Below the pieces are notes generated by a model that had not been told where the DNA came from, did not search any database, and saw only the letters and a program-made list of their open reading frames with translations. Position numbers and translations under genes: made by a program. Below are positions 1-64,000 of a stretch of DNA of 64,000 nt, in pieces. How positions within the stretch are numbered: the first letter of the stretch is position 1; the number at the start of each line of letters is the position of its first letter. The DNA is from Lactarius indigo (lineage: Eukaryota; Basidiomycota; Agaricomycetes; Russulales; Russulaceae). The stretch lies in the NCBI GenBank assembly GCA_025766275.1, contig JAFKAC010000044.1, positions 310,001 through 374,000 of the forward strand. The letters are read 5' to 3'.

Positions 1-225
1 CTTCTCCCTCATCTACACCAATTTGCCTTGGGAAGAAATAGTCAGCTCAACTGCAGGTTACCTTCCGCAACACGTCTCTTTGGACCTGTTTGGATGAACA
101 CCATAGGCGAGCAAATACCCATATTAGGCACTTTAGAGTTAATGGGCCATGTTGGTGTCTCACTCCACTGACGAGCTCATGAAAGGCTCCTGATGGTTGT
201 CCTAAACCTTAGTATTTGACAAGGT

Positions 226-2429
226 CTGCAAAAATTGACTCCCTTGCTGCAGAAATCAAGCGTGGTTCGTCGTGGCCGTCCTATATGCCAGATCCCTGAC
301 ACATTCCCCCAGGTACAGATCCACAACTCTCAACGGCCAAGAACAGTAGCGTGCTCGGGAACTGAATACCGCCCTCTCCCAAAAGGCTCTCGAACGCAAA
401 CTTGCCGTCGCAGAGGCCACCCATGTCCAGCTCGAAACCCGTCTCCCCGAGCGCGATGCGACTGTTGAACGCTCGAAGCCGATCGTCAGTGGCTTGTCAA
501 ATGCGAAAAAGAAGAGAGTGTGAGAAAAGAGCACGTTTCAAAAGAACGTGACGGCAAAAAGGTTCGTAGCCAAAACAAAGTGCTGCAAGTTGAGATTAAC
601 GACTCGAACACAAAAGCAGATGAGGACGTCCATTCCTTATACTCGGAACTGCTCAAAGAGGACTACACAGATATCCAAATTACACTCGACGTGCTCTCGT
701 ACTCCACATCCCAGAAGCTCGCCGTGCAAGCCGCGGAGCTCATCTCCTGCAAGTGCCAAGTCGGCTCCCTCTCTGCAGGGCTCCACGTCTTGCATGACGC
801 AATGGTCGCACACAGTGCTGAGGCCCTGCGTCTGCAGTTCGCTCCTGACCCTTGGCGACCGTGCAGGCAGACTTTGCGCAGCACAACATAAAAGAGGCCA
901 GCTGGGCCATGCTGCATGGCGAGCTCACACCCCAAGCGGAACACTCGTGGAAGCTGGAGGTGGCACATGCTCTCGCGATGGCAGAGCTGGGCTCCCTTTG
1001 CGCGCGCCACGCGGCCATCGAGGTGCTGCGCGGGCTGAACCATGCACTCGAGCGGTGGGCAGCGGGCGCGGATGACCTGTGCGAGACAGTGATGCGCCCC
1101 TTGAGGCGGATGTGCAGGCGGGCGGTGCGTGCTGAGTGCAAGGCATGGTACGTCCCCATCCATTCCTATTTCTGTACTCTCTGACGTGGACTTGGGCTGC
1201 GCACAATGCTGCTCCAGAGATGCACGCCACAATGCCAGTATCTATCACGCACGACCTGTCTGCGCTGCACCTCTGGCACAGACTCCTCCAGACGCACAGC
1301 GCGACTGTGTGCCGCTGCGCCAGCGCAGGATAGAAGTTCAGGCGTGGGAGGTCCACGTGCGGGCGATGTTTGATGCACTGCTACAGGAGACGCGGGAGGC
1401 AGAGGACCTCTCAACGAGGGCCAAGTGCGCTGCAACGCTTGCAGAGCGAGAGATCGGGTTGCTACAGTCGCTTAATGTGTGTCCACGGTGGCCATCTCTC
1501 GTTCTTTGATTCGCATTGACTACCTAATAGGTGAGCTACGCGAGCAAGGAGGTTGCTCAGGGCACTGGCCATGTCGACCAGGCGAAAGAAAAGCATGTCG
1601 GGGTGCTTGAAGCCTTGGTGAGTGAGTACAAGGCCCGTGTGCATGCACTCTGAAGCTGAGATCTAAGAGTTTGCGAAGTGGCCCACGCTGGCCTCCAAGC
1701 CCTGCACGACTACCTAACCAATGAGAAGCACGCTCTACAAGAGGCGCGCCAAGGTACGTCGTCCCAACCCATGTGCATCCCTCCCCTAATTCCCATCCTT
1801 AAGCGCTGGAAGAAGGGAAGAGGAAAAGAAGGACAGAGTAGCTCGAGCAGACGCTCTTTGACTTGCGCGGCGAGATTGGCGCTGGACCGTACGTGCCCTC
1901 CTGTGTGCGCGTCCTCTTTCTCTGCGCGACTCATGCGCAAAACTGGACCGATCTACGACAGGCTGCGCTCGACCGGCTCAAGTCCGAGAATGCGCCGCGC
2001 CTCCAGCGCCTCCCGTGCTCAAAAACGCGCTCACCAACCCGAGGAGCAGCTGGTGCCGCACGCGAGATAGACAGCGGCCTGCGAGAAACCGCGGAACTCA
2101 AGCAGCGCAACAAGCGCATACTCCACCTGCGACAGGTGTTCGCGAGCAAGACGGCCGAGTTTCGCGAAGCGCTCTCGGCGATCCTTGACGTTAAGCTCGC
2201 GTTCTACGATAATGGACAGGTGCGCGGTACGACGCCGGTGCCACATTCGTATTCTAGCCTGCTCCGAAATATGGACTCGGAGGTGGAGGAGAGGCACCAA
2301 TCTAGATGGCCCGCAGGAATTGCTGCAGCTCATGCGGAGCTGTGTTGAAATCAAACAGAGCATTCCGTGCTTCTTGGCAGCGTCACGTTCCAGTGCTACG
2401 ACAAGTGGAAGCGTGAGCAGCAATAGGTG
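226..2429 (+). pseudogene. mad1: Decayed Mad1 spindle-checkpoint protein, C-terminal part
   Basis: Coding fragments in all three plus frames line up as one coiled-coil protein that ends in a Mad1-type C-terminal domain. The first part (340-660) is rich in Glu, Lys and Ala and changes frame near 470, where LERSKPIV becomes LEADRQWL in the next frame. The recognisable end lies at 2096-2429: KTAEFREAL, then NGQVR, then IKQSIPCFLA, and after a frame change SVTFQCYDKWKREQQ followed by TAG. Mad1 family proteins end with this kind of domain and bind Mad2 at unattached kinetochores. At least three frame changes and two stops (TAG near 2246 and 2302) interrupt it. Some breaks near 1145 and 1755 coincide with GTACGT and could be introns rather than lesions. 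The N-terminal half is not in the window. Identification rests on the C-terminal motifs; 'pseudogene' is inferred from the stops and frame changes and could be overturned by sequencing error. Confidence 0.6.
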
Positions 2430-2783
2430 GTAGTGTGAGCAACGAATGAACGAAGGATCTTATTTAGTTATGCTCTGTGAGTTTGTTCGAGGTAAACGAG
2501 CTCTCATTAAGCGTCTGTTTGATTTTTTTTTTGGATGAGATGGAACTTCTTCGTTCCCTTGAGACGCTCCCTGTATTGAATCTCTAGGAATGACGAACAT
2601 GCACGGATAGCAATTGGAGAGCAAATAGCAGATGGTATTATCCAAACAATAAAAAGACGGTGCGGCTTTTGAAAATTATAGCAAAGATCCACGCAAATTG
2701 TTTATTCATTCGCTCTAGATTGTCAGGCATCATCGTTCACTCGGTGTCCATGCGTGCACGCAGGTCCCGTTCGCCTTGCTGTT
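2430..2783. other. No gene seen between mad1 and peroxiredoxin remnants
   Basis: AT-richer spacer between two convergent gene remnants. It has a short T run near 2522 and no ORF with recognisable content. It probably holds the two 3' ends. Confidence 0.5.
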
Positions 2784-3445
2784 CTAGAGCGCTCCATCGG
2801 CAATGGCGGCGGCAAAGTAATCGAGTTTTGCAAGAGGATCCGCTCGGATGGTCTTGCTCCCTTCCTTCCAGTTTGCGTAACACACCTCGCCGTGAGCGTC
2901 CTTCGAATTGCCGCACCACGTCAGCACTCCATCCGCCAACAACGAAGAGCATATATATTCTTACGGTGAATTGGAACGCCTTGACACGACGCAGCGCCTC
3001 GGCAATGGATCGTCCGACGGGCAGGTTGTTCGTCGTGATCTGCCTATAAGACAGGTAGAACCGTCAGCGCGTCAGCCATCACCAGCCCCATGTAGAGAAA
3101 CAACCGTACCTGAGCACGCCCTTGGAGTCGTTCAGGTAGCTTGCGCGGAACGTGACCCCTCTGTCCTAGATCGGACACCCCACAATGTCCATGTTGCGGT
3201 CGGCGAGAACCGAGATGCGCAGGTCAGGCCCGAGCCTGCCAGCACTGTGCGCTTGCTGCCCTCACGCGTGGTGCGAGTTCTCCGAGTCGGTCGATATGGC
3301 TGCCACGTGTACGCGTGATGAATGGGTCCATTCATGATTGAGCGCGAGAGAGGGTGTACCGATTACCGTAGTGTTGAGGCGGAAATATTCGGGGAGCGCG
3401 TCGTTGAACACGAGAATGCCGGTTGGGCATACAGAGGCGAAGTCA
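2784..3445 (-). pseudogene. Decayed 2-Cys-type peroxiredoxin (AhpC/TSA family)
   Basis: Four exons can be read on the minus strand: 3445-3360, 3299-3110, 3043-2965 and 2900-2784, joined by introns with GT...AG ends. They encode the peroxidatic-cysteine region (ASVCPTGILVFNDALPE), then AISTDSENSHHA, then GVLRQITTNNLPVGRS, then [20 protein letters not shown] with the resolving cysteine, and finish IADGAL and TAG. Peroxiredoxins reduce hydroperoxides through these two cysteines. The second exon contains an in-frame TGA after SENSHHA, a TAG after DIVGCPI, and a short deletion where the family has roughly DYGVLIEDKG. The N-terminal exons expected above 3445 were not found. The C-terminal third still has perfect splice sites, so decay seems recent or the copy is partial. 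Family assignment is firm; pseudogene status follows from the stops. Confidence 0.75.
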
Positions 3446-5478
3446 CTACAGTCAGATAGAAAAATGTAGGGCGAGTGAAAGAGAGGGTATGCGAGGATTT
3501 TGGGGCATGGGCACAGAGGATGAGGATCGGTCAGAAACAGGCGAGCTGAGAGAAATGCGTAAATAGCTACCGGTGCAGGGCTCTGGATAGCGGGAGACAC
3601 CTCAGTACTGTAGTTGGTAGAGAAAAAAAAAGCGGGGAGGTGTTCGAAGAGGTGGTCGTCTAATTCACTGTGTATATAATATGTCGATGGGGACGGAGTC
3701 CGGCGGCCGTGGCTTCTGTTTCCGCGCGCGACGCGACTTTGTTTGGACCCTTCGAATGGGCAAGCGAATACCCATTTTGGGCACTCTATAATGGTAACTC
3801 ATCTCGAGAAGCTTCGAGTTGGGTGTACATGTATGCAAAGGTAACAAGGAGATGTACTATCAGCCAAGGCAGTACTCGGATATTGTGATTAACGGGCCGT
3901 GCCATCGGTCTCCCTCCAGTGTATACTTCACTTTGTGCATTATGTATTATTGGATGCCAGTGGCTCCAGATTGTCTCACCGCTTGAGGTATCATTTGGAT
4001 ATCACTGTCTCCACATAGAGTACACTTAATGGTGCAAACTTCTGGCCGGACTCACAGTATCTGCGTTCCACTCATCGTGCATCGCTTGCCACTTACTCTT
4101 GCATACCACGCTCATCCAACTCTCAGTATGAACACGAAGGCCCATTTGAGAGTGTTCTTGATCGATAACATCACCGCCATCGTGGTCTCTTTATTGGCGG
4201 CTCCAAACCAATCGATGTAACAATATGCCTGCAGCGCTCGCACGAACTCTCGTGCGTGTGCGGACAGGATGAGGAAGGTCAGTTCCTCACAGCGTCACCT
4301 ACTCAAGCTGATTCGCGAGCGGCCAAACAAAACCCCAGATACGTTCCTACGCATGGCACTCACGAGTGTCCTGTACATGGAGGAAATAGACCCCGACATG
4401 CCCAATTAGACATGCACCGACCTACCCCCCTTCTCCTGTCCTTTCTCTCAACCCATACATCTGACAGGGTGCTTCGAAGACAGAGCTTCACGGAGATTGC
4501 AAAACCCAATGCGGTTCATCTCACGCAGCTTCCTGGTGCTGACCTCAAAAGGGCCACCAGGCTCGACCACGGGTTTGAGAACCCTTCCACATGAGCATGG
4601 CCGGCGGTCCACTTCCCGCTGCCACTGTGTGTTCCGAATCTGTATCTACCTCTTTGAATGTCAAGATCTGTGCACTCAGTGGTCATGCGGGCAAGTGATA
4701 GCAGAAGATGCAGAGAAGGCGACAGCTGAAGCGTGAGCGGATGAATGAATAGGGAAGAACGCAGTCTAGGATATCGAGTTCGATCGCATACATCGTACAT
4801 GGCACAATTAGTACACAATTTGTGGGCCATTCAATAATAAATCTATTTATCTTTCCTTGCAGTGTCCCTCCAACTCCGGTATGAAGATAAACTTGCACGG
4901 GGATATTGATACCCAGAACAGTGTAAACTAACGATCTCGTCTATGCAACTGTGGTTCCGATCGAAGACTGAGACTGCACTAAAGGCTTGAGGAGATATCA
5001 TCTCAACAAATATAAGAACAAACGAACCAAATCAGTGGCCATAATAAAGGCTGCAAATGACTCGTCGGAATGCTCTCGAGAAGAAGCAGTAAGGTGTTGT
5101 CGAATCTTTGTGTCAATATTTGCCTCCTGATAGTCAACCTCCGAGTGGGTTAAAGCTGATTCAGGCGGCATGTTTGAGAGGCGTAAGAAGGTGGCGTGCT
5201 TCAAGATGAGGATAACAGCTTTGACGAAACATTAAATAGACGCTAGAAATAATAAAGTGAAATACCAAGGATCAAATGATAATTGGGGCCCAAACCGGTG
5301 GCCGTAAGCTAGAGAGATAAAAATCATAAGCCAGGGGTAGATGAGTGTAATACGAAGAGAACACATTTTGAATGGCAGGCAATGACAAAATCTGCATCAC
5401 CTGATGGACAAGTGAGATTTTTGGTCGAGTGAACATGCGGAGAGCACCTACAAACTGGAGAACTAGAGATGAACACCA
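3446..5478. other. About 2 kb with no recognised gene
   Basis: Only short ORFs without recognisable domains occur here. The plus strand at 4256-4594 has a moderately open reading frame containing RQSFTEIAKPNAVHLTQLPG that could be an exon remnant, but I do not know its family. A stretch near 3735-3790 resembles 80-150 at the window start, suggesting an old duplication. The end of the GTPase gene is placed at 5479. Confidence 0.35.
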
Positions 5479-8400
5479 TTAGCGGGCCAGAAGGGAGTAT
5501 GCACGCACGTGCTAGTTGATCAGGGATGAGTACAATGAATGGAGAGTCAAAGACAGGCATGATCAACAGGCAAAAAACGCAAAAAAGTAAACAGCAACTC
5601 ACATCCTGACAATCCGAGGGCGAGAGCTGTCAGCAGGGGCGTAACACAGCGAGCCCCGGCAGCTACTCACTTTCTGGAGAGCCAAGAACAGCTGTCGTCG
5701 GCAGGGCAAAACATAACGAGCCACGGCAGACACTCACCGACTGGAGAGTCGAGGACAGCTGTTGTCAGCAGGCTCAAGACATGGAGACATGGGAGCCACT
5801 CACATTCTGGAGTGCCGAGGACAGGTGTCATCAGCAGGGTCGAAACACCACGAACCACGGCAGTACTCACATCCTGGAGAGCCGAGGACAGACGTCATCA
5901 GCAGGCCCTGAACACAGTGAGCCACGGCAGCCACTCACATTCTGGGGAGCCGAGAATATCCGTCGTCAGCAAATTCGAAACACAGCGAACCACGGCAGCC
6001 ACTCACTTTCTGGAGGGCCAAGGACGGGTGTTGTCAGCGGGGTGGAAGCACTGCGAGCCAAGGCAGCCACTCACCCACTGGAGCACCGAGGACAGATGTC
6101 ATCAGCAGGCACAAGACACGGAGACATGGGAGCCACTCACTCCCTGGAGCAGAGGACATCCGTCATCAACAAGCTTGAAACACAACAAGTCACGGTAGCC
6201 ACTCACCAACTGGAGGGACGAGGACAGGTGTTGTCAGCGGGGTTGAAAAAGAGGGAGCAGCAGCAGCTACTCACCCACTGGAGAGCCGAGGACGTCCTTA
6301 GCAGGCTCAAAACACGGAGATATGAGAACCACTCACCTCCTGGAGGGCCGAGGACATCCATCGTCAGCAGGCTCGAAACACAGCGAGCCACGGCAACCAC
6401 TCACCAACTGGAGAGCCAAGGACAGGCGTCATCAGTAGGCTCGGAACAGAGCGAGACACGGCAGCTACTCACTTCCTGGAGGTAGGACAGGTATTGTCAG
6501 TGGGCTCAAAAAGAGTGAGGGGCGGCAGTCACTCACCCACTGCAAAGCCAAGGACAGACGTCGTCAGCAGGCCCAAGACAGACATGGGAGCCACTCACTT
6601 CCTGGAGGGCCGGGGACATCTGTCGTCAGCAGGCTTGAAACACAGCGAGCAACGGTAGCCACTCACCGACTAGAGAATGAAGACAGGTGTTGTCAGTGGG
6701 CTCGAAAAAAAGCGAGCCATGACAGCCACTCACCAACTGGAGAGCCGAGGACATGCGTAGTCAGCGGGCTCAAGTCACGGAGACACGGGAGCCACTCGCC
6801 TCCTGGGGGGCCAAGGACAGCCATTGTCAACAGGCTTGAGACACAGCGAGCCATGGTAGTCACTCACCAACTGGAAAGCCAAGAATATGTATAGTCAGCA
6901 GGCTCAAGACACGGAGACATGGAAGCCACTCACTTCCTGAAGGGCCGAGGACATCCATCGTCAGCAGGGTCAAAAAACAGCCAGCCACGGCAGCCACCCA
7001 CTTCCTGGAGGGGCGAGAACAGGTGTTTTCAGCAGGCTTAAAAAAGAGTGAGCTATGGCTACTTACATCCTGGAGAGCCGAGGACAGGCGTCGTCAGCAG
7101 GCTCAAAACGAGTGAGCCATGGTAGCCACTCACCGACTGAACAGCAGAGGACAGACATTGTCATCAGGCTTCGAAACATACCATGCCACGACAGCCACTC
7201 ACTCTCTGAACGGCCAAGGACAGCTGTTGTCAGCAGGCTTCAAAACACAGCAAACCACGGTAGTCGCTCACAGTCTGGAGTACAGTGCGCCAACATGGTC
7301 AGGTTCGTTGATCTCGAAACTGTAAGTAAGAGCTGACACTCACCCACTAGTAGTTAGGCAGTGTCAATGATCACGAATCCCGCACCACAATTTAATACTA
7401 TCAACACTTACCCAGATGTATGGAAACGATATAAGACATCTCCGAACTATTTGTTCGGCCTCCATGTCAACCTGGGAATGGGTACTGCAATGCTCGTTGT
7501 CATTGTCGCTCATATTGCCCTTCCATTGGCATACTCACCGCTTCAAAGCTGCTTTAACACTCAATTCTAAGTTACCTCCCTGCACTGCCAACAGCATCAA
7601 TCCGACGACGTCGTCATTTAAAGCTGCAGCTGTCATCTCAATAAGCTTATCGCAGCCCACACTTTGCTTGTGCATTTCTGCCAAAAAAATATTAGCATAT
7701 AACCCCGGTACTTGTCTCTAAACCCACTTTCTAATCGCACGAATCTAACACCATCATCAAGTGCGCGCAAGTAGTGTTCTTCAAACTGTTTCTCAGCCAC
7801 TTCAGATACATTGTCATCTGGGCTTCCGAAATCCTCCACGTAGATTTGCACATTCCGCTGGAATTGATCATATTTTGTAAACACAGCAACAACAGGGACT
7901 GGAACCTTGTTAATACATTCACGGACGTCCATAATGACGTACCATTCCCGTCAGGACAGATGTCCTGGAAATATTTGAGATCAAGCCGTGGTCGTTGGTT
8001 GTCCATTGGGACGCAGTACCTCAAAATAATATGACCGTCAGTTGGCATAATCGTGAACACTCGAGAGTCCTAACCATATCGCATGCAATCTGTCTGCCAG
8101 TCGCCTTTCTCCACACTTGCGTCGAATGAAATCGTTCAAAATTCCGAGTTCCTCCCTGCTACCAGACTCAATACCGCGAGAGTCGTGGAAAACATAGCCC
8201 TTATGATTGGAGAATACGAGTTCGTCGTCGATTCTGTGCTCGCCTCGCTGGCTTCATGGTTAAGACGACCGAAGAGAATACTACTATCACTCACATCCAT
8301 GGACGGGTCGAGTCTAACCTGGTCGGCAGTGAGATCACGTTCGCAGACAAAAATGGTGGACTACATACCCTCCTCCCTCGCCTATAAATGATGGGACTCT

Positions 8401-9060
8401 CTGTCGTTTCGCATATTCTCTTAAGGATTGACGTCTTTCCTGCGTTTGCCCTTCCTATAATAAGCACACGGAACTGGAATTCTGGAATTCGACTATGGGG
8501 TTGCTGTGTGTCCATTGGAGCAATGGTGTTTGGAAAGGTAGCTTGAGGGTCAAGAACACGAGTGACGTCTGCCGACTATAGGAGGAATTCAACAGCTTTC
8601 TGGCACCAGAAAACAATTAAAGACCTACCGATTTGGATTTTGTGTAAACGAAAGTCACGGTAACCCGATGGTTGCTATCTATGAAGCTGCTCAGTGAGAA
8701 GCGGATCGTATTGGAAGGAAAGGCACCACCACCTTCCAGACGGACAACCTTGTCGTCTCCGAACTTATATGGCTTAAACTCGACAGAAACCTTAGCGACC
8801 CTTATTTTGAACAGCGCCCGCTGGATGGTCAACGTAGCACTTGCGTGGGTCTTAACATAGCTATGCGGAATAAATTAGCACTCGATGGTGAGGGAAAAAT
8901 CACGGCTAATGACACAAACATGTCGGAGTCCCAACGAACAAGGTCGCCGTTCTTGAATTTGTTAGACCTGTGTGTGATACCAGCGTCGTCCTTGAAAACA
9001 AGCTCGAGGTCGGATAGTATAGGAGGTGCCTTGATAAAATCGACAGATATTTCTACGCCA
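5479..9060 (-). CDS. P-loop GTPase with C2-like N-terminus and micro-exon tail
   Basis: Exons read on the minus strand: 9060-8914, 8860-8629, 8575-8369, 8318-8295, 8247-8075, 8019-7943, 7898-7728, 7677-7539 and 7471-7412. Then come 27 three-base exons from 7346 down to 5603 and a last exon 5511-5479 ending in TAA. Each junction keeps the frame and has GT/AG ends (one GC donor). Exons 1-2 resemble a small beta-rich C2-like domain. Exon 3 holds the Walker A motif GRANAGKTSIL, exon 5 the Walker B/switch II region YVFHDSRG, and exon 7 the G4-type base-specificity motif TKYD. KMHKQSVGCDKLIEMTAAAL and RCLISFPYIW follow, typical of a large, poorly studied basidiomycete family of GTP-binding proteins. 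The first exon above 9060 was not found. If the intron after FPYIW is retained, a stop follows about 17 codons later, so a short isoform is possible. The main exons are well supported. The micro-exon tail is inferred from splice-site geometry only. Confidence 0.75.
5597..7349 (-). repeat. Array of ~27 intron-like ~67-bp units split by 3-nt spacers
   Basis: The period is 62-71 bp (mostly 66-68). On the minus strand every unit begins GTGAGT (variants GTAAGT, GTGGGT, and one GCGAGT whose GC lies at 6798-6799). It carries CTGAC/CTGAT or a close relative about 23 nt before its end, and finishes in CAG or TAG. Between the AG of one unit and the GT of the next there are always exactly three bases. 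On the minus strand the triplets are TGG x4, TTG x4, GAA x4, GAT x3, TCG x3, GAG x2, AAA x2, AAT x2, and ACT, AGA and GGA once each; none is a stop. The unit interior tolerates indels and substitutions, but the two splice dinucleotides are kept at all 27 sites. Examples of triplet positions: 7344-7346, 7272-7274, 7203-7205, 7134-7136, 7067-7069, 7002-7004, 6800-6802, 5603-5605. The last unit has lost its acceptor and appears to use a downstream AG at 5512-5513. Confidence 0.9.
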
Positions 9061-10599
9061 CTGTATCAGTTCTTCCGAGAAGCAATGGTAGGTTCTATAT
9101 ACGTTTCAAATGAATAACTCTATTCACGAATCGGTCAGTCTATGCTCGGTGAAAGGAAGCTGTTCGAACTAACTGAGCTTGATAGTCCACATCGGTTGCA
9201 GATCTTGAGTTAGATTCCATCCAAAAATATAAGTAATCTCGTTGTTGAAGTTTGGGGTGGTGAAGAACTCTGATGAAGTAAGATGGATGTGTGCCAGCGA
9301 ACGACGGTTGGAGGCAGATAGAGTCGTGACACGTGACGCGTGACTTGAGTTACACGGACGGTGTCATGAGCTTGTTGAGGCTGAGCGCTGAGCAATTCTG
9401 TTCCAACTTCTCCTTTATGACAGCATGCCCGGAACTGCAAACTCCCGTCGACTTGCTGATGATGCTAGATAGTCGACCATGCCGTTTGGCCTGACTTGCA
9501 GCCATTGGTGTTTCTCTGAAGAATCAAGAAGTACCCAACCTTTCTCAGCATCAGAAACAGTCGCTCAACGACATCCCCCTTGCGAATCTCTCAACAACAC
9601 GCAAAAAACAAGCCCACCCCTCAAATGAAGTAAGCACCCAATTTTCTTTGCTCGGTACCTCAGTCAAGCTCAGAACTCGAAATGGATTCAGGTGTCCACT
9701 GGCCCAATCTCAGGGTCAGCAACGCAGAGAAAGAGTGCACAATTCTCTCCATATTGCTCGCTGACCTGGCCACTGATCAGTTCTGCCCAATGTCTGCCAC
9801 ATGACCCACGTCGTGAAGACACGATGATGTTAAGCCTAAACTCCTGTCGCTCCGTAGCTAGTGACTTTCCCCTCCGGCATGACGAAGAAGCAGTTGTAGT
9901 AGCAGTTCTACATCCACGAGCTCACAACCGTATTGGTCGTTCTTGACACACATAGTCTGGCTGGGCGTCGCAGCTGACCAGTCGGGGAGGATGTGAGTGG
10001 GCGCGAGACGGAAGGCAAGCGGTTAGGTTTGGGCTCAATAATATTGGTACGTACCTTCCGTCCCCATGTATATCCCTTCTTTTTTGAATTCTTGGTGCTG
10101 CGTGAGAATCCACATAACTGGCTGAAGCTCTTCCGCCCCATGACCCTAGCGTTATACTCCTGCTCCTGGCCCGTTACGAGCACACGTATCACCTTTGGCA
10201 CTGCACCAACTCACTCCTCCGTCTTCACATGGTATATAGGCTGAGTGGGGGCACAGACGGTCTCATTATGATTATATCAGCTAGAATGCGTGATGTATCC
10301 ATTGTCACCGTTCGAGCTGGTTCCGATGGACGGAAGTCAAGTCGATTGGGTTGGGTCAAAACTATTTACGGCGCAATACAGTAATGTATATGAGCTCTTC
10401 GACAAAACTATAAACAGCTATAATGTGAGGATATCGGGACGGCAGCGGTATGTGGTGACCCACACCCTTCTCTTTAAAGAAAAGAGGTCTAAGTCGTAAC
10501 GAGTGTGGCGATCGAATGAGAGAGATATGCCACATATAAAGACATCTAGAAAAGAAAAGAAAAGAAAAACGAGCATACATAGATTTAATTCACGCTTAA
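9061..10599. other. GTPase upstream region; no other gene recognised
   Basis: This should contain the promoter and first exon of the GTPase gene, which I could not place. A minus-strand open frame at 9908-10201 with a GTACGT that could be a donor near 10055 has no recognisable domain. Nothing else stands out. Confidence 0.3.
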
Positions 10600-11890
10600 C
10601 TCCCCCATTTCCCCCTGCTCGAGCTCCCAATGCGCTCCTGAAGGAAAGACGACGCACCGCAATACCGATCCCAGTGGAGGTCGTTTCCACAGCGCGAGGC
10701 GCGAAGGATCTTCATCCGCCTTAATAGTCTCGTCGACAGAGTAACCTGAAGGCGGAGTGTGCGAAACACCTGTCCACTCAGCAATAGAGAGCCGACCTGC
10801 GTGTACAGTGCTTGGAGCAAGACTTCGTGCTGATCAGTTAGAGCCAAAGCGAAGCGGGGGAGCCAACGCGTACCTCGTCTGAAATGCCCTCGAGACCCAG
10901 TTCAAGCGGCTCGAGCCCGCGCCCGTATTAGCCAGCGCGCCTAATAACCACCCATGCATGTGCACGTCTACGTCGGGCGTGAGTACGAGTCCGAGCTCTT
11001 TCAGCGAAGCTGCAAAGCACACCAAACAGCGCCGCATGGCGAAGGCCATTGTACAGGTTACTGGTGACGTGTAGCGTCACATGGCGCAGGGGACGGCCAG
11101 GAGCGAGCGCTTCTGCACTGCCGGCGCTGCTGTCGGGCACGGCAAGGTGAGGGGAGGCGGCAGCGGGCATGCCCTGCGCCACAGGGGGAACGCCGACGAT
11201 GAAGGGCAGAGCAAGGTCCATGGGACACGCGCAGGCCGGCGTAGCGAGAAAGTCATCAAAAAATGTGTGGGGAACATGCTGGCGGGCTGTGTGAGCGTGC
11301 TCGGCGACGCGGAGAGCAGCTCCGCATCGAAGGCTGACAGCGTGCGCTTGGAGCGACTACAAAGGACGGGCCGTGCGCCGTTAGATAGGCGCTCAGCGCG
11401 GACGTCGTCACGAACACTGCGAAGTGAGGTGCACTCGTGAGCCATGTGACGTACGCGTTGGCATCACCGGCTAACAGCTTGGGTGCGCTATAGAGTGCGA
11501 GCCGTGTTGAATTGCTGAAGTGCTTCGAGATGCGGGTGAGGACGGGCAGCCACGAGCGTGGGACATGCGCCAAGATGAGTGAGAGTAGGACCGATGAGCT
11601 CTGGCATGCCTGTTGTCGGGTGACCCGTGGGGTGCGTGGTTTGAATCTTTGTGGGCTGATTGTTGTGCAGTGCGATGATGGCGGTGCAGGTGCAGACTCT
11701 GTCAGAGAGTGCAGGTATGGGGGTGAACTGAGTATGCGGGCGCGGGTGGGGTAGTTGGAAGGAGGATGGGACGATGTGTGTTGGTATTCTAGGGAACACC
11801 TCGGGCATGCACGGGAAGGAGGGTGAGGCTGGTTGGCGCAGCTCAACAAATGATGCTGGTCCGTCGCCCTAGGCTGCTGGGAGGACAAGT
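10600..11890 (-). pseudogene. Decayed GC-rich coding region of unknown family
   Basis: The minus strand has protein-like composition spread over three frames. There is a Ser/Pro/Thr-rich part (11888 to about 11600), then a helical stretch with SLILAHVPRSW and LALYSAPKLLAG (11600-11400). After frame changes come RRCLVCFAASLKELGLVLTPD (11030-10960) and HEVLLQALYTQVGSLLLSGQ (10830-10780). The Leu/Ala-rich helices suggest an armadillo/HEAT-like repeat protein, but no family could be named. No splice-site pair was found that rejoins the frames, so a pseudogene is more likely than a spliced gene. Confidence 0.3.
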
Positions 11891-12239
11891 ATCTGAAGAT
11901 GGAGGAGACGGCGAGCGGCTAGCAAAGCGGGACACCGGAGATGTGGGAAATGGTACCTTTGAAGAAGGGGCGTCCCTACCCCCCGCGGAAATGCAACAGG
12001 GAAGTAATGGTGGTCATTCGCCTGTGCAGGGATTCGAGATGGAGGATAAGATGTCAAAGAGATTGTGGATAGTGAGTCCATGAGACTGGACGTGTCTTTG
12101 ATATCAAGACTTTTGAGACTGTTGGGACCTATGCATGAGCGACGGCATGACGCAAGGAAGAGGGTGTTGTAGGGGGGTGGAAGGGAACAGGCTGACTGGA
12201 AGTGTGTGTGCTCTACAAGACCGGTGGGTTCTGTCTGTC

Positions 12240-12380
12240 TCCGTGCCTGTCAGAAAGACCTGGTGACGTATCTAATGGGGCTCTCCGTTGTCTCACAGAC
12301 TCTTCGTAGAACAAATGTCTTTCCTATAATGAGGACTCGGAACTTGACCTTTGAAATTCAACAAAAGGTTGTATTGGAAC
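12240..12380 (-). pseudogene. Fragment of a second GTPase copy lacking the P-loop glycines
   Basis: The minus strand reads KFRVLIIGKTFVLRRVCETT then ESPIRYV. It parallels the GTPase exon at 8575-8369 (FRVLIIGRANAGKTSILKRI and CETTESPI). Five residues including the first Walker A glycines are missing, so it could not bind GTP normally. Only this exon-sized piece is recognisable; the DNA around it shows no other GTPase exon. Confidence 0.55.
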
Positions 12381-13213
12381 GGCAGAAGCAACAGTCATTG
12401 ATTGATTCGACCCCATTCTCGAATCTCGATCGATGGCTCACACGATTCACCTTCCTCACTTGACCGCCACTGTGCCACCAGTCATTCAACCAATCTCAGG
12501 CAACTCGGCCATATTAATTCATGTCGACATCTTGTTCTATCATTAAATGCATTCGCAATGTTCCAAAGCGGATTGCCGACATAACACCTAACTAGGTCAG
12601 TGGAATGACCATCTGCTTTTCCTTAGATTTCTCCATCTTACCCACGAACCCAGAGTACATTCATCGGCATGTAGAACGTCTGGGTCAGCCCCTCCACATT
12701 ATACTCCTCATGCAGACCTCATGTTTGATATCGTGCGTCGTGCCTACCTTGCTCCAACATATCCCGCTCATCACCTGGTTCCAGTTGAAAGATTAAGATC
12801 CTATTCAAGAGGAGCCTATATTTTCAACAGCACCATCCTCATCATGGCCTAGCTTATTACCAAATGATGGGACCACACCCACACTACAGTCCTCGTAAAT
12901 ACTTGCATATGCAAAGATGATGGGGCAACCCATACGTTGCAGCCTACAAGCAGTCCAAGTGCTGTCTGCCCCTGATAATCTGCAAGCGCATGTTCAAGAC
13001 CCTAGGTGTGGTCTTTTGCATGGCATTCGGGAGCATCCCGCGTCCAAACAGGACAGACTTTGAGATGCTTCGCGTGTCATTGTGGCACTCGGACCCCCCA
13101 TACCTCACAGATCTCCCACTGCTGTCCCTTGTCTTCATCTCCCCAGCTCTGTGCCTCCTTATATTCAGCCTGAAAAGGTTGCTGGGCTGCAGGACGCATC
13201 TGAGCAGCCCTTC
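12381..13213. other. No gene recognised
   Basis: Only short ORFs without known motifs were seen. The last five bases (CCTTC) are the left target-site duplication of the adjoining solo LTR. Confidence 0.35.
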
Positions 13214-14017
13214 TGTTACGATTTCGCCCCCTCGACCTCGACAAACGGCAATATGAAGGACACGATCACGTGAAGAAGAGGGAGATAACGAAGAAAAGGC
13301 TAAGATAAGCCAAAAACCAAGAGATAAGTGCCCCGGCCCACGAGTTCACTGGACCTTCTGCAATGATGCGCAGAACTGTAGGTTCCATCGGCCTGGATAA
13401 AGGCAACACCCGAGTCGCCTGTCACGTGACCCCGGCACGTGACCTGGCTAGAATGCACCGGAAGAGTCCAGATGAGCTTGTGCCTGGCTGACTGATGTTT
13501 GGTACCTGATGACTGATACTGATTGCAGATGACTCATAGACGATTACACTGTTACGATAAGGATGACTGATGCCTCGTTCTGATTGGTTGACTGACTGTA
13601 TGCTGACTGATGATTACACATTCCTGATGACACTCTTACTGTATGATTACTCACCCTAGGATCATTGTATTAGGGTCTCTGAGTTTGAACCTTACGATGG
13701 CCAGAGTATAAGTAGGGTAGCTTGTATCCCCTATTCTCTAGCTTGAGATCTTGTGGAATTGTACCTGCTGTTTGCGGCTTTCCCTCTATCTTTTGAGCTG
13801 GGCTGTTCGCTGTCCCTTTGGGCTGTCTGCTCATCCCCCCTTTCTCCTCCCTTATCTGCCTCTCAGTGCTTTTAGCTGATAGAAGGCTGCTAGTACCTTT
13901 GTCGACTAGGGGACGCCTTGGCTGTATTTGCCTCCCCTGTAAGTTGGCTGACGTCTTGGGGCATCGTGTTCCCACAGTGCCGTCCAAGTCGGACACTACG
14001 CCAGTACAAGCGTAACA
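13214..14017 (+). mobile_element. Solo LTR, element-D-related, TSD CCTTC
   Basis: An 804-bp unit starts TGTTACGAT and ends AAGCGTAACA, flanked on both sides by CCTTC (13209-13213 and 14018-14022). Its 3' end (TCCAAGTCGGAC ... GCGTAACA) and an internal CCTAGGAT...TAGGGT stretch resemble the LTRs of element D. That gives plus orientation and a related but older or longer LTR. No internal retroelement sequence lies beside it, so it is a product of LTR-LTR recombination. Confidence 0.85.
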
Positions 14018-14855
14018 CCTTCTGCACGGGCATGGCAGGCAAGACTCCCCAACCAACCTCCCCCCTGTTACCATGGCAACAGAGGTGGCGGTGTGATCAG
14101 GCATATGGGTGTTGGTGAGAATGCTGTCTGGAGCTTTGAACTTGAACTCAAATCACTTTTCTGATCCTCCAATGGTGCACAACGATGCGGCACCCATTCC
14201 TGGGCACATGGAGAGAGAGAGCCCACTATGATCTCAACAAGGCTGCAGCCCGCGGTGGTGTATGGTTAGCACTTGACCTCTATCGACCTTGTAGGTTCGT
14301 ATTGCCCCATATGTCAAATTCCTATTCCGCATCGTCTCACAGACATCAATTCACCTTAGGAAAAAATAACAAGCCCAACAATGACATCCTTCCAGTTGAC
14401 ATATTTGAACTCAAGAACTACCCAGGCATCTTGCATTTACCCAACCCCAAATCCCTCAGAGAAGAAAAGCAACTTTAAAGCTCCATCTGTGCTGAGCCAT
14501 TCCACCCTTCCCCACCACAAGAAAACATGATGATGGCACCCGAGTTGAGGCTTCATTGCTTGCACATCTAGTGGCTTTTGCTGCGATGCATGGCATCTTG
14601 CCCGCTGTGCTGGAGATGTGTTCAATCAGGAGCAGAGAGGTGAAGGTGCAGGAGTGGTCACAAGTGCAAGGCGAGGGGAAAGCAGTTCTGTTCATCCCAG
14701 TGTGTGCCGTCCAGCTGTGCCCATACCCCCTCTCTCTAATGCTTAGGTAGATCTGATGTCCTGGGAGAATTCCAAAAATTGACTGAAGTTTCATGACCTC
14801 CACGCGTCTCTTCCTCTCTCTGTGGGGTTGCATCAACACACAACCTCTCCGGACG
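14018..14855. other. Host spacer with weak plus-strand exon candidates
   Basis: A plus-strand frame at 14338-14478 contains FELKNYPGILHLPNP and follows a plausible acceptor (CTCACAG at 14334-14340). It may belong to the same gene as the exon ending at 15001. No family was recognised. Confidence 0.25.
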
Positions 14856-15001
14856 CACCAGTGCCCTCCTTCAGGAGTCCGGGCCATACATCAGAGTTGG
14901 CCTCATTGATTTTTGGATGTTGGCCTTTAGGGATGGCTATTATGGAGATGCTCGTGGGAAGATGTACACCATAGCAGCGCAGCCAGGACGTATGAGGGAG
15001 C
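14856..15001 (+). pseudogene. Host exon truncated by retroelement insertion
   Basis: The plus strand is open and protein-like: SGPYIRVGLIDFWMLAFRDG, then YYGDARGKMYTIAAQPG, then RMREL. It stops abruptly at about 15001, where retroelement-like sequence begins. The continuation would have to lie beyond the inserted elements and was not found. The family is unknown. Confidence 0.35.
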
Positions 15002-15078
15002 TGTTGTGATGACTCACTGTCACTTGACAGGGGGTCATGATGTAGGCAGAGACTGGGGGCTGAAGAGGGTGTGGAGAA
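15002..15078 (-). repeat. Probable end fragment of element B 3' LTR, split by element A
   Basis: These 77 bases and those from 23040 on would be contiguous without element A and its GAGAA duplication. The combined stretch up to 23640 would start TGTTGTGATG and end ATGACA, a plausible LTR of about 680 bp. The outer boundary is a guess because no second copy of this LTR is in the window. Confidence 0.35.
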
Positions 15079-15855
15079 TGTAGCGGTATGACTTATCGCT
15101 TACAACTAGACCAAGGTGAAGGTTAGCGAACTGAACTGGGAGCACACCCAAGCCTAGCGCGGAGACAAGTCACGCGCCGAACGTACAGGCACAGCGGAGA
15201 GTAGACACACATGAGGACTTTATACAAGTCCGAAGGTCAGGTGATCACGCTGTGGCACGCTGAGTGGAGAACCAAGAGGACAAGTTAACATTGGAGAAGT
15301 AAGGGAATACAAAGGGTGATACGCACCTGAGTGGAGAACCAAGAGGACAAGTTGGCTCCACTCAGGACGTTACATGAGGGTCTATATACTATGCTGCGGC
15401 TGAGTTCGAATTACTATAGAACCTTGTTACTAAAGGTATATGTAATAGTAATGAGTCAGACGCTGACGCGTCGTATCTAATAATAGCCTTATCTATTGTG
15501 CTGACTGATGCACAGTCATTAAGGCTGACAGAACAGTGACGTGTCCTTATCTATGAGTCACAACCCTATGACAACGTAGTCTAGAACTATCTAGAACCTT
15601 CCCTGCTTATCGTCCAATGAGAAACTACTATACTAATGTGGAAGGTGACCTAAAGAGGTAATGTCCAATAAGGAAGTTACTATCCCAGGGTCACGTGCTT
15701 GTGGGTGCACATGTTGGCATCACGTGACTAACCATCTTATCATATCTAATGATAAGGACTTGGATGTTTGAGCACAACGTTGGAGTCTCATATCTTTTAC
15801 CAAATAAATCCGTAAAAATATGGAAAAATAGGGCAAAAATAGAGCGTCTGTGACA
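15079..15855 (-). repeat. Element A 3' LTR with internal duplication
   Basis: A 777-bp LTR, minus orientation (TGTCACAGAC...CGCTACA read on the minus strand). Compared with the 5' LTR it carries 67 extra bases around 15260-15350: CTGAGTGGAGAACCAAGAGG occurs twice, separated by unique sequence. This LTR therefore has two copies of the self-priming decamer. Confidence 0.93.
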
Positions 15856-15867
15856 TCACCCCCCTTC

Positions 15868-18800
15868 TTAAGGGTCGACGTCCGTGTTGGCCAATGTATC
15901 CACATGATGAGCTTGCCAAGGTAAGGATGCGTATATAAGAGCCGCTATTTTTCTAGGCGCGCCCGGGTTTGAGGAGTGGAACTCCTTAACCGCATCGGGG
16001 GCGTGTGCTAGGTTCTTAGCCGGTTCCCATGTATCCTCACCCTCACCGTATCCTTTCCAACGGACGAGGTACTTAAGAGTACGACCAAAGAGTTTAGAAT
16101 CTCTAATATGGTCAACTTCATACTCTTCTTCTCCCTCGACTGTTACTGGATCGGGTGGTGGAGGTGTAAGCCCATTGACTTCGTTTCCTTTATAAGGAGA
16201 GAGGCAATCTACATGAAATACATCATGGATCCATAATGCAGGGGGTAGTGCAAGCTTATAGTCGACGTCACTTATGACTCTAGTGACTTCAAATGGGCCT
16301 AATTGCCTAGGTCCTAATTTGGACGACTGTTGATGTATCTTTATCTGTTTAGCTTGCAACCAGACTTTATCCCCGACGTTAAAGGAGTATGGCTTAGTCC
16401 TTTGTTCAACGTCTGTCTGCATTCGCCTTTTACTTAGGCATAGAGCCGCCTCTGCATCCTTGCGAGCGGAAACTAAGTGCTGAAGGCACTTATCGAGCAA
16501 CGGAATACCCGTAGGTCTACCAGCAGGAATAGTGAAGTCAGGCATAAAGCCATATAGTAGCTCAAAGGGGGTATGACCCGTGGCCAAGTTGAGTCTACTG
16601 TTGACTACGAATTCTGCTGTAGGAAGCAGGTCTGCCCAATCATCTTGTCTCTTGCTAATGAACATGCGCAGATATATTTCAACTTCTTGATTTTTGCGCT
16701 CGACCTGTCCATTAGCTTGAGGGTGATAGGCTGTAGTAAGACCTGCGTCTATTCCAAGTCGCTTATAAAGGGCATGCATACTTCGCGCTGCAAATTGGGG
16801 TCCTCTATCGCTTATAACCTTGCGAGGGATCCCATGCAGGGGGAAGACTTGCTCAAAGTAGATGGATGCCACCCCGTCAGCCGTTATCTGAGAAGTTACG
16901 GGGAACAGATGGATCTGCTTGGTATAATGATCTACAATGTTTAAGATCATATCCTTCCCATGTGACATAGGCAGTGGACCGATCAGATCGATCCCAACCA
17001 TCTGCCAAGGTCCCTCAGGTACTTCTTGCGGCTGAATGGTTGCTTTGGGGTGTAGATCTTTGCGATAACGTTGGCATCGATCACATCCTTCTACGTATGA
17101 GGCGATAAAGCTTGACATGCGTGGCCACCAATAATAGTGACTAACTAGCTCTATGGTTCCATTCTTTCCAGGGTGTCCGGTAGTGACCGAGTCGTGGCAA
17201 GACTTTACCACGTCCCTGCGAAGGGCACGATCATTTGGGACATATAAATTACCCCGGTGGTAGACGAAACCATTTTCTTCTTCCCACATTAAGACGCCAT
17301 CCGTGAGAGCTTTAGGAGCGGTCTTAGATATACTTTTAAGACCCTCTATGACTTCAGCTTCTCTAATGGATGCAAGCTTAATGTGACTCCCTAGGGAATC
17401 TGTTTCAGGGACGAAGTGCGCTTTAGTGGCAGCTAGGAAATGCTCAGGTTTTAATACCTGAACCTGGCGGTTATCTTCAGAATCTCGGACTTGGTCTCGT
17501 GAGAAACGACTTAATGCATCGGCTTGCATAGATTCTCCTTTCTTGTAAGTGATCTTGAAGGCAAACCAACTTAAGAACAAGGCCCATCTAGCTTGGCGCC
17601 TATTTAAGTCTTTCATGGTTGCCCACCATTCCATGTTCTTATGGTCGGTGATCACTTTGAAAGAGATGCCTTCGAGGAAGTGTCTCCAGTCCTCTAAGGC
17701 GTGGATTAAGCCGAGCATTTCTCTGTTGTAAATCTCATAATTGCATTCTTCTCTACTCATAGACTGTGAGCGATACGCAATAGGGTGCCAGAGACCGTCC
17801 GGGTACTTCTGAGTTAAAATACCTCCAGTAGCAAATCCTGAGGCATCTACCTCGACTCTAGTTGGAAGGTTCGGATCGTAAACCTTAAGGATAGGTTCTT
17901 GTACGAAACGTTCCTTCAACAGGTCAAAGGCTTTTTGCTGTTCAGACTGCCAAGTCCAAGGAGTATCTTTCTTAGTAAGGTCATGAAGGGGACGGGCAAT
18001 GGCTGCGAAGTCCTTGATGAACCTTCTATAGAAATTGGCGAACCCGATGAATGCTCTTACTTCTTTGAGCATAGTTGGGGTTGGCCACTCCTTCACTGCA
18101 GAGACCTTGCCAGGGTCTATCTGCACTTCTCCGGGATGGATGATCATCCCAAGGTACTCCATTTCTTGCTTCTCAAAATCGCATTTCTCAGGTTTGAGAT
18201 AAAGGTCGTGTTGCTCTAACCTTGTTAACACCTCGCGTACAATTTTGCGATGATGTTCGAGGTTATTGCTATAGATGAGAATGTCATCCATATATACAGT
18301 GACCTCGCCTTGCGCGATAAGATCAGCAAAGACGGCGTTCATTAAGGCTTGGAAGGTGGTGGGGCTATTGGTCATGCCGAAGTACATGACTTTTGGTTCG
18401 TATAGACCCCTATTGGTGACAATGGCAACTTTCCATTCATTGCCTTCTTTGATGCAGATGTTATGATATCCCCATCGAACGTCGAACTTAGTGAAGTACT
18501 GAGCTCCCTTAAGCCTATTAATAATATCTGCAGCGAGTGGAAGTGGATATCGGTTCTTAATGGTGATTTTATTAAGATGTTGATAATCCTGGACTAGACA
18601 GAGCTTTCCGTCCTTTTTCTTGATGAAGAACACAGGGGATGCCATAGGTGACTTAGATGGCACTAAATATCCTTTCCCTATGTGTTCATCTAGGAATTTA
18701 TCCAGTTCTACTTGCTCGCTGGGTGACATGGGGTACATCTTGACCTTCCAGTGTTTTACTGAATCTGGTTCCAGGTCTATGGCGTGGTCCCATGGCTGAT

Positions 18801-19757
18801 GTTCAGGGAGTCTCTGGGATTCTTCCTCAGAGAAGACTTTTGCGAAGTCACGGTAGTGTTCAGGAACCATTTCTTCGAAGGTCTTTTTAGGTTTGGAGGT
18901 TATGACTTTCTCGGCAATCTGTTGAGAGTACGTAAAACCGGCCAAACAGAAGACTTCGTCAGAGACGGTGTCCAACACTTTCTCCGCAAGGAGACGGTGG
19001 CGTTCCATACGGTTAGCCATAATGCGCGTCACCTCTATCTCTATCTCCGGTGCAGCTATTTCAGTGCTGGAGTTGAGACGCATAGTGCCTTCCTGCCAAT
19101 CTATGTGCGGGTTCCGATGTCTAAGCCAAGGCAGTCCCAATATTACTCGTTCTGGGCCTAGTGACGTGACCATAAAGTCGAACTTTTCTGCGCTAGGACC
19201 GACTTTGAGGATGAGTGTTACTTTATGGGTAATACTGCCGGCTTCGTTGAGCGTCCCGTCTATGTTATAGAGGGTGATGGGATGCTCCAACAGAACTTGC
19301 AACATCTTGTGGCAGTCAGCGTACTTCTTGTCCAGGAACAACGAAGTTGCTCCGGAATCTACCATGGCTGCTACTTTTACAGTACGATGATGTCCTTGTA
19401 GTTCAACAGAAATATGAAAATGAGATCTGCTATCTTTTGTTTCGGGAATAATACATGAAGAAAGCACTGCATCAGAAATCATCACTTGCGGCGCTGCTAC
19501 AAATTGTGGAGCAATCGGAACACTAATATTATTGTTCATCTCCGAGGCAGATGTAGATGTAGAATCAGAACAGGAAGCCGAGACATCACTACTATCAACA
19601 TTACAGGCAGAAACGAAGTGGTACGTAGGAATTACAGATTGGTCCAAGTCCGAAACGAGGCGAGATCGTAGGCATATCTTACAACTACACAAGGCCGAGT
19701 CAACCATATCTGTTTTACAGGGGGAGTCCGCAGCTATGACTACCCCTGGATCTAAAA
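15868..19757 (-). CDS. pol: Element A Pol polyprotein
   Basis: Open for about 1290 codons. The first ATG is at 19707, but the frame opens at the gag stop in the -1 frame, so Pol is probably made as Gag-Pol. Counting from that ATG: aspartic protease DSGA near 117-120; reverse transcriptase with FDVRWGYHN near 408 and YMDD at 472-475; RNase H EVDAS near 619; integrase zinc finger with H838, H845, C875 and C878; integrase catalytic D907, D967 and E1003; C-terminal chromodomain LKYLVRWKGYGEGEDTWEPA near 1220. The chromodomain places it in the chromoviruses, which target heterochromatin. Part of the active site is slightly unusual: CIKEGNEWKVAIVT replaces the common KAAFKT. No lesion was seen, and the stop is 13 nt before the 3' LTR. 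Confidence 0.93.
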
Positions 19758-20981
19758 AGCCGCCTTAAGAGCGTTGATTTGCTCTTGCTGGGCTGTGAGC
19801 GCCGCCAATAACTTTGCCACGTCTGCCTGGGACGTATTGGCTTTGGGCGGTGCAGAAATACTTGTTTGGGCGGTGGAAGCCGCTGACTGACTGGAAGAAG
19901 GTTGAGAGGGGGTCTCCTCACTACTGGCCGCAGCTTTCGCTTTGGTGGGTTTCCCCATGAATTTGAGCATGCAGATGGGTGCCCTATGTCCGACCTTTTG
20001 ACAATGGTGGCATACGTCGCGATCGTGGTTTCCATCCTTCTTTGAGTGGTCCTTAGAACCACACCCGTAACACTTGCCTTGCATGTGTTTTTGATAGTCC
20101 TGCCAGGTCTTTCCGCCGGATGCGGGCTTGCTCGTGCTGGATCCCTGCTGATGTGATGCGTCAACTTGCATCGTGTCTGGATCGGACGGCTTGCCTGCAG
20201 GCAAGATCGACTGGCTGGACGAACCGCCCTTCTTCTCCGAGTCCCTCTGTCTCAGTCGCTGATCTAGCGACTGTGAGACCTGTTTGAGGTCGTCGAAGTC
20301 GGCGTGGGCCTTGTCCGTCAAGGCGAGAGCGTCTTTCACACGGTCCGAGAGACCATCATAAAAGTGGGTGCGGAGGTCTGCTTTTGACCATCCAGTTTGT
20401 CCAGAGTATTGTTTGAACACGGACCGGTACTCTGCAACCGATCCACGGCCCTGTTTTGTCTTCTTCAGCTGCTCCCTCACTGTCTCCGTGGTGTCGAGGG
20501 GCGAGAACCGTCGGTTAAACTCTTTGACGAATTTGTCCCAAGAACTACCGAACGGGATTTTGTTTTGCTGAAGTTGCTCAAGGTAGGGGAGAGCCCATGA
20601 CTTGGCTTCCCCTTCCATGAGGTTAAGAACCGCCATAATCCAGCGGTCTTCTGCCTGGAAGTACATGCCCTGGGCCGGGTCCCAGGTATTCATAGCATCC
20701 TGCTGTGAGCCTGCCCAATTATGGAAGGCTGCAAGGAAGTGACGGGCATCTGTAGAGTTGCCTTTCCCATCCCAGGCTTTGGGATGGGCCACTACTTCCT
20801 TGTGCTTAGGGCTGGGCTTGGCCGCGGTTGCTGAAACCTGTGCGGTCAAATCCGTGACCTTTTGTGTGAGTATGCTGACTACTTGGCCCAAATTGCTTAT
20901 GAGGCGCAAGCAGTCATTAAGAGTTGGGGGCGGAGCAGGAGCTGTTGGTGTGGTGGGAGCGGCGGCAGCGGCGGCGGACAT
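19752..20981 (-). CDS. gag: Element A Gag
   Basis: 409 codons from ATG 20981 to TAG 19752. An Ala/Pro-rich start is followed by a retrotransposon Gag core with WAGSQQDAMNTW and FVKEFNRRFSPLDTTETVRE. Two zinc-knuckle-like motifs follow near residue 320: CYGCGSKDHSKKD, which lacks the last Cys, and a complete CHHCQKVGHRAPIC. Gag coats the RNA and forms the particle. The frame stays open and strongly charged for about 90 codons upstream of this ATG (KEEKEWIKNFDNWDDFDEDK), overlapping ORF1 in a +1 relation. The true Gag may therefore start by another route. Confidence 0.9.
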   Translation of the reverse strand: MSAAAAAAPTTPTAPAPPPTLNDCLRLISNLGQVVSILTQKVTDLTAQVSATAAKPSPKHKEVVAHPKAWDGKGNSTDARHFLAAFHNWAGSQQDAMNTWDPAQGMYFQAEDRWIMAVLNLMEGEAKSWALPYLEQLQQNKIPFGSSWDKFVKEFNRRFSPLDTTETVREQLKKTKQGRGSVAEYRSVFKQYSGQTGWSKADLRTHFYDGLSDRVKDALALTDKAHADFDDLKQVSQSLDQRLRQRDSEKKGGSSSQSILPAGKPSDPDTMQVDASHQQGSSTSKPASGGKTWQDYQKHMQGKCYGCGSKDHSKKDGNHDRDVCHHCQKVGHRAPICMLKFMGKPTKAKAAASSEETPSQPSSSQSAASTAQTSISAPPKANTSQADVAKLLAALTAQQEQINALKAAF

Positions 20982-21117
20982 CCTGTCTAACTCGTCTTGT
21001 CTTTTTCTCTCCTCATACTTTCTGATCGACTCCCTTCTGTCTTCGATGAGGTGAAGCTGTTTGTCTTCGTCAAAGTCGTCCCAGTTGTCGAAGTTCTTGA
21101 TCCACTCTTTTTCTTCT

Positions 21118-21732
21118 TTAGAGAGGATCGTTTTGTACTTGGATGTTACTCCGGTGGGATACTGAGCTTGAGCTTGAGCTGCTCTCTGTTTCCCTTTGGG
21201 AGCTATCGTGGGAGTGGACGGAAGGTGGAGGAGAGAGTTGAGGAACGAGTGCTGCCACGAAGGCGATCAGCTGAGGGACAGTAAAAGGGGTGCCCGCAAC
21301 GAGGCCGGAGATGCCGTAAAGTTCTAGAAGGGCGAAGCGAAACTGTCTATCATAGTAGATGGCACGGATGTATGCTTCCGTGTCGTTTCGGGGTTCTCCT
21401 TCTAGAGAGAAAATATAATGGACTTCTTCACCAGCAAAGACTTCTTGCTGATGAATAACGGGGAGTGTGTAGGGGTCGTCAACGAGTGTCTCGTTGGAGG
21501 AGGAGTGCGCCAATTGATAGGAGTCCTCTGAAACTGCTGTCGGAGTTGGAGATGCAAATCGAGGTGAGGGGATTGGGTCAGAGGACGATTGACCTGCTCC
21601 TTGAACATGTAGCGATGCCGAAGCAGAGGCTGAGTTTGGAGTGAAATATGATCTTTGGGGAGATGGGGGCGCTGGGACAGGGAGTATCATTTCCTGTCTC
21701 CTCCTGAAGAGACGTCGAAGACGCTGACGCAC
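21118..21732 (-). CDS. Element A extra ORF upstream of gag
   Basis: 204 codons starting MRQRLRRLFRRRQEMILPVP, basic at the N-terminus. A Ser/Pro-rich middle follows, then a predicted helical part (YIRAIYYDRQFRFALLELYG, FVAALVPQL) and a Ser-rich end. I do not recognise a family. It lies between the leader and gag on the same strand, and gag-frame coding runs underneath its last ~120 bases in the +1 frame. It could be an N-terminal extension of Gag reached by frameshifting, or a separate protein. Confidence 0.6.
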   Translation of the reverse strand: MRQRLRRLFRRRQEMILPVPAPPSPQRSYFTPNSASASASLHVQGAGQSSSDPIPSPRFASPTPTAVSEDSYQLAHSSSNETLVDDPYTLPVIHQQEVFAGEEVHYIFSLEGEPRNDTEAYIRAIYYDRQFRFALLELYGISGLVAGTPFTVPQLIAFVAALVPQLSPPPSVHSHDSSQRETESSSSSSSVSHRSNIQVQNDPL

Positions 21733-22312
21733 ATTCGCAAATATGCAAGGCAGTTTGAAAGATGAAGGTGGTATAAAATGACGACGTGTTATGACGACCG
21801 CGCAACGCTAAGTCGAAGGTGAATGGAGAGTCCGATCAAGCAAGACTGATACACAGTGATTGTTTCACACTGCACGAGGTTGCGGCGATAACGGAACACT
21901 CAGGAAAGGAGTAATGGATTTGTGCAAGAACACAAGGCTGTCTGCCGCAGTCTCCTCGACCTATTGGCTGCCTCTCACGCCGAAGCGCTCTCAAACTTTT
22001 CTGTTTACTTCGCGTACAGCTGTCGCAGGCTAGGCCTGGCAGGCTTCTCTTCCACTTGCAGCTTATCTGGCGTGGTGACCAGTTCTGCAAGCAGTACCCA
22101 GGAACTTTACTGATGACCAGATAAAGTCCTATAGGCAAGCACAATCTATGCTGATTTTACAGACACTAGAGTTGTACCAAGATAGCGCAGATTCTGCGTA
22201 TGAAGGTCCACAGGCAAAGAGTGAGGTGTGTGACACAAGGGACTTGTGGTTGTCAACCACCTAAAAGAGGAAAATAGAAAACGCTGGTAAGATAAAGGGG
22301 CGTATGAAAAGG

Positions 22313-22322
22313 AACTTGTCCT
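22313..22322 (-). promoter_or_regulatory. Element A primer-binding site, self-priming type
   Basis: Two bases inside the 5' LTR the minus strand reads AGGACAAGTT. The exact complement AACTTGTCCT is in the LTR itself at 22532-22523 (minus strand), about 30 nt after a TATATA at about 22566-22561, where the transcript should begin. This matches the Tf1 scheme in which the 5' end of the RNA folds back as primer. No initiator-tRNA-like site is present. Confidence 0.7.
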
Positions 22323-22324
22323 AA

Positions 22325-23034
22325 TGTAGCGGTATGACTTATCGCTTACAACTAGACCAAGGTGAAGGTTAGCGAACTGAACTGGGAGCACACCCAAGCC
22401 TAGCGCGGAGACAAGTCACGCGCCGAACATACAGGCACAGCGGAGAGTAGACACACGTGAGGACTTTATACAAGTCCGAAGGTCAGGTGATCACGCTGTG
22501 GCACGCTGAGTGGAGAACCAAGAGGACAAGTTGGCTCCACTCAGGACGTTACATGAGGGTCTATATACTATGCTGCGGCTGAGTTCGAATTACTATAGAA
22601 CCTTGTTACTAAAGGTATATGTAATAGTAATGAGTCAGATGCTGACGCATCGTATCTAATAATAGCCTTATCTATTGTGCTGACTGATGCACAGTCATTA
22701 AGGCTGACAGAACAGTGACGTGTCCTTATCTATGAGTCACAACCCTATGACAACGTAGTCTAGAACTATCTAGAACCTTCCCTGCTTATCATCCAATGAG
22801 AAACTACTATACTAATGTGGAAGGTGACCTAAAGAGGTAATGTCCAATAAGGAAGTTACTATCCCAGGGTCACGTGCTTGTGGGTGCACATGTTGGCATC
22901 ACGTGACTAACCATCTTATCATATCTAATGATAAGGACTTGGATGTTTGAGCACAACGTTGGAGTCTCATATCTTTTACCAAATAAATCCGTAAAAATAC
23001 GGAAAAATAGGGCAAAAATAGAGTGTCCGTGACA
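22325..23034 (-). repeat. Element A 5' LTR
   Basis: A 710-bp LTR. A TATATA box lies near 22561-22566 and the predicted RNA start at about 22532 (minus strand). It is near-identical to the 3' copy except that it lacks that copy's 67-bp extra block. Confidence 0.93.
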
Positions 23035-23640
23035 GAGAAGAGATGCTCAACAATGGAAGAACACAAGATACGCTCTTGGCTCAAAGAGGAGTAGTGGTGC
23101 ACGATGAGCGGGGCACTCGAAGGAGCTGAGAGGCAAGAGGGAGGATGTCACAAGTGGACAGTCTGAGGGACTGTCCGTAGAATTGCACCAGCTTATATAC
23201 TACAGGGGGTGGTCTGTGCATAGGTTTAGGGCAGGCTTAAGGCCCGTCCACGGGTGCTGTACAGTACTGCACAAGGGAACCTTCTAGAGACATCTAACAA
23301 TAGAGTCCAATCAGAAGGTGTTTAAACATAGAACGACTGTGCTGCAGTCGATGGCGCAATCTTGCGCCAGGATGGTGTGATTCCGCAGTCAATGCAGGAA
23401 TCCCTGAGGGGTGGTCACTTGGTTGATTATCTTTGTTGATTGATCAACAATCAATTGTTGATTAGTACACATGTACACAACATGTGTCTTGAGAGACGTG
23501 ACTGATCACGTGATCGTTTGAGAACAGATTTCAAACTCCGATTCGGAATTCCCCTTTAGGAAGGTGATTACATAAGACCAGGCCGACATGGACCGGTCCT
23601 AAGTGCCCTTGGGTCACGACCGAATTATAGGTTCATGACA
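23035..23640 (-). repeat. Element B 3' LTR, main part
   Basis: The minus strand begins TGTCATGAACC at 23640, directly after the purine-rich tract AAAAAGGGGATAC, as expected for a 3' LTR. Its far end is interrupted by element A. A TATA-like CTTATATACT lies near 23190-23200. Confidence 0.65.
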
Positions 23641-23651
23641 GTATCCCCTTT

Positions 23652-26600
23652 TTAATGTTGTGCTATTCCACAAGCACTAATGTTCTTTGGTCGAGGGGCG
23701 GAGGGGTTGTCCTTGTGGAAGCGTTGGACAAGATCTTGGGCGTGGGACATTTGGGAGGCAGGGAGCCAGGAATTCTCGGAGTTGGGATACCCCTTCCATT
23801 TGATCAGGTAAAGTATGCCTTTCTTGTTGGGCAATACCTTTGACTGTAGGACCTTTTCAACTTCGTAATGTTCATCTTCCCCTTGGACAATTTCAGGGGG
23901 TGGTCGGGTGAAGTTAGGGCCATGTGTGGTGTTTTCTTTGTACAGGGAGATCAAGGAGTTATGGAAGACTGGGTGGATTCGCCATGTCTTTGGAAGTTGG
24001 AGTTTGCAGTTTACTCCCCAGGAAGATAGAACTTTAAAAGGACCATGGCGTTGTGGAGCAAGTTTAGCTTTGGGGTGGGTAGTGTGTATATTAGTCCCTT
24101 CCAGCCAGACTAGATCGCCTTCGTTGAACTTGTGAGAGGTCGTGGTTGACTTGGAATTTCTCATTACTTCTGCAGCAACTTTGAGGGCTGCAGTGACTTC
24201 AGAGTGGATTTGGTTCAACGCGTCTAGTCTTTCTTCGGCTGTGGGTATCTTGCTATTGAAGTGGATGGGGGGAATAAACTCCGGATTGTACCCATACCAC
24301 ACTTCAAAGGGTGACTTGTGAGTTGCACTGTGCTGTCGTGCGTTGTGCGCAAACTCCATGAACGGGATTAGGTCTACCCAGTTGTCTTGTTGGAAGTTAC
24401 AGAAGACACGGAGGTACTGTTCAAGTTCTTGATTTACATGTTCAGTTTCTCCATCTGTTTGCGGATGGAAAGCCATGGACAGGGTAGATTTAACTCCTAA
24501 TTTGTTCCAGATTTCTTGCATTACTTTTGATGCAAACTGAGGGCCTCTGTCAGAAATGACTTGTTGGGGTAGGCCGGTATGTCTCCAGACGTTTTCCAGG
24601 TAGAGTCAAGCAGTTTCATCTGCTGTGATAGTCTTGTTACACGGGGAAATGACTACTGCTTTGCTGAGTCAATCGACAACTATGAACAATGAGTTGTAGT
24701 TGTGGGAAGAGGGGAGGTCGGTGATGAAGTCCATTGTGATGGTTCCCCAGATTTCCTCAGGAATAGCGTTGGGTTGCAAAGGTACTTGGGTTCGTGGTTT
24801 GATTTTCGTGGATTGGCAGGTGGCACATCCATTGACGTATTCTTTGACAAACATCGACATCCCTGGCCACCAAAAGTCTCGGGAAAGTAGTTCATAGGTT
24901 TTCCATCGCCCTGGGTGTCCTGTGGCGATGTGGTCGTGATACTGAGTTACGATGTCTCTTCGTAAGTTGTCGTCTTTGGGTACATAGATTTGTCCTCGGA
25001 ATAAGATGACTCCATCTTCTAAGTTCCACTCTTCTAGCCCCTTGGTTAAGGAATGGGGGCCATTCTTCAAGAGGGTTTCCAGGGCTGTGCTGACTTCTTT
25101 GTCGTAAGTGTGCGTGTCTCGGATGTGTTGTTGAAGAGTATTGTCGACATGGATGGTAACTGCAGTTCTTTGTACTGCATTAACTGAGAAAAATTTTGTA
25201 TCCAGGAGCACTTGTTTTTCATCTTCATCTGCTATCCCCTTTTTATGATCTGGACGCCGGGACAGTGCATCAGACTTGTTCTGAACACCGGGCTTGTGGA
25301 TGATGATGAACTGGAAACGAGAGAGGAAAAGCGCCCACCACGCTTGTTGTCAGGAAAGTTTTTGCTTCGTCATGAAGTAGGCCAGGTTGTTATGGTCAGA
25401 CCAGATTTCAGTGGAATCACTACATCCCTTGAGGTAGTGTCGGAAGGCATGAAGGGCATGAATAATGGCCAAAAGTTCCTTATCACAAATCTCATAGTGA
25501 CGTTTGGCAGGGAGAAGAGATTTCGACAGAAAGGCAACAGGGTGCCATTGGTGCAGGGCGTTGGGTTGTTCAAGAACTGCGCCCGTGGCGAAGTCGCTGG
25601 CGTCGGTAATAAGTCGGAAGGGCTTGGAATGGTCAGGAAGGGCCAGGACAGGAGCTTCTGTGAAGCATTTGATCAGGGTGCGGAAAGCGCTTTCCGCTGT
25701 GGTACCCCAAGAAAAAGGTATGTCTTTCTTGGTTAGATTGAAGAGTGGTTGGGCGATGGTGGAATAATCTTTGATAAATCGCCGGTAAAAGTTGCAGAAG
25801 CCTAGGAAGGCTTGGACTTGTTTGACTGTTCGTGGGGTAGGCCACTCAGTAATTCCAGCAACTGTTGCAGGATCCATGGATACTTGGCCATTGGAAATAA
25901 CAATGCCAAGGTATTCAACAGAGGTTTGTGCAAACACACACTTCTTGGGTTTCAGATAGAGGTCATGGCGTTCCAGCCATTGAAGCACGTCGTGTGTCAA
26001 CACTGTGAGGGAGGAGATATCTTCCGTGAAGATCAGGATGTCGTCCAGGTAGACTACTACATGTCCACCGTCAATCAGAGACTCGAAAACTTGGTTCATG
26101 AACATTTGAAACGTTGCTGGGGCATTGCAGAGACTGAATGTCATCACGGTTGGCTCGAAAAGACCTAAGGAGGTTTTGAAGGCTGCCTTGTGCTCGTCGT
26201 GATAAACAGCACAAAATAGAGAGCATACTCACAGTGGCAAAGGTGACTGTGATAAGATATGCAGAGAGTGCTTGAAGCAGCAACAGGGAGTTGTCAGGCA
26301 GAGTGAAGCAAGTGAAGTCTGGCACACAACAGTGAGGAACTGATGATACATTGAAGAGGAGGAGACATACCTGGCACACAACAGTGAGGAACTGATGTGG
26401 ACCAGGAGCATACATGGTACTCTACTTATACTCCTACAGGTAGTGACAATAGTACAACGCTAGTAACACTAGTCACAGAATACAAGAAGGCATTGTTCTA
26501 CAAATGGACAAAAGAGTGGACACTTTGAGAACAAAGGTATGGAGAACAAGAAGAGTCCAGAGCTCAATGATATCATAGTGACATCATAATAAAGATAAGA

Positions 26601-28050
26601 CTAAGTACGGAACAAAGGAAAGTACAAAGGTGTTATACAATGCAGAGTCCGGATGTATGATGTCATAGAAGTACAATGATGTCATATGTGATGCAATGAT
26701 AAGTCCAGATTGTACAGATCAAATAATATCTAATCTACAAGTCCTGTATATCTAATCTAAAGCAGTCCATGCTGCAAGTTCAGTCCGTATGAGCTGCTAA
26801 GTGCGCAAGGGTCACTTATCAACACGTTGCCTTCACGGATACAGATATTGTTGTACCCCCAACAAATATCCAACTTGGTAAAATAACGTGCGTTGTGAAG
26901 TTTGTCAATTAACTCAGGAATAAGGGGTAGGGGCGCCGCGTTTTTGATCATAATGTTGTTCAGGGCCCGGTAGTCTTGTACTGGTTGGAGTTTTCCATCC
27001 TTCTTGTCTACAAAGAAGAAGAGGGAAGCCATGGGGGACTTGGATGGTTGGATGTAACCTTTTCGTAGGTGCTTGGAAATGTACTCCTTGAGTGCGTCCA
27101 CCTCTTTAGGCGTGAGTCGATAGATGCCACAATTCTTCATAGTGGCTCCAGGTTTCAGATCAATTGTGTGATCCCAGGGTTGATGTTCAGGTAGGCGGTG
27201 AGAGGCATTCTCACTAAAGACTCAGGTGTATCGTTGGAAATGACTCGGGATGTGCTCGGAGGAAGGTTTAGGTGTGGTCTTTGCAGCTATCTTGGTACTT
27301 GTAGTTATTTTGGCTCGGATTGCAAGGTGATCATACTTGCAGAAGCTGTGACTCCACAGCCAGGGTTCGTAGGCTTCTTGGATGAACACGCGTTTGACAG
27401 GTTCTATCTCTTCGATAGTCAGGAGGCAAGCTCTTGTTGTGTCTTTGGGTCCTAGCTCTAGGATGTTTATCGTAGTATTCCTTGTTTGAGGGACTTGGGA
27501 AGAAATAATGACACTCATCGTTGACAGAGTACAGGTTTTCGGGCATCTTGTAAATGCTATCTTGGGTTGATGCCAATCAATTTCCGGGTTATGTGCTCGG
27601 AGCCAATCCATTCCTAGGATTATATTGTGCTCCCCAAGGGTGGTGGCATATAGCTCTACCGTTTTGTCATGATAAGCATCTTCCACTGTTCTAATCCGTA
27701 GTCTCTGGATCATGGTGTACTTGACCAAACCCATCTTATTGGGTGACCCATCCACGTTTCTAACTGGTAAGGGTCGGATTAGTGTTCTCATTGTTAGCCC
27801 ATTTGCATGTGCAAACCCATTATCCACGATAATGCCCTCCACACCACTGTCCAACAGGGTGCAGGCACTGATTTCTCTGCCAGACTTCTTTCCTACTAGT
27901 GTCACCTTGAGAATGATTGAAGGAGCTCTCCTATTCTGAATCATCTCTACAGGTACAGGCTTGGCTCCGAGCGTTTCTAGTAGGGAAAGGCCGTGTACAA
28001 CGCTACTGGCATGAATACTTCCAATCGACAGTGCTGCAATGGAAGAGCCT
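23652..28050 (-). pseudogene. pol: Element B Pol, broken by a solo LTR and four TGA stops
   Basis: Domains in order on the minus strand: protease CTLLDSG (around 27860); reverse transcriptase with KLDICWGYNN, split at 26824/26200 by the solo LTR and resuming KAAFKTSLGLFEPTVMTFSL, then VYLDDILIF; RNase H LITDASDFATG; integrase HHCC and core (TMDFITDLPSS, ISDRGPQFASK); chromodomain LYLIKWKGYPNSENSWLPA. Stops are TGA at 24606-24608, 24669-24671, 25350-25352 and 27222-27224 (forward coordinates). Each sits where related Pols have CGA-type Arg (for example VVD*LSKAVV, RYT*VFSEN). Pol opens in the -1 frame at the gag stop. It cannot make a full protein. Confidence 0.88.
26200..26824. mobile_element. 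Solo LTR inside element B reverse transcriptase
   Basis: A 625-bp unit TGATAAACAG...TATCAACA splits the RT codons of REGDEHKAAF. The duplicated target is CGTCG (26195-26199) and CGTTG (26825-26829), one C-to-T apart. Internally, TGGCACACAACAGTGAGGAA occurs twice about 55 bp apart. The family is not represented by a full element here. Confidence 0.85.
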
Positions 28051-29653
28051 AAAAATCCTCATTAATAGGCACTGAACGCAGATGTGCATCTGGGTCGTAA
28101 GGTAGTATCTCTCGATACATTGCCCCTATACTCGCGGGGTGGTCAGCAGGTACTTCCTCCTGACCATCTTCATCAACAAAGGCACCTTGTGCCCTAACGT
28201 TGTTGTTGGATTGGCCTCTTTTGGCCTTCATTGCCATTGTCTTTGCTAGGCATTCCTTGAGGATGTGGCCTGGCTTGCCACAGTATAGACAGAGTTTGTT
28301 CTTGAATCGGTGGTCGTGCTCTTCCTTTGTGAGCCTTCCATGGAATTTACTCGGACGGGATGAAGAAGCATTGATGTTAATGCTGTCATCTTCCATCAGG
28401 ACTGCTCGGCCTGAAGCAGATTTCTGGGACTTGTTGTACTGGTTGATAGCGTGACCCACGTAAACTCGATAGACGTGATCAAACTCCCTCGCTTTCTCTA
28501 CAAGGTCGTCGAAGGTAGTGGGCAAGGGGGATATGCCAAGCAACTTCATGTTCAAGGCGGTTGGAATTGCCTGCCGGAAAGCATACATCTTTGTTTGCTC
28601 ATTGGCGCCACTTCGTTGGGCATGAGTGGACCACTCTTGGAACCACTTGTTGAACGGACGAGCGCCCATCTTCAGGGTGTACATCTTGTTTGTGGCTTCC
28701 ATAGCTGTATGGGCAGGAACGAAGTGTTTGTTAAAGTTGGATTTGAACGTTGCCCACATTCCAAAGGTAACGGCGGCTCTGCCAGTCGGGTTTAAGGCTT
28801 TCTTTTGCCTATCCTGGGCCCACTTGCCCGCAGAGGTGCCCACCTTAAAGTAGGTAAGGGCCGTGGAAATCTTCTTATCATCGGTGTCAAAGATGGAACT
28901 GTTCAGGTGGAAATAATTTGCCAAATTATTCCAGAAAGCTTCTGCTTTATCAGGCTTTCCATCAAAGGGTTCAGGTGCTGCTCCTAGGATCTTTGCGGGA
29001 GCGGGTGCTGCCATGGTTATACTTGGAGGTGGGACAGATGCAGGGGGTACAGAGGCTCTTGGAGAAACTGTTGCACTGACAGTGACAGGTGACGATGGAA
29101 GTCGAGGAGGAGGTGTCGGGAATGGCAGACGACTTGGACCAGGGGTACTAGGGGAAACTCGAGGGGAGGATGGTCGGGAGGTTACTTGGGAAAGTAAGCT
29201 GGAAAGGGTCCTAGTAGTACTTTCTAGGATCTGAGAAACTTCAGCTATGTCGCTGTCAGAGTTGGGGGATTTGTCTTTAGTCGGGGTTGTGAACTCTTCG
29301 CTCTCGGGTGGCTCTTCCAAGTCAGAAAATCGAACCTTTCAATTGTTGTTGTACGTCCAAAGCTCTTTGACGAAGTTCCAGCAGACTATTTTTCTGCGAT
29401 AGGTGCCATGTAATGTGTCATAATCAAGGTCCTCAACCTTGTCAATATCTGGATAGACTCTTTTGAGGTCTTCAAATAATATGTGTTCTTGGGTTTCAAC
29501 CTTTGTCCAAGGGTGTTTTCCAGTGGGACTAGTGATGTCTTGTCCTTCCCACTGAGCGTGATAAAAGTTGTTGTTGTCAGAAAAGAAGGTACTGTGGAAA
29601 TATACAGGAATGCAGGCTTTCTCTTGTTCTGTAAGAGGTCGCTGTGTACTCAT
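28049..29653 (-). pseudogene. gag: Element B Gag with one TGA stop
   Basis: Starts MSTQRPLTEQEK at 29653 and runs in one frame to TAG 28049, interrupted by TGA at 29339-29341 (NNN*KVRF, consistent with former CGA). The N-terminal ~100 residues have no recognised domain. Then comes a Ser/Pro/Thr-rich linker, the Gag core (EPFDGKPDKAEAFWNNLANY, FNKHFVPAHTAMEATNKM) and a CCHC knuckle CLYCGKPGHILKEC. The gag stop overlaps a run of five T read in the -1 frame by pol. The start ATG overlaps the stop of the upstream ORF as ATGA. Confidence 0.85.
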
Positions 29654-30913
29654 TCACCTCTTCCGGTGAGACGGGCGACAGTCCAACTGTCCAGGTTCCA
29701 GGGGTAGTAGACTTTGTACGCAGGGAGGAGGATAGCTCTATCTGGGCGATGGGGTCTTTGTGAACAGCAGATCCAATGGTATTCTTCCCAAATACCAAAG
29801 TGGGTCAGGGTTGTTTTACTTCTCCACAAGAAGTCTTGGAAATACAAGGGGCTTGTTGAAACTTTGCTTATGCGTGTAAGCGGCTGGGAAAAGTACAGGG
29901 TTTCAAGATTGTGCCGATTTTGGTACAACAGAGAACAGTGTCTTCTGAACACGTCAAGTTCTTGGAGGGTTCGGGTTGGTAGGCTCTTAGTTACTAGGAT
30001 AGCCTCAGGGAGATGACAATGGATTTCTCGGGGTTGGGTCTCAAGGTACTGAGCTTCGTTGCTGCTTGTGGAATGCTGCCTTGCAGTTGGGGTTGCTTGG
30101 ATACTGGGGTACACCAGTTCACTCGGACCGGCTTGGTTAATACTCAGAAGGGGAATCTGGGTGTTGGTAGCTCAACGAGCTCTAGGGGCCCTTCTTGGGG
30201 TTACAGGGGTACTGGGAGTAGATGTAACGTCGTCACGACGTTAGCTTGACTTGAGCTTCTGTAAAGGCGGTAACAACTTAGCAAATGTCCTAACACGACG
30301 ACACGAAGGTCCGTGTTCCTGCCTTAGTGAATACGCGGAGGTACACCGGCAAGACTTGGTATCTCTGTACTGGGTCACAACAGGAGTTGGACGTAAACCT
30401 TGAAGACTTAGAGAGAGAGAGAGAGAGAGAGAACAGAAAGAAGTGACGATTCAAGAAGACCAAGATGGCGTATCTTGGTCTTCTCAGGACTGTTTAAATA
30501 CATATCCAGCAGGCTTTGAAGCGCTGCTATGAGTCACCGTAGGTAAGCGTCCAACGTGTTGCGTAAGTATCTCAAACCCTAATACTACTAGTACTAGTAT
30601 TAGTGGCGTCCGTTCTCAGTCAGCTATCAGTACCGTATCCCCTATCGTGCTGCCGTATCACCGCGCTACCGTAGATAAGTCCGTCACTAATATACCTTAC
30701 CACCGTAGTGACAACCGGTACAGTAAGGGTCCTTAGCCGAGACGTGACAGTAGAGGCTATGGGCCGATCGTCCACTTGGAAGCGACGATAGGTTCTTCTT
30801 TGGGCGACATGTGAGGATGCCAGGTTAATTGCCCAATGAATTGGATCCAGGGTTTGACTCAGAAAATTGTCAAATTTTACACTCGTAAAATTTATCTCAA
30901 CAATCTATACTAT
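29650..30913 (-). pseudogene. Element B ORF0b, upstream of gag, split by a solo LTR
   Basis: Without the solo LTR and one copy of its duplication, the minus strand reads through RRFQVDDRPIAST and a TPSTPVTPRR Pro/Thr-rich stretch. It then passes a TGA (ARAR-like context) and runs to LTGRGE with its TGA at 29650-29652. Recognisable parts are LPEAILVTKSLPTRTLQELD and WRSKTTLTHFGIWEEYHW. I know no family. Its stop and the gag ATG share ATGA, which suggests termination-reinitiation coupling. How far it extends upstream is unclear because two TAG codons follow ORF0a. Confidence 0.45.
30223..30749 (-). mobile_element. Solo LTR of C/E family in element B leader region
   Basis: 527 bp, TGTAACGTCG...GACGTGACA, the reverse complement of the element C LTR, flanked by GTAGA at 30218-30222 and 30750-30754. 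Removing it restores the reading frame of ORF0b. It includes a GA dinucleotide run near 30410-30430. Confidence 0.92.
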
Positions 30914-31897
30914 CTAGTCCTTTCTTCTATAGGGTAGATAGTTTACTCCAGGGGACCACAACACTACGTTGGGGGGTGTCAGGGGGGTGTCAGGACGATA
31001 ACTGCAGGTGCAGACTTCTTGAGAGCACCAACAGGGGCCTGAGGTCAGAGTTGGTCCCCAACCGTCGTTAGGACTAGGCGGCTGGTTGGTATCTCCATTG
31101 TGCAGGGAGATATCGGAGTCTGAAGATTTGTCTTCAGTTTCAGGGGAACTAGGGGGAAGCTGATCTGTAATTCGGTGGAGTAAGGGTGGAGTCCAGAAAG
31201 TTTCTCTGGCGTTGAGAATTGACACTAGTTCGGGGTCGTCAGAGGTCGAAGGGGGGTAGTGCCAGATACTGGGATTGACAAGGTTCTGGTCAGGGTTGGA
31301 CAGGGTAGTTTCCCACACAGAGGTGGTGAAGGAGTAAGTGAACTCCGAACTATCGGAGATGACTAGATGGGGGGCAGAGTTGGGGTGAATGACCACTCGG
31401 AGTTCTTGGAAGGAAATCTGTATTTCCTGATATGTGAGGCGGAGTCGATTGACAAAGTGAAGAGAGAAGCTGTCTTCTAGTTGCCGAATATAGTGGTCAC
31501 AGTGAGGGGGAATGTGGACAAACCAAAGATAGTCACTCTTGGCCCACACTAGGAGTTGGTCTGTTGGATGGTTGGTGGCAGAGACAGAGTTCGAAAGGTG
31601 CCAATAAAGGAGCTGTTCGTCAGCGGCCTTGATGACTTCAGAAAGGTTGTCGATAAACTCATGATAAACCCTTTCAGGGATGACTTCTCCAAAGTCAAAG
31701 AGGTCGATAAGGGTTCGCAAGGCGGTAGGGGGTTCTGTCCAACAGTCAAGACAGGGGTTATCAATGAGGTTGTAAGTGGAAGTGATGGGGTAATAGTGGT
31801 CAAGTTGCTGCTGCCTGTGGGACTCAAAGTTAACTCGGGCTCGCGCGAGCCTTTGTTCTTCAGATAAGTTGAAGGTAAACGGAGTAGAAAGAGGCAC
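30914..31897 (-). CDS. Element B ORF0a, uncharacterised protein
   Basis: 327 codons from MPLSTPFTFNLSEEQRLARA to GVNYLPYRRKD and TAG. A middle region is rich in aromatic residues (LLVWAKSDYLWFVHIPPHCD, LRLTYQEIQISFQELRVVIH), an acidic Ser/Pro linker follows, and the cysteine cluster CWCSQEVCTC lies near residue 290. I do not recognise the family. It is the first ORF after where the element B leader should be, which is an unusual position for a gypsy element. It might instead be a host or foreign fragment captured next to B. It has no premature stop, unlike the rest of B. Confidence 0.6.
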   Translation of the reverse strand: MPLSTPFTFNLSEEQRLARARVNFESHRQQQLDHYYPITSTYNLIDNPCLDCWTEPPTALRTLIDLFDFGEVIPERVYHEFIDNLSEVIKAADEQLLYWHLSNSVSATNHPTDQLLVWAKSDYLWFVHIPPHCDHYIRQLEDSFSLHFVNRLRLTYQEIQISFQELRVVIHPNSAPHLVISDSSEFTYSFTTSVWETTLSNPDQNLVNPSIWHYPPSTSDDPELVSILNARETFWTPPLLHRITDQLPPSSPETEDKSSDSDISLHNGDTNQPPSPNDGWGPTLTSGPCWCSQEVCTCSYRPDTPLTPPNVVLWSPGVNYLPYRRKD

Positions 31898-32008
31898 TTA
31901 AATCACTCGATTTAAGTCCCAAACTCAAATAAGTAAACACTTACTTACTTTGTGTTGTACTTAAAACACTCGTTTCAAGACAAGGCAAATATATAACCAC
32001 TTATCTAA

Positions 32009-32515
32009 TGTTACGGTACGGACTTGGTGACTCATTACACATGACTCATGACCGGTTATGACTATGGTCCGGCACTGATATTAGTCATGGACTCTTACAT
32101 CGCATCAGTCAGCATGGTAGTTCGCATGTGATTGTGACTCATGTATGACTCATTCCTAGGATAGCTGTACTAGGGTTCGAGCTAGTTACGCTATTGGTTA
32201 GTTAACTATTCCAGCGGCGCTTTAAAGCCCACACGTATTTGTATAAGTAGTCGACTCGGAAGACCAAGAGTCCCCATCTTGGTCTTCTTCAATCCACCAC
32301 TTGATTCGTCTCTTGTCTGCCTTAGTCTTCGACTAAGTGTACCTCCGCTTCTATCCATCAGGGATAGTACTTCTTTGCCTTAGCTGCAGTGTGTGCCAGT
32401 GTGCCCCTGTTCAGCTTGCGTTGGGTTTACACGTGATCCCCATTTGCCGATTCTTTGCTAAGTCGATTACGCCTTCCTCGAGTCCAAGTCGGACTAACGC
32501 TGGTGGAGCGTAACA
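32009..32515 (+). repeat. Element D 5' LTR and promoter
   Basis: TGTTACGG...GCGTAACA. A TATA-like TATTTGTATAAGTA at about 32236-32249 lies about 30 nt before ATCTTGGTCTT (32276-32286), the presumed RNA 5' end. That 11-mer is the second arm of an imperfect inverted repeat with AAGACCAAGA just upstream. Confidence 0.9.
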
Positions 32516-32517
32516 TT

Positions 32518-32528
32518 AAGACCAAGAT
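32518..32528 (+). promoter_or_regulatory. Element D primer-binding site, self-priming type
   Basis: AAGACCAAGAT begins two bases after the LTR and is the perfect complement of ATCTTGGTCTT at 32276-32286 in the LTR. Elements C (42105-42115) and E (56235-56245, minus) have the identical arrangement. Confidence 0.72.
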
Positions 32529-32536
32529 CCTCAACC

Positions 32537-35056
32537 ATGGCGTACTCAACTAGAGACCAGTGGACGTCCTTCCGTCCTTACCACATCGAACGACGAAGAG
32601 ATCGCAACGTACCGACAAGATTCCTGGGAGCAGCCCAGTGGAGAGAACGAGGAGAAGACACCGGATACTTTGTAGAGTTTAACGGTCCTAACCGTTTCTG
32701 ACCCATTGAGTTCAATTTCGACCATCTCTGTTGGGTTGAGGTTACTTGGAATCCCATAGATCATCGCTGGGACATTGTACGACCGGCAGGAAGAAACTAC
32801 AACTGCGATATCGACGCGCGAGAACTTAATAGTCGCGCAGACTATGGTCCCATTGACGGACAAGCACAGGAACATACAGACGAAGGAATTAGCGGAGAAG
32901 AAGCTTCTGAAAGCCAATCACCAAGCAGGGGAACAACGCCAGCAGAAGAAGCCAGCCTAGGCACCATCGGCGATCACATCATACAACGAACTGAATCCTT
33001 AACCATCCACCAACCCGAACCAGAGGTAATTCACATTCATAGCCCAGCAGTCGCAATGGCAACTGCCACCATTACACAAGAAGAAGTGCAACTTACCGCT
33101 GAAGCAAGGGACCAAATAGCCCTGGAAGAACAAAGACGCATCGCAGAAGAATCTCGAGCAAATTTAGCTCCCATCAATCCCTATACCGGTCATCGAATGA
33201 CCGAAGACAATGTAGCAATCCATCGAGCCATCGGGCCCGACGTAGCTGACCCCCCCAGTGGAGGAGGCGGACCTCCTGGCAATCTACCAGGAGGAGGGGG
33301 ACCTCCACCAAGAGGACCCGGATTCGGAGGGTTCCCCGGAGGATTCCCAGGAGGACCCCCAGGAGGACCCCCAGGAGGAGGACACCCCGGAGGGGGATTA
33401 CCAGGTGCAGGTCCTGTCGTCCCTCCAAGTAGCAAATTAGCTGGCGAAGCCCCCACAGTATTTGACGGAGAACGCGCAAAAGTTGAAGCGTTTCTCACCC
33501 AGTGGCATGTCTACTGGGGCATGAATGCCAACGAAGGCATTATGGCGACACCGTACCGACGCGCCCTACTTTTCCTGTCTTACATCAAAGGTGTCAACGT
33601 CAGCGAATGGGTACTGGCGATGCTTACCTGGCTGAACGGCCAGATACAAGCTGGCATACCCCGTACTAGTGAAGGATTATGGAACAAAGTCACGCACAGT
33701 GTAACGTCGCCACGACGTTAGCTCGACTTGAGCGCGGGAGGCGGTAACAACTTAGCGGTATATCGATCTGCTGACTTGAAGACACGAAGGTCCAAGCCCT
33801 TGCCTTAGTGAATACGCAGAGGTACACCGGCAAGCCAATATCTTAGTCACGAACGGAGTCGGACAGCCTTTAGAAGTGAATGCGAAAGGAAGAGAAGATG
33901 AAAGAAGACAAGTGGCGATTCAAGAAGACCAAGATGGCGTATCTTGGTCTTCACAAGACAGTTTAAATACACAAGTAGAGCAGGCTTTGAAGCGCTGCTA
34001 TGAGTCACAGTATGTAGCGTCCAACGTGTCGTGTAAGTAGCTCAACACCACAACTACTAGTACCTGTACTAGTATCGAGTCATCAAGGCACCGCTCAGTC
34101 AGCTATCAGTCATAATCGCCTATCGCACTACCGTATCACCGTAGGTAAGTCCGCAACTAATATACCTTACCGCCGTAGTTGCAACAGGTACAGTAAGGGT
34201 CTCGAGTCGCACAGTCCATACAAGCAGAAACGTGACACACAGCTTCATGCAGCGCTTCCGCAATATGATGGAGCAAGAGCAAGCTCAATATGAGCTTAAG
34301 AAGGGAGTCAAGATGATTGGGGGCAATCTAGATGAGTATTGCACCCAGTTCGAACAATTAATACGCCGCGCTCAGTACCGGCTTGACGATCTGCAGACAC
34401 TAGACCTATTCGCAAGTGGACTACCAAAGGACCTATATGAGAAGGTCTACACCCTCGATAATCCCCGCAACTACCGCGAGTGGAAAGAAGCGGCCACCAC
34501 GCGCCAACAACAATACCTTCATCTCAAGGTGGTATTAAACAAAGGGGTTCCCCCCGGACAAGGACAGGGACAGGGGCGATCGTGCCAACAACGTCAGTGG
34601 CAGGGACCACCCAGGAGTTCCTGGCAGCCAAGAAACCTGCCCCGAGATCCCAATGTGATGGACACCTCCACAGACCGCATCCGAGGGCGGCTCACAGGAG
34701 CTGAAGATATACTCGCTCCTCGCCCCCCACACTGACCAAGAGGAGGATTCCTCCAGAGAGGAGGGGGATGCAATAACCAAAGGCCAGTCACCTGTTATAA
34801 TTGCGGGAAGGACAGACACATGGCCCATGATTGTAGGCAGCCACGAGGAGGTTATCAACCTCAAGCGTCAACAAGTCGATATGTCGATACCGACTATCAT
34901 CATCAAGAACCAGAAGTCACTACGAGGGTGGTTCAAGACGTGCCCCCTCAGCAGCGCGCCAGCGACTGGCTTAACAGAGTAGCAGGAGAATCGGACGACG
35001 TAAAGGACATTATCCTCCAACAGTTGTGGAAGAAGGAGGGTTTTCAGGATGCCTGA
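32537..35056 (+). pseudogene. gag: Element D Gag, split by solo LTR, two TGA stops
   Basis: ATG 32537 starts a conserved N-terminal domain shared with C and E (TRDQWTSFRPY, WRERGEDTGYFVEFN, NCDIDARELNSR). A Gly/Pro-rich linker follows, then the Gag core (FLTQWHVYWGMN, LFLSYIKGVNVSEWVLAM) and, after the solo LTR, FMQRFRNMMEQEQAQ. CCHC knuckle CYNCGKDRHMAHDC lies near 34795-34836. TGA stops at 32699-32701 and 34733-34735 replace Arg codons. Deleting the LTR and one TSD copy (543 bp) keeps the frame exactly. The ORF ends GFQDA at 35056, just after the heptamer GGGTTTT (35038-35044) where pol opens in -1. Confidence 0.88.
33700..34237 (-). mobile_element. Solo LTR of C/E family inside element D gag
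   Basis: 538 bp, TGTAACGTCG...AACGTGACA, minus orientation, flanked by CACAG at 33695-33699 and 34238-34242. It interrupts the gag codons of VTHSFMQRF. Confidence 0.95.
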
Positions 35057-38000
35057 ACCCATTGGCCTGGGTGAGGGCAGTAAATTGTAACAGTGTAATC
35101 ATGACTCGCTATCGTTCTATGAGAGTTCCAGTATCGATTCGCACAAGTTACACAATGGCCGACATACGAGCACTAGTCGACAGTGGGGCAACACACTGCT
35201 TCATGAAACCCTCGTTCGCAAAAAGAATGGGACTAGGGACTAAATTACTCGACATTCCAAAGAAAATATGGAATATAGACAACACTGAAAACAAGTCGGG
35301 GCGTATCACTCATTATACCGATGTAGACGTCCAAACTAAAGGAATCCATAAGGAAATTCGTTTCCTCATTACAGACATCGGCAACGAAGACATTGTACTA
35401 GGATACCCCTGGCTCGCCATTTACGACCCACACATCAAATGGTCGCAAGCCGCCATACACGAAGACATGCTCCCCATCATTATCCGATCAACAAATCCCT
35501 ACCTTAAAACAACGCCGGTCGTCGCGACTACTACCGTCCAGGACGACGATTACGAAGTAATACACTCTTGTGTTATCACAGATGAACAGCGGCAACAATT
35601 TGAAGAGGGATGCTACATCCGCGCAACCGCTACTGAACTTGCCATTGCTGCTCAACAATATGTTACCAAAGCTGAGTTACCACCCGAATATCGCGAGTTT
35701 GAATGCCTCTTCAGTGAAGAAGCATCGGACAGGTTTCCACCAAGCAGGCCTTGGGATCACGCTATCGAATTCAAACCAGGGACAGCCGACGCAATTGACT
35801 GTAAGATATACCCTATGACTCAAGAAGAGGACAAGAAACTACGTGAATGGATCGACGAACAACTTAAGAAGGGATATATATGACCCTCCAAGTCTCCATA
35901 CGCCTCGTCCTTCTTTTTCATTAAAAAGAAGGACGGAAAGTTACGACCCATCCAAGACTATCGGAAAATCAACGCAGTCACCATCCGCAATCAATACCCA
36001 CTCCCTCTTATCTCCGACCTCATTACTGACCTTAGCAATGCCCACATCTACACCAAACTTGATGTTAGATGGGGGTACAATAACATACGTATCAAGGAGG
36101 GAGATGAAGAAAAGGCGGCGTTCAAAACACGTTATGGACTATTCGAACCAACGGTGATGTTTTTTGGCCTAACTAACTCTCCAGCAACGTTCCAGACGAT
36201 GATGAATTTCATCTTCAGGGATATTATCGCAAAACACGAAAAGCGGGGCACCGTTATTCGCGTCTACATGGACGACATCGGCATTGCTACTGGACTCAAT
36301 CATTCACTGCCAGACCACATCGAGGCTGTCAAAGATGTACTTCGCGTGTCTGCAGAACATGATTTATACTACAAACTCAAAAAATGCCTTTTTCATTCAC
36401 CACGCATGGATTACCTGGGGGTAATCCTTGAAAAGGGGGTGACACGCATGGACCCCATCAAAATTTCGGGCATTAAAGATTGGCCTACGCCAACCAAGGT
36501 TAAGGACGTCCGCTCTTTTCTCGGTTTTTGCAATTTTTACCGACCATTCATACGAGGTTTCACAACCAAAGCACGACCTCTTAACAAACTCACGCGCAAA
36601 GACACCAAGTGGCACTGGGGAACGGAAGAAGAAAAGGCGTTTCAGGATCTCAAAACCCTTGTCACTAGCAAACCCGTTCTCGCACACCCAGACCTTACCC
36701 AACAGTTCGAGCTAGAGGTTGACGCATCCGGGTTTGCCACTGGGGCCGTTCTCCTTCAGCGCAAAACAGACGGCAAGCAGCATCCCATCGGCTACTACTC
36801 GTCCACCCTTAATGAAGCTGAGCGAAATTACGACATCTACGACCTCGAACTCCTAGCAATCGTCAAAGCTTTTCGCCACTGGAGACCCCTTCTAGCGGGA
36901 TCCCCCCACAAGATCAAAGTATTCTCAGACCACCTCAATTTACAATACTGGAAGTCGCCACAGAAAATTAGCAGGCGTGTAGCCAGGGAAGTACTCGAAC
37001 TCTTGGAATACGACTTCGAGATTCACCACATCAAAGGCACTTCCAACGGATGCGCCGACACGTTATCACGAAGACCAGACTATGACCAAGGAGAAAACGA
37101 TAACAAAGGGGTCACTGTACTACCAGCGAGCGTCTTTGCACGCGCTACCACACTGGAAGAACCACGACACCTGCACTGGAGGCCCGAGATCTTACCAGTG
37201 GAGATGACCCCAGAACATCCCATTTACGAACAAGACATAGCTAAGTTAAAACCTTGGATCGACGCTCACAAGCTAAAAGATATCGAAGGGACATGGTACA
37301 AAGATGGGCGCCGAGTGGTCACTGGTGGCATCCACGACAAACGCACTATTATTGCCGCTCACCATGACTCCCCTGTCTACAGCCATCCGGGTATTAAACA
37401 CACCCTTCAACTCACTGAGCGACACTATTGGTGGCCGCAGATGAAGAATGACGTCATGGACTATGTCAAAGGTTGCGCAGAATGCCAGCGGCACAAAGTC
37501 AACCTCCATCCCATTAGGGCGCCTTTACAGCCTATCTACCCCAAACCAGAAGCTCTGCCATTCAAAACCATCGCAGTGGACTTTATTACCAAACTCCCCA
37601 TTTCTTGTGGTTATGACTCTATTCTCACAATAACAGATCACGACTGCACCAAGGCTGCTGTCTTCATTCCTTGCAATGAAGAGATAACGGCTGAAGGAAC
37701 GGCCGCCTTGTACGTCTCCCACATCTTTCCGCGATTTGGACTCCCCTCACACGTTATCAGTGATCGAGATCCCCGCTTCGCATCCAAGTTCATGCGGGAG
37801 ATATGCAAAATCCTTGGCATCAGCCAAAATATCTCAACCGCCTATCATCCTAGAACCGACAGCCAATCAGAACGGACAAACCAATGGCTGGAACAATATC
37901 TCCGTTTCTGGGTAAATGAACGACAAGATGACTGGGTCCGTTATCTGCCTATGGCAGAATTCATGCACAACAACTGGCCTAACGAAACCACGTGAGAGTC

Positions 38001-39201
38001 CCCTTTCTTCCTCTTATCAGGGTTCAATCCTCGCACTGATTGGACCGATAGACCCTCTTCTATCCCACAAGTATCCCTGAGGCTAGACCAATTCAAGCAG
38101 GCACGACAGCATGCATTCTCATGCATGCTCAGGGCACAGAAGTCATGGGTCAAACACAAAGATATGCCCAAATTCAAGGAAGGCGATCTCGTGTGGCTTG
38201 AGGGACGCCACTTATGCATGCACCAACCAACCGCAAAACTAGCGGCCAAACGACATGGACCATTTAAGGTCATCCAGGTGATGTCCCCTGTCAACTATCG
38301 CCTTGAACTTCCCACGCAGTGGAGCATCCACGATGTGTTCCACATAGACCTTCTCACGCCTTATCGCGAAACACCCACGCACGGACCAAACTATCAGCGC
38401 CCACCACCTGATTTGGTCGATAACGAAGAAGAATACAAGGTCGAGAAGATTCTAGACTCTCGGCGATTCGGCAGAAGACGTCGACTCCAATACCTCGTGA
38501 AATGGAAGGGGTATCCTGACTCAGACAATCAGTGGATAGATAAGGATGACATATTTGCCAACGAAGCCGTTCGGGAGTTCAAACATTCTAATCCCAACCG
38601 AGAAACACATATAAGGGTGACCTCTTGTCGTGATAAGTCCCCATCTCCCATTCACTCCATGTCCTCTACTCAACGCAATGACCAGCTCGCACTCCTCTCT
38701 ACCCTCGTCAACGACTCCTCCACCACGCTTGTCGACCCCGACTCCGCCGACAACACCACAACCATTGGAGCTGCAAGTAGAGGCCATGCCTCCATGCAGC
38801 ATGAGGAAGACGGCCCTATCACTAGTGAAGAACTGCACCAGACATTGCAACGATTCCCTGTGCCCATACAGGGAACTCTCGACGATGATCCAGCAGCAAC
38901 TCAACCAACACCTCCGCCAATGCACGCCCTTACAAACCCCAACACCGGTGAGCCCGAAGTCTTCCTCACCGAAGACGAGCTCTTTCGGCTTCAAGCAGCT
39001 GTCCTGCGCGGTGAAGCCACTGGAAGCCATGAAGAAATACGAACAAGAATGGAAAGAGACGGTGGCACGGTGGCAGCAGGAGCAACTGCATATTGCCACC
39101 TGCTGGCACCGGATGATGAAGGAGCGGAGGGAGTATTGGACGAAGATGAGGATGAAGACGAGCTTAGAGACCACTACCCCAATAAGGCACGCATTCCTTA
39201 A
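35041..39201 (+). pseudogene. pol: Element D Pol with two TGA stops
   Basis: -1 frame relative to gag. Order: protease LVDSGATHCFM (about 35173); reverse transcriptase KLDVRWGYNN and VYMDDIGIA (about 36267); RNase H EVDASGFATGAV; integrase zinc finger HHDSPVYSHPG...CAECQ; core AVDFITKLP, ISDRDPRFAS, HPRTDSQSER; chromodomain LQYLVKWKGYPDSDNQWID; then a long low-complexity acidic tail. TGA at 35881-35883 (GYI*PSKSPYASS) and 37993-37995 (NETT*ESPF) interrupt it; the sister elements have Arg at these sites. The last ~170 bases overlap ORF3 in another frame. Confidence 0.88.
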
Positions 39202-39832
39202 CCATGAATTCTACGCTGAAGATCCAGCCGCCACTCCCTACCTCGTCGACGCAGTGGGGGGGCCTTTACACCGAGGACGAGTCGCCGTGGCACAAGTGGC
39301 TCGTTATACACCAATGGGCGAACGAGACCCAGCAACCAGGGCCGTCGTCCCTGAAGGGTTCCGGGTCAATCGAGGACCCAATTACATTCCGTTCCCGATC
39401 AAACTCCCCAACGGACCGACGGTACAAGCCTCCCACGTACAAGTTATCCGCGGAGGAGACCCCTTCGTACTCGGACTAGCTCTGGGATCGGGTTTTCTTT
39501 ACGGCAAGCCCCTCTACGCCACTCCTCACCTCCTGAAGAACAACCGCGCCTTCATACCTCACGAGGAGTATTTCATGCTCCGTGACAGACATCCCACCGA
39601 CCTGCTGCTAATGCGCATTGGGGATGTCACTCTCATTCAAGAACTATGGTGATTCCGGCAGTTTGCATTCGCCGAGGATCAGCTGGAGAAGTGGATTCGG
39701 CAGTTGCAGATGGAGCAGCAGATGGTAGCAGACGACAAAAAGGACAGTCTCTATCGTCTCGAGCGTGCTAACATACTGGCGCGAATGGAGGATGAAGCGG
39801 AGAGGATGTGGCAGGAATCAGTAGCGGACTAG
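39029..39832 (+). pseudogene. Element D ORF3 (conserved third ORF), one TGA stop
   Basis: ATG 39029 lies inside the end of pol in a different frame. A coiled-coil-like start (YEQEWKETVARWQQEQL) is followed by a conserved domain with LHRGRV, VVPEGFRVNRGPNYI, ASHVQVIRGGDPFVLG, GKPLYATPHLL and PHEEYFML. The C-terminal helix is rich in Glu, Gln and Arg (DSLYRLERANILARMEDEAE). A TGA at 39650-39652 (LW*FR) breaks it; the related copies have an open codon there. The true stop is TAG 39830-39832, 32 nt before the 3' LTR. Function is unknown. The position corresponds to env in errantiviruses, but I see no signal peptide or membrane segment. Confidence 0.7.
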
Positions 39833-39850
39833 TGAGGTGGGCCTCACTCC

Positions 39851-39864
39851 TGAAAAGGGGGTGA
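39851..39864 (+). promoter_or_regulatory. Element D polypurine tract
   Basis: TGAAAAGGGGGTGA sits directly before the 3' LTR and should prime plus-strand DNA synthesis. The identical 14 bases precede the element C 3' LTR (57851-57864). Confidence 0.85.
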
Positions 39865-40371
39865 TGTTACGGTACGGACTTGGTGACTCATTACACACGA
39901 CTCATGACCGGTTATGACTACGGTCCGGCACTGATATTAGTCATGGACTCTTACATCGCATCAGTCAGCATGGTAGTTCGCATGTGATTGTGACTCATGT
40001 ATGACTCATTCCTAGGATAGCTGTACTAGGGTTCGAGCTAGTTACGCTATTGGTTAGTTAACTATTCCAGCGGCGCTTTAAAGCCCACACGTATTTGTAT
40101 AAGTAGTCGACTCGGAAGACCAAGAGTCCCCATCTTGGTCTTCTTCAATCCACCACTTGATTCGTCTCTTGTCTGCCTTAGTCTTCGACTAAGTGTACCT
40201 CCGCTTCTATCCATCAGGGATAGTACTTCTTTGCCTTAGTTGCAGCATGTGCCAGTGTGCCCCTGTTCAGCTTGCGTTGGGTTTACACGTGATCCCCATT
40301 CGCCGATTCTTTGCTAAGTCGATTACGCCTTCTTCGAGTCCAAGTCGGACTAACGCTGGTGGAGCGTAACA
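39865..40371 (+). repeat. Element D 3' LTR
   Basis: 507 bp, matching the 5' LTR except for about seven transitions, for example the CpG-type change CATTTGCCG/CATTCGCCG. The right flank CCCCT does not match the left flank TCTAA. Confidence 0.92.
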
Positions 40372-41570
40372 CCCCTAGTACCCCTGAAACACCAGAAGCC
40401 AGTCAGCCACAACCCCGTGTGCGCAAGGTCATCCTGCATGTGTTGCGGCCATCCTCAGACATACCTGTAGCAACGCCTGGACTGCCACCGCTGCCACTGC
40501 CACTACCCGAGAGCCATTGCCCACTTCAGACTCCCTCGCTACCACTACTGCCACTGCCACCTCCGCCATCTCCACACCTGCCGCCAGTGGTAGGCCCTCC
40601 TAGTCAAATCAGTGATCAGTACAGTTTGGCTGGTCCAGCGATGAACACACCACCAACCTATGCACGTCTGGGTGGTGCATCCTACCCTTCAGTGTACCCG
40701 CTGGGAATGCACCATAACCCATATGGTCTCAACATCGGCGCCAGGCCCTTTCCTCCATGGGGTTATCCCCAATACCCATTGGTACCTCTGCCAGGATTGG
40801 TGCCAGGACCCATCGATCAAAACATTCCTAGGCGCCAGGATCCAAGAGTGGCCCAGAGAGATGGGGGTGTGGGCACGAACAATGCCACCCCATCGTCGAC
40901 TGTAAGTACCCGGCTGGGCAGAACCTACCCTAACAAGGAAGTCAGTGATGGGGGTGAGCGTCACGTACCTTGGCGGTAGGAAGTCAGCAGTTGACAGCTT
41001 GAAGTTTGGCGATTCCAGACGGAGGTGGTCGATGACCACATCAAACACACGTTCACCGCACAGACCGACATGATATGGGCAGACTTCCGTGAGGAAGTCT
41101 GCCATTGCCTCAATAGGCCACGCAGTGGGGTACGTATCATGTTCCAGATCAGTGGAGGTGGACACGTGTGGTTGGAGCTTGGGTCCGAGTTTGACTGGAT
41201 GGATGCAATTGCCAAGCTGAAAGAAAAGGCGCGTTCAGCGTGGACGCGTGCAGTGTCCATGGAAGTCAAAGATAAGGTGAGTATCATGGTGTGTAACGAA
41301 AATATACACCGACCTTTCATATCCACAGCACACACACGCGAAGGTGCAGAACACCAAGGGGAAGGGGAAGGAGAAGCACCGTCACAAAGACGACATCCCC
41401 CCAGTGCCAAGTCCAGAAATGGTACGACAATTGGGCTGCCTCATCCAATTGCAGCAACACATCACCTGTGAGAAGCACTCTAGACCCGGAAAACGAACAT
41501 ACTGCCTAGTCGAGAGCACGAGTGGAGAGCATGAAGAGTTAACCCACAAAGAGATGAGTCTGTGGGCAAA
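40372..41570 (+). pseudogene. Host gene of unknown function, 5' part, interrupted by element C
   Basis: Exons: a Pro-rich segment from 40372 (TPSTPETPEASQPQ, NIGARPFPPWGYPQYPLVPL) to about 40900. After an intron with GTAAGT comes a segment about 41000-41276 (VVDDHIKHTFTAQTDMIWAD, GSEFDWMDAIAKLKEKARSA). An intron GTGAGT...CCACAG (41277-41330) follows, then an exon with a basic stretch (KGKGKEKHRHKDDIPP) and CEKHSRPGKRTYCLVEST, then HKEMSLWA, where element C enters. Proteins of this layout (an ubiquitin-like or PB1-like part, then a Cys/His CEKHS...YC module) recur in agaric genomes with no assigned role. The 5' end abuts the element D LTR and is missing. Confidence 0.6.
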
Positions 41571-42102
41571 TGTCACGTTTCAAACGGTAACTTGCGAGCC
41601 CTTACTGTACCGGTTGCAACTACGGCGGTAAGGTAGATTAGTTGCGGACTTACCTACGGTGATATGGTAGTGCGATAGGCGATTACGACTGATAGCTGAC
41701 TGAGTGGTGCCTCGATGACTCGATACTAGTACAGGTACTAGTAGTATTAGTTTTGTGTTGTTTCTGCGATACGTTGGATGCTTTATTACTGTGACTCATA
41801 GAAGCGCTTCTAAGCCTGCTCAACTTGTATTTATAGTGTCTAGTGAAGACCAAGATACACCATCTTGGTCTTCTTGAATCGTCACTTGTTTTCCTTTCCC
41901 TTCAGTTCCTTTCTCTACTTCTTTCATAGTCTCGCGTCCAACTCCGATTGTGACGAAGTATAAGCCAGCAGGACTTGTCAGTGTACCTCCGCGTATTCAC
42001 TAAGACAAGAACACGGACCTTTGCATCGTTGTGTTGAGATCATCGCTAAGTTGTTATCGCCGCATCGTGCTCAAGTCGAGCTAACGTCGTGACGACGTTA
42101 CA
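41571..42102 (+). repeat. Element C 5' LTR and promoter
   Basis: TGTCACGTTTC...GACGACGTTACA. TATTTATAG at 41828-41836, then a perfect 11-bp inverted repeat (AAGACCAAGAT, five bases, ATCTTGGTCTT) whose second arm at 41862-41872 is the expected RNA start and self-primer. Confidence 0.92.
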
Positions 42103-42120
42103 TTAAGACCAAGATCCATC

Positions 42121-44173
42121 GTGGCCGTAACAACAAGAGATCAGTGGACAAGTTTCCGTCCTTATTCGATTCCAAGAAGAGGAGAACGTAACGTCCCTAC
42201 GTGCTTTCTACAAGCAGCCAGTTGGAGGGAACGACAAGAAGAAACCGGGTATTTCGTAGAATTTAATTTCGTAGAATTTAACGGACCTATGAGGTTCCGA
42301 CCAGTTGAGTTCAACTTCGATCACCTGTGTTGGACAGAGGTTACGTGGAACCCCATAGACTCTCAGTGGGACGTCATACGACCGGCAGGGCCAAGATATC
42401 ACTGTGATATTGATGCACGAGAGCTCAATAGCAGAGCAGACTGGGGACCGATTGATGGGCAATTACAAGAACATACGACCGGAGAAGCCGTGTCTGAAAG
42501 AACAGAAGACAAAGACAAAGACGGACGACAGCCAGACCAAACCGAGAGTAGTGGAGGAGCGGTACAAGACCTGCTTATCGAACGAGCTGAGTCTGCCTAC
42601 ATCACAGAGCCAGAACCTATTCACATACAATCACCAGCCATTATGGCCACAATAACACAAGCAATGGAAGAAGTCGCGTTGGAAGAATCACGTGCGATAC
42701 GAGCAGAGGCAAGAGAAATACTGATGCCTATCAACCCGGATACGGGAATGCGAATGACAGCGGATGACACCGCCATATTCCAAGCAATAGGGTCCGATAG
42801 AGGTGACCCCCCATCCGGAAGACAACTAGCGTTAGAACTACCGCCAGGCATAGGAGGACCAGGCTATGACCCACCACCACCACCAGGAGGAGGAGTCCCC
42901 TTTGATTTACGAAGAACTGAACCACCGCAAAGACCGCTGGCTGGACCACCAGGTGGAGGTGGAGGAGGTGGCGGAGGAGGTGGCGGAGGAGGAGACGCCA
43001 GGGCAGGAGGGCATCACAGCGAGAAACTCACCAGCGAGCCCCCTTCAGTTTTTGATGGAGACAGACTCAAAGTGGACCAGTTTTTGACACAGTGGCACAT
43101 CTACTGGGGGCATGAATTTGGACGCCCCCATCATGCGAAACGACTATAGGAGATGCCTCCTATTTCTATCCTACATCAAGGGCGGAGCAGTCAGCGAATG
43201 GGTCCTATCCTTCCTGAACTGGCTCAACAGGCAAATACAATGAGGAATCAGCCCCTACACTCAGGGACTATGGGAAGCCGTAGCCGATGGCTTCAGCCAG
43301 CGATTCGAAAATACACTGGAACGAGAACAAGCCCAAGCCATATTACGAAAGGGCTTCAAGATGATGGGAGAAGACATTGACAAGTACGTCAATGATTTTG
43401 AGCAGCTCGCACGGAAGGCTCATTACCGCCTCAATGAACCGCAAACCATCGACCTTTTTACATCGGGGTTGCCCAAGGAACTGTTCAAAAACGCATTTCA
43501 GTTCAACAACCCAATCACGTTCGACGATTGGAAGAGGGCCATCCTCAAGTGGCAAAAGAATTATATACACCTCAAGGCGAGGCTCAACGAATACAAGAAT
43601 ACGTCGACACCACCAAAGAAGCAGAGTGGCAACGCCGGATGGACACTTCCGCAAAATTTACCACAAACCAACCTGTGGGCGATGGACACGTCCGCAGACC
43701 GTGCCAAGGTGAGACTTGCAGGGTCCAAAGACATCGACTTCAACAAGTTGCCCCATATGTGGTCCCCACCTCTGTTTCCGCCTAGGGGAGGACCCGGAGC
43801 TAGGGGGCAAGGACGAGGAGGATCTCGAAGGGACCTAAGGAACGTCCTCTGTTATAACTGCAATGCTCCAGGGCATCTCTCACGAAATTGCCCACACCCG
43901 CGACAGTGGCGGAACGCTCCCTCCAGCAGCAGGATGACCGAAACTACATGGTACCCTCAAGGGCCAGTATCGCAATACGAACCATCACTACCCGGCTACG
44001 CGTCGCCACCGGTCAGCGCAACACCTGCACCACAGATCAACGCGGCCACCACCACGAAAACCGCCGGAGAGCAAGCGAAGGAATGGCTTATGCAGGTGGC
44101 CAACAGCACGGACGAGGTGAAAGACCTCATACTCCAAGATCTGTGGGGAAAGGAGGGTTTTCAGGATGCCTGA
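42121..44173 (+). pseudogene. gag: Element C Gag, frameshifted, starts at GTG
   Basis: Same layout as element D Gag: TRDQWTSFRPYSIPRRGERN domain, poly-Gly linker (about 42950-42995), Gag core, and CCHC knuckle CYNCNAPGHLSRNC near 43853. The codon aligned with the ATG of D is GTG. A 15-bp tandem duplication (FVEFNFVEFN) lies near 42255. One extra base near 43108 shifts the frame (YWGHEFGR instead of YWGMNLDA), and TGA at 43241-43243 replaces Arg (RQIQ*GIS). The ORF ends GFQDA after GGGTTTT at 44155-44161. Confidence 0.88.
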
Positions 44174-47100
44174 ACCCATCAGTCTGGGTGAGGGCTCTGC
44201 AATGTAATTCTGTAATTGTGACAACACGCTATCGATCTTTGCGAATTCCAGTGACTGTCCGTACAAATTACCAAACGACTGAAACCCACACATTGGTCGA
44301 CTCTGGAGCGACCGACAACTTTATCCGACCAAGCATGGCAGCCCGGGCTGGCATCCCAGTACAATCTTTAGACACGCCCCACAAGATATGGAACATAGAC
44401 AACACGGAAAACAAAGCTGGGTTAATCACTCATTATGTTAACCTAGAAGTGAAAACACAAGGACAGATCAAAAAGATGACCTTTCTGGTCACTGATCTCA
44501 GAAGCGAGGACATGGTACTGGGCTACCCATGGCTAAGTGCTTTTGAACCCGCAATCAGTTGGGCTACAGCAACGATACGCCCCGATATGCAACCAGTAGT
44601 ACTGGCCACTACTGAAGAACTACTCTCGACACCTACCATTCGAGCTCTAATTACAACAGAAAAAGAAGACATCGTGCGGGAGTTAGAAGAAGAGACCTTC
44701 ACCAGGGCCACAACCTCGACGGAGTTGGCCATACAAGCAAAGCAGCAACAAACTGCAGCTGTACTCCCTCCCAAGTATGCAATGTTTAACAAGCTGTTCA
44801 ACGAGCAAGCCTCGCATCGTTTCCCTCCGGCAAGACCATGGGATCACGCGATAGATTTCAAACCATCTGCGCCGGCCGCCATAGACTGCAAAATATACCC
44901 TATGACGCAGAAAGAAGAGGGCGAACTTAAGGAGTTCTTGGAGGAGAAGTTGAAACAGGGGTACCTACGCCCCTCCATCTCTCCGTACGCATCATCCTTT
45001 TTCTTCATCAAAAAGAAGGACGGAAAGCTATGCCCAGTTCAGGACTATCAAGTGATCAACTCGCACACCATTCGCAACCAATACCCACTGCCACTAATCC
45101 TCGACCTCATCCTCGACCTCAGTAATGCCCACATCTACACGAAGCTTGACATCTGTTGGGGCTACAACAACATACAAATCCGGGATGGCGACCAAGAAAA
45201 AGCAGCATTTAAGACCAAGTTTGGTCTCTTTGAACCGACAGTCATGTTCTTTGGCCTCACCAACTCTCCTGCAACCTTTCAAGCTATGATGAACCACATC
45301 TACCGCGACACGATAGCGAAACACGACCGTCTAGGCACTACGATACGTGTTTACATGGATGACATCGGCATAGCCACTCACTTCGACCACGATTTGGCAG
45401 CACATGTCGCCGCAGTACGAGACGTCTTACGTGTCGCGCAAGAACACGACCTCTACTTCAAACTCGAGAAGTGCCTGTTCCACCAACCGCATATGGATTA
45501 CCTGGGGGTAATCCTTGAAAGGGGGGTGACCCGAATGGACCCCGTAAAAGTTCAAGGCATCAAAGACTGGCCGATGCCAACGAAGGTCAAAGATGTCCGA
45601 TCCTTCTTAGGCTTTTGCAACTTTTACCGACTTTTCATCTGCGGTTTCGCAACCCACGCCAAACCACTGACCAAACTAACACGAAAAGATGAAGAATGGC
45701 GATGGACGGAAGAAGAAGACAAAGCGTTCAACACGCTGAAACGCCTTGTAACAGAAGAACCAGTGTTAGCGCATCCCATCCTCCAGGACCCATTCGAACT
45801 AGAAGTGGATGCGTCGGGTTACGCGGTGGGCGCCGTATTACTACAAAAGAAATCTGACAGGAAGCAACACCCCATAGGCTATTATTCAGCCACGCTCTCT
45901 GAAGCAGAGCGCAACTACGACATCTACAATCTAGAATTGCTCGCGATAGTCAAGGCCCTGCAGAATTGGAGGCCACTACTTGCAGGGGCCCCACACAAAA
46001 TCAAAATCTACTCAGATCATCTGAACTTGCAGCACTGGAAATCACCGCAAAAGATTAGCAGACGAGTGGCAAGGGAAGTGCTAGAACTCTCTGAATACGA
46101 CTTCAAGATTCACCACATCAAAGGAAAGAATAACGGCAGAGTGGACGCCTTGTCAAGACGGCCCGACTATGACCAAGGTGCCGAAGACAACAGTGAAGTC
46201 GTCGTACTACCCCCCAAAGTCTTTGTAAGAGCCCAAAACATGGCCAAGACACTTACAATCAACCCGAATCTGCTGCAACCTCGATACCAACAGGACAGAG
46301 AAGTCATCAAGCTGTGGGTCGACCCCCACCGACTGAAGAAGATACAGGGAGAGTGGTACAAGGATGGGAGGTTTGTCATCACAGGACCTGCATCTACGCA
46401 ACGCATACTGATACACGACCACCACAACCTGCCAATGCATGGACACCCGGGCATCGCAAGGATGCAACAAATCCTCGAAAGACACTACTGGTGGCCACGA
46501 CTACAAAAAGACATATACGAGTACGTACAAGGATGTGCGGAATGCCAACGAAACAAGGTCAATACAAGACCGATCCGAGCGGCTTTGCACCCCATAACGC
46601 CCATACCGGAGGCCACCCCTTTTCAAACGGTGGCACTGGACTTCATCACCAAACTGCCCCTGTCAAGAGGACACGACAGCATACTGACCGTCACCGATCA
46701 TGATTGCAGTAAAGCTTCTGTCTTCATACCGTGCAAAGAAGAAATCACCGCCGAAGAAACAGCAGCTCTGTACGTGGATCACGTCTTCAAACGTTACGGA
46801 CTACCGCGTAAAATTATCAGTGACCACGACCCCCGATTCACATCCAAGTTCACCCGAGAAGCGTGTTGTATCCTCGGGATCCAACAAAACATATCCACGG
46901 CATATCATCCACATACTGACGGTCAGTCAGAAAGGACCAACCAGTGGCTGGAGCAGTATCTGCGCTTCTGGGTAAACAAGCGCCAAGATAACTGGGCCAC
47001 TTATCTACCAATCGCCGAATTTGCGCACAACAATTGGCCCCATGAGCACACTAAATCCTCCCCATTCCAGCTCCTGATGGGATACAACCCACAAGCCGAT

Positions 47101-47800
47101 TGGACCGATAAGCCTTCCCCTATTCCCCAAGTAACCACGAGACTGATGCAGCTCAAAGAGGCTAGAGACAACGCCCAACACCTTATAAAGAAGGCACAGG
47201 AAGCATGGGTGCGCAACAAAGATACGCCCAAATTCCGTGTCAACGACCTCATGTGGCTCAAAGGGAAGCACTTGCGAACCAATCAACCTACGGCGAAACT
47301 AGTGGCGCGACGCCACGGCCCCTTCAGGGTGGTTCAGGTGATGTCGCCTTATAATTATTGATTGGAACTTCCCACGCAGTGGAGCATACACCCAGTGTTT
47401 CACATTGATCTTCTCACACCCTACAAGCAAACCCCCTTGCACAGTGAAAACTTCACATGACCGCCACCGGAGCTGATTGATGGAGAGGAGGAATACAAAG
47501 TCAAGGCCATTCTAGACACCCGGCATGTCGGCAGAGGAAGACGCCTTCAATACCTGATCAAATGGAAGGGATACCCAGACTCGGAGAATCAGTGGGTCAA
47601 CAAAGATGACGTCTTTGCACCCGAAGCCCTTCAACGATATCAAGAAACTTTGACACGGGGCCGGACACTTAAAAGCGGGGACATGTCTGCCCAAGAAAGT
47701 CATCTCCTCTTCCTTCGCTCTGCCAAAACCACTTACATGCCTACTTCTCCCCTTCGACATGTCACACAAGCGACACTCCTCGACTCCCTCGCGCAAGACA
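44158..47800 (+). pseudogene. pol: Element C Pol, main part, two TGA stops
   Basis: Opens in the -1 frame at the slippery heptamer. Protease LVDSGATDNFI; reverse transcriptase KLDICWGYNN and VYMDDIGIATH; RNase H EVDASGYAVGAV; integrase HHCC (HDHHNLPMHGHPG, CAECQRNK), core ALDFITKLP, ISDHDPRFTS, YHPHTDGQSERTNQW. Stops TGA 47359-47361 (YNY*LELP) and 47458-47460 (NFT*PPPEL) replace Arg that element E keeps. Chromodomain LQYLIKWKGYPDSENQWVNK follows. Several Arg-to-Cys or Arg-to-His changes (CWGYNN, ISDHD) fit the same C-to-T decay. Element E interrupts it at 47806. Confidence 0.9.
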
Positions 47801-47805
47801 CATGC

Positions 47806-48325
47806 TGTAACGTCGTCATGACGTTAGCTCGACTTGAGCTCGGTAAAGGCGGTAACAACTTAGCGAATGTCTCGACACGACAACACGAAGGTCCATGCTC
47901 TTGCCTTGGTGAATACGCGGAGGTACACCGGCAAGACTTGCTAGTTCTATACTAAGTCACGACAGGAGTCGGACACGATCTTGAAGACTTTGAGAGGAAA
48001 GACAGAAAGAGAAGTAGAGAAACAAGTGATGATTCAAGAAGACCAAGATGGCGTATCTTGGTCTTCACAAGGAGTCTTAAATACACAAATCCAGCAGGCT
48101 TAGAAGCGCTGCTATGAGTCATCGTAGGTAGCGTCCAACGTATCGCAGAAACAACTCAAACCCTAATACTACTAGTACCAGTACTAGTGGCGTCGGTCAT
48201 CAGTCAGCTATCATACCCTTATCGCCTATCGCACTACCGTATCTCCGTGAGTAAGTCCGCAACTAATCTACCTTACCGCCGTAGTTGCAACCGGTACAGT
48301 AAGGGTTCCCAGCAGAAACGTGACA
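47806..48325 (-). repeat. Element E 3' LTR
   Basis: 520 bp, minus orientation, TGTAACGTCGTCATGACG...AACGTGACA on the plus strand. Near-identical to 56248-56767. Confidence 0.93.
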
Positions 48326-48354
48326 TCACCCTCTCTTCAGCGTGAGACCCTGAC

Positions 48355-49154
48355 TCACCGAAAGTCCCTCGCCGGCCAGTCACGTTGTTTGTCGGCAATA
48401 CGCTCCAATGCCGTCGCTCGCTCCAGTCGGTAAATGGAGTCCCTCCTGTTGTCCTGCACACATTCAATCATGGCGCGGAGCTGGCTGACTCGAGCACGGA
48501 GACGGTTGAGCTCGTGGCTGGCCGTGCGGAAGCGCGTAACCTCAGCTGTGAGCGACTCGTCATTGATACGGTTGAGCGCGCGGTCGGTGATTCGGTCCGC
48601 CTCGAAGACGACAAGGTCTTCGTGGGGGTACATGGGGTGGAGCGCAGCCGATACATGGGGCTCAGCGTAGAAGGGCTTACCGTACACGTGCGGTGAGCCC
48701 GGTATAACTCCTAGTACGAGGGGATCCGCCCCTCCGATAATCTGGATGTGCGATGCGTCCCGCTCTACTCCGTCGGGCCTGGTGATGGGGTATCGAATGT
48801 AATGGGGTCGTCGGTTCGCCTGGAACCCTTCAGGTGCAATGACATGCGCGGGGTCCTCGTCGGTGGTGAACGGACGGTGATCGGCGGCACCAGGCACGTG
48901 CACACGTCCTCGATACATGGGGGAGCCGTCGGAGTAGACGAGCCAGGGTGTGACCCCGGGATTATCAGCATCGCGTTTCGTTCAAAGGAAGGAGTGTCTC
49001 GCCGGGTAATAATCTTCATTGTCATGGCCAGCCTCAGCTGCCACCATCGCTGCCGCCGCTTGCGCATCTCCCTCAGTCGGGCCGCGGCTGAGTCGAGCTG
49101 TTCCTTCTGCCACTCCGCTGCTACTCTCCTCCACCCCTCCAACTCGTACTCCAT
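48355..49154 (-). CDS. Element E ORF3
   Basis: ATG at 49154-49152 (minus) starts a coiled-coil-like segment MEYELEGWRRVAAEWQKEQL and continues RRDTPSFERNA. It overlaps the end of pol in another frame. The conserved downstream domain (RGRVHVPGA, VIAPEGFQANRRPHYIRYPI, ASHIQIIGGADPLVLGVIPG, GKPFYAEPHV, DSIYRLERATALERI) is in the pol frame, just after the pol stop (TGA 48982-48984). One frame change near 48975 is therefore needed to join the two halves. In D the halves are in one frame. Function is unknown. Confidence 0.6.
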
Positions 49155-52100
49155 CAGCGCTTGAATGCTGGTCGTTGCTTGGGAAAATTCCCCGAACGCT
49201 GATGAGGTCGTCGCTTGGGGGGATAGCGGTGGTTGGTTCACGTTCGCCACTGTCGTTTCGGAAGACGTGGACGACTGCTCGTTCGTCGTCGGGGGCAGTT
49301 GTCGGGTCTGGGAATCTGGTGACGATGTTGGCCCATTCTTGTGCGGTGATGGGCCCCTCTGCTGGTGCAAGAGGTGCCCATGGCGTGAGCTGAGTGTTGG
49401 GTACTTCGGTGTCATCGTCCTCAGCCAGGAGGGCGCGGGCGTCCTCCACGAGGGAGTCGAGGAGTTGCGCTTGTGTGACATGTCGCAATGGGGAAGTAGG
49501 CATGAAAGTGGTGGTAGAACATAGGAAGAGGGGATGACTTTCCTCTGTCTTTGCGCTGCCCATTTTAACCATTCTCCCCTGTGTCCGTGTTTCCTGATAC
49601 AGACGAAGAGCCTCGGGTGTGAAGACGTCATCTTTGTTGACCCACTGGTTCTCCGAGTCTGGGTACCCCTTCCATTTGATCAGATACTGGAGGCGTCGTC
49701 CTCTGCCGAAGTGCCGAGAGTCTAGAATAGCCTCGACTTCATACTCTTCTTCCCCATCAATCAGTTCAGGCGGTGGTCGTGTGAAGTTCTCTCCATGAAT
49801 TGGGGTTTGCTTGTACGGCGTGAGCAGATCGATGTGGAACACTGGGTGAATGCTCCACTGCGTGGGAAGTTCCAATCGATAATTGTAGGGGGACATCACC
49901 TGAGCTATTCGAAAGGGTCCGTGGCGTCGTGCCGCTAGTTTCGCCGTGGGTTGATTGGTCCGCAAGTGTTTACCTTCTAACCACACAAGGTCGCCGCTCT
50001 TGAACTTGGGCGTATCTTTGTTACGAACCCATCCTTCTTGTGCCTTCTTCATGAGGCATTGGGCGTCCTCCCTAGCTTCTTTTAGTTGTATTAGTCGTTC
50101 CGTTACTTGGGGAAGAGGGGATGGCTTATCCATCCAATCCGCTTGGGGATCATATCCCATTAGAAGCTGGAACGGCGACTTCCTGGTGTGTTCATGTGGC
50201 CAGTTATTGTGCGCGAATTCAGCGATTGGCAGATAAGCGGTCCAGTTATCTTGCCGCTCGTTTACCCAAAAGCGCAAGTACTGCTCCAGCCACTGATTCG
50301 TTCGTTCGGACTGTCCGTCGGTGCGCGGGTGATACGCGGTCGATATGTTCTGTTGGATTCCCAGAATGCGACAGACCTCCCTGGTGAACTTGGATGTGAA
50401 GCGGGGGTCGCGATCGCTAATAATTTTGCGCGGTAGCCCGAAGCCTTTGAATACATGGGTGACGTACAGGGTTGCGGTCTCTTCCGCGGTAATCTCTTCT
50501 TGGCATGGGATAAAGATGGAGGCCTTGCTGCAGTCGTGGTCCGTGACGGTTAGTATGCTGTCATACCCTTTGGACACGGGGAGTTTGGTGATGAAGTCCA
50601 CCGCTACCGTGTGAAACGGCAGGCTTCCAGTATTGGCGTGATGGGATGTAATGCGGCTTGTATAGGCCTCGTATTTACTTTGTTCCGCTGGCACTCCGCG
50701 CAGCCTTGTACGTACTCATATACGTCTTTTCGAAGTCGTGGCCACCAATAGTGCCTTTCCAGGATGCGTTGAGTCCTCGCGATTCCCGGGTGGCCGTGTA
50801 TTGGCAAGTCATGATGGTCGTGTATTAGCACGCACTGGGTCGATGCAGGTCCTGTGATCACGAACCAGCCATCCTTGTACCATTCCCCCTGTATCTTTTT
50901 GAGGTGATGAGGGTCTGCCCATATCTTGATTACTTCTTCGTCTTGTTGATGGCGCGGTTGCAGCAGGTTCGGGTTCGCGATGAAGGTGCGCGCAGTGTTG
51001 AGAGTTCGTATGAAGACTTCAGGAGGCAGAACGACCACTTCACTGTTGTCTTCGACTCCTTGATCGTAGTCCGGCCATCTTGACAAAGCATCTGCTCTTC
51101 CGTTATTCTTTCCTTTGATGTGGTGAATCTCGAAGTCATATTCAGAGAGTTCAAGCACTTCCCTGGCGACCCGTCTACTAATCTTTTGTGGTGACTTCCA
51201 GTACTGCAGGTTGAGATGGTCGGAGTAAATTTTGATTTTGTGTGGGGCTCCTGCGAGTAGTGGTCTCCAGTTTCTCAACGCCTTGACAATCGCCAGTAGT
51301 TCCAGGTCGTAAATGTTGTAGTTGCGCTCCGCTTCCGAGAGCGTTGCGGAGTAGTATCCTATGGGGTGTCGTTTTCCGTCAGATTTCTTTTGTAGTAAGA
51401 CGGCTCCCACCGTGTATCCTGACGCGTCAACCTCCAGTTCGAACGGATCCTGAAGGACGGGGTGTGCCAGCACCGGTTCCTCCATTACGAGACACTTTAG
51501 GGTCTTGAACGCTTTGTCTTCATCTTCTGTCCACTGCCATTCCTCGTCTTTTCGTGTCAGTTTGGTGAGTGGTTTGGCATGAGTTGCAAAGCCGCGGATA
51601 AAAAGTCTGTAAAAGTTACAGAAGCCGAGGAAGGAACGAACGTCCTTGACCTTTGTTGGCGTCGGCCAATCCTTGATGCCTTGAACTTTTACAGGGTCCA
51701 TTCGGGTCACCCCCCTCTCAAGGATTACCCCCAGGTAATCCATGCGCGGCTGGTGGAACAAGCACTTCTCGAGTTTGAAGTATAGGTCGTGCTCTTGCGT
51801 GATGCGCAAGACATCGTGAACCGCATCTATATGGGCCGCCAAATCGTGATCAGAGTGAGTGGCAATACCAATGTCATCCATGTAAACACATATCGTAGTG
51901 CCTAAGCGCTCGTGTTTTGCGATTGTATCTCGATAGATGTGGTTCATCATTGCCTGGAAAGTGGCGGGGGAGTTGGTGAGGCCAAAGAACATGACCGTGG
52001 GTTCGAAGAGACTGAATTTTGTTTTAAAAGCTGCTTTCTCCTGGTCACCGTCACGAATGCATATGTTGTTGTAACCCCAGCGAATGTCGAGCTTCGTGTA

Positions 52101-53653
52101 GATGTGGGCGTTACTGAGGTCGAGAATGAGATCTTGGATGAGCGGCAGCGGATACTGATTGCGGATGGTGTGTGAATTAATGACCCGGTAGTCCTGGACC
52201 GGGCGTAGTTTTCCGTCCTTCTTTTTAATGAAGAAAAAGGAAGAGGCATATGGGGAGATGGAGGGGCGTAAGTATCCCTGTTTTAGCTTCTCGTCGAGGA
52301 ACTCCTTTAGTTCTCCTTCCTCCTTCTGCGTCATGGGGTATATCTTGCAATCTATAGATGCCGGTGCCAATGGTTTGAAGTCAATCGCATGATCCCAGGG
52401 TCTCGCCAGGGGAAAGTGATGTGAAGCCTGTTCGTCGAAAAGTTTGCTAAAGTGTTACGCCCTAGCAGGGGCGTGGGTTCTAGAGGTTCTGAATCACACA
52501 AGTATCAAGCGAAGACCTCTGTTGTCTTATTGCTATGAAATACGAGTGATAAGGTGTGGCACAAGGTGCAGCACTACTCTGTTGTGTAGGACTCCTCGTC
52601 CAAAGTGTCTAACACTTCTCTACACTTGATCTTGCTAGTGCACAGAGTATAACAGGTGTAACGCGTTGATATAGTTCAACTGCAAAGACTTCGAAGTGTC
52701 CTGGTTAGGGACTGAGGTAGGGGATGCACAAGAAGAGAGGGATAAGACGAAGTCACACCAAAGTATGGAGGCAAGGTTGCTAGATTGCAAACGAAGCCAA
52801 GTCTGGCTTCCTACGGTCTATGGTACAGGTCTATATAGGACAGGGTTCCAAACAACATGAACACAAGTCCACACAATATCAAAGAGACTAAACGGAGTAA
52901 ACAGAAGTTCGGATCAAAGAAACAGCGCCACTAGTAACAGTAGCTCCTTTGGTAACAAGGTATAGTACAAAAGGGGGAAGGCAGGGTGGAGACATACTGT
53001 GACTTAGGTCCGAAGCGTCGGATCATAACATAAAGTCTCCGTATACTGGCGGTAGCACAGCTGCCGTCTGTTGTTGCTTTGCTGATATTGCCAACTCCGT
53101 CGAGGTAGTGGCATGTGCGAATGTTTCTTCGGACAATTCTTGTAAGATGGCTTCTTTTTCGGCCGTAATTAGGGCTCGAATGGCGGGCATAGTGAGCAAC
53201 TTCTCGGTAGTAGCCAGCACCACGGGCTGCATGTCGGGGTGGATTGTTGCTGTCGCCCAACAGATAGTGGGTTCAAAGGCGCTCAGCCATGGGTAGCCAA
53301 GTACCATGTCCTCACTTCCGAGGTCGGTGACCAGAAAGGTCATCTTCTTTATCTGTCCACGTGTTTTCACCTCCAGGTTAACATAATGAGTGATTAACTC
53401 AGCTTTGTTTTCCGTGTTATCTATGTTCCATATCTTGTGTGGCATTTCTAATTGCTGCACCGGGATACCGGCCCGTGCTGCCATACTTGGTTGGATAAAG
53501 TTGTCGGTCGCTCCAGAGTCGACCAACGCATTGGTTTCAGTTGTTTGGTAATTCGTGCAGACAGTCACTGGAATTCATAGAGATCGATAGCGCGTTGTCA
53601 CAATTACAGAATTACATTGTAGAGCCCTCACCCAGAGTTCAGGCGTCCCGAAA
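48982..53653 (-). pseudogene. pol: Element E Pol with solo LTR insertion and 1-bp deletion
   Basis: Opens in -1 at GGGTTTT (53657-53651, minus). Protease LVDSGATDNFI; reverse transcriptase KLDIRWGYNN and VYMDDIGIATH; RNase H EVDASGYTVGAV; integrase HHCC (DLPIHGHPG...CAECQRNK); core AVDFITKLP, ISDRDPRFTS, YHPRTDGQSERTNQW; chromodomain LQYLIKWKGYPDSENQWVNK; Pro/Thr/Ala-rich tail ending ARHSFL. The solo LTR 52453-53030 splits the protease-RT linker. A missing base near 50620 (PILEACRF versus EATPFQT in C) shifts the frame before the integrase core. The rest is open and nearly free of decay. Confidence 0.9.
52453..53030. mobile_element. Solo LTR inside element E pol, TSD TAAAG
   Basis: 578 bp, TGTTACGCCC...ATCATAACA, flanked by TAAAG at 52448-52452 and 53031-53035. 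Its start and general layout resemble the element G LTR (TGTCACGCCACTGCCGGGGC). Confidence 0.93.
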
Positions 53654-56228
53654 ACCCTCTTTTCCCCACAAATCTTGAAGTATGAGGTCTTTTACCTCAT
53701 CCGTGCTGTTGGCCACCTGCGTGAGCCATTCCTTCACTTGCTCTCCTGCTGTCTTCATGCTTGCCGCGTTAATTTGGGGCATGGGCGTTGCGCTAACTGA
53801 TGGCGTTGCATAGCCCGGCAACGATGGCTCGTACTGCGATACTGGCCCTGGAGGCCATGCAGTTTCGGTCATCCTACTGTTTGATGGGGTGTGCTGCCAC
53901 TGTCTCTGCTGTCGCGGGTGTGGGCAATTTCGTGAGAGGTGTCCTGGAGCATTACAGTTGTAACAAAGGACGTTCCTTAGGTCTCTCCGGGACCCTCCTC
54001 TTCCTCGTCCCCTAGCCCCGGGCCCTCCTCGCGGCGGGAATGGGGGTGGAGACCACGTATGAGGTAGCTTGTTGAAATCGATGTCTTCGGACCCTGCAAG
54101 TCTTACTTTGGCGCGATCGGCGGTGTTGAAGCGCAGAACTAACAAGCAAGAGATGAGCTTGAACAGCTAGAGACAGACAAGTTACTTCAGAGGTAGAAGG
54201 AACTCTAATACCATTACTACACACCTAGAGACAGACAAGTTCTATAGAACGTCTTATGAGTAAAGGTAAATGAGTAAGGTAGAAAGAAGGGACTTACACT
54301 TCAGAGGTAGAAGGAACTCTGAAGTGTAGAGGCGAAAACAGCAGTCCTTATATACAGGATGCTTAGCTAACAATGGTCTGTGCGCACTGGTGACCCAAAC
54401 ACAATACAGGTGGTCTGTGCGCCAGAGGGAGAAATGCCATTGGATGGCAGAGAACAATAGCTGCCTAAAGCAGACAATACCGGTATCTTAACTATAGAAA
54501 GAACAATAAGAACCATATATGGATCTAACAATAAAGATAAACAAAAGCGGTCCGTATGAGTCCGGAGTGTCCATAAGTCCATAAGGGACAGATACCATAT
54601 TTAGTATGTGGGCTGACTCAATCAGATCCCACGAGACATGTGACTTTAACAGTCGCGTCTCAACAGGCGGAAGTGTCCATTGCCCATGGATTGTTCTGCG
54701 GCAGGTTCTGTGGCAGTGCCCACCCAGCGTTGCCACTCTGTTTCTTCAGCTGTGTGGTCGTATTTTTGTACTCGTTGAGCCTCGCTTTGAGGTGTATGTA
54801 GTTCTTCTGTCGCTTGAGAACTGCCCTCTTCCAGTCATCAAACGTGATTGGGTCATCGAACTGGAAGGCGTTTTTGAATAGCTCCCTCGGCAAACCCGAC
54901 GTGAAGAGGTCGATGGTTTGTGGTTCATTAAGGCGGTAGTGAGCCTTCCATGCTAGCTGTTCAAAATCATTGACGTACTTGTCAATGTCCTCTCCCGTCA
55001 TCTTGAAGCCCTTCCTTAGTATTGCCTGGGCCTGTTCTCGTTCCAACGTGTTTTCGAATCGCTGACTGAATCCGTCAGCAACGGCATCCCATAGTTCTCG
55101 CGTGTAGGGACTGATCCCTCGTTGTATTTGCCTGTTGAGCCAGTTCAGGAAGGATAAGACCCATTCGCTGACTGCTCCGCCTTTGATGTATGACAGGAAC
55201 AGGAGACACCTCCTGTAGTCATTTCGCATAATGGGGGCGTCCAAGTTCATCCCCCAGTACACGTGCCACTGTGTCAGAAATTGATCGACTTTAAGTCTGT
55301 CGCCATCAAAAATGGAAGGTGGCTCACCAGTGAGTTTCTCATTATGGTTTCCTCCCCTGGCGTCTCCTCCACCCCCACCGCCTCCACCGTCTCCACCTCC
55401 TCCTCCCGGGGGTCCTGCAGGCAGTCTTCGTGGTGGCTCGGTTCTTCTTATATCGAATGGAATTCCCCCATCTGGTGGTGGCGGTGGGTCTCCGCTTGGG
55501 CCTCCTACTCCCGGCGGCAGTTCTATGCCTAGGGGTCTTCCCGATGGTGGGTCCCCTCTGTCTGATCCTATGGCTTGAAATATTGCGGCATCGTCGGCTG
55601 TCATTCGTCGCCCGGTTTCTGGGTTGATGGGCATGAGGATTGCCCTTGCGTCTTCTCGTATTGCATGCGATTCTTCTATCGCAACTTCTTCCATGGCTTG
55701 TGTTAAAGTTGCCATGATGGCTGGTGAGTGAATGTGAATCGGTTCTGGTTCTGTAATGTGTGCGGACTCAGCTCGTTCGATGAGGAAGTCTTGTATGGCT
55801 CCTCCGCTAGTCTCCGTCTGATCTGGTGCTCGTCCTTCGCTGTCTTCTTCGCTCTGCTGGTCCTGTTCTGATACTACTTCTCCCGTGGAGTGTTCTCGTA
55901 TTTCTCTGTCGATAGGGCCCCAATCTGCCCGACTATTGAGTTCTCGTGCGTCGATGTCGCACTGGTATCTGGGTCCTGCCGGTCGTATAGCGTCCCACTG
56001 TGAATCTACGGGGTTCCACGTAACTTCTACCCAACACAAGTGGTTGAAGTTGAACTCAACTGGACAGAACCTAGTAGGTCCGTTAAATTCTACGAAGTAT
56101 CCGGTTTCTTCTTGTCTTTCCCTCCAACTGGCAGCTTGTAAAAAGCGCGTGGGGATGTTTTGTTCTCCTCTCCTTGGGAGCGAATACGGACGGAAGCTCG
56201 TCCACTGGTCTCTTGTTGTTACGGCCAC
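53639..56228 (-). pseudogene. gag: Element E Gag, split by a solo LTR, starts at GTG
   Basis: N-terminal domain TRDQWTSFRPYSLPRRGEQN, WREREEE-like segment and CDIDARELNSRADWGPIDRE, Gly-rich linker, Gag core (LTQWHVYWGMNLDAP, CLLFLSYIKGGAVSEWVLSF), then split at 54665/54124 by a solo LTR between DTS and ADRAKVRLAG. CCHC knuckle CYNCNAPGHLSRNC. As in C, the codon where D has ATG is GTG. The end GFRDA (TGA 53639-53641) follows GGGTTTT. Confidence 0.88.
54124..54665. mobile_element. Solo LTR inside element E gag, TSD GGCGG
   Basis: 542 bp, TGTTGAAGCG...GTCTCAACA, flanked by GGCGG at 54119-54123 and 54666-54670. Two copies of CTAGAGACAGACAAGTT and two of ACTTCAGAGGTAGAAGGAAC lie in the first 200 bp. 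No full element of this family is present. Confidence 0.93.
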
Positions 56229-56247
56229 GATGGGATCTTGGTCTTAA

Positions 56248-56767
56248 TGTAACATCGTCACGACATTAGCTCGACTTGAGCTCGGTAAAGGCGGTAACAA
56301 CTTAGCGAATGTCTCGACACGACAACACGAAGGTCCATGCTCTTGCCTCGGTGAATACGCGGAGGTACACCGGCAAGACTTGCTAGTTCTATACTAAGTC
56401 ACGACAGGAGTCAGACATGATCTTGAAGACTTTGAGAGGAAAGACAAAAAGAGAAGTAGAGAAACAAGTGACGATTCAAGAAGACCAAGATGGCGTATCT
56501 TGGTCTTCACAAGGAGTCTTAAATACACAAATCCAGCAGGCTTAGAAGCGCTGCTATGAGTCATCGTAGGTAGCGTCCAACGTATCGCAGAAACAACTCA
56601 AACCCTAATACTACTAGTACCAGTACTAGTGGCATCGGTCATCAGTCAGCTATCGTACCCTTATCACCTATCGCACTACCGTATCTCCATGAGTAAGTCC
56701 GCAACTAATCTACCTTACCACCATAGTTGCAACCGGTACAGTAAGGGTTCCCAGCAGAAACGTGACA
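56248..56767 (-). repeat. Element E 5' LTR
   Basis: 520 bp. On the minus strand it ends GATGTTACA, followed after two bases by the self-priming primer-binding site AAGACCAAGAT (56245-56235). Confidence 0.93.
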
Positions 56768-56772
56768 CATGC

Positions 56773-57225
56773 GCCCTTCTGGCTGAAGACGACGACACCG
56801 AAGTACCCAACACTCAGCTCACCCCATGGACACCTCTTAGACCAGCAGAGGGGCCCATCACCGCACAAGAATGGGCGCACGTTATCACCCAATTCCCCAA
56901 TCCTACCACATTGCCCGACGACGACTCCCACGTCGTCCACGTCTTCCAAAACGAAGCTGGGGAGCGCGAACCCATCGCCGCCATCCCCCCAAGCAACGAC
57001 CTCATCGGCATTCGCGGAATTTTCCCGTGCAATGAGGAGTGCACAAGCTCTGATGGAGTACAAGTTGGAGGGCTGGAGGAGAGTAGCGGCGGAGTGGCAG
57101 AAGGAGCAGCTGGACGCAGCGGCAGCATGGCTGAGGGAGATGTGGGAGCGTCGGGAGAGGTGGTGGCTGTTGAGGCTGGCCATGACAACGACGATTACTA
57201 CCCGGCGAGACACCCCCTCCTTTGA
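56773..57225 (+). pseudogene. pol: Element C Pol C-terminal tail, resumed after element E
   Basis: Removing E and one CATGC (8967 bp, a multiple of three) joins DSLAQDTC to ALLAEDDDTEVPNTQLTPWT in frame. Low-complexity acidic/Pro-rich tail ends DDYYPARHPLL and TGA. The last ~170 bases also encode the start of ORF3 in another frame. Confidence 0.85.
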
Positions 57226-57835
57226 ACGAAATGCGACCCTACTGATCCCCGCATCACGCCATGGCTCGTCTACACCAACGGCTCCCCCATGTTTCGAGGA
57301 TGTCTGCGAGTACCCAGAGCAGCACCAACCCGCAACTTCACCGCGGCTGAGGACCCAGCACACGTCATTGCACCTGAGGGGTTCCGGGCTAATCGACGAC
57401 CCCATCACTGGGCCGGACGGCGTTGAGAGAGACGCCTCCCATGTACAGCTCATTGGAGGAGCCGAGCCGATGATTTTGGGAGTCATACCAGGTTCGCCCC
57501 ACGTCTATGGCAAACCCCTGTACGCAGAACCACATGTATTGCCGACGTTGCGCCCCATCTACCCGCACGAGGATCTCGTGATCTTCGCTACCGACAAGAT
57601 CACCGACCGTGCGCTCAACCGCATCAACGACGAAACCCTCACAGCAGAAGTAACGCGCTACCGTGCGGCGAGCTTCAAGGTAGACCGACTCCATGCACGG
57701 GTGAGTCAACTCTGTGCCATGATCTTATGCACGCAGGACAACAAGCATGATTGTATCTATCGCCTTGAACGTGCCACGGTGTTGGAGCGCATCGCCGACG
57801 AGCAGCGTAGTTGGCAACCCAGGGACTTTCGGTGA
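57053..57835 (+). CDS. Element C ORF3
   Basis: Open from ATG 57053 (MEYKLEGWRRVAAEWQKEQL) to TGA 57833-57835 (PRDFR), 260 codons. Conserved parts: coiled-coil start, DPITGPDGVERDASHVQLIG, AEPMILGVIPGSPHVYGKPL, PIYPHEDLVIFATDKITDRA, RLERATVLERIADEQ. The middle (NATLLIPASRHGSSTPTAPP) is read in a different frame from the matching D sequence. The D-like reading (AAEDPAHVIAPEGFRANRRP) sits in the pol frame, and a deletion of about 17 bases near 57400 brings the frames together again. Function is unknown. Confidence 0.6.
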   Translation: MEYKLEGWRRVAAEWQKEQLDAAAAWLREMWERRERWWLLRLAMTTTITTRRDTPSFERNATLLIPASRHGSSTPTAPPCFEDVCEYPEQHQPATSPRLRTQHTSLHLRGSGLIDDPITGPDGVERDASHVQLIGGAEPMILGVIPGSPHVYGKPLYAEPHVLPTLRPIYPHEDLVIFATDKITDRALNRINDETLTAEVTRYRAASFKVDRLHARVSQLCAMILCTQDNKHDCIYRLERATVLERIADEQRSWQPRDFR

Positions 57836-57864
57836 GTCGGGGTCTCACGCTGAAAAGGGGGTGA

Positions 57865-58396
57865 TGTCACGTTTCGAACGGTAACTTGCAAACCCTTACT
57901 GTACCGGTTGCAACTACGGCGGTAAGGTAGATTAGTTGCGGACTTACCTACGGTGATACGGTAGTGCGATAGGCGATTACGACTGATAGCTGACTGAGTG
58001 GTGCCTCGATGACTCGATACTAGTACAGGTACTAGTAGTATTAGTTTTGCGTTGTTTCTGCGATACATTGGACGCTTTATTACTGTGACTCATAGCAGTG
58101 CTTCTAAGCCTGCTTGACTTGTATTTATAGTGTCTAGTGAAGACCAAGATACGCCATCTTGGTCTTCTTGAATCGTCACTTGTTTTCCTTTCCCTTCAGT
58201 TCCTTTCTCTACTTCTTTCATAGTCTCGCGTCCAACTCCGATTGTGACGAAGTATAAGCCAGCAGGACTTGTCAGTGTACCTCCGCGTATTCACTAAGAC
58301 AAGAACACGGACCTTCACGTCGTTGTGTTGAGATCATCGCTAAGTTGTTATCGCCGCATTGTGCTCAAGTCGAGCTAACGTCGTGATGACGTTACA
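57865..58396 (+). repeat. Element C 3' LTR
   Basis: 532 bp, same length as the 5' LTR and very similar to it, preceded by the polypurine tract TGAAAAGGGGGTGA and followed by host CAAAG. Confidence 0.93.
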
Positions 58397-59187
58397 CAAA
58401 GCAGATAGTAAGCAGCGTGAAGTTGAGCGGATGTGATGGGAAAACTCACCTATTTTTCCAGTCACTCGAAAATACAACAGTGTATACCCCGCCGAACCTC
58501 AATAAATACAACTATCTGCTGACAAAAAAGGCTTGGACCGTTCGTGCAACACCTGAGGTCCATGTCTCGGTCAATATCACACCTGCAGTAGGAACAGAGA
58601 ATCCAATGGTGCAAGCAATGCACCAAGTCTCAACTGTGTCAATGCCCACTCCAGGTCCATCACGTGTCGCTTGTGTCGACTGTGACTCTTCACGTGCCAC
58701 ACCGCCAAGCATAGCGGGGCCCAGTACACAAACGCCGCCCTCACGTATTTTGATCCTTCTTGATTGCCTTGCAGAATTGAGGGTGCCAATGGTGATGGAG
58801 CTGCTACAGCTCATGGATGCACAAGACCTGGCCATTGTCCTGAAATACGTCGACCTAGAGGAAGAATTAATGGAACTTGGTATTATGGATTCAGTGATCC
58901 TGTACTCACTTCCAATCTCAATCCTCGCGTCGTTTGGGGATCTCACCCATGATCTTGCCCGCCATCTCCAACACTTTTGCTACGACCTTTTCATCCCTCT
59001 TGGTTTAGTGGAACCAAGGGAGAGCGACGACACTACTGAAGATAACTCACTTTCTCAGCAGGAAACAGAGGGGTTACTTGAAGAAGATCACCTGGACGAG
59101 GTGATTGAAGTTTCAGACGATGAGACGGTGGTGGATGGAGTCAAGTCGGATGTGGATGGTGACAGAGCAACGTTGTACAAAGTGTGA
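58397..59187 (+). pseudogene. Host gene of unknown function, 3' part
   Basis: Joined to 41570 minus one CAAA copy, the frame runs HKEMSLWAKQIVSSVKLSGC without a break, then YTPPNLNKYNYLLTKKAW, a Ser/Thr/Pro-rich linker, and a helical region (LLDCLAELRVPMVMELLQLM, YVDLEEELMELGIMDSVILY). The C-terminus is acidic and ends TLYKV, TGA 59185-59187. The reading frame on both sides of the insertion is intact, so the gene was coding when element C arrived. Confidence 0.7.
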
Positions 59188-59376
59188 GGTGCTTTGTCAA
59201 ATGTGACATGTGACATGTGACATGTCACCCCCAGCCGTGTCGCATACATACAACTTGTAGCATGCAGCGGTAGCTTTCCCTCCTTGAGGTTTGATGCACC
59301 CGTACTGCTGTACATAGGCTATCGAAATCAATTTTTTCTCCAACAATCCATGTGCACAAGTATATATATAAAAAAA

Positions 59377-60476
59377 CTATGGAGGGACTTGGTACCCACA
59401 GTGGGTATACCAGCCCTTTGCATTGTCCGCCATGACAGAGTGGACGGCTGCCCAGAATGTGTTGTAGACACTGCCATCACTGGCCTCAATGTCTGCAGTG
59501 ATGCGAGCACGATTTGCGCGCAGCCAAGCCTTGATGGACAAGAATGCCAACTCAATTGGGTTGAAATCCGGGGAATATGTGGGAAGGTAAACGAGGCAAG
59601 CACCACGTCCCTTGACCAGTTCACAAATCCCTGCGACTTTGTGAATGGCCACATTGTCGACAACGAGAACTGAATTGGGCATTGGCCATTCGTTCATGCA
59701 CGGGAGCAGGCCTTCAACGAATTGCCGAAAAATGTCACCAGTAATGGCATTCTCGACAACCTCAAGGTGTAGGATCCCATCCAGGGAGATAGCAGGTAAT
59801 ATTGAATACTTGGTTCCGCGAAGGAGAAACTCATAGCAAGAGGCACACTCACCACGAATGGACCACGCATGCTGCCTCCTTAGCGTCAGTTGATTGAAGT
59901 GGCTCTCGTCAGCGAAGACGAGCTGTTCTGCGCGAAAATGTGCAGTGATGAGGTCCATGAACTCCCTGCAGTCTTGTTCATTACGCTCAAGGGAACAACG
60001 TGTGATCTGTTGTCGACGTTATATGAGCCATCTGATTGGACTTGGACCCAACTCGGATGAATGAAAACATACCGATTTCATCGTGTATCCCTTCCTTCAG
60101 AGGGAACGCAGAATTGTTGGAAGCGACACCTCGACACCATATACTTCCCAAAGTTCCACCTGCAGTTCAATGAGCAAACTGTCAGGCTGGCGCTCAATGG
60201 TGCCACAGAGGAACTGTGACAGTGAGATAATGACAACAATCAATAGACAAGATACCATACACATACATTCACTTGAACAGCAGTGAGCGCGCGCGGCTGA
60301 CCATTGTCAATTGATGATGGGAGAGAAAAGTCCCCTGTCTGGAGAAAAGTGCTACGGAACCTCTTGAGCAACTGGATACTGATCCCAGTGATATCGCTGA
60401 TTTCTGAATCACACAGCCCATGCAAGGACATCAATAGAGCCATCTTCTTGGTGTCATCAGAGTACTGGCAGACCAT
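59377..60476 (-). pseudogene. Tc1/mariner-type DDE transposase, one TGA stop
   Basis: Three exons on the minus strand: 60476-60273, 60213-60073 and 60006-59377, joined by GT...AG introns in frame. Exon 1 has a helix-turn-helix (MALLMSLHGLCDSEISDITG, LLKRFRSTFL). Exon 2 continues the DNA-binding part (GVEVSLPTILRSL). Exon 3 is the catalytic core: FADESHFNQLTLRRQHAW, then VVDNVAIHK, then YLPTYSPDFNPIELAFLSIK, the D, D and final acidic residue region of the DDE_3/Tc1 type. A single TGA at 60097-60099 (RSL*RKGYTMKS) interrupts exon 2, again at a likely CGA. Terminal inverted repeats were not found; element G inserted about 145 bp upstream and may separate one of them. Confidence 0.8.
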
Positions 60477-60620
60477 TGTTAAAGGGATTGGAAGGGACGA
60501 TGGAAGGCCCAGGGATGCAGACTTGCCAGTTGCACGATGCCGAACTAGTAACACAGATAACTATTCAATAACCCTATTTTTCCGAGACATCTATTCAATA
60601 ACCCCCAATAATGTACGATA

Positions 60621-61046
60621 TGTCACGCCACTGCCGGGGCGTGCATCGGGTCAGTCTGTAACAGGTCCTGCCTTAGGCAAAGGATACTGAGTTGGTCCGC
60701 TGCTGAGCAGAACGGCACCTAAGTCTGTGGGTGTTCCTTGATATAGCTCAAGGCAACAAGGCTTCAGAGAAGAGGACCGTGGTAGAGAAGAGAGGACTAT
60801 GCTGAGGGACAAGACAGTAGATTGACGAAGCCAAAGCTAAGGAAATACAGGGTGTACTACGGGGTTTATATAGCTAGTGTCCAGGAGTGCCAGCGAGGCA
60901 GTACAATGCCAGCAAGGTTAATGCCAGCAAAGCGGATGCCAGCAAAGCAAAGAAGTGAGGTAGATGCCAGCGAAGCAGATGCCTGCGAAGTAACAAAGGG
61001 ACAATGGAAGGGAAGAAGAGAGGAAAAATATGGGGCGTTCATGACA
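60621..61046 (-). repeat. Element G 3' LTR
   Basis: 426 bp, TGTCACGCCACTG...GTTCATGACA, left flank CGATA (60616-60620). Contains several near-copies of a GCCAGCRAAG motif (60885-60985). The matching LTR and TSD lie beyond the window. Confidence 0.8.
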
Positions 61047-61057
61047 TTATCCCCGTT

Positions 61058-64000
61058 CTAAGGGGTGACTTCCACGTCACCAAGTCGAACGGCGTCTGGA
61101 TGCATGTCGTGGAATGCCTGGATGAGGTCAGGGGCGTGGATCTCACCGTGGGGTTCCCAAGTATTATCTGCGTCAGGGTACCCTTTCCACTTAATGAGGT
61201 ACTGGAGCTGGCGGTGTCGTCTTCGCGAGTCACGAATTTCTTCGACCTCATATTCTTCTATCCCATCGATAAGATCGGGGGCTGGTCGCGAGAAGTTTGG
61301 GCCATGCTCCGTGGTTTCATGGTAGGGGAGTAGAAGGGACGCGTGGAAGACATTATGGATCTTCCATGTTGTCGGAAGCGCCAGTTGATAGACAACGTGG
61401 GAGATGACTTTGGTAATAGGGAATGGACCGTAGCGCTTAGGTGCCAGTTTAGCGGTGGGGTGTGATGTGTGAAGGTTCTTTGCTTCTAACCAGACGAGGT
61501 CACCTTCTTTGTAGGGGACAAAGGAGACAGGGATGTTGGTCGTCATTTCCTGAGCTGCTTTGATCCCCTGTTGTGCCAAGACGCGTAAATCTGAAACCAC
61601 AGCGAGGCGCTCATTGACAGATGGAGCAACCTGGTTGGCTAGGTGGTTGCCCGGGGTGCGAGGGGTGTGTCCCATGAGGAGTTCAAATGGGGTGCGGTGT
61701 GTGGTGGCGTTTGGCCAGCTGTTGTGTGCAAACTGGGCTGAGGGGAGCCAGTCTACCCAATCTGTTTGTCGTCCGTTGCAGAAGAAGCGCAGGTATTGTT
61801 CCAACCACTGATTGGATCGCTCCGATTGCCCATCAGTCTGCGGGTGATACGCGGTTGAAATGTTTTGTGTGATTCCCAGGGACTTGCATAGCTGCCGGGA
61901 GAAGGCGGAGGTGAAGCGTGGGTCCCTATCAGTGATAACACGAGTTGGTAGTCCAAAGTGGGGGTAGACATGTCGGTGATAAAGTGCAGCCACTCCCGGT
62001 CCATCAATTGACTCTTTACAGGGGATAAACAATGTTCCCTTGGTGCAATCGTGATCAGTGATTGTTAGAATGGAGTCGAACCCATGGGAAAGGGGAAGTT
62101 TAGTAATGAAGTCCATTGTTACTGTTTCGAATGGTCGCGCCACAGGATCGGTAGTGATGGGGAAGGGTGGGGGTCGGGGTCGATGGGAGACAACTTTATT
62201 TGCCTGACAGGCAGCACACCCTTTAACATAGGCTATAATGGTGTTTCGCATTCCTGGCCACCAGTAGTCGCGTGTAATAAGGGCGTGTGTATTGGCAATT
62301 CCTGGGTGACCAGCACTAGGAGAGTCGTGATAGAGGGAAATTACCCCCCTCCTAAGACTGGGGTCTTCCACGACCACAAGGCGGCCGTCATACCACCAGG
62401 AATTGTCAGAAAGGGATAGATGGTAAGTGGCATTCCAACGCAGAATCGTGGGGAGATGCAACAATTGGAGGGCGCGAACATCCCGCTCAAGAGAGGAGGG
62501 CTGAGTAGCGCGGGCGAACAGTTGCGTGGGGAGGACGGTGACGTCCTGGTTATCAGTGGAACCATCATCGTGGTCAGGTCGCCGAGAGAGAGCATCAGCG
62601 CGGTTAGTGGCACCAGGTTTGTGGACGAGTTTGAGATCGTATTCCCCAAGCAAGGGGATATAGCGGGCAACACGCCGGTTGATCTTGTGGGGCTGTTTGT
62701 AGTACTGGAGGTTCGCGTGATCGGTATAGATAGTGACAGGGTGTGGGGAGCCGAGGAGGAAGTGGCACCACTCCTTAAGGGCAGTGATAACTGCAAGGAG
62801 TTCGCGGTCATGGATATCATAGTTGCGCTCTGCCTCATTGAATGTTTTGGAGTGATAGGCGACTGGGCGGAGTTTATGGTTGTCGTCTCGCTGATATAGG
62901 ATGCCGCCAGTGGCAAAGGCAGAAGCATCAACTTCAACCTCAAAGGGAGCGCTCAGGTCGGGTTGCCAGAGAACTGGAGTGCTGGTGAGGATGGTAACAA
63001 GTTTATCAATGGCGGCCGTGCATTCAGGTGTCCAGATAAAAGGGCAGTCCTTCTTTAGGAGATTAGTAAGTGGGCGAGCAATGTTGGCGAAGCCTGGGAT
63101 GAAGGGTCGCTGGTAGCCAAAGACGCCTAGGGTACTGCGCACTTGTTTAACTGTTTTAAGGGTGCAAGGCCAGTCTCTGAGTCCAGCAAGTTTTGTAGGG
63201 TCAGCTTCGATTTTGTCGCCTTCAAGGATGAGCCCCAGATACTCCACTCGTCGTGCTTCAAAGGTGCACTTTTCTGGTTTGAGGAAGAGGCTCTCGTGTT
63301 CCAGGATGTCAAGTACTTCATGGACGATAGTACGGTGGAGGGAGAGGTCATCTGGGGTAGCAATAAGAATGTCGTCCATGTAATCGAAGACATAGCGGCG
63401 GCTTTCTGCTTTTAACTGGGTACGCAGGATGGTGTCCATCATGGCTTGGAAGGTCGAGGGTGAATTGGTTAGCCCAAAGAACATGACACGCGGTTCGAAC
63501 AGTCCTTCCTCTGTTTTAAAGGCTGCTTTCCATTCGTCGCCTTCCTTAATTCGCACGTTATTATATCCCCACCTGATGTCAAATTTGGTGTAGAGGCGGC
63601 TGCCTCTGAGGCCTTCTGTGAGGGTTTTGATGAGGGGAAGAGGGTACGTGTTGCGAATGGTGTGTTGGTTTAGGCGTCGATAGTCTTGGACTGGCCGTAG
63701 TTTTCCGTCCTTTTTCTTAATAAAGAAAAAGGGGCTGGCATAGGGGGAGTGCGATGGGCAGATGTACTGCTTTGCCAAATGTTCATCTAAGAATTTTCGC
63801 AGTGCCCCACGTTCATCCTTGGTTAGGGGATACACCTTACAGTCAAGGGTGGTAGGCGCATTCGGGGCGAGCTCAATTGCATGATCCCAGTCACGTGATG
63901 GTGGGAAGCGTTGGGATTCCGCTTCGGAAAATACCTTGATGTGGCGGCGGTATTCGGCAGGGATCGAATCTTCAGTTAACTTTGCCTTGTCTTTATTCGC
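61058..64000 (-). CDS. pol: Element G Pol (5' end outside the window)
   Basis: Open for about 980 codons to the window edge with no lesion. Visible parts: RFPPSRDWDHAIEL before the reverse transcriptase; KFDIRWGYNNVRIKEGDEWK; YMDDILIATP; RNase H EVDASAFATGGILYQ; integrase zinc finger (HDSPSAGHPG...CAACQ); core TMDFITKLPLSHG, ITDRDPRFTS, YHPQTDGQSERSNQW; chromodomain LQYLIKWKGYPDADNTWEPH; end GDVEVTP and TGA. It inserts genomic cDNA copies and likely targets chromatin through the chromodomain. Protease and Gag are beyond the window. Confidence 0.92.
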   Translation of the reverse strand, partial: ANKDKAKLTEDSIPAEYRRHIKVFSEAESQRFPPSRDWDHAIELAPNAPTTLDCKVYPLTKDERGALRKFLDEHLAKQYICPSHSPYASPFFFIKKKDGKLRPVQDYRRLNQHTIRNTYPLPLIKTLTEGLRGSRLYTKFDIRWGYNNVRIKEGDEWKAAFKTEEGLFEPRVMFFGLTNSPSTFQAMMDTILRTQLKAESRRYVFDYMDDILIATPDDLSLHRTIVHEVLDILEHESLFLKPEKCTFEARRVEYLGLILEGDKIEADPTKLAGLRDWPCTLKTVKQVRSTLGVFGYQRPFIPGFANIARPLTNLLKKDCPFIWTPECTAAIDKLVTILTSTPVLWQPDLSAPFEVEVDASAFATGGILYQRDDNHKLRPVAYHSKTFNEAERNYDIHDRELLAVITALKEWCHFLLGSPHPVTIYTDHANLQYYKQPHKINRRVARYIPLLGEYDLKLVHKPGATNRADALSRRPDHDDGSTDNQDVTVLPTQLFARATQPSSLERDVRALQLLHLPTILRWNATYHLSLSDNSWWYDGRLVVVEDPSLRRGVISLYHDSPSAGHPGIANTHALITRDYWWPGMRNTIIAYVKGCAACQANKVVSHRPRPPPFPITTDPVARPFETVTMDFITKLPLSHGFDSILTITDHDCTKGTLFIPCKESIDGPGVAALYHRHVYPHFGLPTRVITDRDPRFTSAFSRQLCKSLGITQNISTAYHPQTDGQSERSNQWLEQYLRFFCNGRQTDWVDWLPSAQFAHNSWPNATTHRTPFELLMGHTPRTPGNHLANQVAPSVNERLAVVSDLRVLAQQGIKAAQEMTTNIPVSFVPYKEGDLVWLEAKNLHTSHPTAKLAPKRYGPFPITKVISHVVYQLALPTTWKIHNVFHASLLLPYHETTEHGPNFSRPAPDLIDGIEEYEVEEIRDSRRRHRQLQYLIKWKGYPDADNTWEPHGEIHAPDLIQAFHDMHPDAVRLGDVEVTP

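Follow-up and report, generated by a model that had tools for sequence, protein, structure and literature searches.

Micro-exon genes of schistosomes contain many tiny symmetric exons, which are several codons long and are not set singly among near-identical introns. Codon-sized microexons were reportedly described in truffles by Iotti et al. (2012, Fungal Biol 116:261-275), the source cited for them. Passages in four papers present the NACHT-ANK genes of Tuber melanosporum as holding tens or dozens of 3-bp microexons, which are alternatively spliced (PMC4986451, PMC3689799, PMC9815663, PMC10197012). Ultra-short exons are also said in passages on other organisms to be spliced in, namely a 1-nt exon in Arabidopsis (PMC4674806) and a 3-bp micro-exon in the Drosophila homothorax gene (PMC7392893). 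The repeat arrays of fungal NLR genes are presented as highly alike and reshuffling, with few variable positions under positive selection (PMC9815663), and the WD-repeat HNWD family is named among the references of that paper.

Here we describe arrays of single-codon exons in a gene family of Lactarius indigo, starting from a stretch of 64,000 nucleotides (the window) on contig C231 (473,168 bases). As far as the truffle passages go, both systems have tens of 3-bp exons, belong to an expanded fungal family and diversify a presumed recognition region. However, the truffle gene encodes an ascomycete receptor whose C-terminal recognition domain is diversified by alternative splicing, whereas the L. 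indigo array lies inside a basidiomycete GTPase protein and is followed by a conserved domain. Exchange of codons at the DNA level, which we infer in L. indigo, goes unmentioned in those passages. The Arabidopsis and Drosophila exons, as presented, are single, whereas dozens stand in a row in L. indigo; in the fungal NLR genes the repeat is the protein itself, whereas here it is an intron, with three coding bases per unit. The first-pass annotation of the window knew of no described gene with this architecture, a view that the truffle passages overturn; single-codon exon arrays are therefore not new in kind. In literature searches outside bioRxiv and most subscription journals, no paper on such arrays in Lactarius was found.

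The array gene in the window

On the minus strand of the window, from 7346 to 5603, 27 three-base pieces were found, each flanked by an acceptor (CAG in 25, TAG in two) and a donor (GT in 26, GC in one). The array is a tandem repeat of about 68 bp; from the exon ending in FPYIW to the 27th codon there are 27 introns, each 59-69 nt in length. Of the 29 array introns in the gene model, 24 contain a CTRAY branch-like site at 10-45 nt from their 3' end. The count agrees with the first-pass annotation, which had seen about 27 introns alternating with single-codon exons. That annotation had also placed the end of the gene at 5511-5479, in a short exon carrying a stop; in its place we found two more single-codon exons, CAC and TTT, followed by at least three normal exons (Table 1). 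The window gene has 29 consecutive single-codon exons in all, and the residue string predicted between FPYIW and VMQILSLPAIQN is WTRSDEELELSEWELEWLGWKNDNSKDHF.

Table 1. Features of the array gene in the window
Feature	Position	Strand	Basis
N-terminal region, in-frame ATG (MESNSRSATD) at 9220	8623..9220	-	tblastn and sequence
GTPase domain, 7 exons, ending FPYIW	7412..8515	-	gene model, MMR_HSR1 match, relatives
GTPase exons	8515-8369, 8318-8295, 8247-8075, 8019-7943, 7898-7728, 7677-7539, 7484-7412	-	
Array, 27 single-codon exons	5597..7349	-	splice-site reading and gene model
First bases of the 27 codons	7346, 7274, 7205, 7136, 7069, 7004, 6936, 6870, 6802, 6736, 6669, 6601, 6539, 6475, 6407, 6339, 6277, 6209, 6143, 6077, 6009, 5941, 5873, 5806, 5740, 5673, 5605	-	
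Extra single-codon exon CAC	5509..5511	-	after 91-nt intron; gene model, boundary less certain
Extra single-codon exon TTT	5452..5454	-	after 54-nt intron; gene model, boundary less certain
First normal exon past the array, VMQILSLPAIQN	5365..5400	-	gene model; motif shared with transcript-like proteins
Exon LTATGLGPNYHLIL	5266..5308	-	gene model
C-terminal domain exon, hydrophobic helix AVILILKHATFLRLSN and further helices	5028..5218	-	tblastn and gene model; helices high-confidence in a relative's model

Splicing of 39 exons gave an open frame of 1161 nt (387 aa), with all 38 introns of the GT/GC-AG type. This frame spans the GTPase to the 5028 exon, the N-terminal exons and the final exon lying outside it. 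Three ordinary intron boundaries were set with the help of relatives (one from other loci, two from annotated or transcript-like proteins), and the array boundaries were set independently of them.

The GTPase assignment comes from a weak match of the window protein to Pfam MMR_HSR1 (PF01926), with an E-value of 1.8e-4 and 22.1 bits vs a cut-off of 21.9; among relatives, P0056 scored 23.0 bits and P0002 20.9, below the cut-off. The Foldseek matches listed were mostly G domains of Ras, G-alpha, Arf and IRGB10, with query-normalised TM scores of 0.22-0.35 for a low-confidence model. By tblastn, positions 9053-8913 and 8868-8623 of the N-terminal region resemble the N-terminal domain found in annotated Lactarius relatives. 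The region is strand-rich in the structure model, at low confidence, and by impression C2-like; Pfam C2 gave no match in relative P0002. The C-terminal part was predicted as helices, the hydrophobic one in the window reading AVILILKHAT. The model of a relative had no PDB match at E 0.001, its variable part being modelled at low confidence. Tens of consecutive 3-bp exons are shared with the truffle genes, whereas neither NACHT nor ankyrin was detected by Pfam in the window protein, P0002, P0124, P0127, P0132 or P0056.

A family of arrays between two conserved domains

A search of the 90.3 Mb genome with the window array returned 109 matches in about 40 clusters, which is a lower bound; the L. 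indigo genome holds at least 40 arrays, some of them perhaps alleles. The window and 38 further fetched loci, 39 in total, were analysed. Near-identical loci among them (L016/L033/L035, L031/L037 and L030/L034/L041) may be alleles or recent duplicates.

When donors and acceptors were scanned separately in the window and 20 other loci, with profiles trained on the window array, the distance from acceptor to next donor was exactly 3 nt in all 893 cases. With profiles built from all units, it was 3 nt in 1530 of 1532 cases (41 spans, 39 loci), the exceptions being 4 and 6 nt. Such spacing between separately scored sites excludes chance, and the three-base separation first seen in the window stands across the family. 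Array introns are mostly 65 nt long (744/893). Genome-wide, 997 occurrences of the exact context CCAG-NNN-GTGAGTGGCT were counted, against none of its reversed control.

Between 13 and 73 codons were chained per locus over the 39 loci, after chains of fewer than six units had been dropped from the codon count. Mean intron identity within arrays ranges from 67 to 95%. In the young arrays L026, L027, L029, L032, L038 and L042 it reaches 93-95%, with 5-8 codon types; old arrays include the window (73.5%) and L031 (67%). In a far relative on contig C1 (L047) the array is built from another intron family and has 65 units and no stops; 64 of its 66 acceptor-donor distances are 3 nt and the others 0 and 8. 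Two remnants, L048 and L049, were excluded from all counts; no good GTPase match was found in their fetched stretches and their C-terminal matches contain stops. Broken acceptors were seen by eye in L049.

All 21 loci with long flanks (the window and L009-L028) have the GTPase upstream on the same strand, with a match to its FPYIW end in 17, and the conserved C-terminal domain with its hydrophobic helix downstream. The N-terminal domain was detected in 11 of the 21, which we count against the main reading, as we do the weakness of the Pfam match to the GTPase. Genome-wide there are 49 GTPase matches and 49 C-terminal domain matches; for 41 of the GTPases a C-terminal match is found no more than 8 kb away on the same strand. 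Each of the 39 arrays is enclosed by such a pair; the extra pairs are on C1 (L047) and C175. The conserved domain after the array rules out a terminal tail, as the first-pass annotation had it. The array is very probably the variable middle of a protein that has an N-terminal domain (C2-like by impression) and a GTPase before it and the C-terminal domain after it, an assessment that applies to the explanation as a whole.

The array site in transcript-like proteins

The GTPase search returned 1151 relatives; of the 120 listed, 117 were from Lactarius and 3 from JGI contigs. Some relatives, encoded on contigs of 0.9-1.9 kb, continue uninterrupted across the L. indigo intron sites. These are probably spliced transcripts, since the contigs are short and the introns absent; the source gives no label.

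Seventeen environmental proteins (contigs of 0.9-1.55 kb) carry 24-45 variable residues at the array site, counted to a fixed cut before TIQN. In each, FPYIW or a near form is followed by the variable residues and then by (P)MTKHIMxLxTIQN or a near form. Sixteen of the 17 continue into the C-terminal domain and lack the two ordinary introns that L. indigo has beyond the array, and P0139 ends just past TIQN, apparently in a retained ordinary intron. Their coverage of the GTPase is uneven, from P0152, which begins at FPYIW, to P0132, with about 200 residues; little of it is covered in P0128, P0129, P0131, P0135, P0151, P0152 and P0157. The composition of the variable segments has a JS divergence of 0.066 to the L. 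indigo array codons vs 0.163 to the rest of the same proteins.

Ten more proteins end inside the variable segment, five in the reading of an array intron and five otherwise. The phase-0 reading of an array intron is VSGCCGSLCFEPADDGCPRLS, and 1282 of 1513 L. indigo array introns begin it with VSG. In P0107 the joined string LFEEEGDTFIE runs into the intron reading VSGCNGLI, in P0150 VWKDKDFYEDDKDFNEEY into VSGHDALLQF, in P0114 FFFN into VIGCCALLCFKPVDGTCHWISS and in P0145 WEF into VSGCSG, so that 3-18 codons are joined before the retained intron; P0048 ends in the reading of the first array intron. Stepwise splicing of single-codon exons would leave just such joined strings ahead of a retained intron. 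The five proteins also show that splicing is not always complete, and this is counted against the main reading, as are P0143, P0144, P0146, P0147 and P0153, which end inside the segment in something other than an array-intron reading. Retention of the first array intron, which the first-pass annotation had named as an outcome that would speak against its reading, is thus partly seen, in P0048 (first intron) and in P0107, P0114, P0145 and P0150 (later ones), whereas the 17 other proteins carry the whole segment and all but one of them reach the C-terminal domain. On this comparison, L. indigo probably splices its arrays as these relatives do.

Among further relatives, 31 and P0123 were inspected individually, and P0154-P0156 and P0158-P0198 were covered by pattern scan only. 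Among the annotated relatives inspected, some stop ahead of the array or within it, some translate its introns and others bridge it; a codon string was recognised in none. Annotated models of L. tabidus and L. hengduanensis reach the C-terminal domain through short stretches not recognised as array codons (for example P0056, P0085, P0101, P0136-P0138, P0140-P0142, P0148 and P0149), which is counted against the main reading. The stretch FNPWYFTLSFLESILTPFK of P0056 was considered as a domain and rejected; by comparison with the window it is a misread intron. A loose pattern for intron-type tail readings matched 18 of the 198 proteins collected, 4 from environmental contigs and 14 annotated, the latter from L. 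sanguifluus, L. hatsudake, L. vividus, L. tabidus and L. pseudohatsudake. Four stretches fitted a pattern in the viral contigs with P0123, and none was confirmed.

These proteins bear on whether diversity arises mainly at the RNA level, through alternative inclusion of single-codon exons as in the truffle NACHT-ANK genes. The truffle precedent, as given in passages of papers citing Iotti 2012, speaks for it, any subset of exons would keep the frame, and the five proteins with a retained array intron attest partial splicing. However, an unsystematic look at the proteins noticed no two that share a codon string and differ by the skipping of single residues. P0125 and P0139 are identical at 108 of the 112 residues leading up to the segment and at the 14 that come after it, and inside it they differ beyond what skipping would produce. 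We regard a mainly RNA-level origin as possible but doubtful. Inclusion at the RNA level and codon change at the DNA level could coexist.

Codons differ more than introns in some arrays

The repeat unit aligns in 63 columns, and conservation is lowest at the three codon positions, with 0.15-0.24 bits vs 0.5-2.0 in the intron. Within loci (the window and L009-L028), units whose introns differ by 0-2 mismatches share the flanking codon in 16-28% of pairs, and those with 16 or more mismatches in 3-23%, mostly 5-10%. Linkage between a codon and the flanking intron bases is weak but significant, with an excess of -0.4 to 7.2% by bin, mostly 1-3%, and z up to 5.5; this linkage is counted against the main reading.

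In the array pair L029/L042 the introns differ at 10 of 2598 bases (0.4%) and the codons at 6 of 40, four of them by two or three bases, and whole-unit indels are present. At three of the six changed codons both flanking introns are identical between the arrays. The same codon with identical 25+25-nt flanks occurs elsewhere in the array for three of the six in L042 and five of the six in L029. Large codon differences were also counted in L023/L024 (31/62 at 3.5% intron divergence), L022/L025 (31/43 at 3.4%), L013/L017 (24/40 at 4.5%) and L011/L018 (9/21 at 3.8%), in an array alignment that favours like introns, so that some paired units are perhaps not true counterparts. In L028/L043, whose introns diverge by 0.7%, one codon differs at all three bases. 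The pairs L026/L027 and L032/L038 were left uncounted, their position homology being too weak.

Four groups of near-identical arrays behave otherwise, which is counted against the main reading: in L016/33/35, L030/34/41, L031/37 and L010/12/15 the codons change at about the intron rate, with ratios of 0-1.7, and the ratio of 4.3 for L030/41 comes from one change. Rapid codon swapping is therefore not universal. If the codons were old and stable and the introns homogenised by gene conversion or replacement, hypervariability would be only apparent, and these four groups, together with the low excess in codon-intron linkage, are what one might expect. That account seems unlikely, however, given the multi-base codon changes and unit turnover in L029/L042, the three-base change in L028/L043 and the divergent segments of P0125 and P0139. 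Codons probably move between near-identical introns by gain and loss of units and by short exchange, very fast in some arrays, as judged from these comparisons.

Signs of coding constraint on the three bases

No stop was found among 1554 three-base exons (41 chains, 39 loci), where about 12% would be expected from composition. With eight near-duplicate loci omitted, from the composition counts only, position-wise composition predicted 149 stops among 1218 codons; the null is crude and the vocabulary restricted. That the array codon vocabulary is restricted is also counted against the main reading. TAA, TAG and TGA were likewise absent from the 997 exact-context units genome-wide. NAG codons number 10 vs 330 NAA in arrays, and 418 vs 464 in flanking exons (p 1e-60, near-duplicates included); the avoided NAG would put a second acceptor at the exon end. 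Of 13 single-base codon changes in near-identical array pairs, 8 are synonymous, vs a fraction of 0.32 expected (p 0.028). For these three features, inclusion and translation of every codon is the simplest reason we know of. The first-pass idea of a protein written codon by codon is supported by the avoidance of stops and second acceptors, the intact frame and the transcript-like proteins, though for the middle of the protein and not for its tail.

On the same evidence the array was rejected as a junk minisatellite, since a non-coding repeat would lack the constraint seen in the absent stops and the avoided NAG. An intronic minisatellite, spliced out whole or unexpressed, would leave the three bases meaningless. 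It would fit a tandem repeat of about 68 bp whose one-step removal keeps the frame, as well as the joining of FPYIW to the C-terminal domain with no recognisable array codons in P0056, P0085, P0101 and P0136-P0142 except P0139. Yet the joining stretch of P0056 is the misread intron noted above, and the synonymous bias and the variable segment of the 17 transcript-like proteins add to the case against it, leaving this account very improbable.

Introners, that is, dispersed transposon-like introns inserted between pre-existing codons, are equally hard to credit: near-identical introns between unrelated codons do resemble an insertion burst, but all 39 arrays belong to a single gene family, one isolated exact-context match (on C13) was seen among the roughly 100 of 997 matches listed, insertions placed precisely three bases apart would be difficult to account for, and two intron families (the main one and that of L047) each form arrays of their own.

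Proposed mechanism and significance

The window array very probably consists of 29 internal single-codon exons separated by short fungal introns, nearly all of them complete, with codons that can be exchanged without harm to the frame. At the level of sequence, the architecture, the open frame, the avoidance of stops and the greater variation of codons than of surrounding introns are all evident. Nearly every array intron would be a complete, short fungal intron of about 65 nt bearing a branch point and, being complete and short, recognisable by intron definition. Removal of one intron would add one codon to the upstream exon and leave the next donor intact, so that stepwise splicing would be possible.

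The alike introns may serve as a scaffold for homologous recombination, with the codons as payload. Recombination or short gene conversion would add, remove and swap codons from unit to unit, and selection would favour variety; the driver may be selection, conversion or a dedicated process. Because every unit contributes three exonic bases in phase 0, units could come, go or be exchanged with the frame into the C-terminal domain kept. From the array comparisons, codons are probably moved by recombination. The expanded family, the hypervariable middle and the truffle precedent suggest, by analogy, recognition of nonself or of other organisms, and our guess is that the variable segment may recognise nonself or biotic partners. 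Whether the family is a diversity generator, in which about 40 GTPase-linked receptors would be edited residue by residue over an intron scaffold, independently of the truffle case, we consider an even call.

As far as the literature was searched, the new elements are the basidiomycete host, the GTPase gene, the internal position, the roughly 40 copies and the apparent exchange of codons over conserved introns. This would be a second instance in which sequence is written as runs of single-codon exons, this time in an unrelated protein. The intron read-through in annotated proteins points to arrays in at least five more Lactarius species, and current annotation seems to miss single-codon arrays. 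The ordered joining of dozens of 3-nt exons poses a hard question for splicing, and the arrays offer natural material for testing intron definition and stepwise splicing. They also suggest that genomes may separate the part that recombines, the introns, from the part that is expressed, one codon, allowing frame-safe diversification residue by residue. If true, such a diversity generator may hint at a wider fungal route to recognition repertoires.

Codon usage of the arrays

Across all arrays (the window and the further array loci L009-L046), many residues were written with almost a single codon per amino acid, the favoured codons being GAA, AGA, GAT, TTG, GGA, TAT, AAA, CAA, GCA and ATA. NNC (except TTC), CGN, GTN and CTT were scarce or missing, unlike in the exons flanking the arrays, where they are used freely. 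The shortage of NAG codons is attributable to splicing, since each would create a second acceptor, but this accounts for NAG only among the codon biases. Lysine represents 2% of the residues in the L. indigo arrays, and is more frequent after FPYIW, the end of the GTPase domain, in P0147, a transcript-like protein from an environmental contig, where a striking lysine-rich stretch was found (FFKKTINFLKNWNLKKNLNLKKKKTKKKLFRKKIFKKGNKFK).

Gene copies and repeat surroundings

The array of L047 is built from a different intron family from the other arrays, and its codon vocabulary (TTT, AAA, TGT, AAC) also differs; the middle of the protein is cysteine-rich and hydrophobic (VLLVCLCFCPIPCCLCNC).

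The window GTPase gene is surrounded by repeat-rich DNA. All 10 long reading frames chosen for a Pfam scan, from 37 of at least 170 aa, matched domains of Ty3/gypsy-type elements (reverse transcriptase, integrase, gag, zinc knuckle and chromo), with one gag match below the cut-off.

Locations of repeat stretches (window positions) and gene copies (C, genome contig)
Feature	Location	Remark
Ty3/gypsy-type stretch	15868-20981	Pfam
Ty3/gypsy-type stretch	28049-29320	Pfam
Ty3/gypsy-type stretch	36154-39201	Pfam
Ty3/gypsy-type stretch	43361-50694	Pfam
Ty3/gypsy-type stretch	54660-56228	Pfam
Ty3/gypsy-type stretch	61058-63835	Pfam
L047	C1:1970900-1977600	most divergent gene copy among those read
GTPase copy	C223:7230	no C-terminal match
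GTPase copy	C231:213541	no C-terminal match
GTPase copy	C223:501003	no C-terminal match
GTPase copy	C231:432376	no C-terminal match
GTPase copy	C36:107618	no C-terminal match
GTPase copy	C223:147757	no C-terminal match
GTPase copy	C268:110920	no C-terminal match
GTPase copy	C223:316629	no C-terminal match

For eight GTPase copies, the 8 kb downstream contained no C-terminal match; these copies may be array-less relatives or fragments. The copies L048 and L049 are remnant-like, with short arrays, stops within the C-terminal domain and no good GTPase match within the stretches examined; the acceptors of L049 are broken. These two copies may illustrate the decay of an array that is free of constraint.
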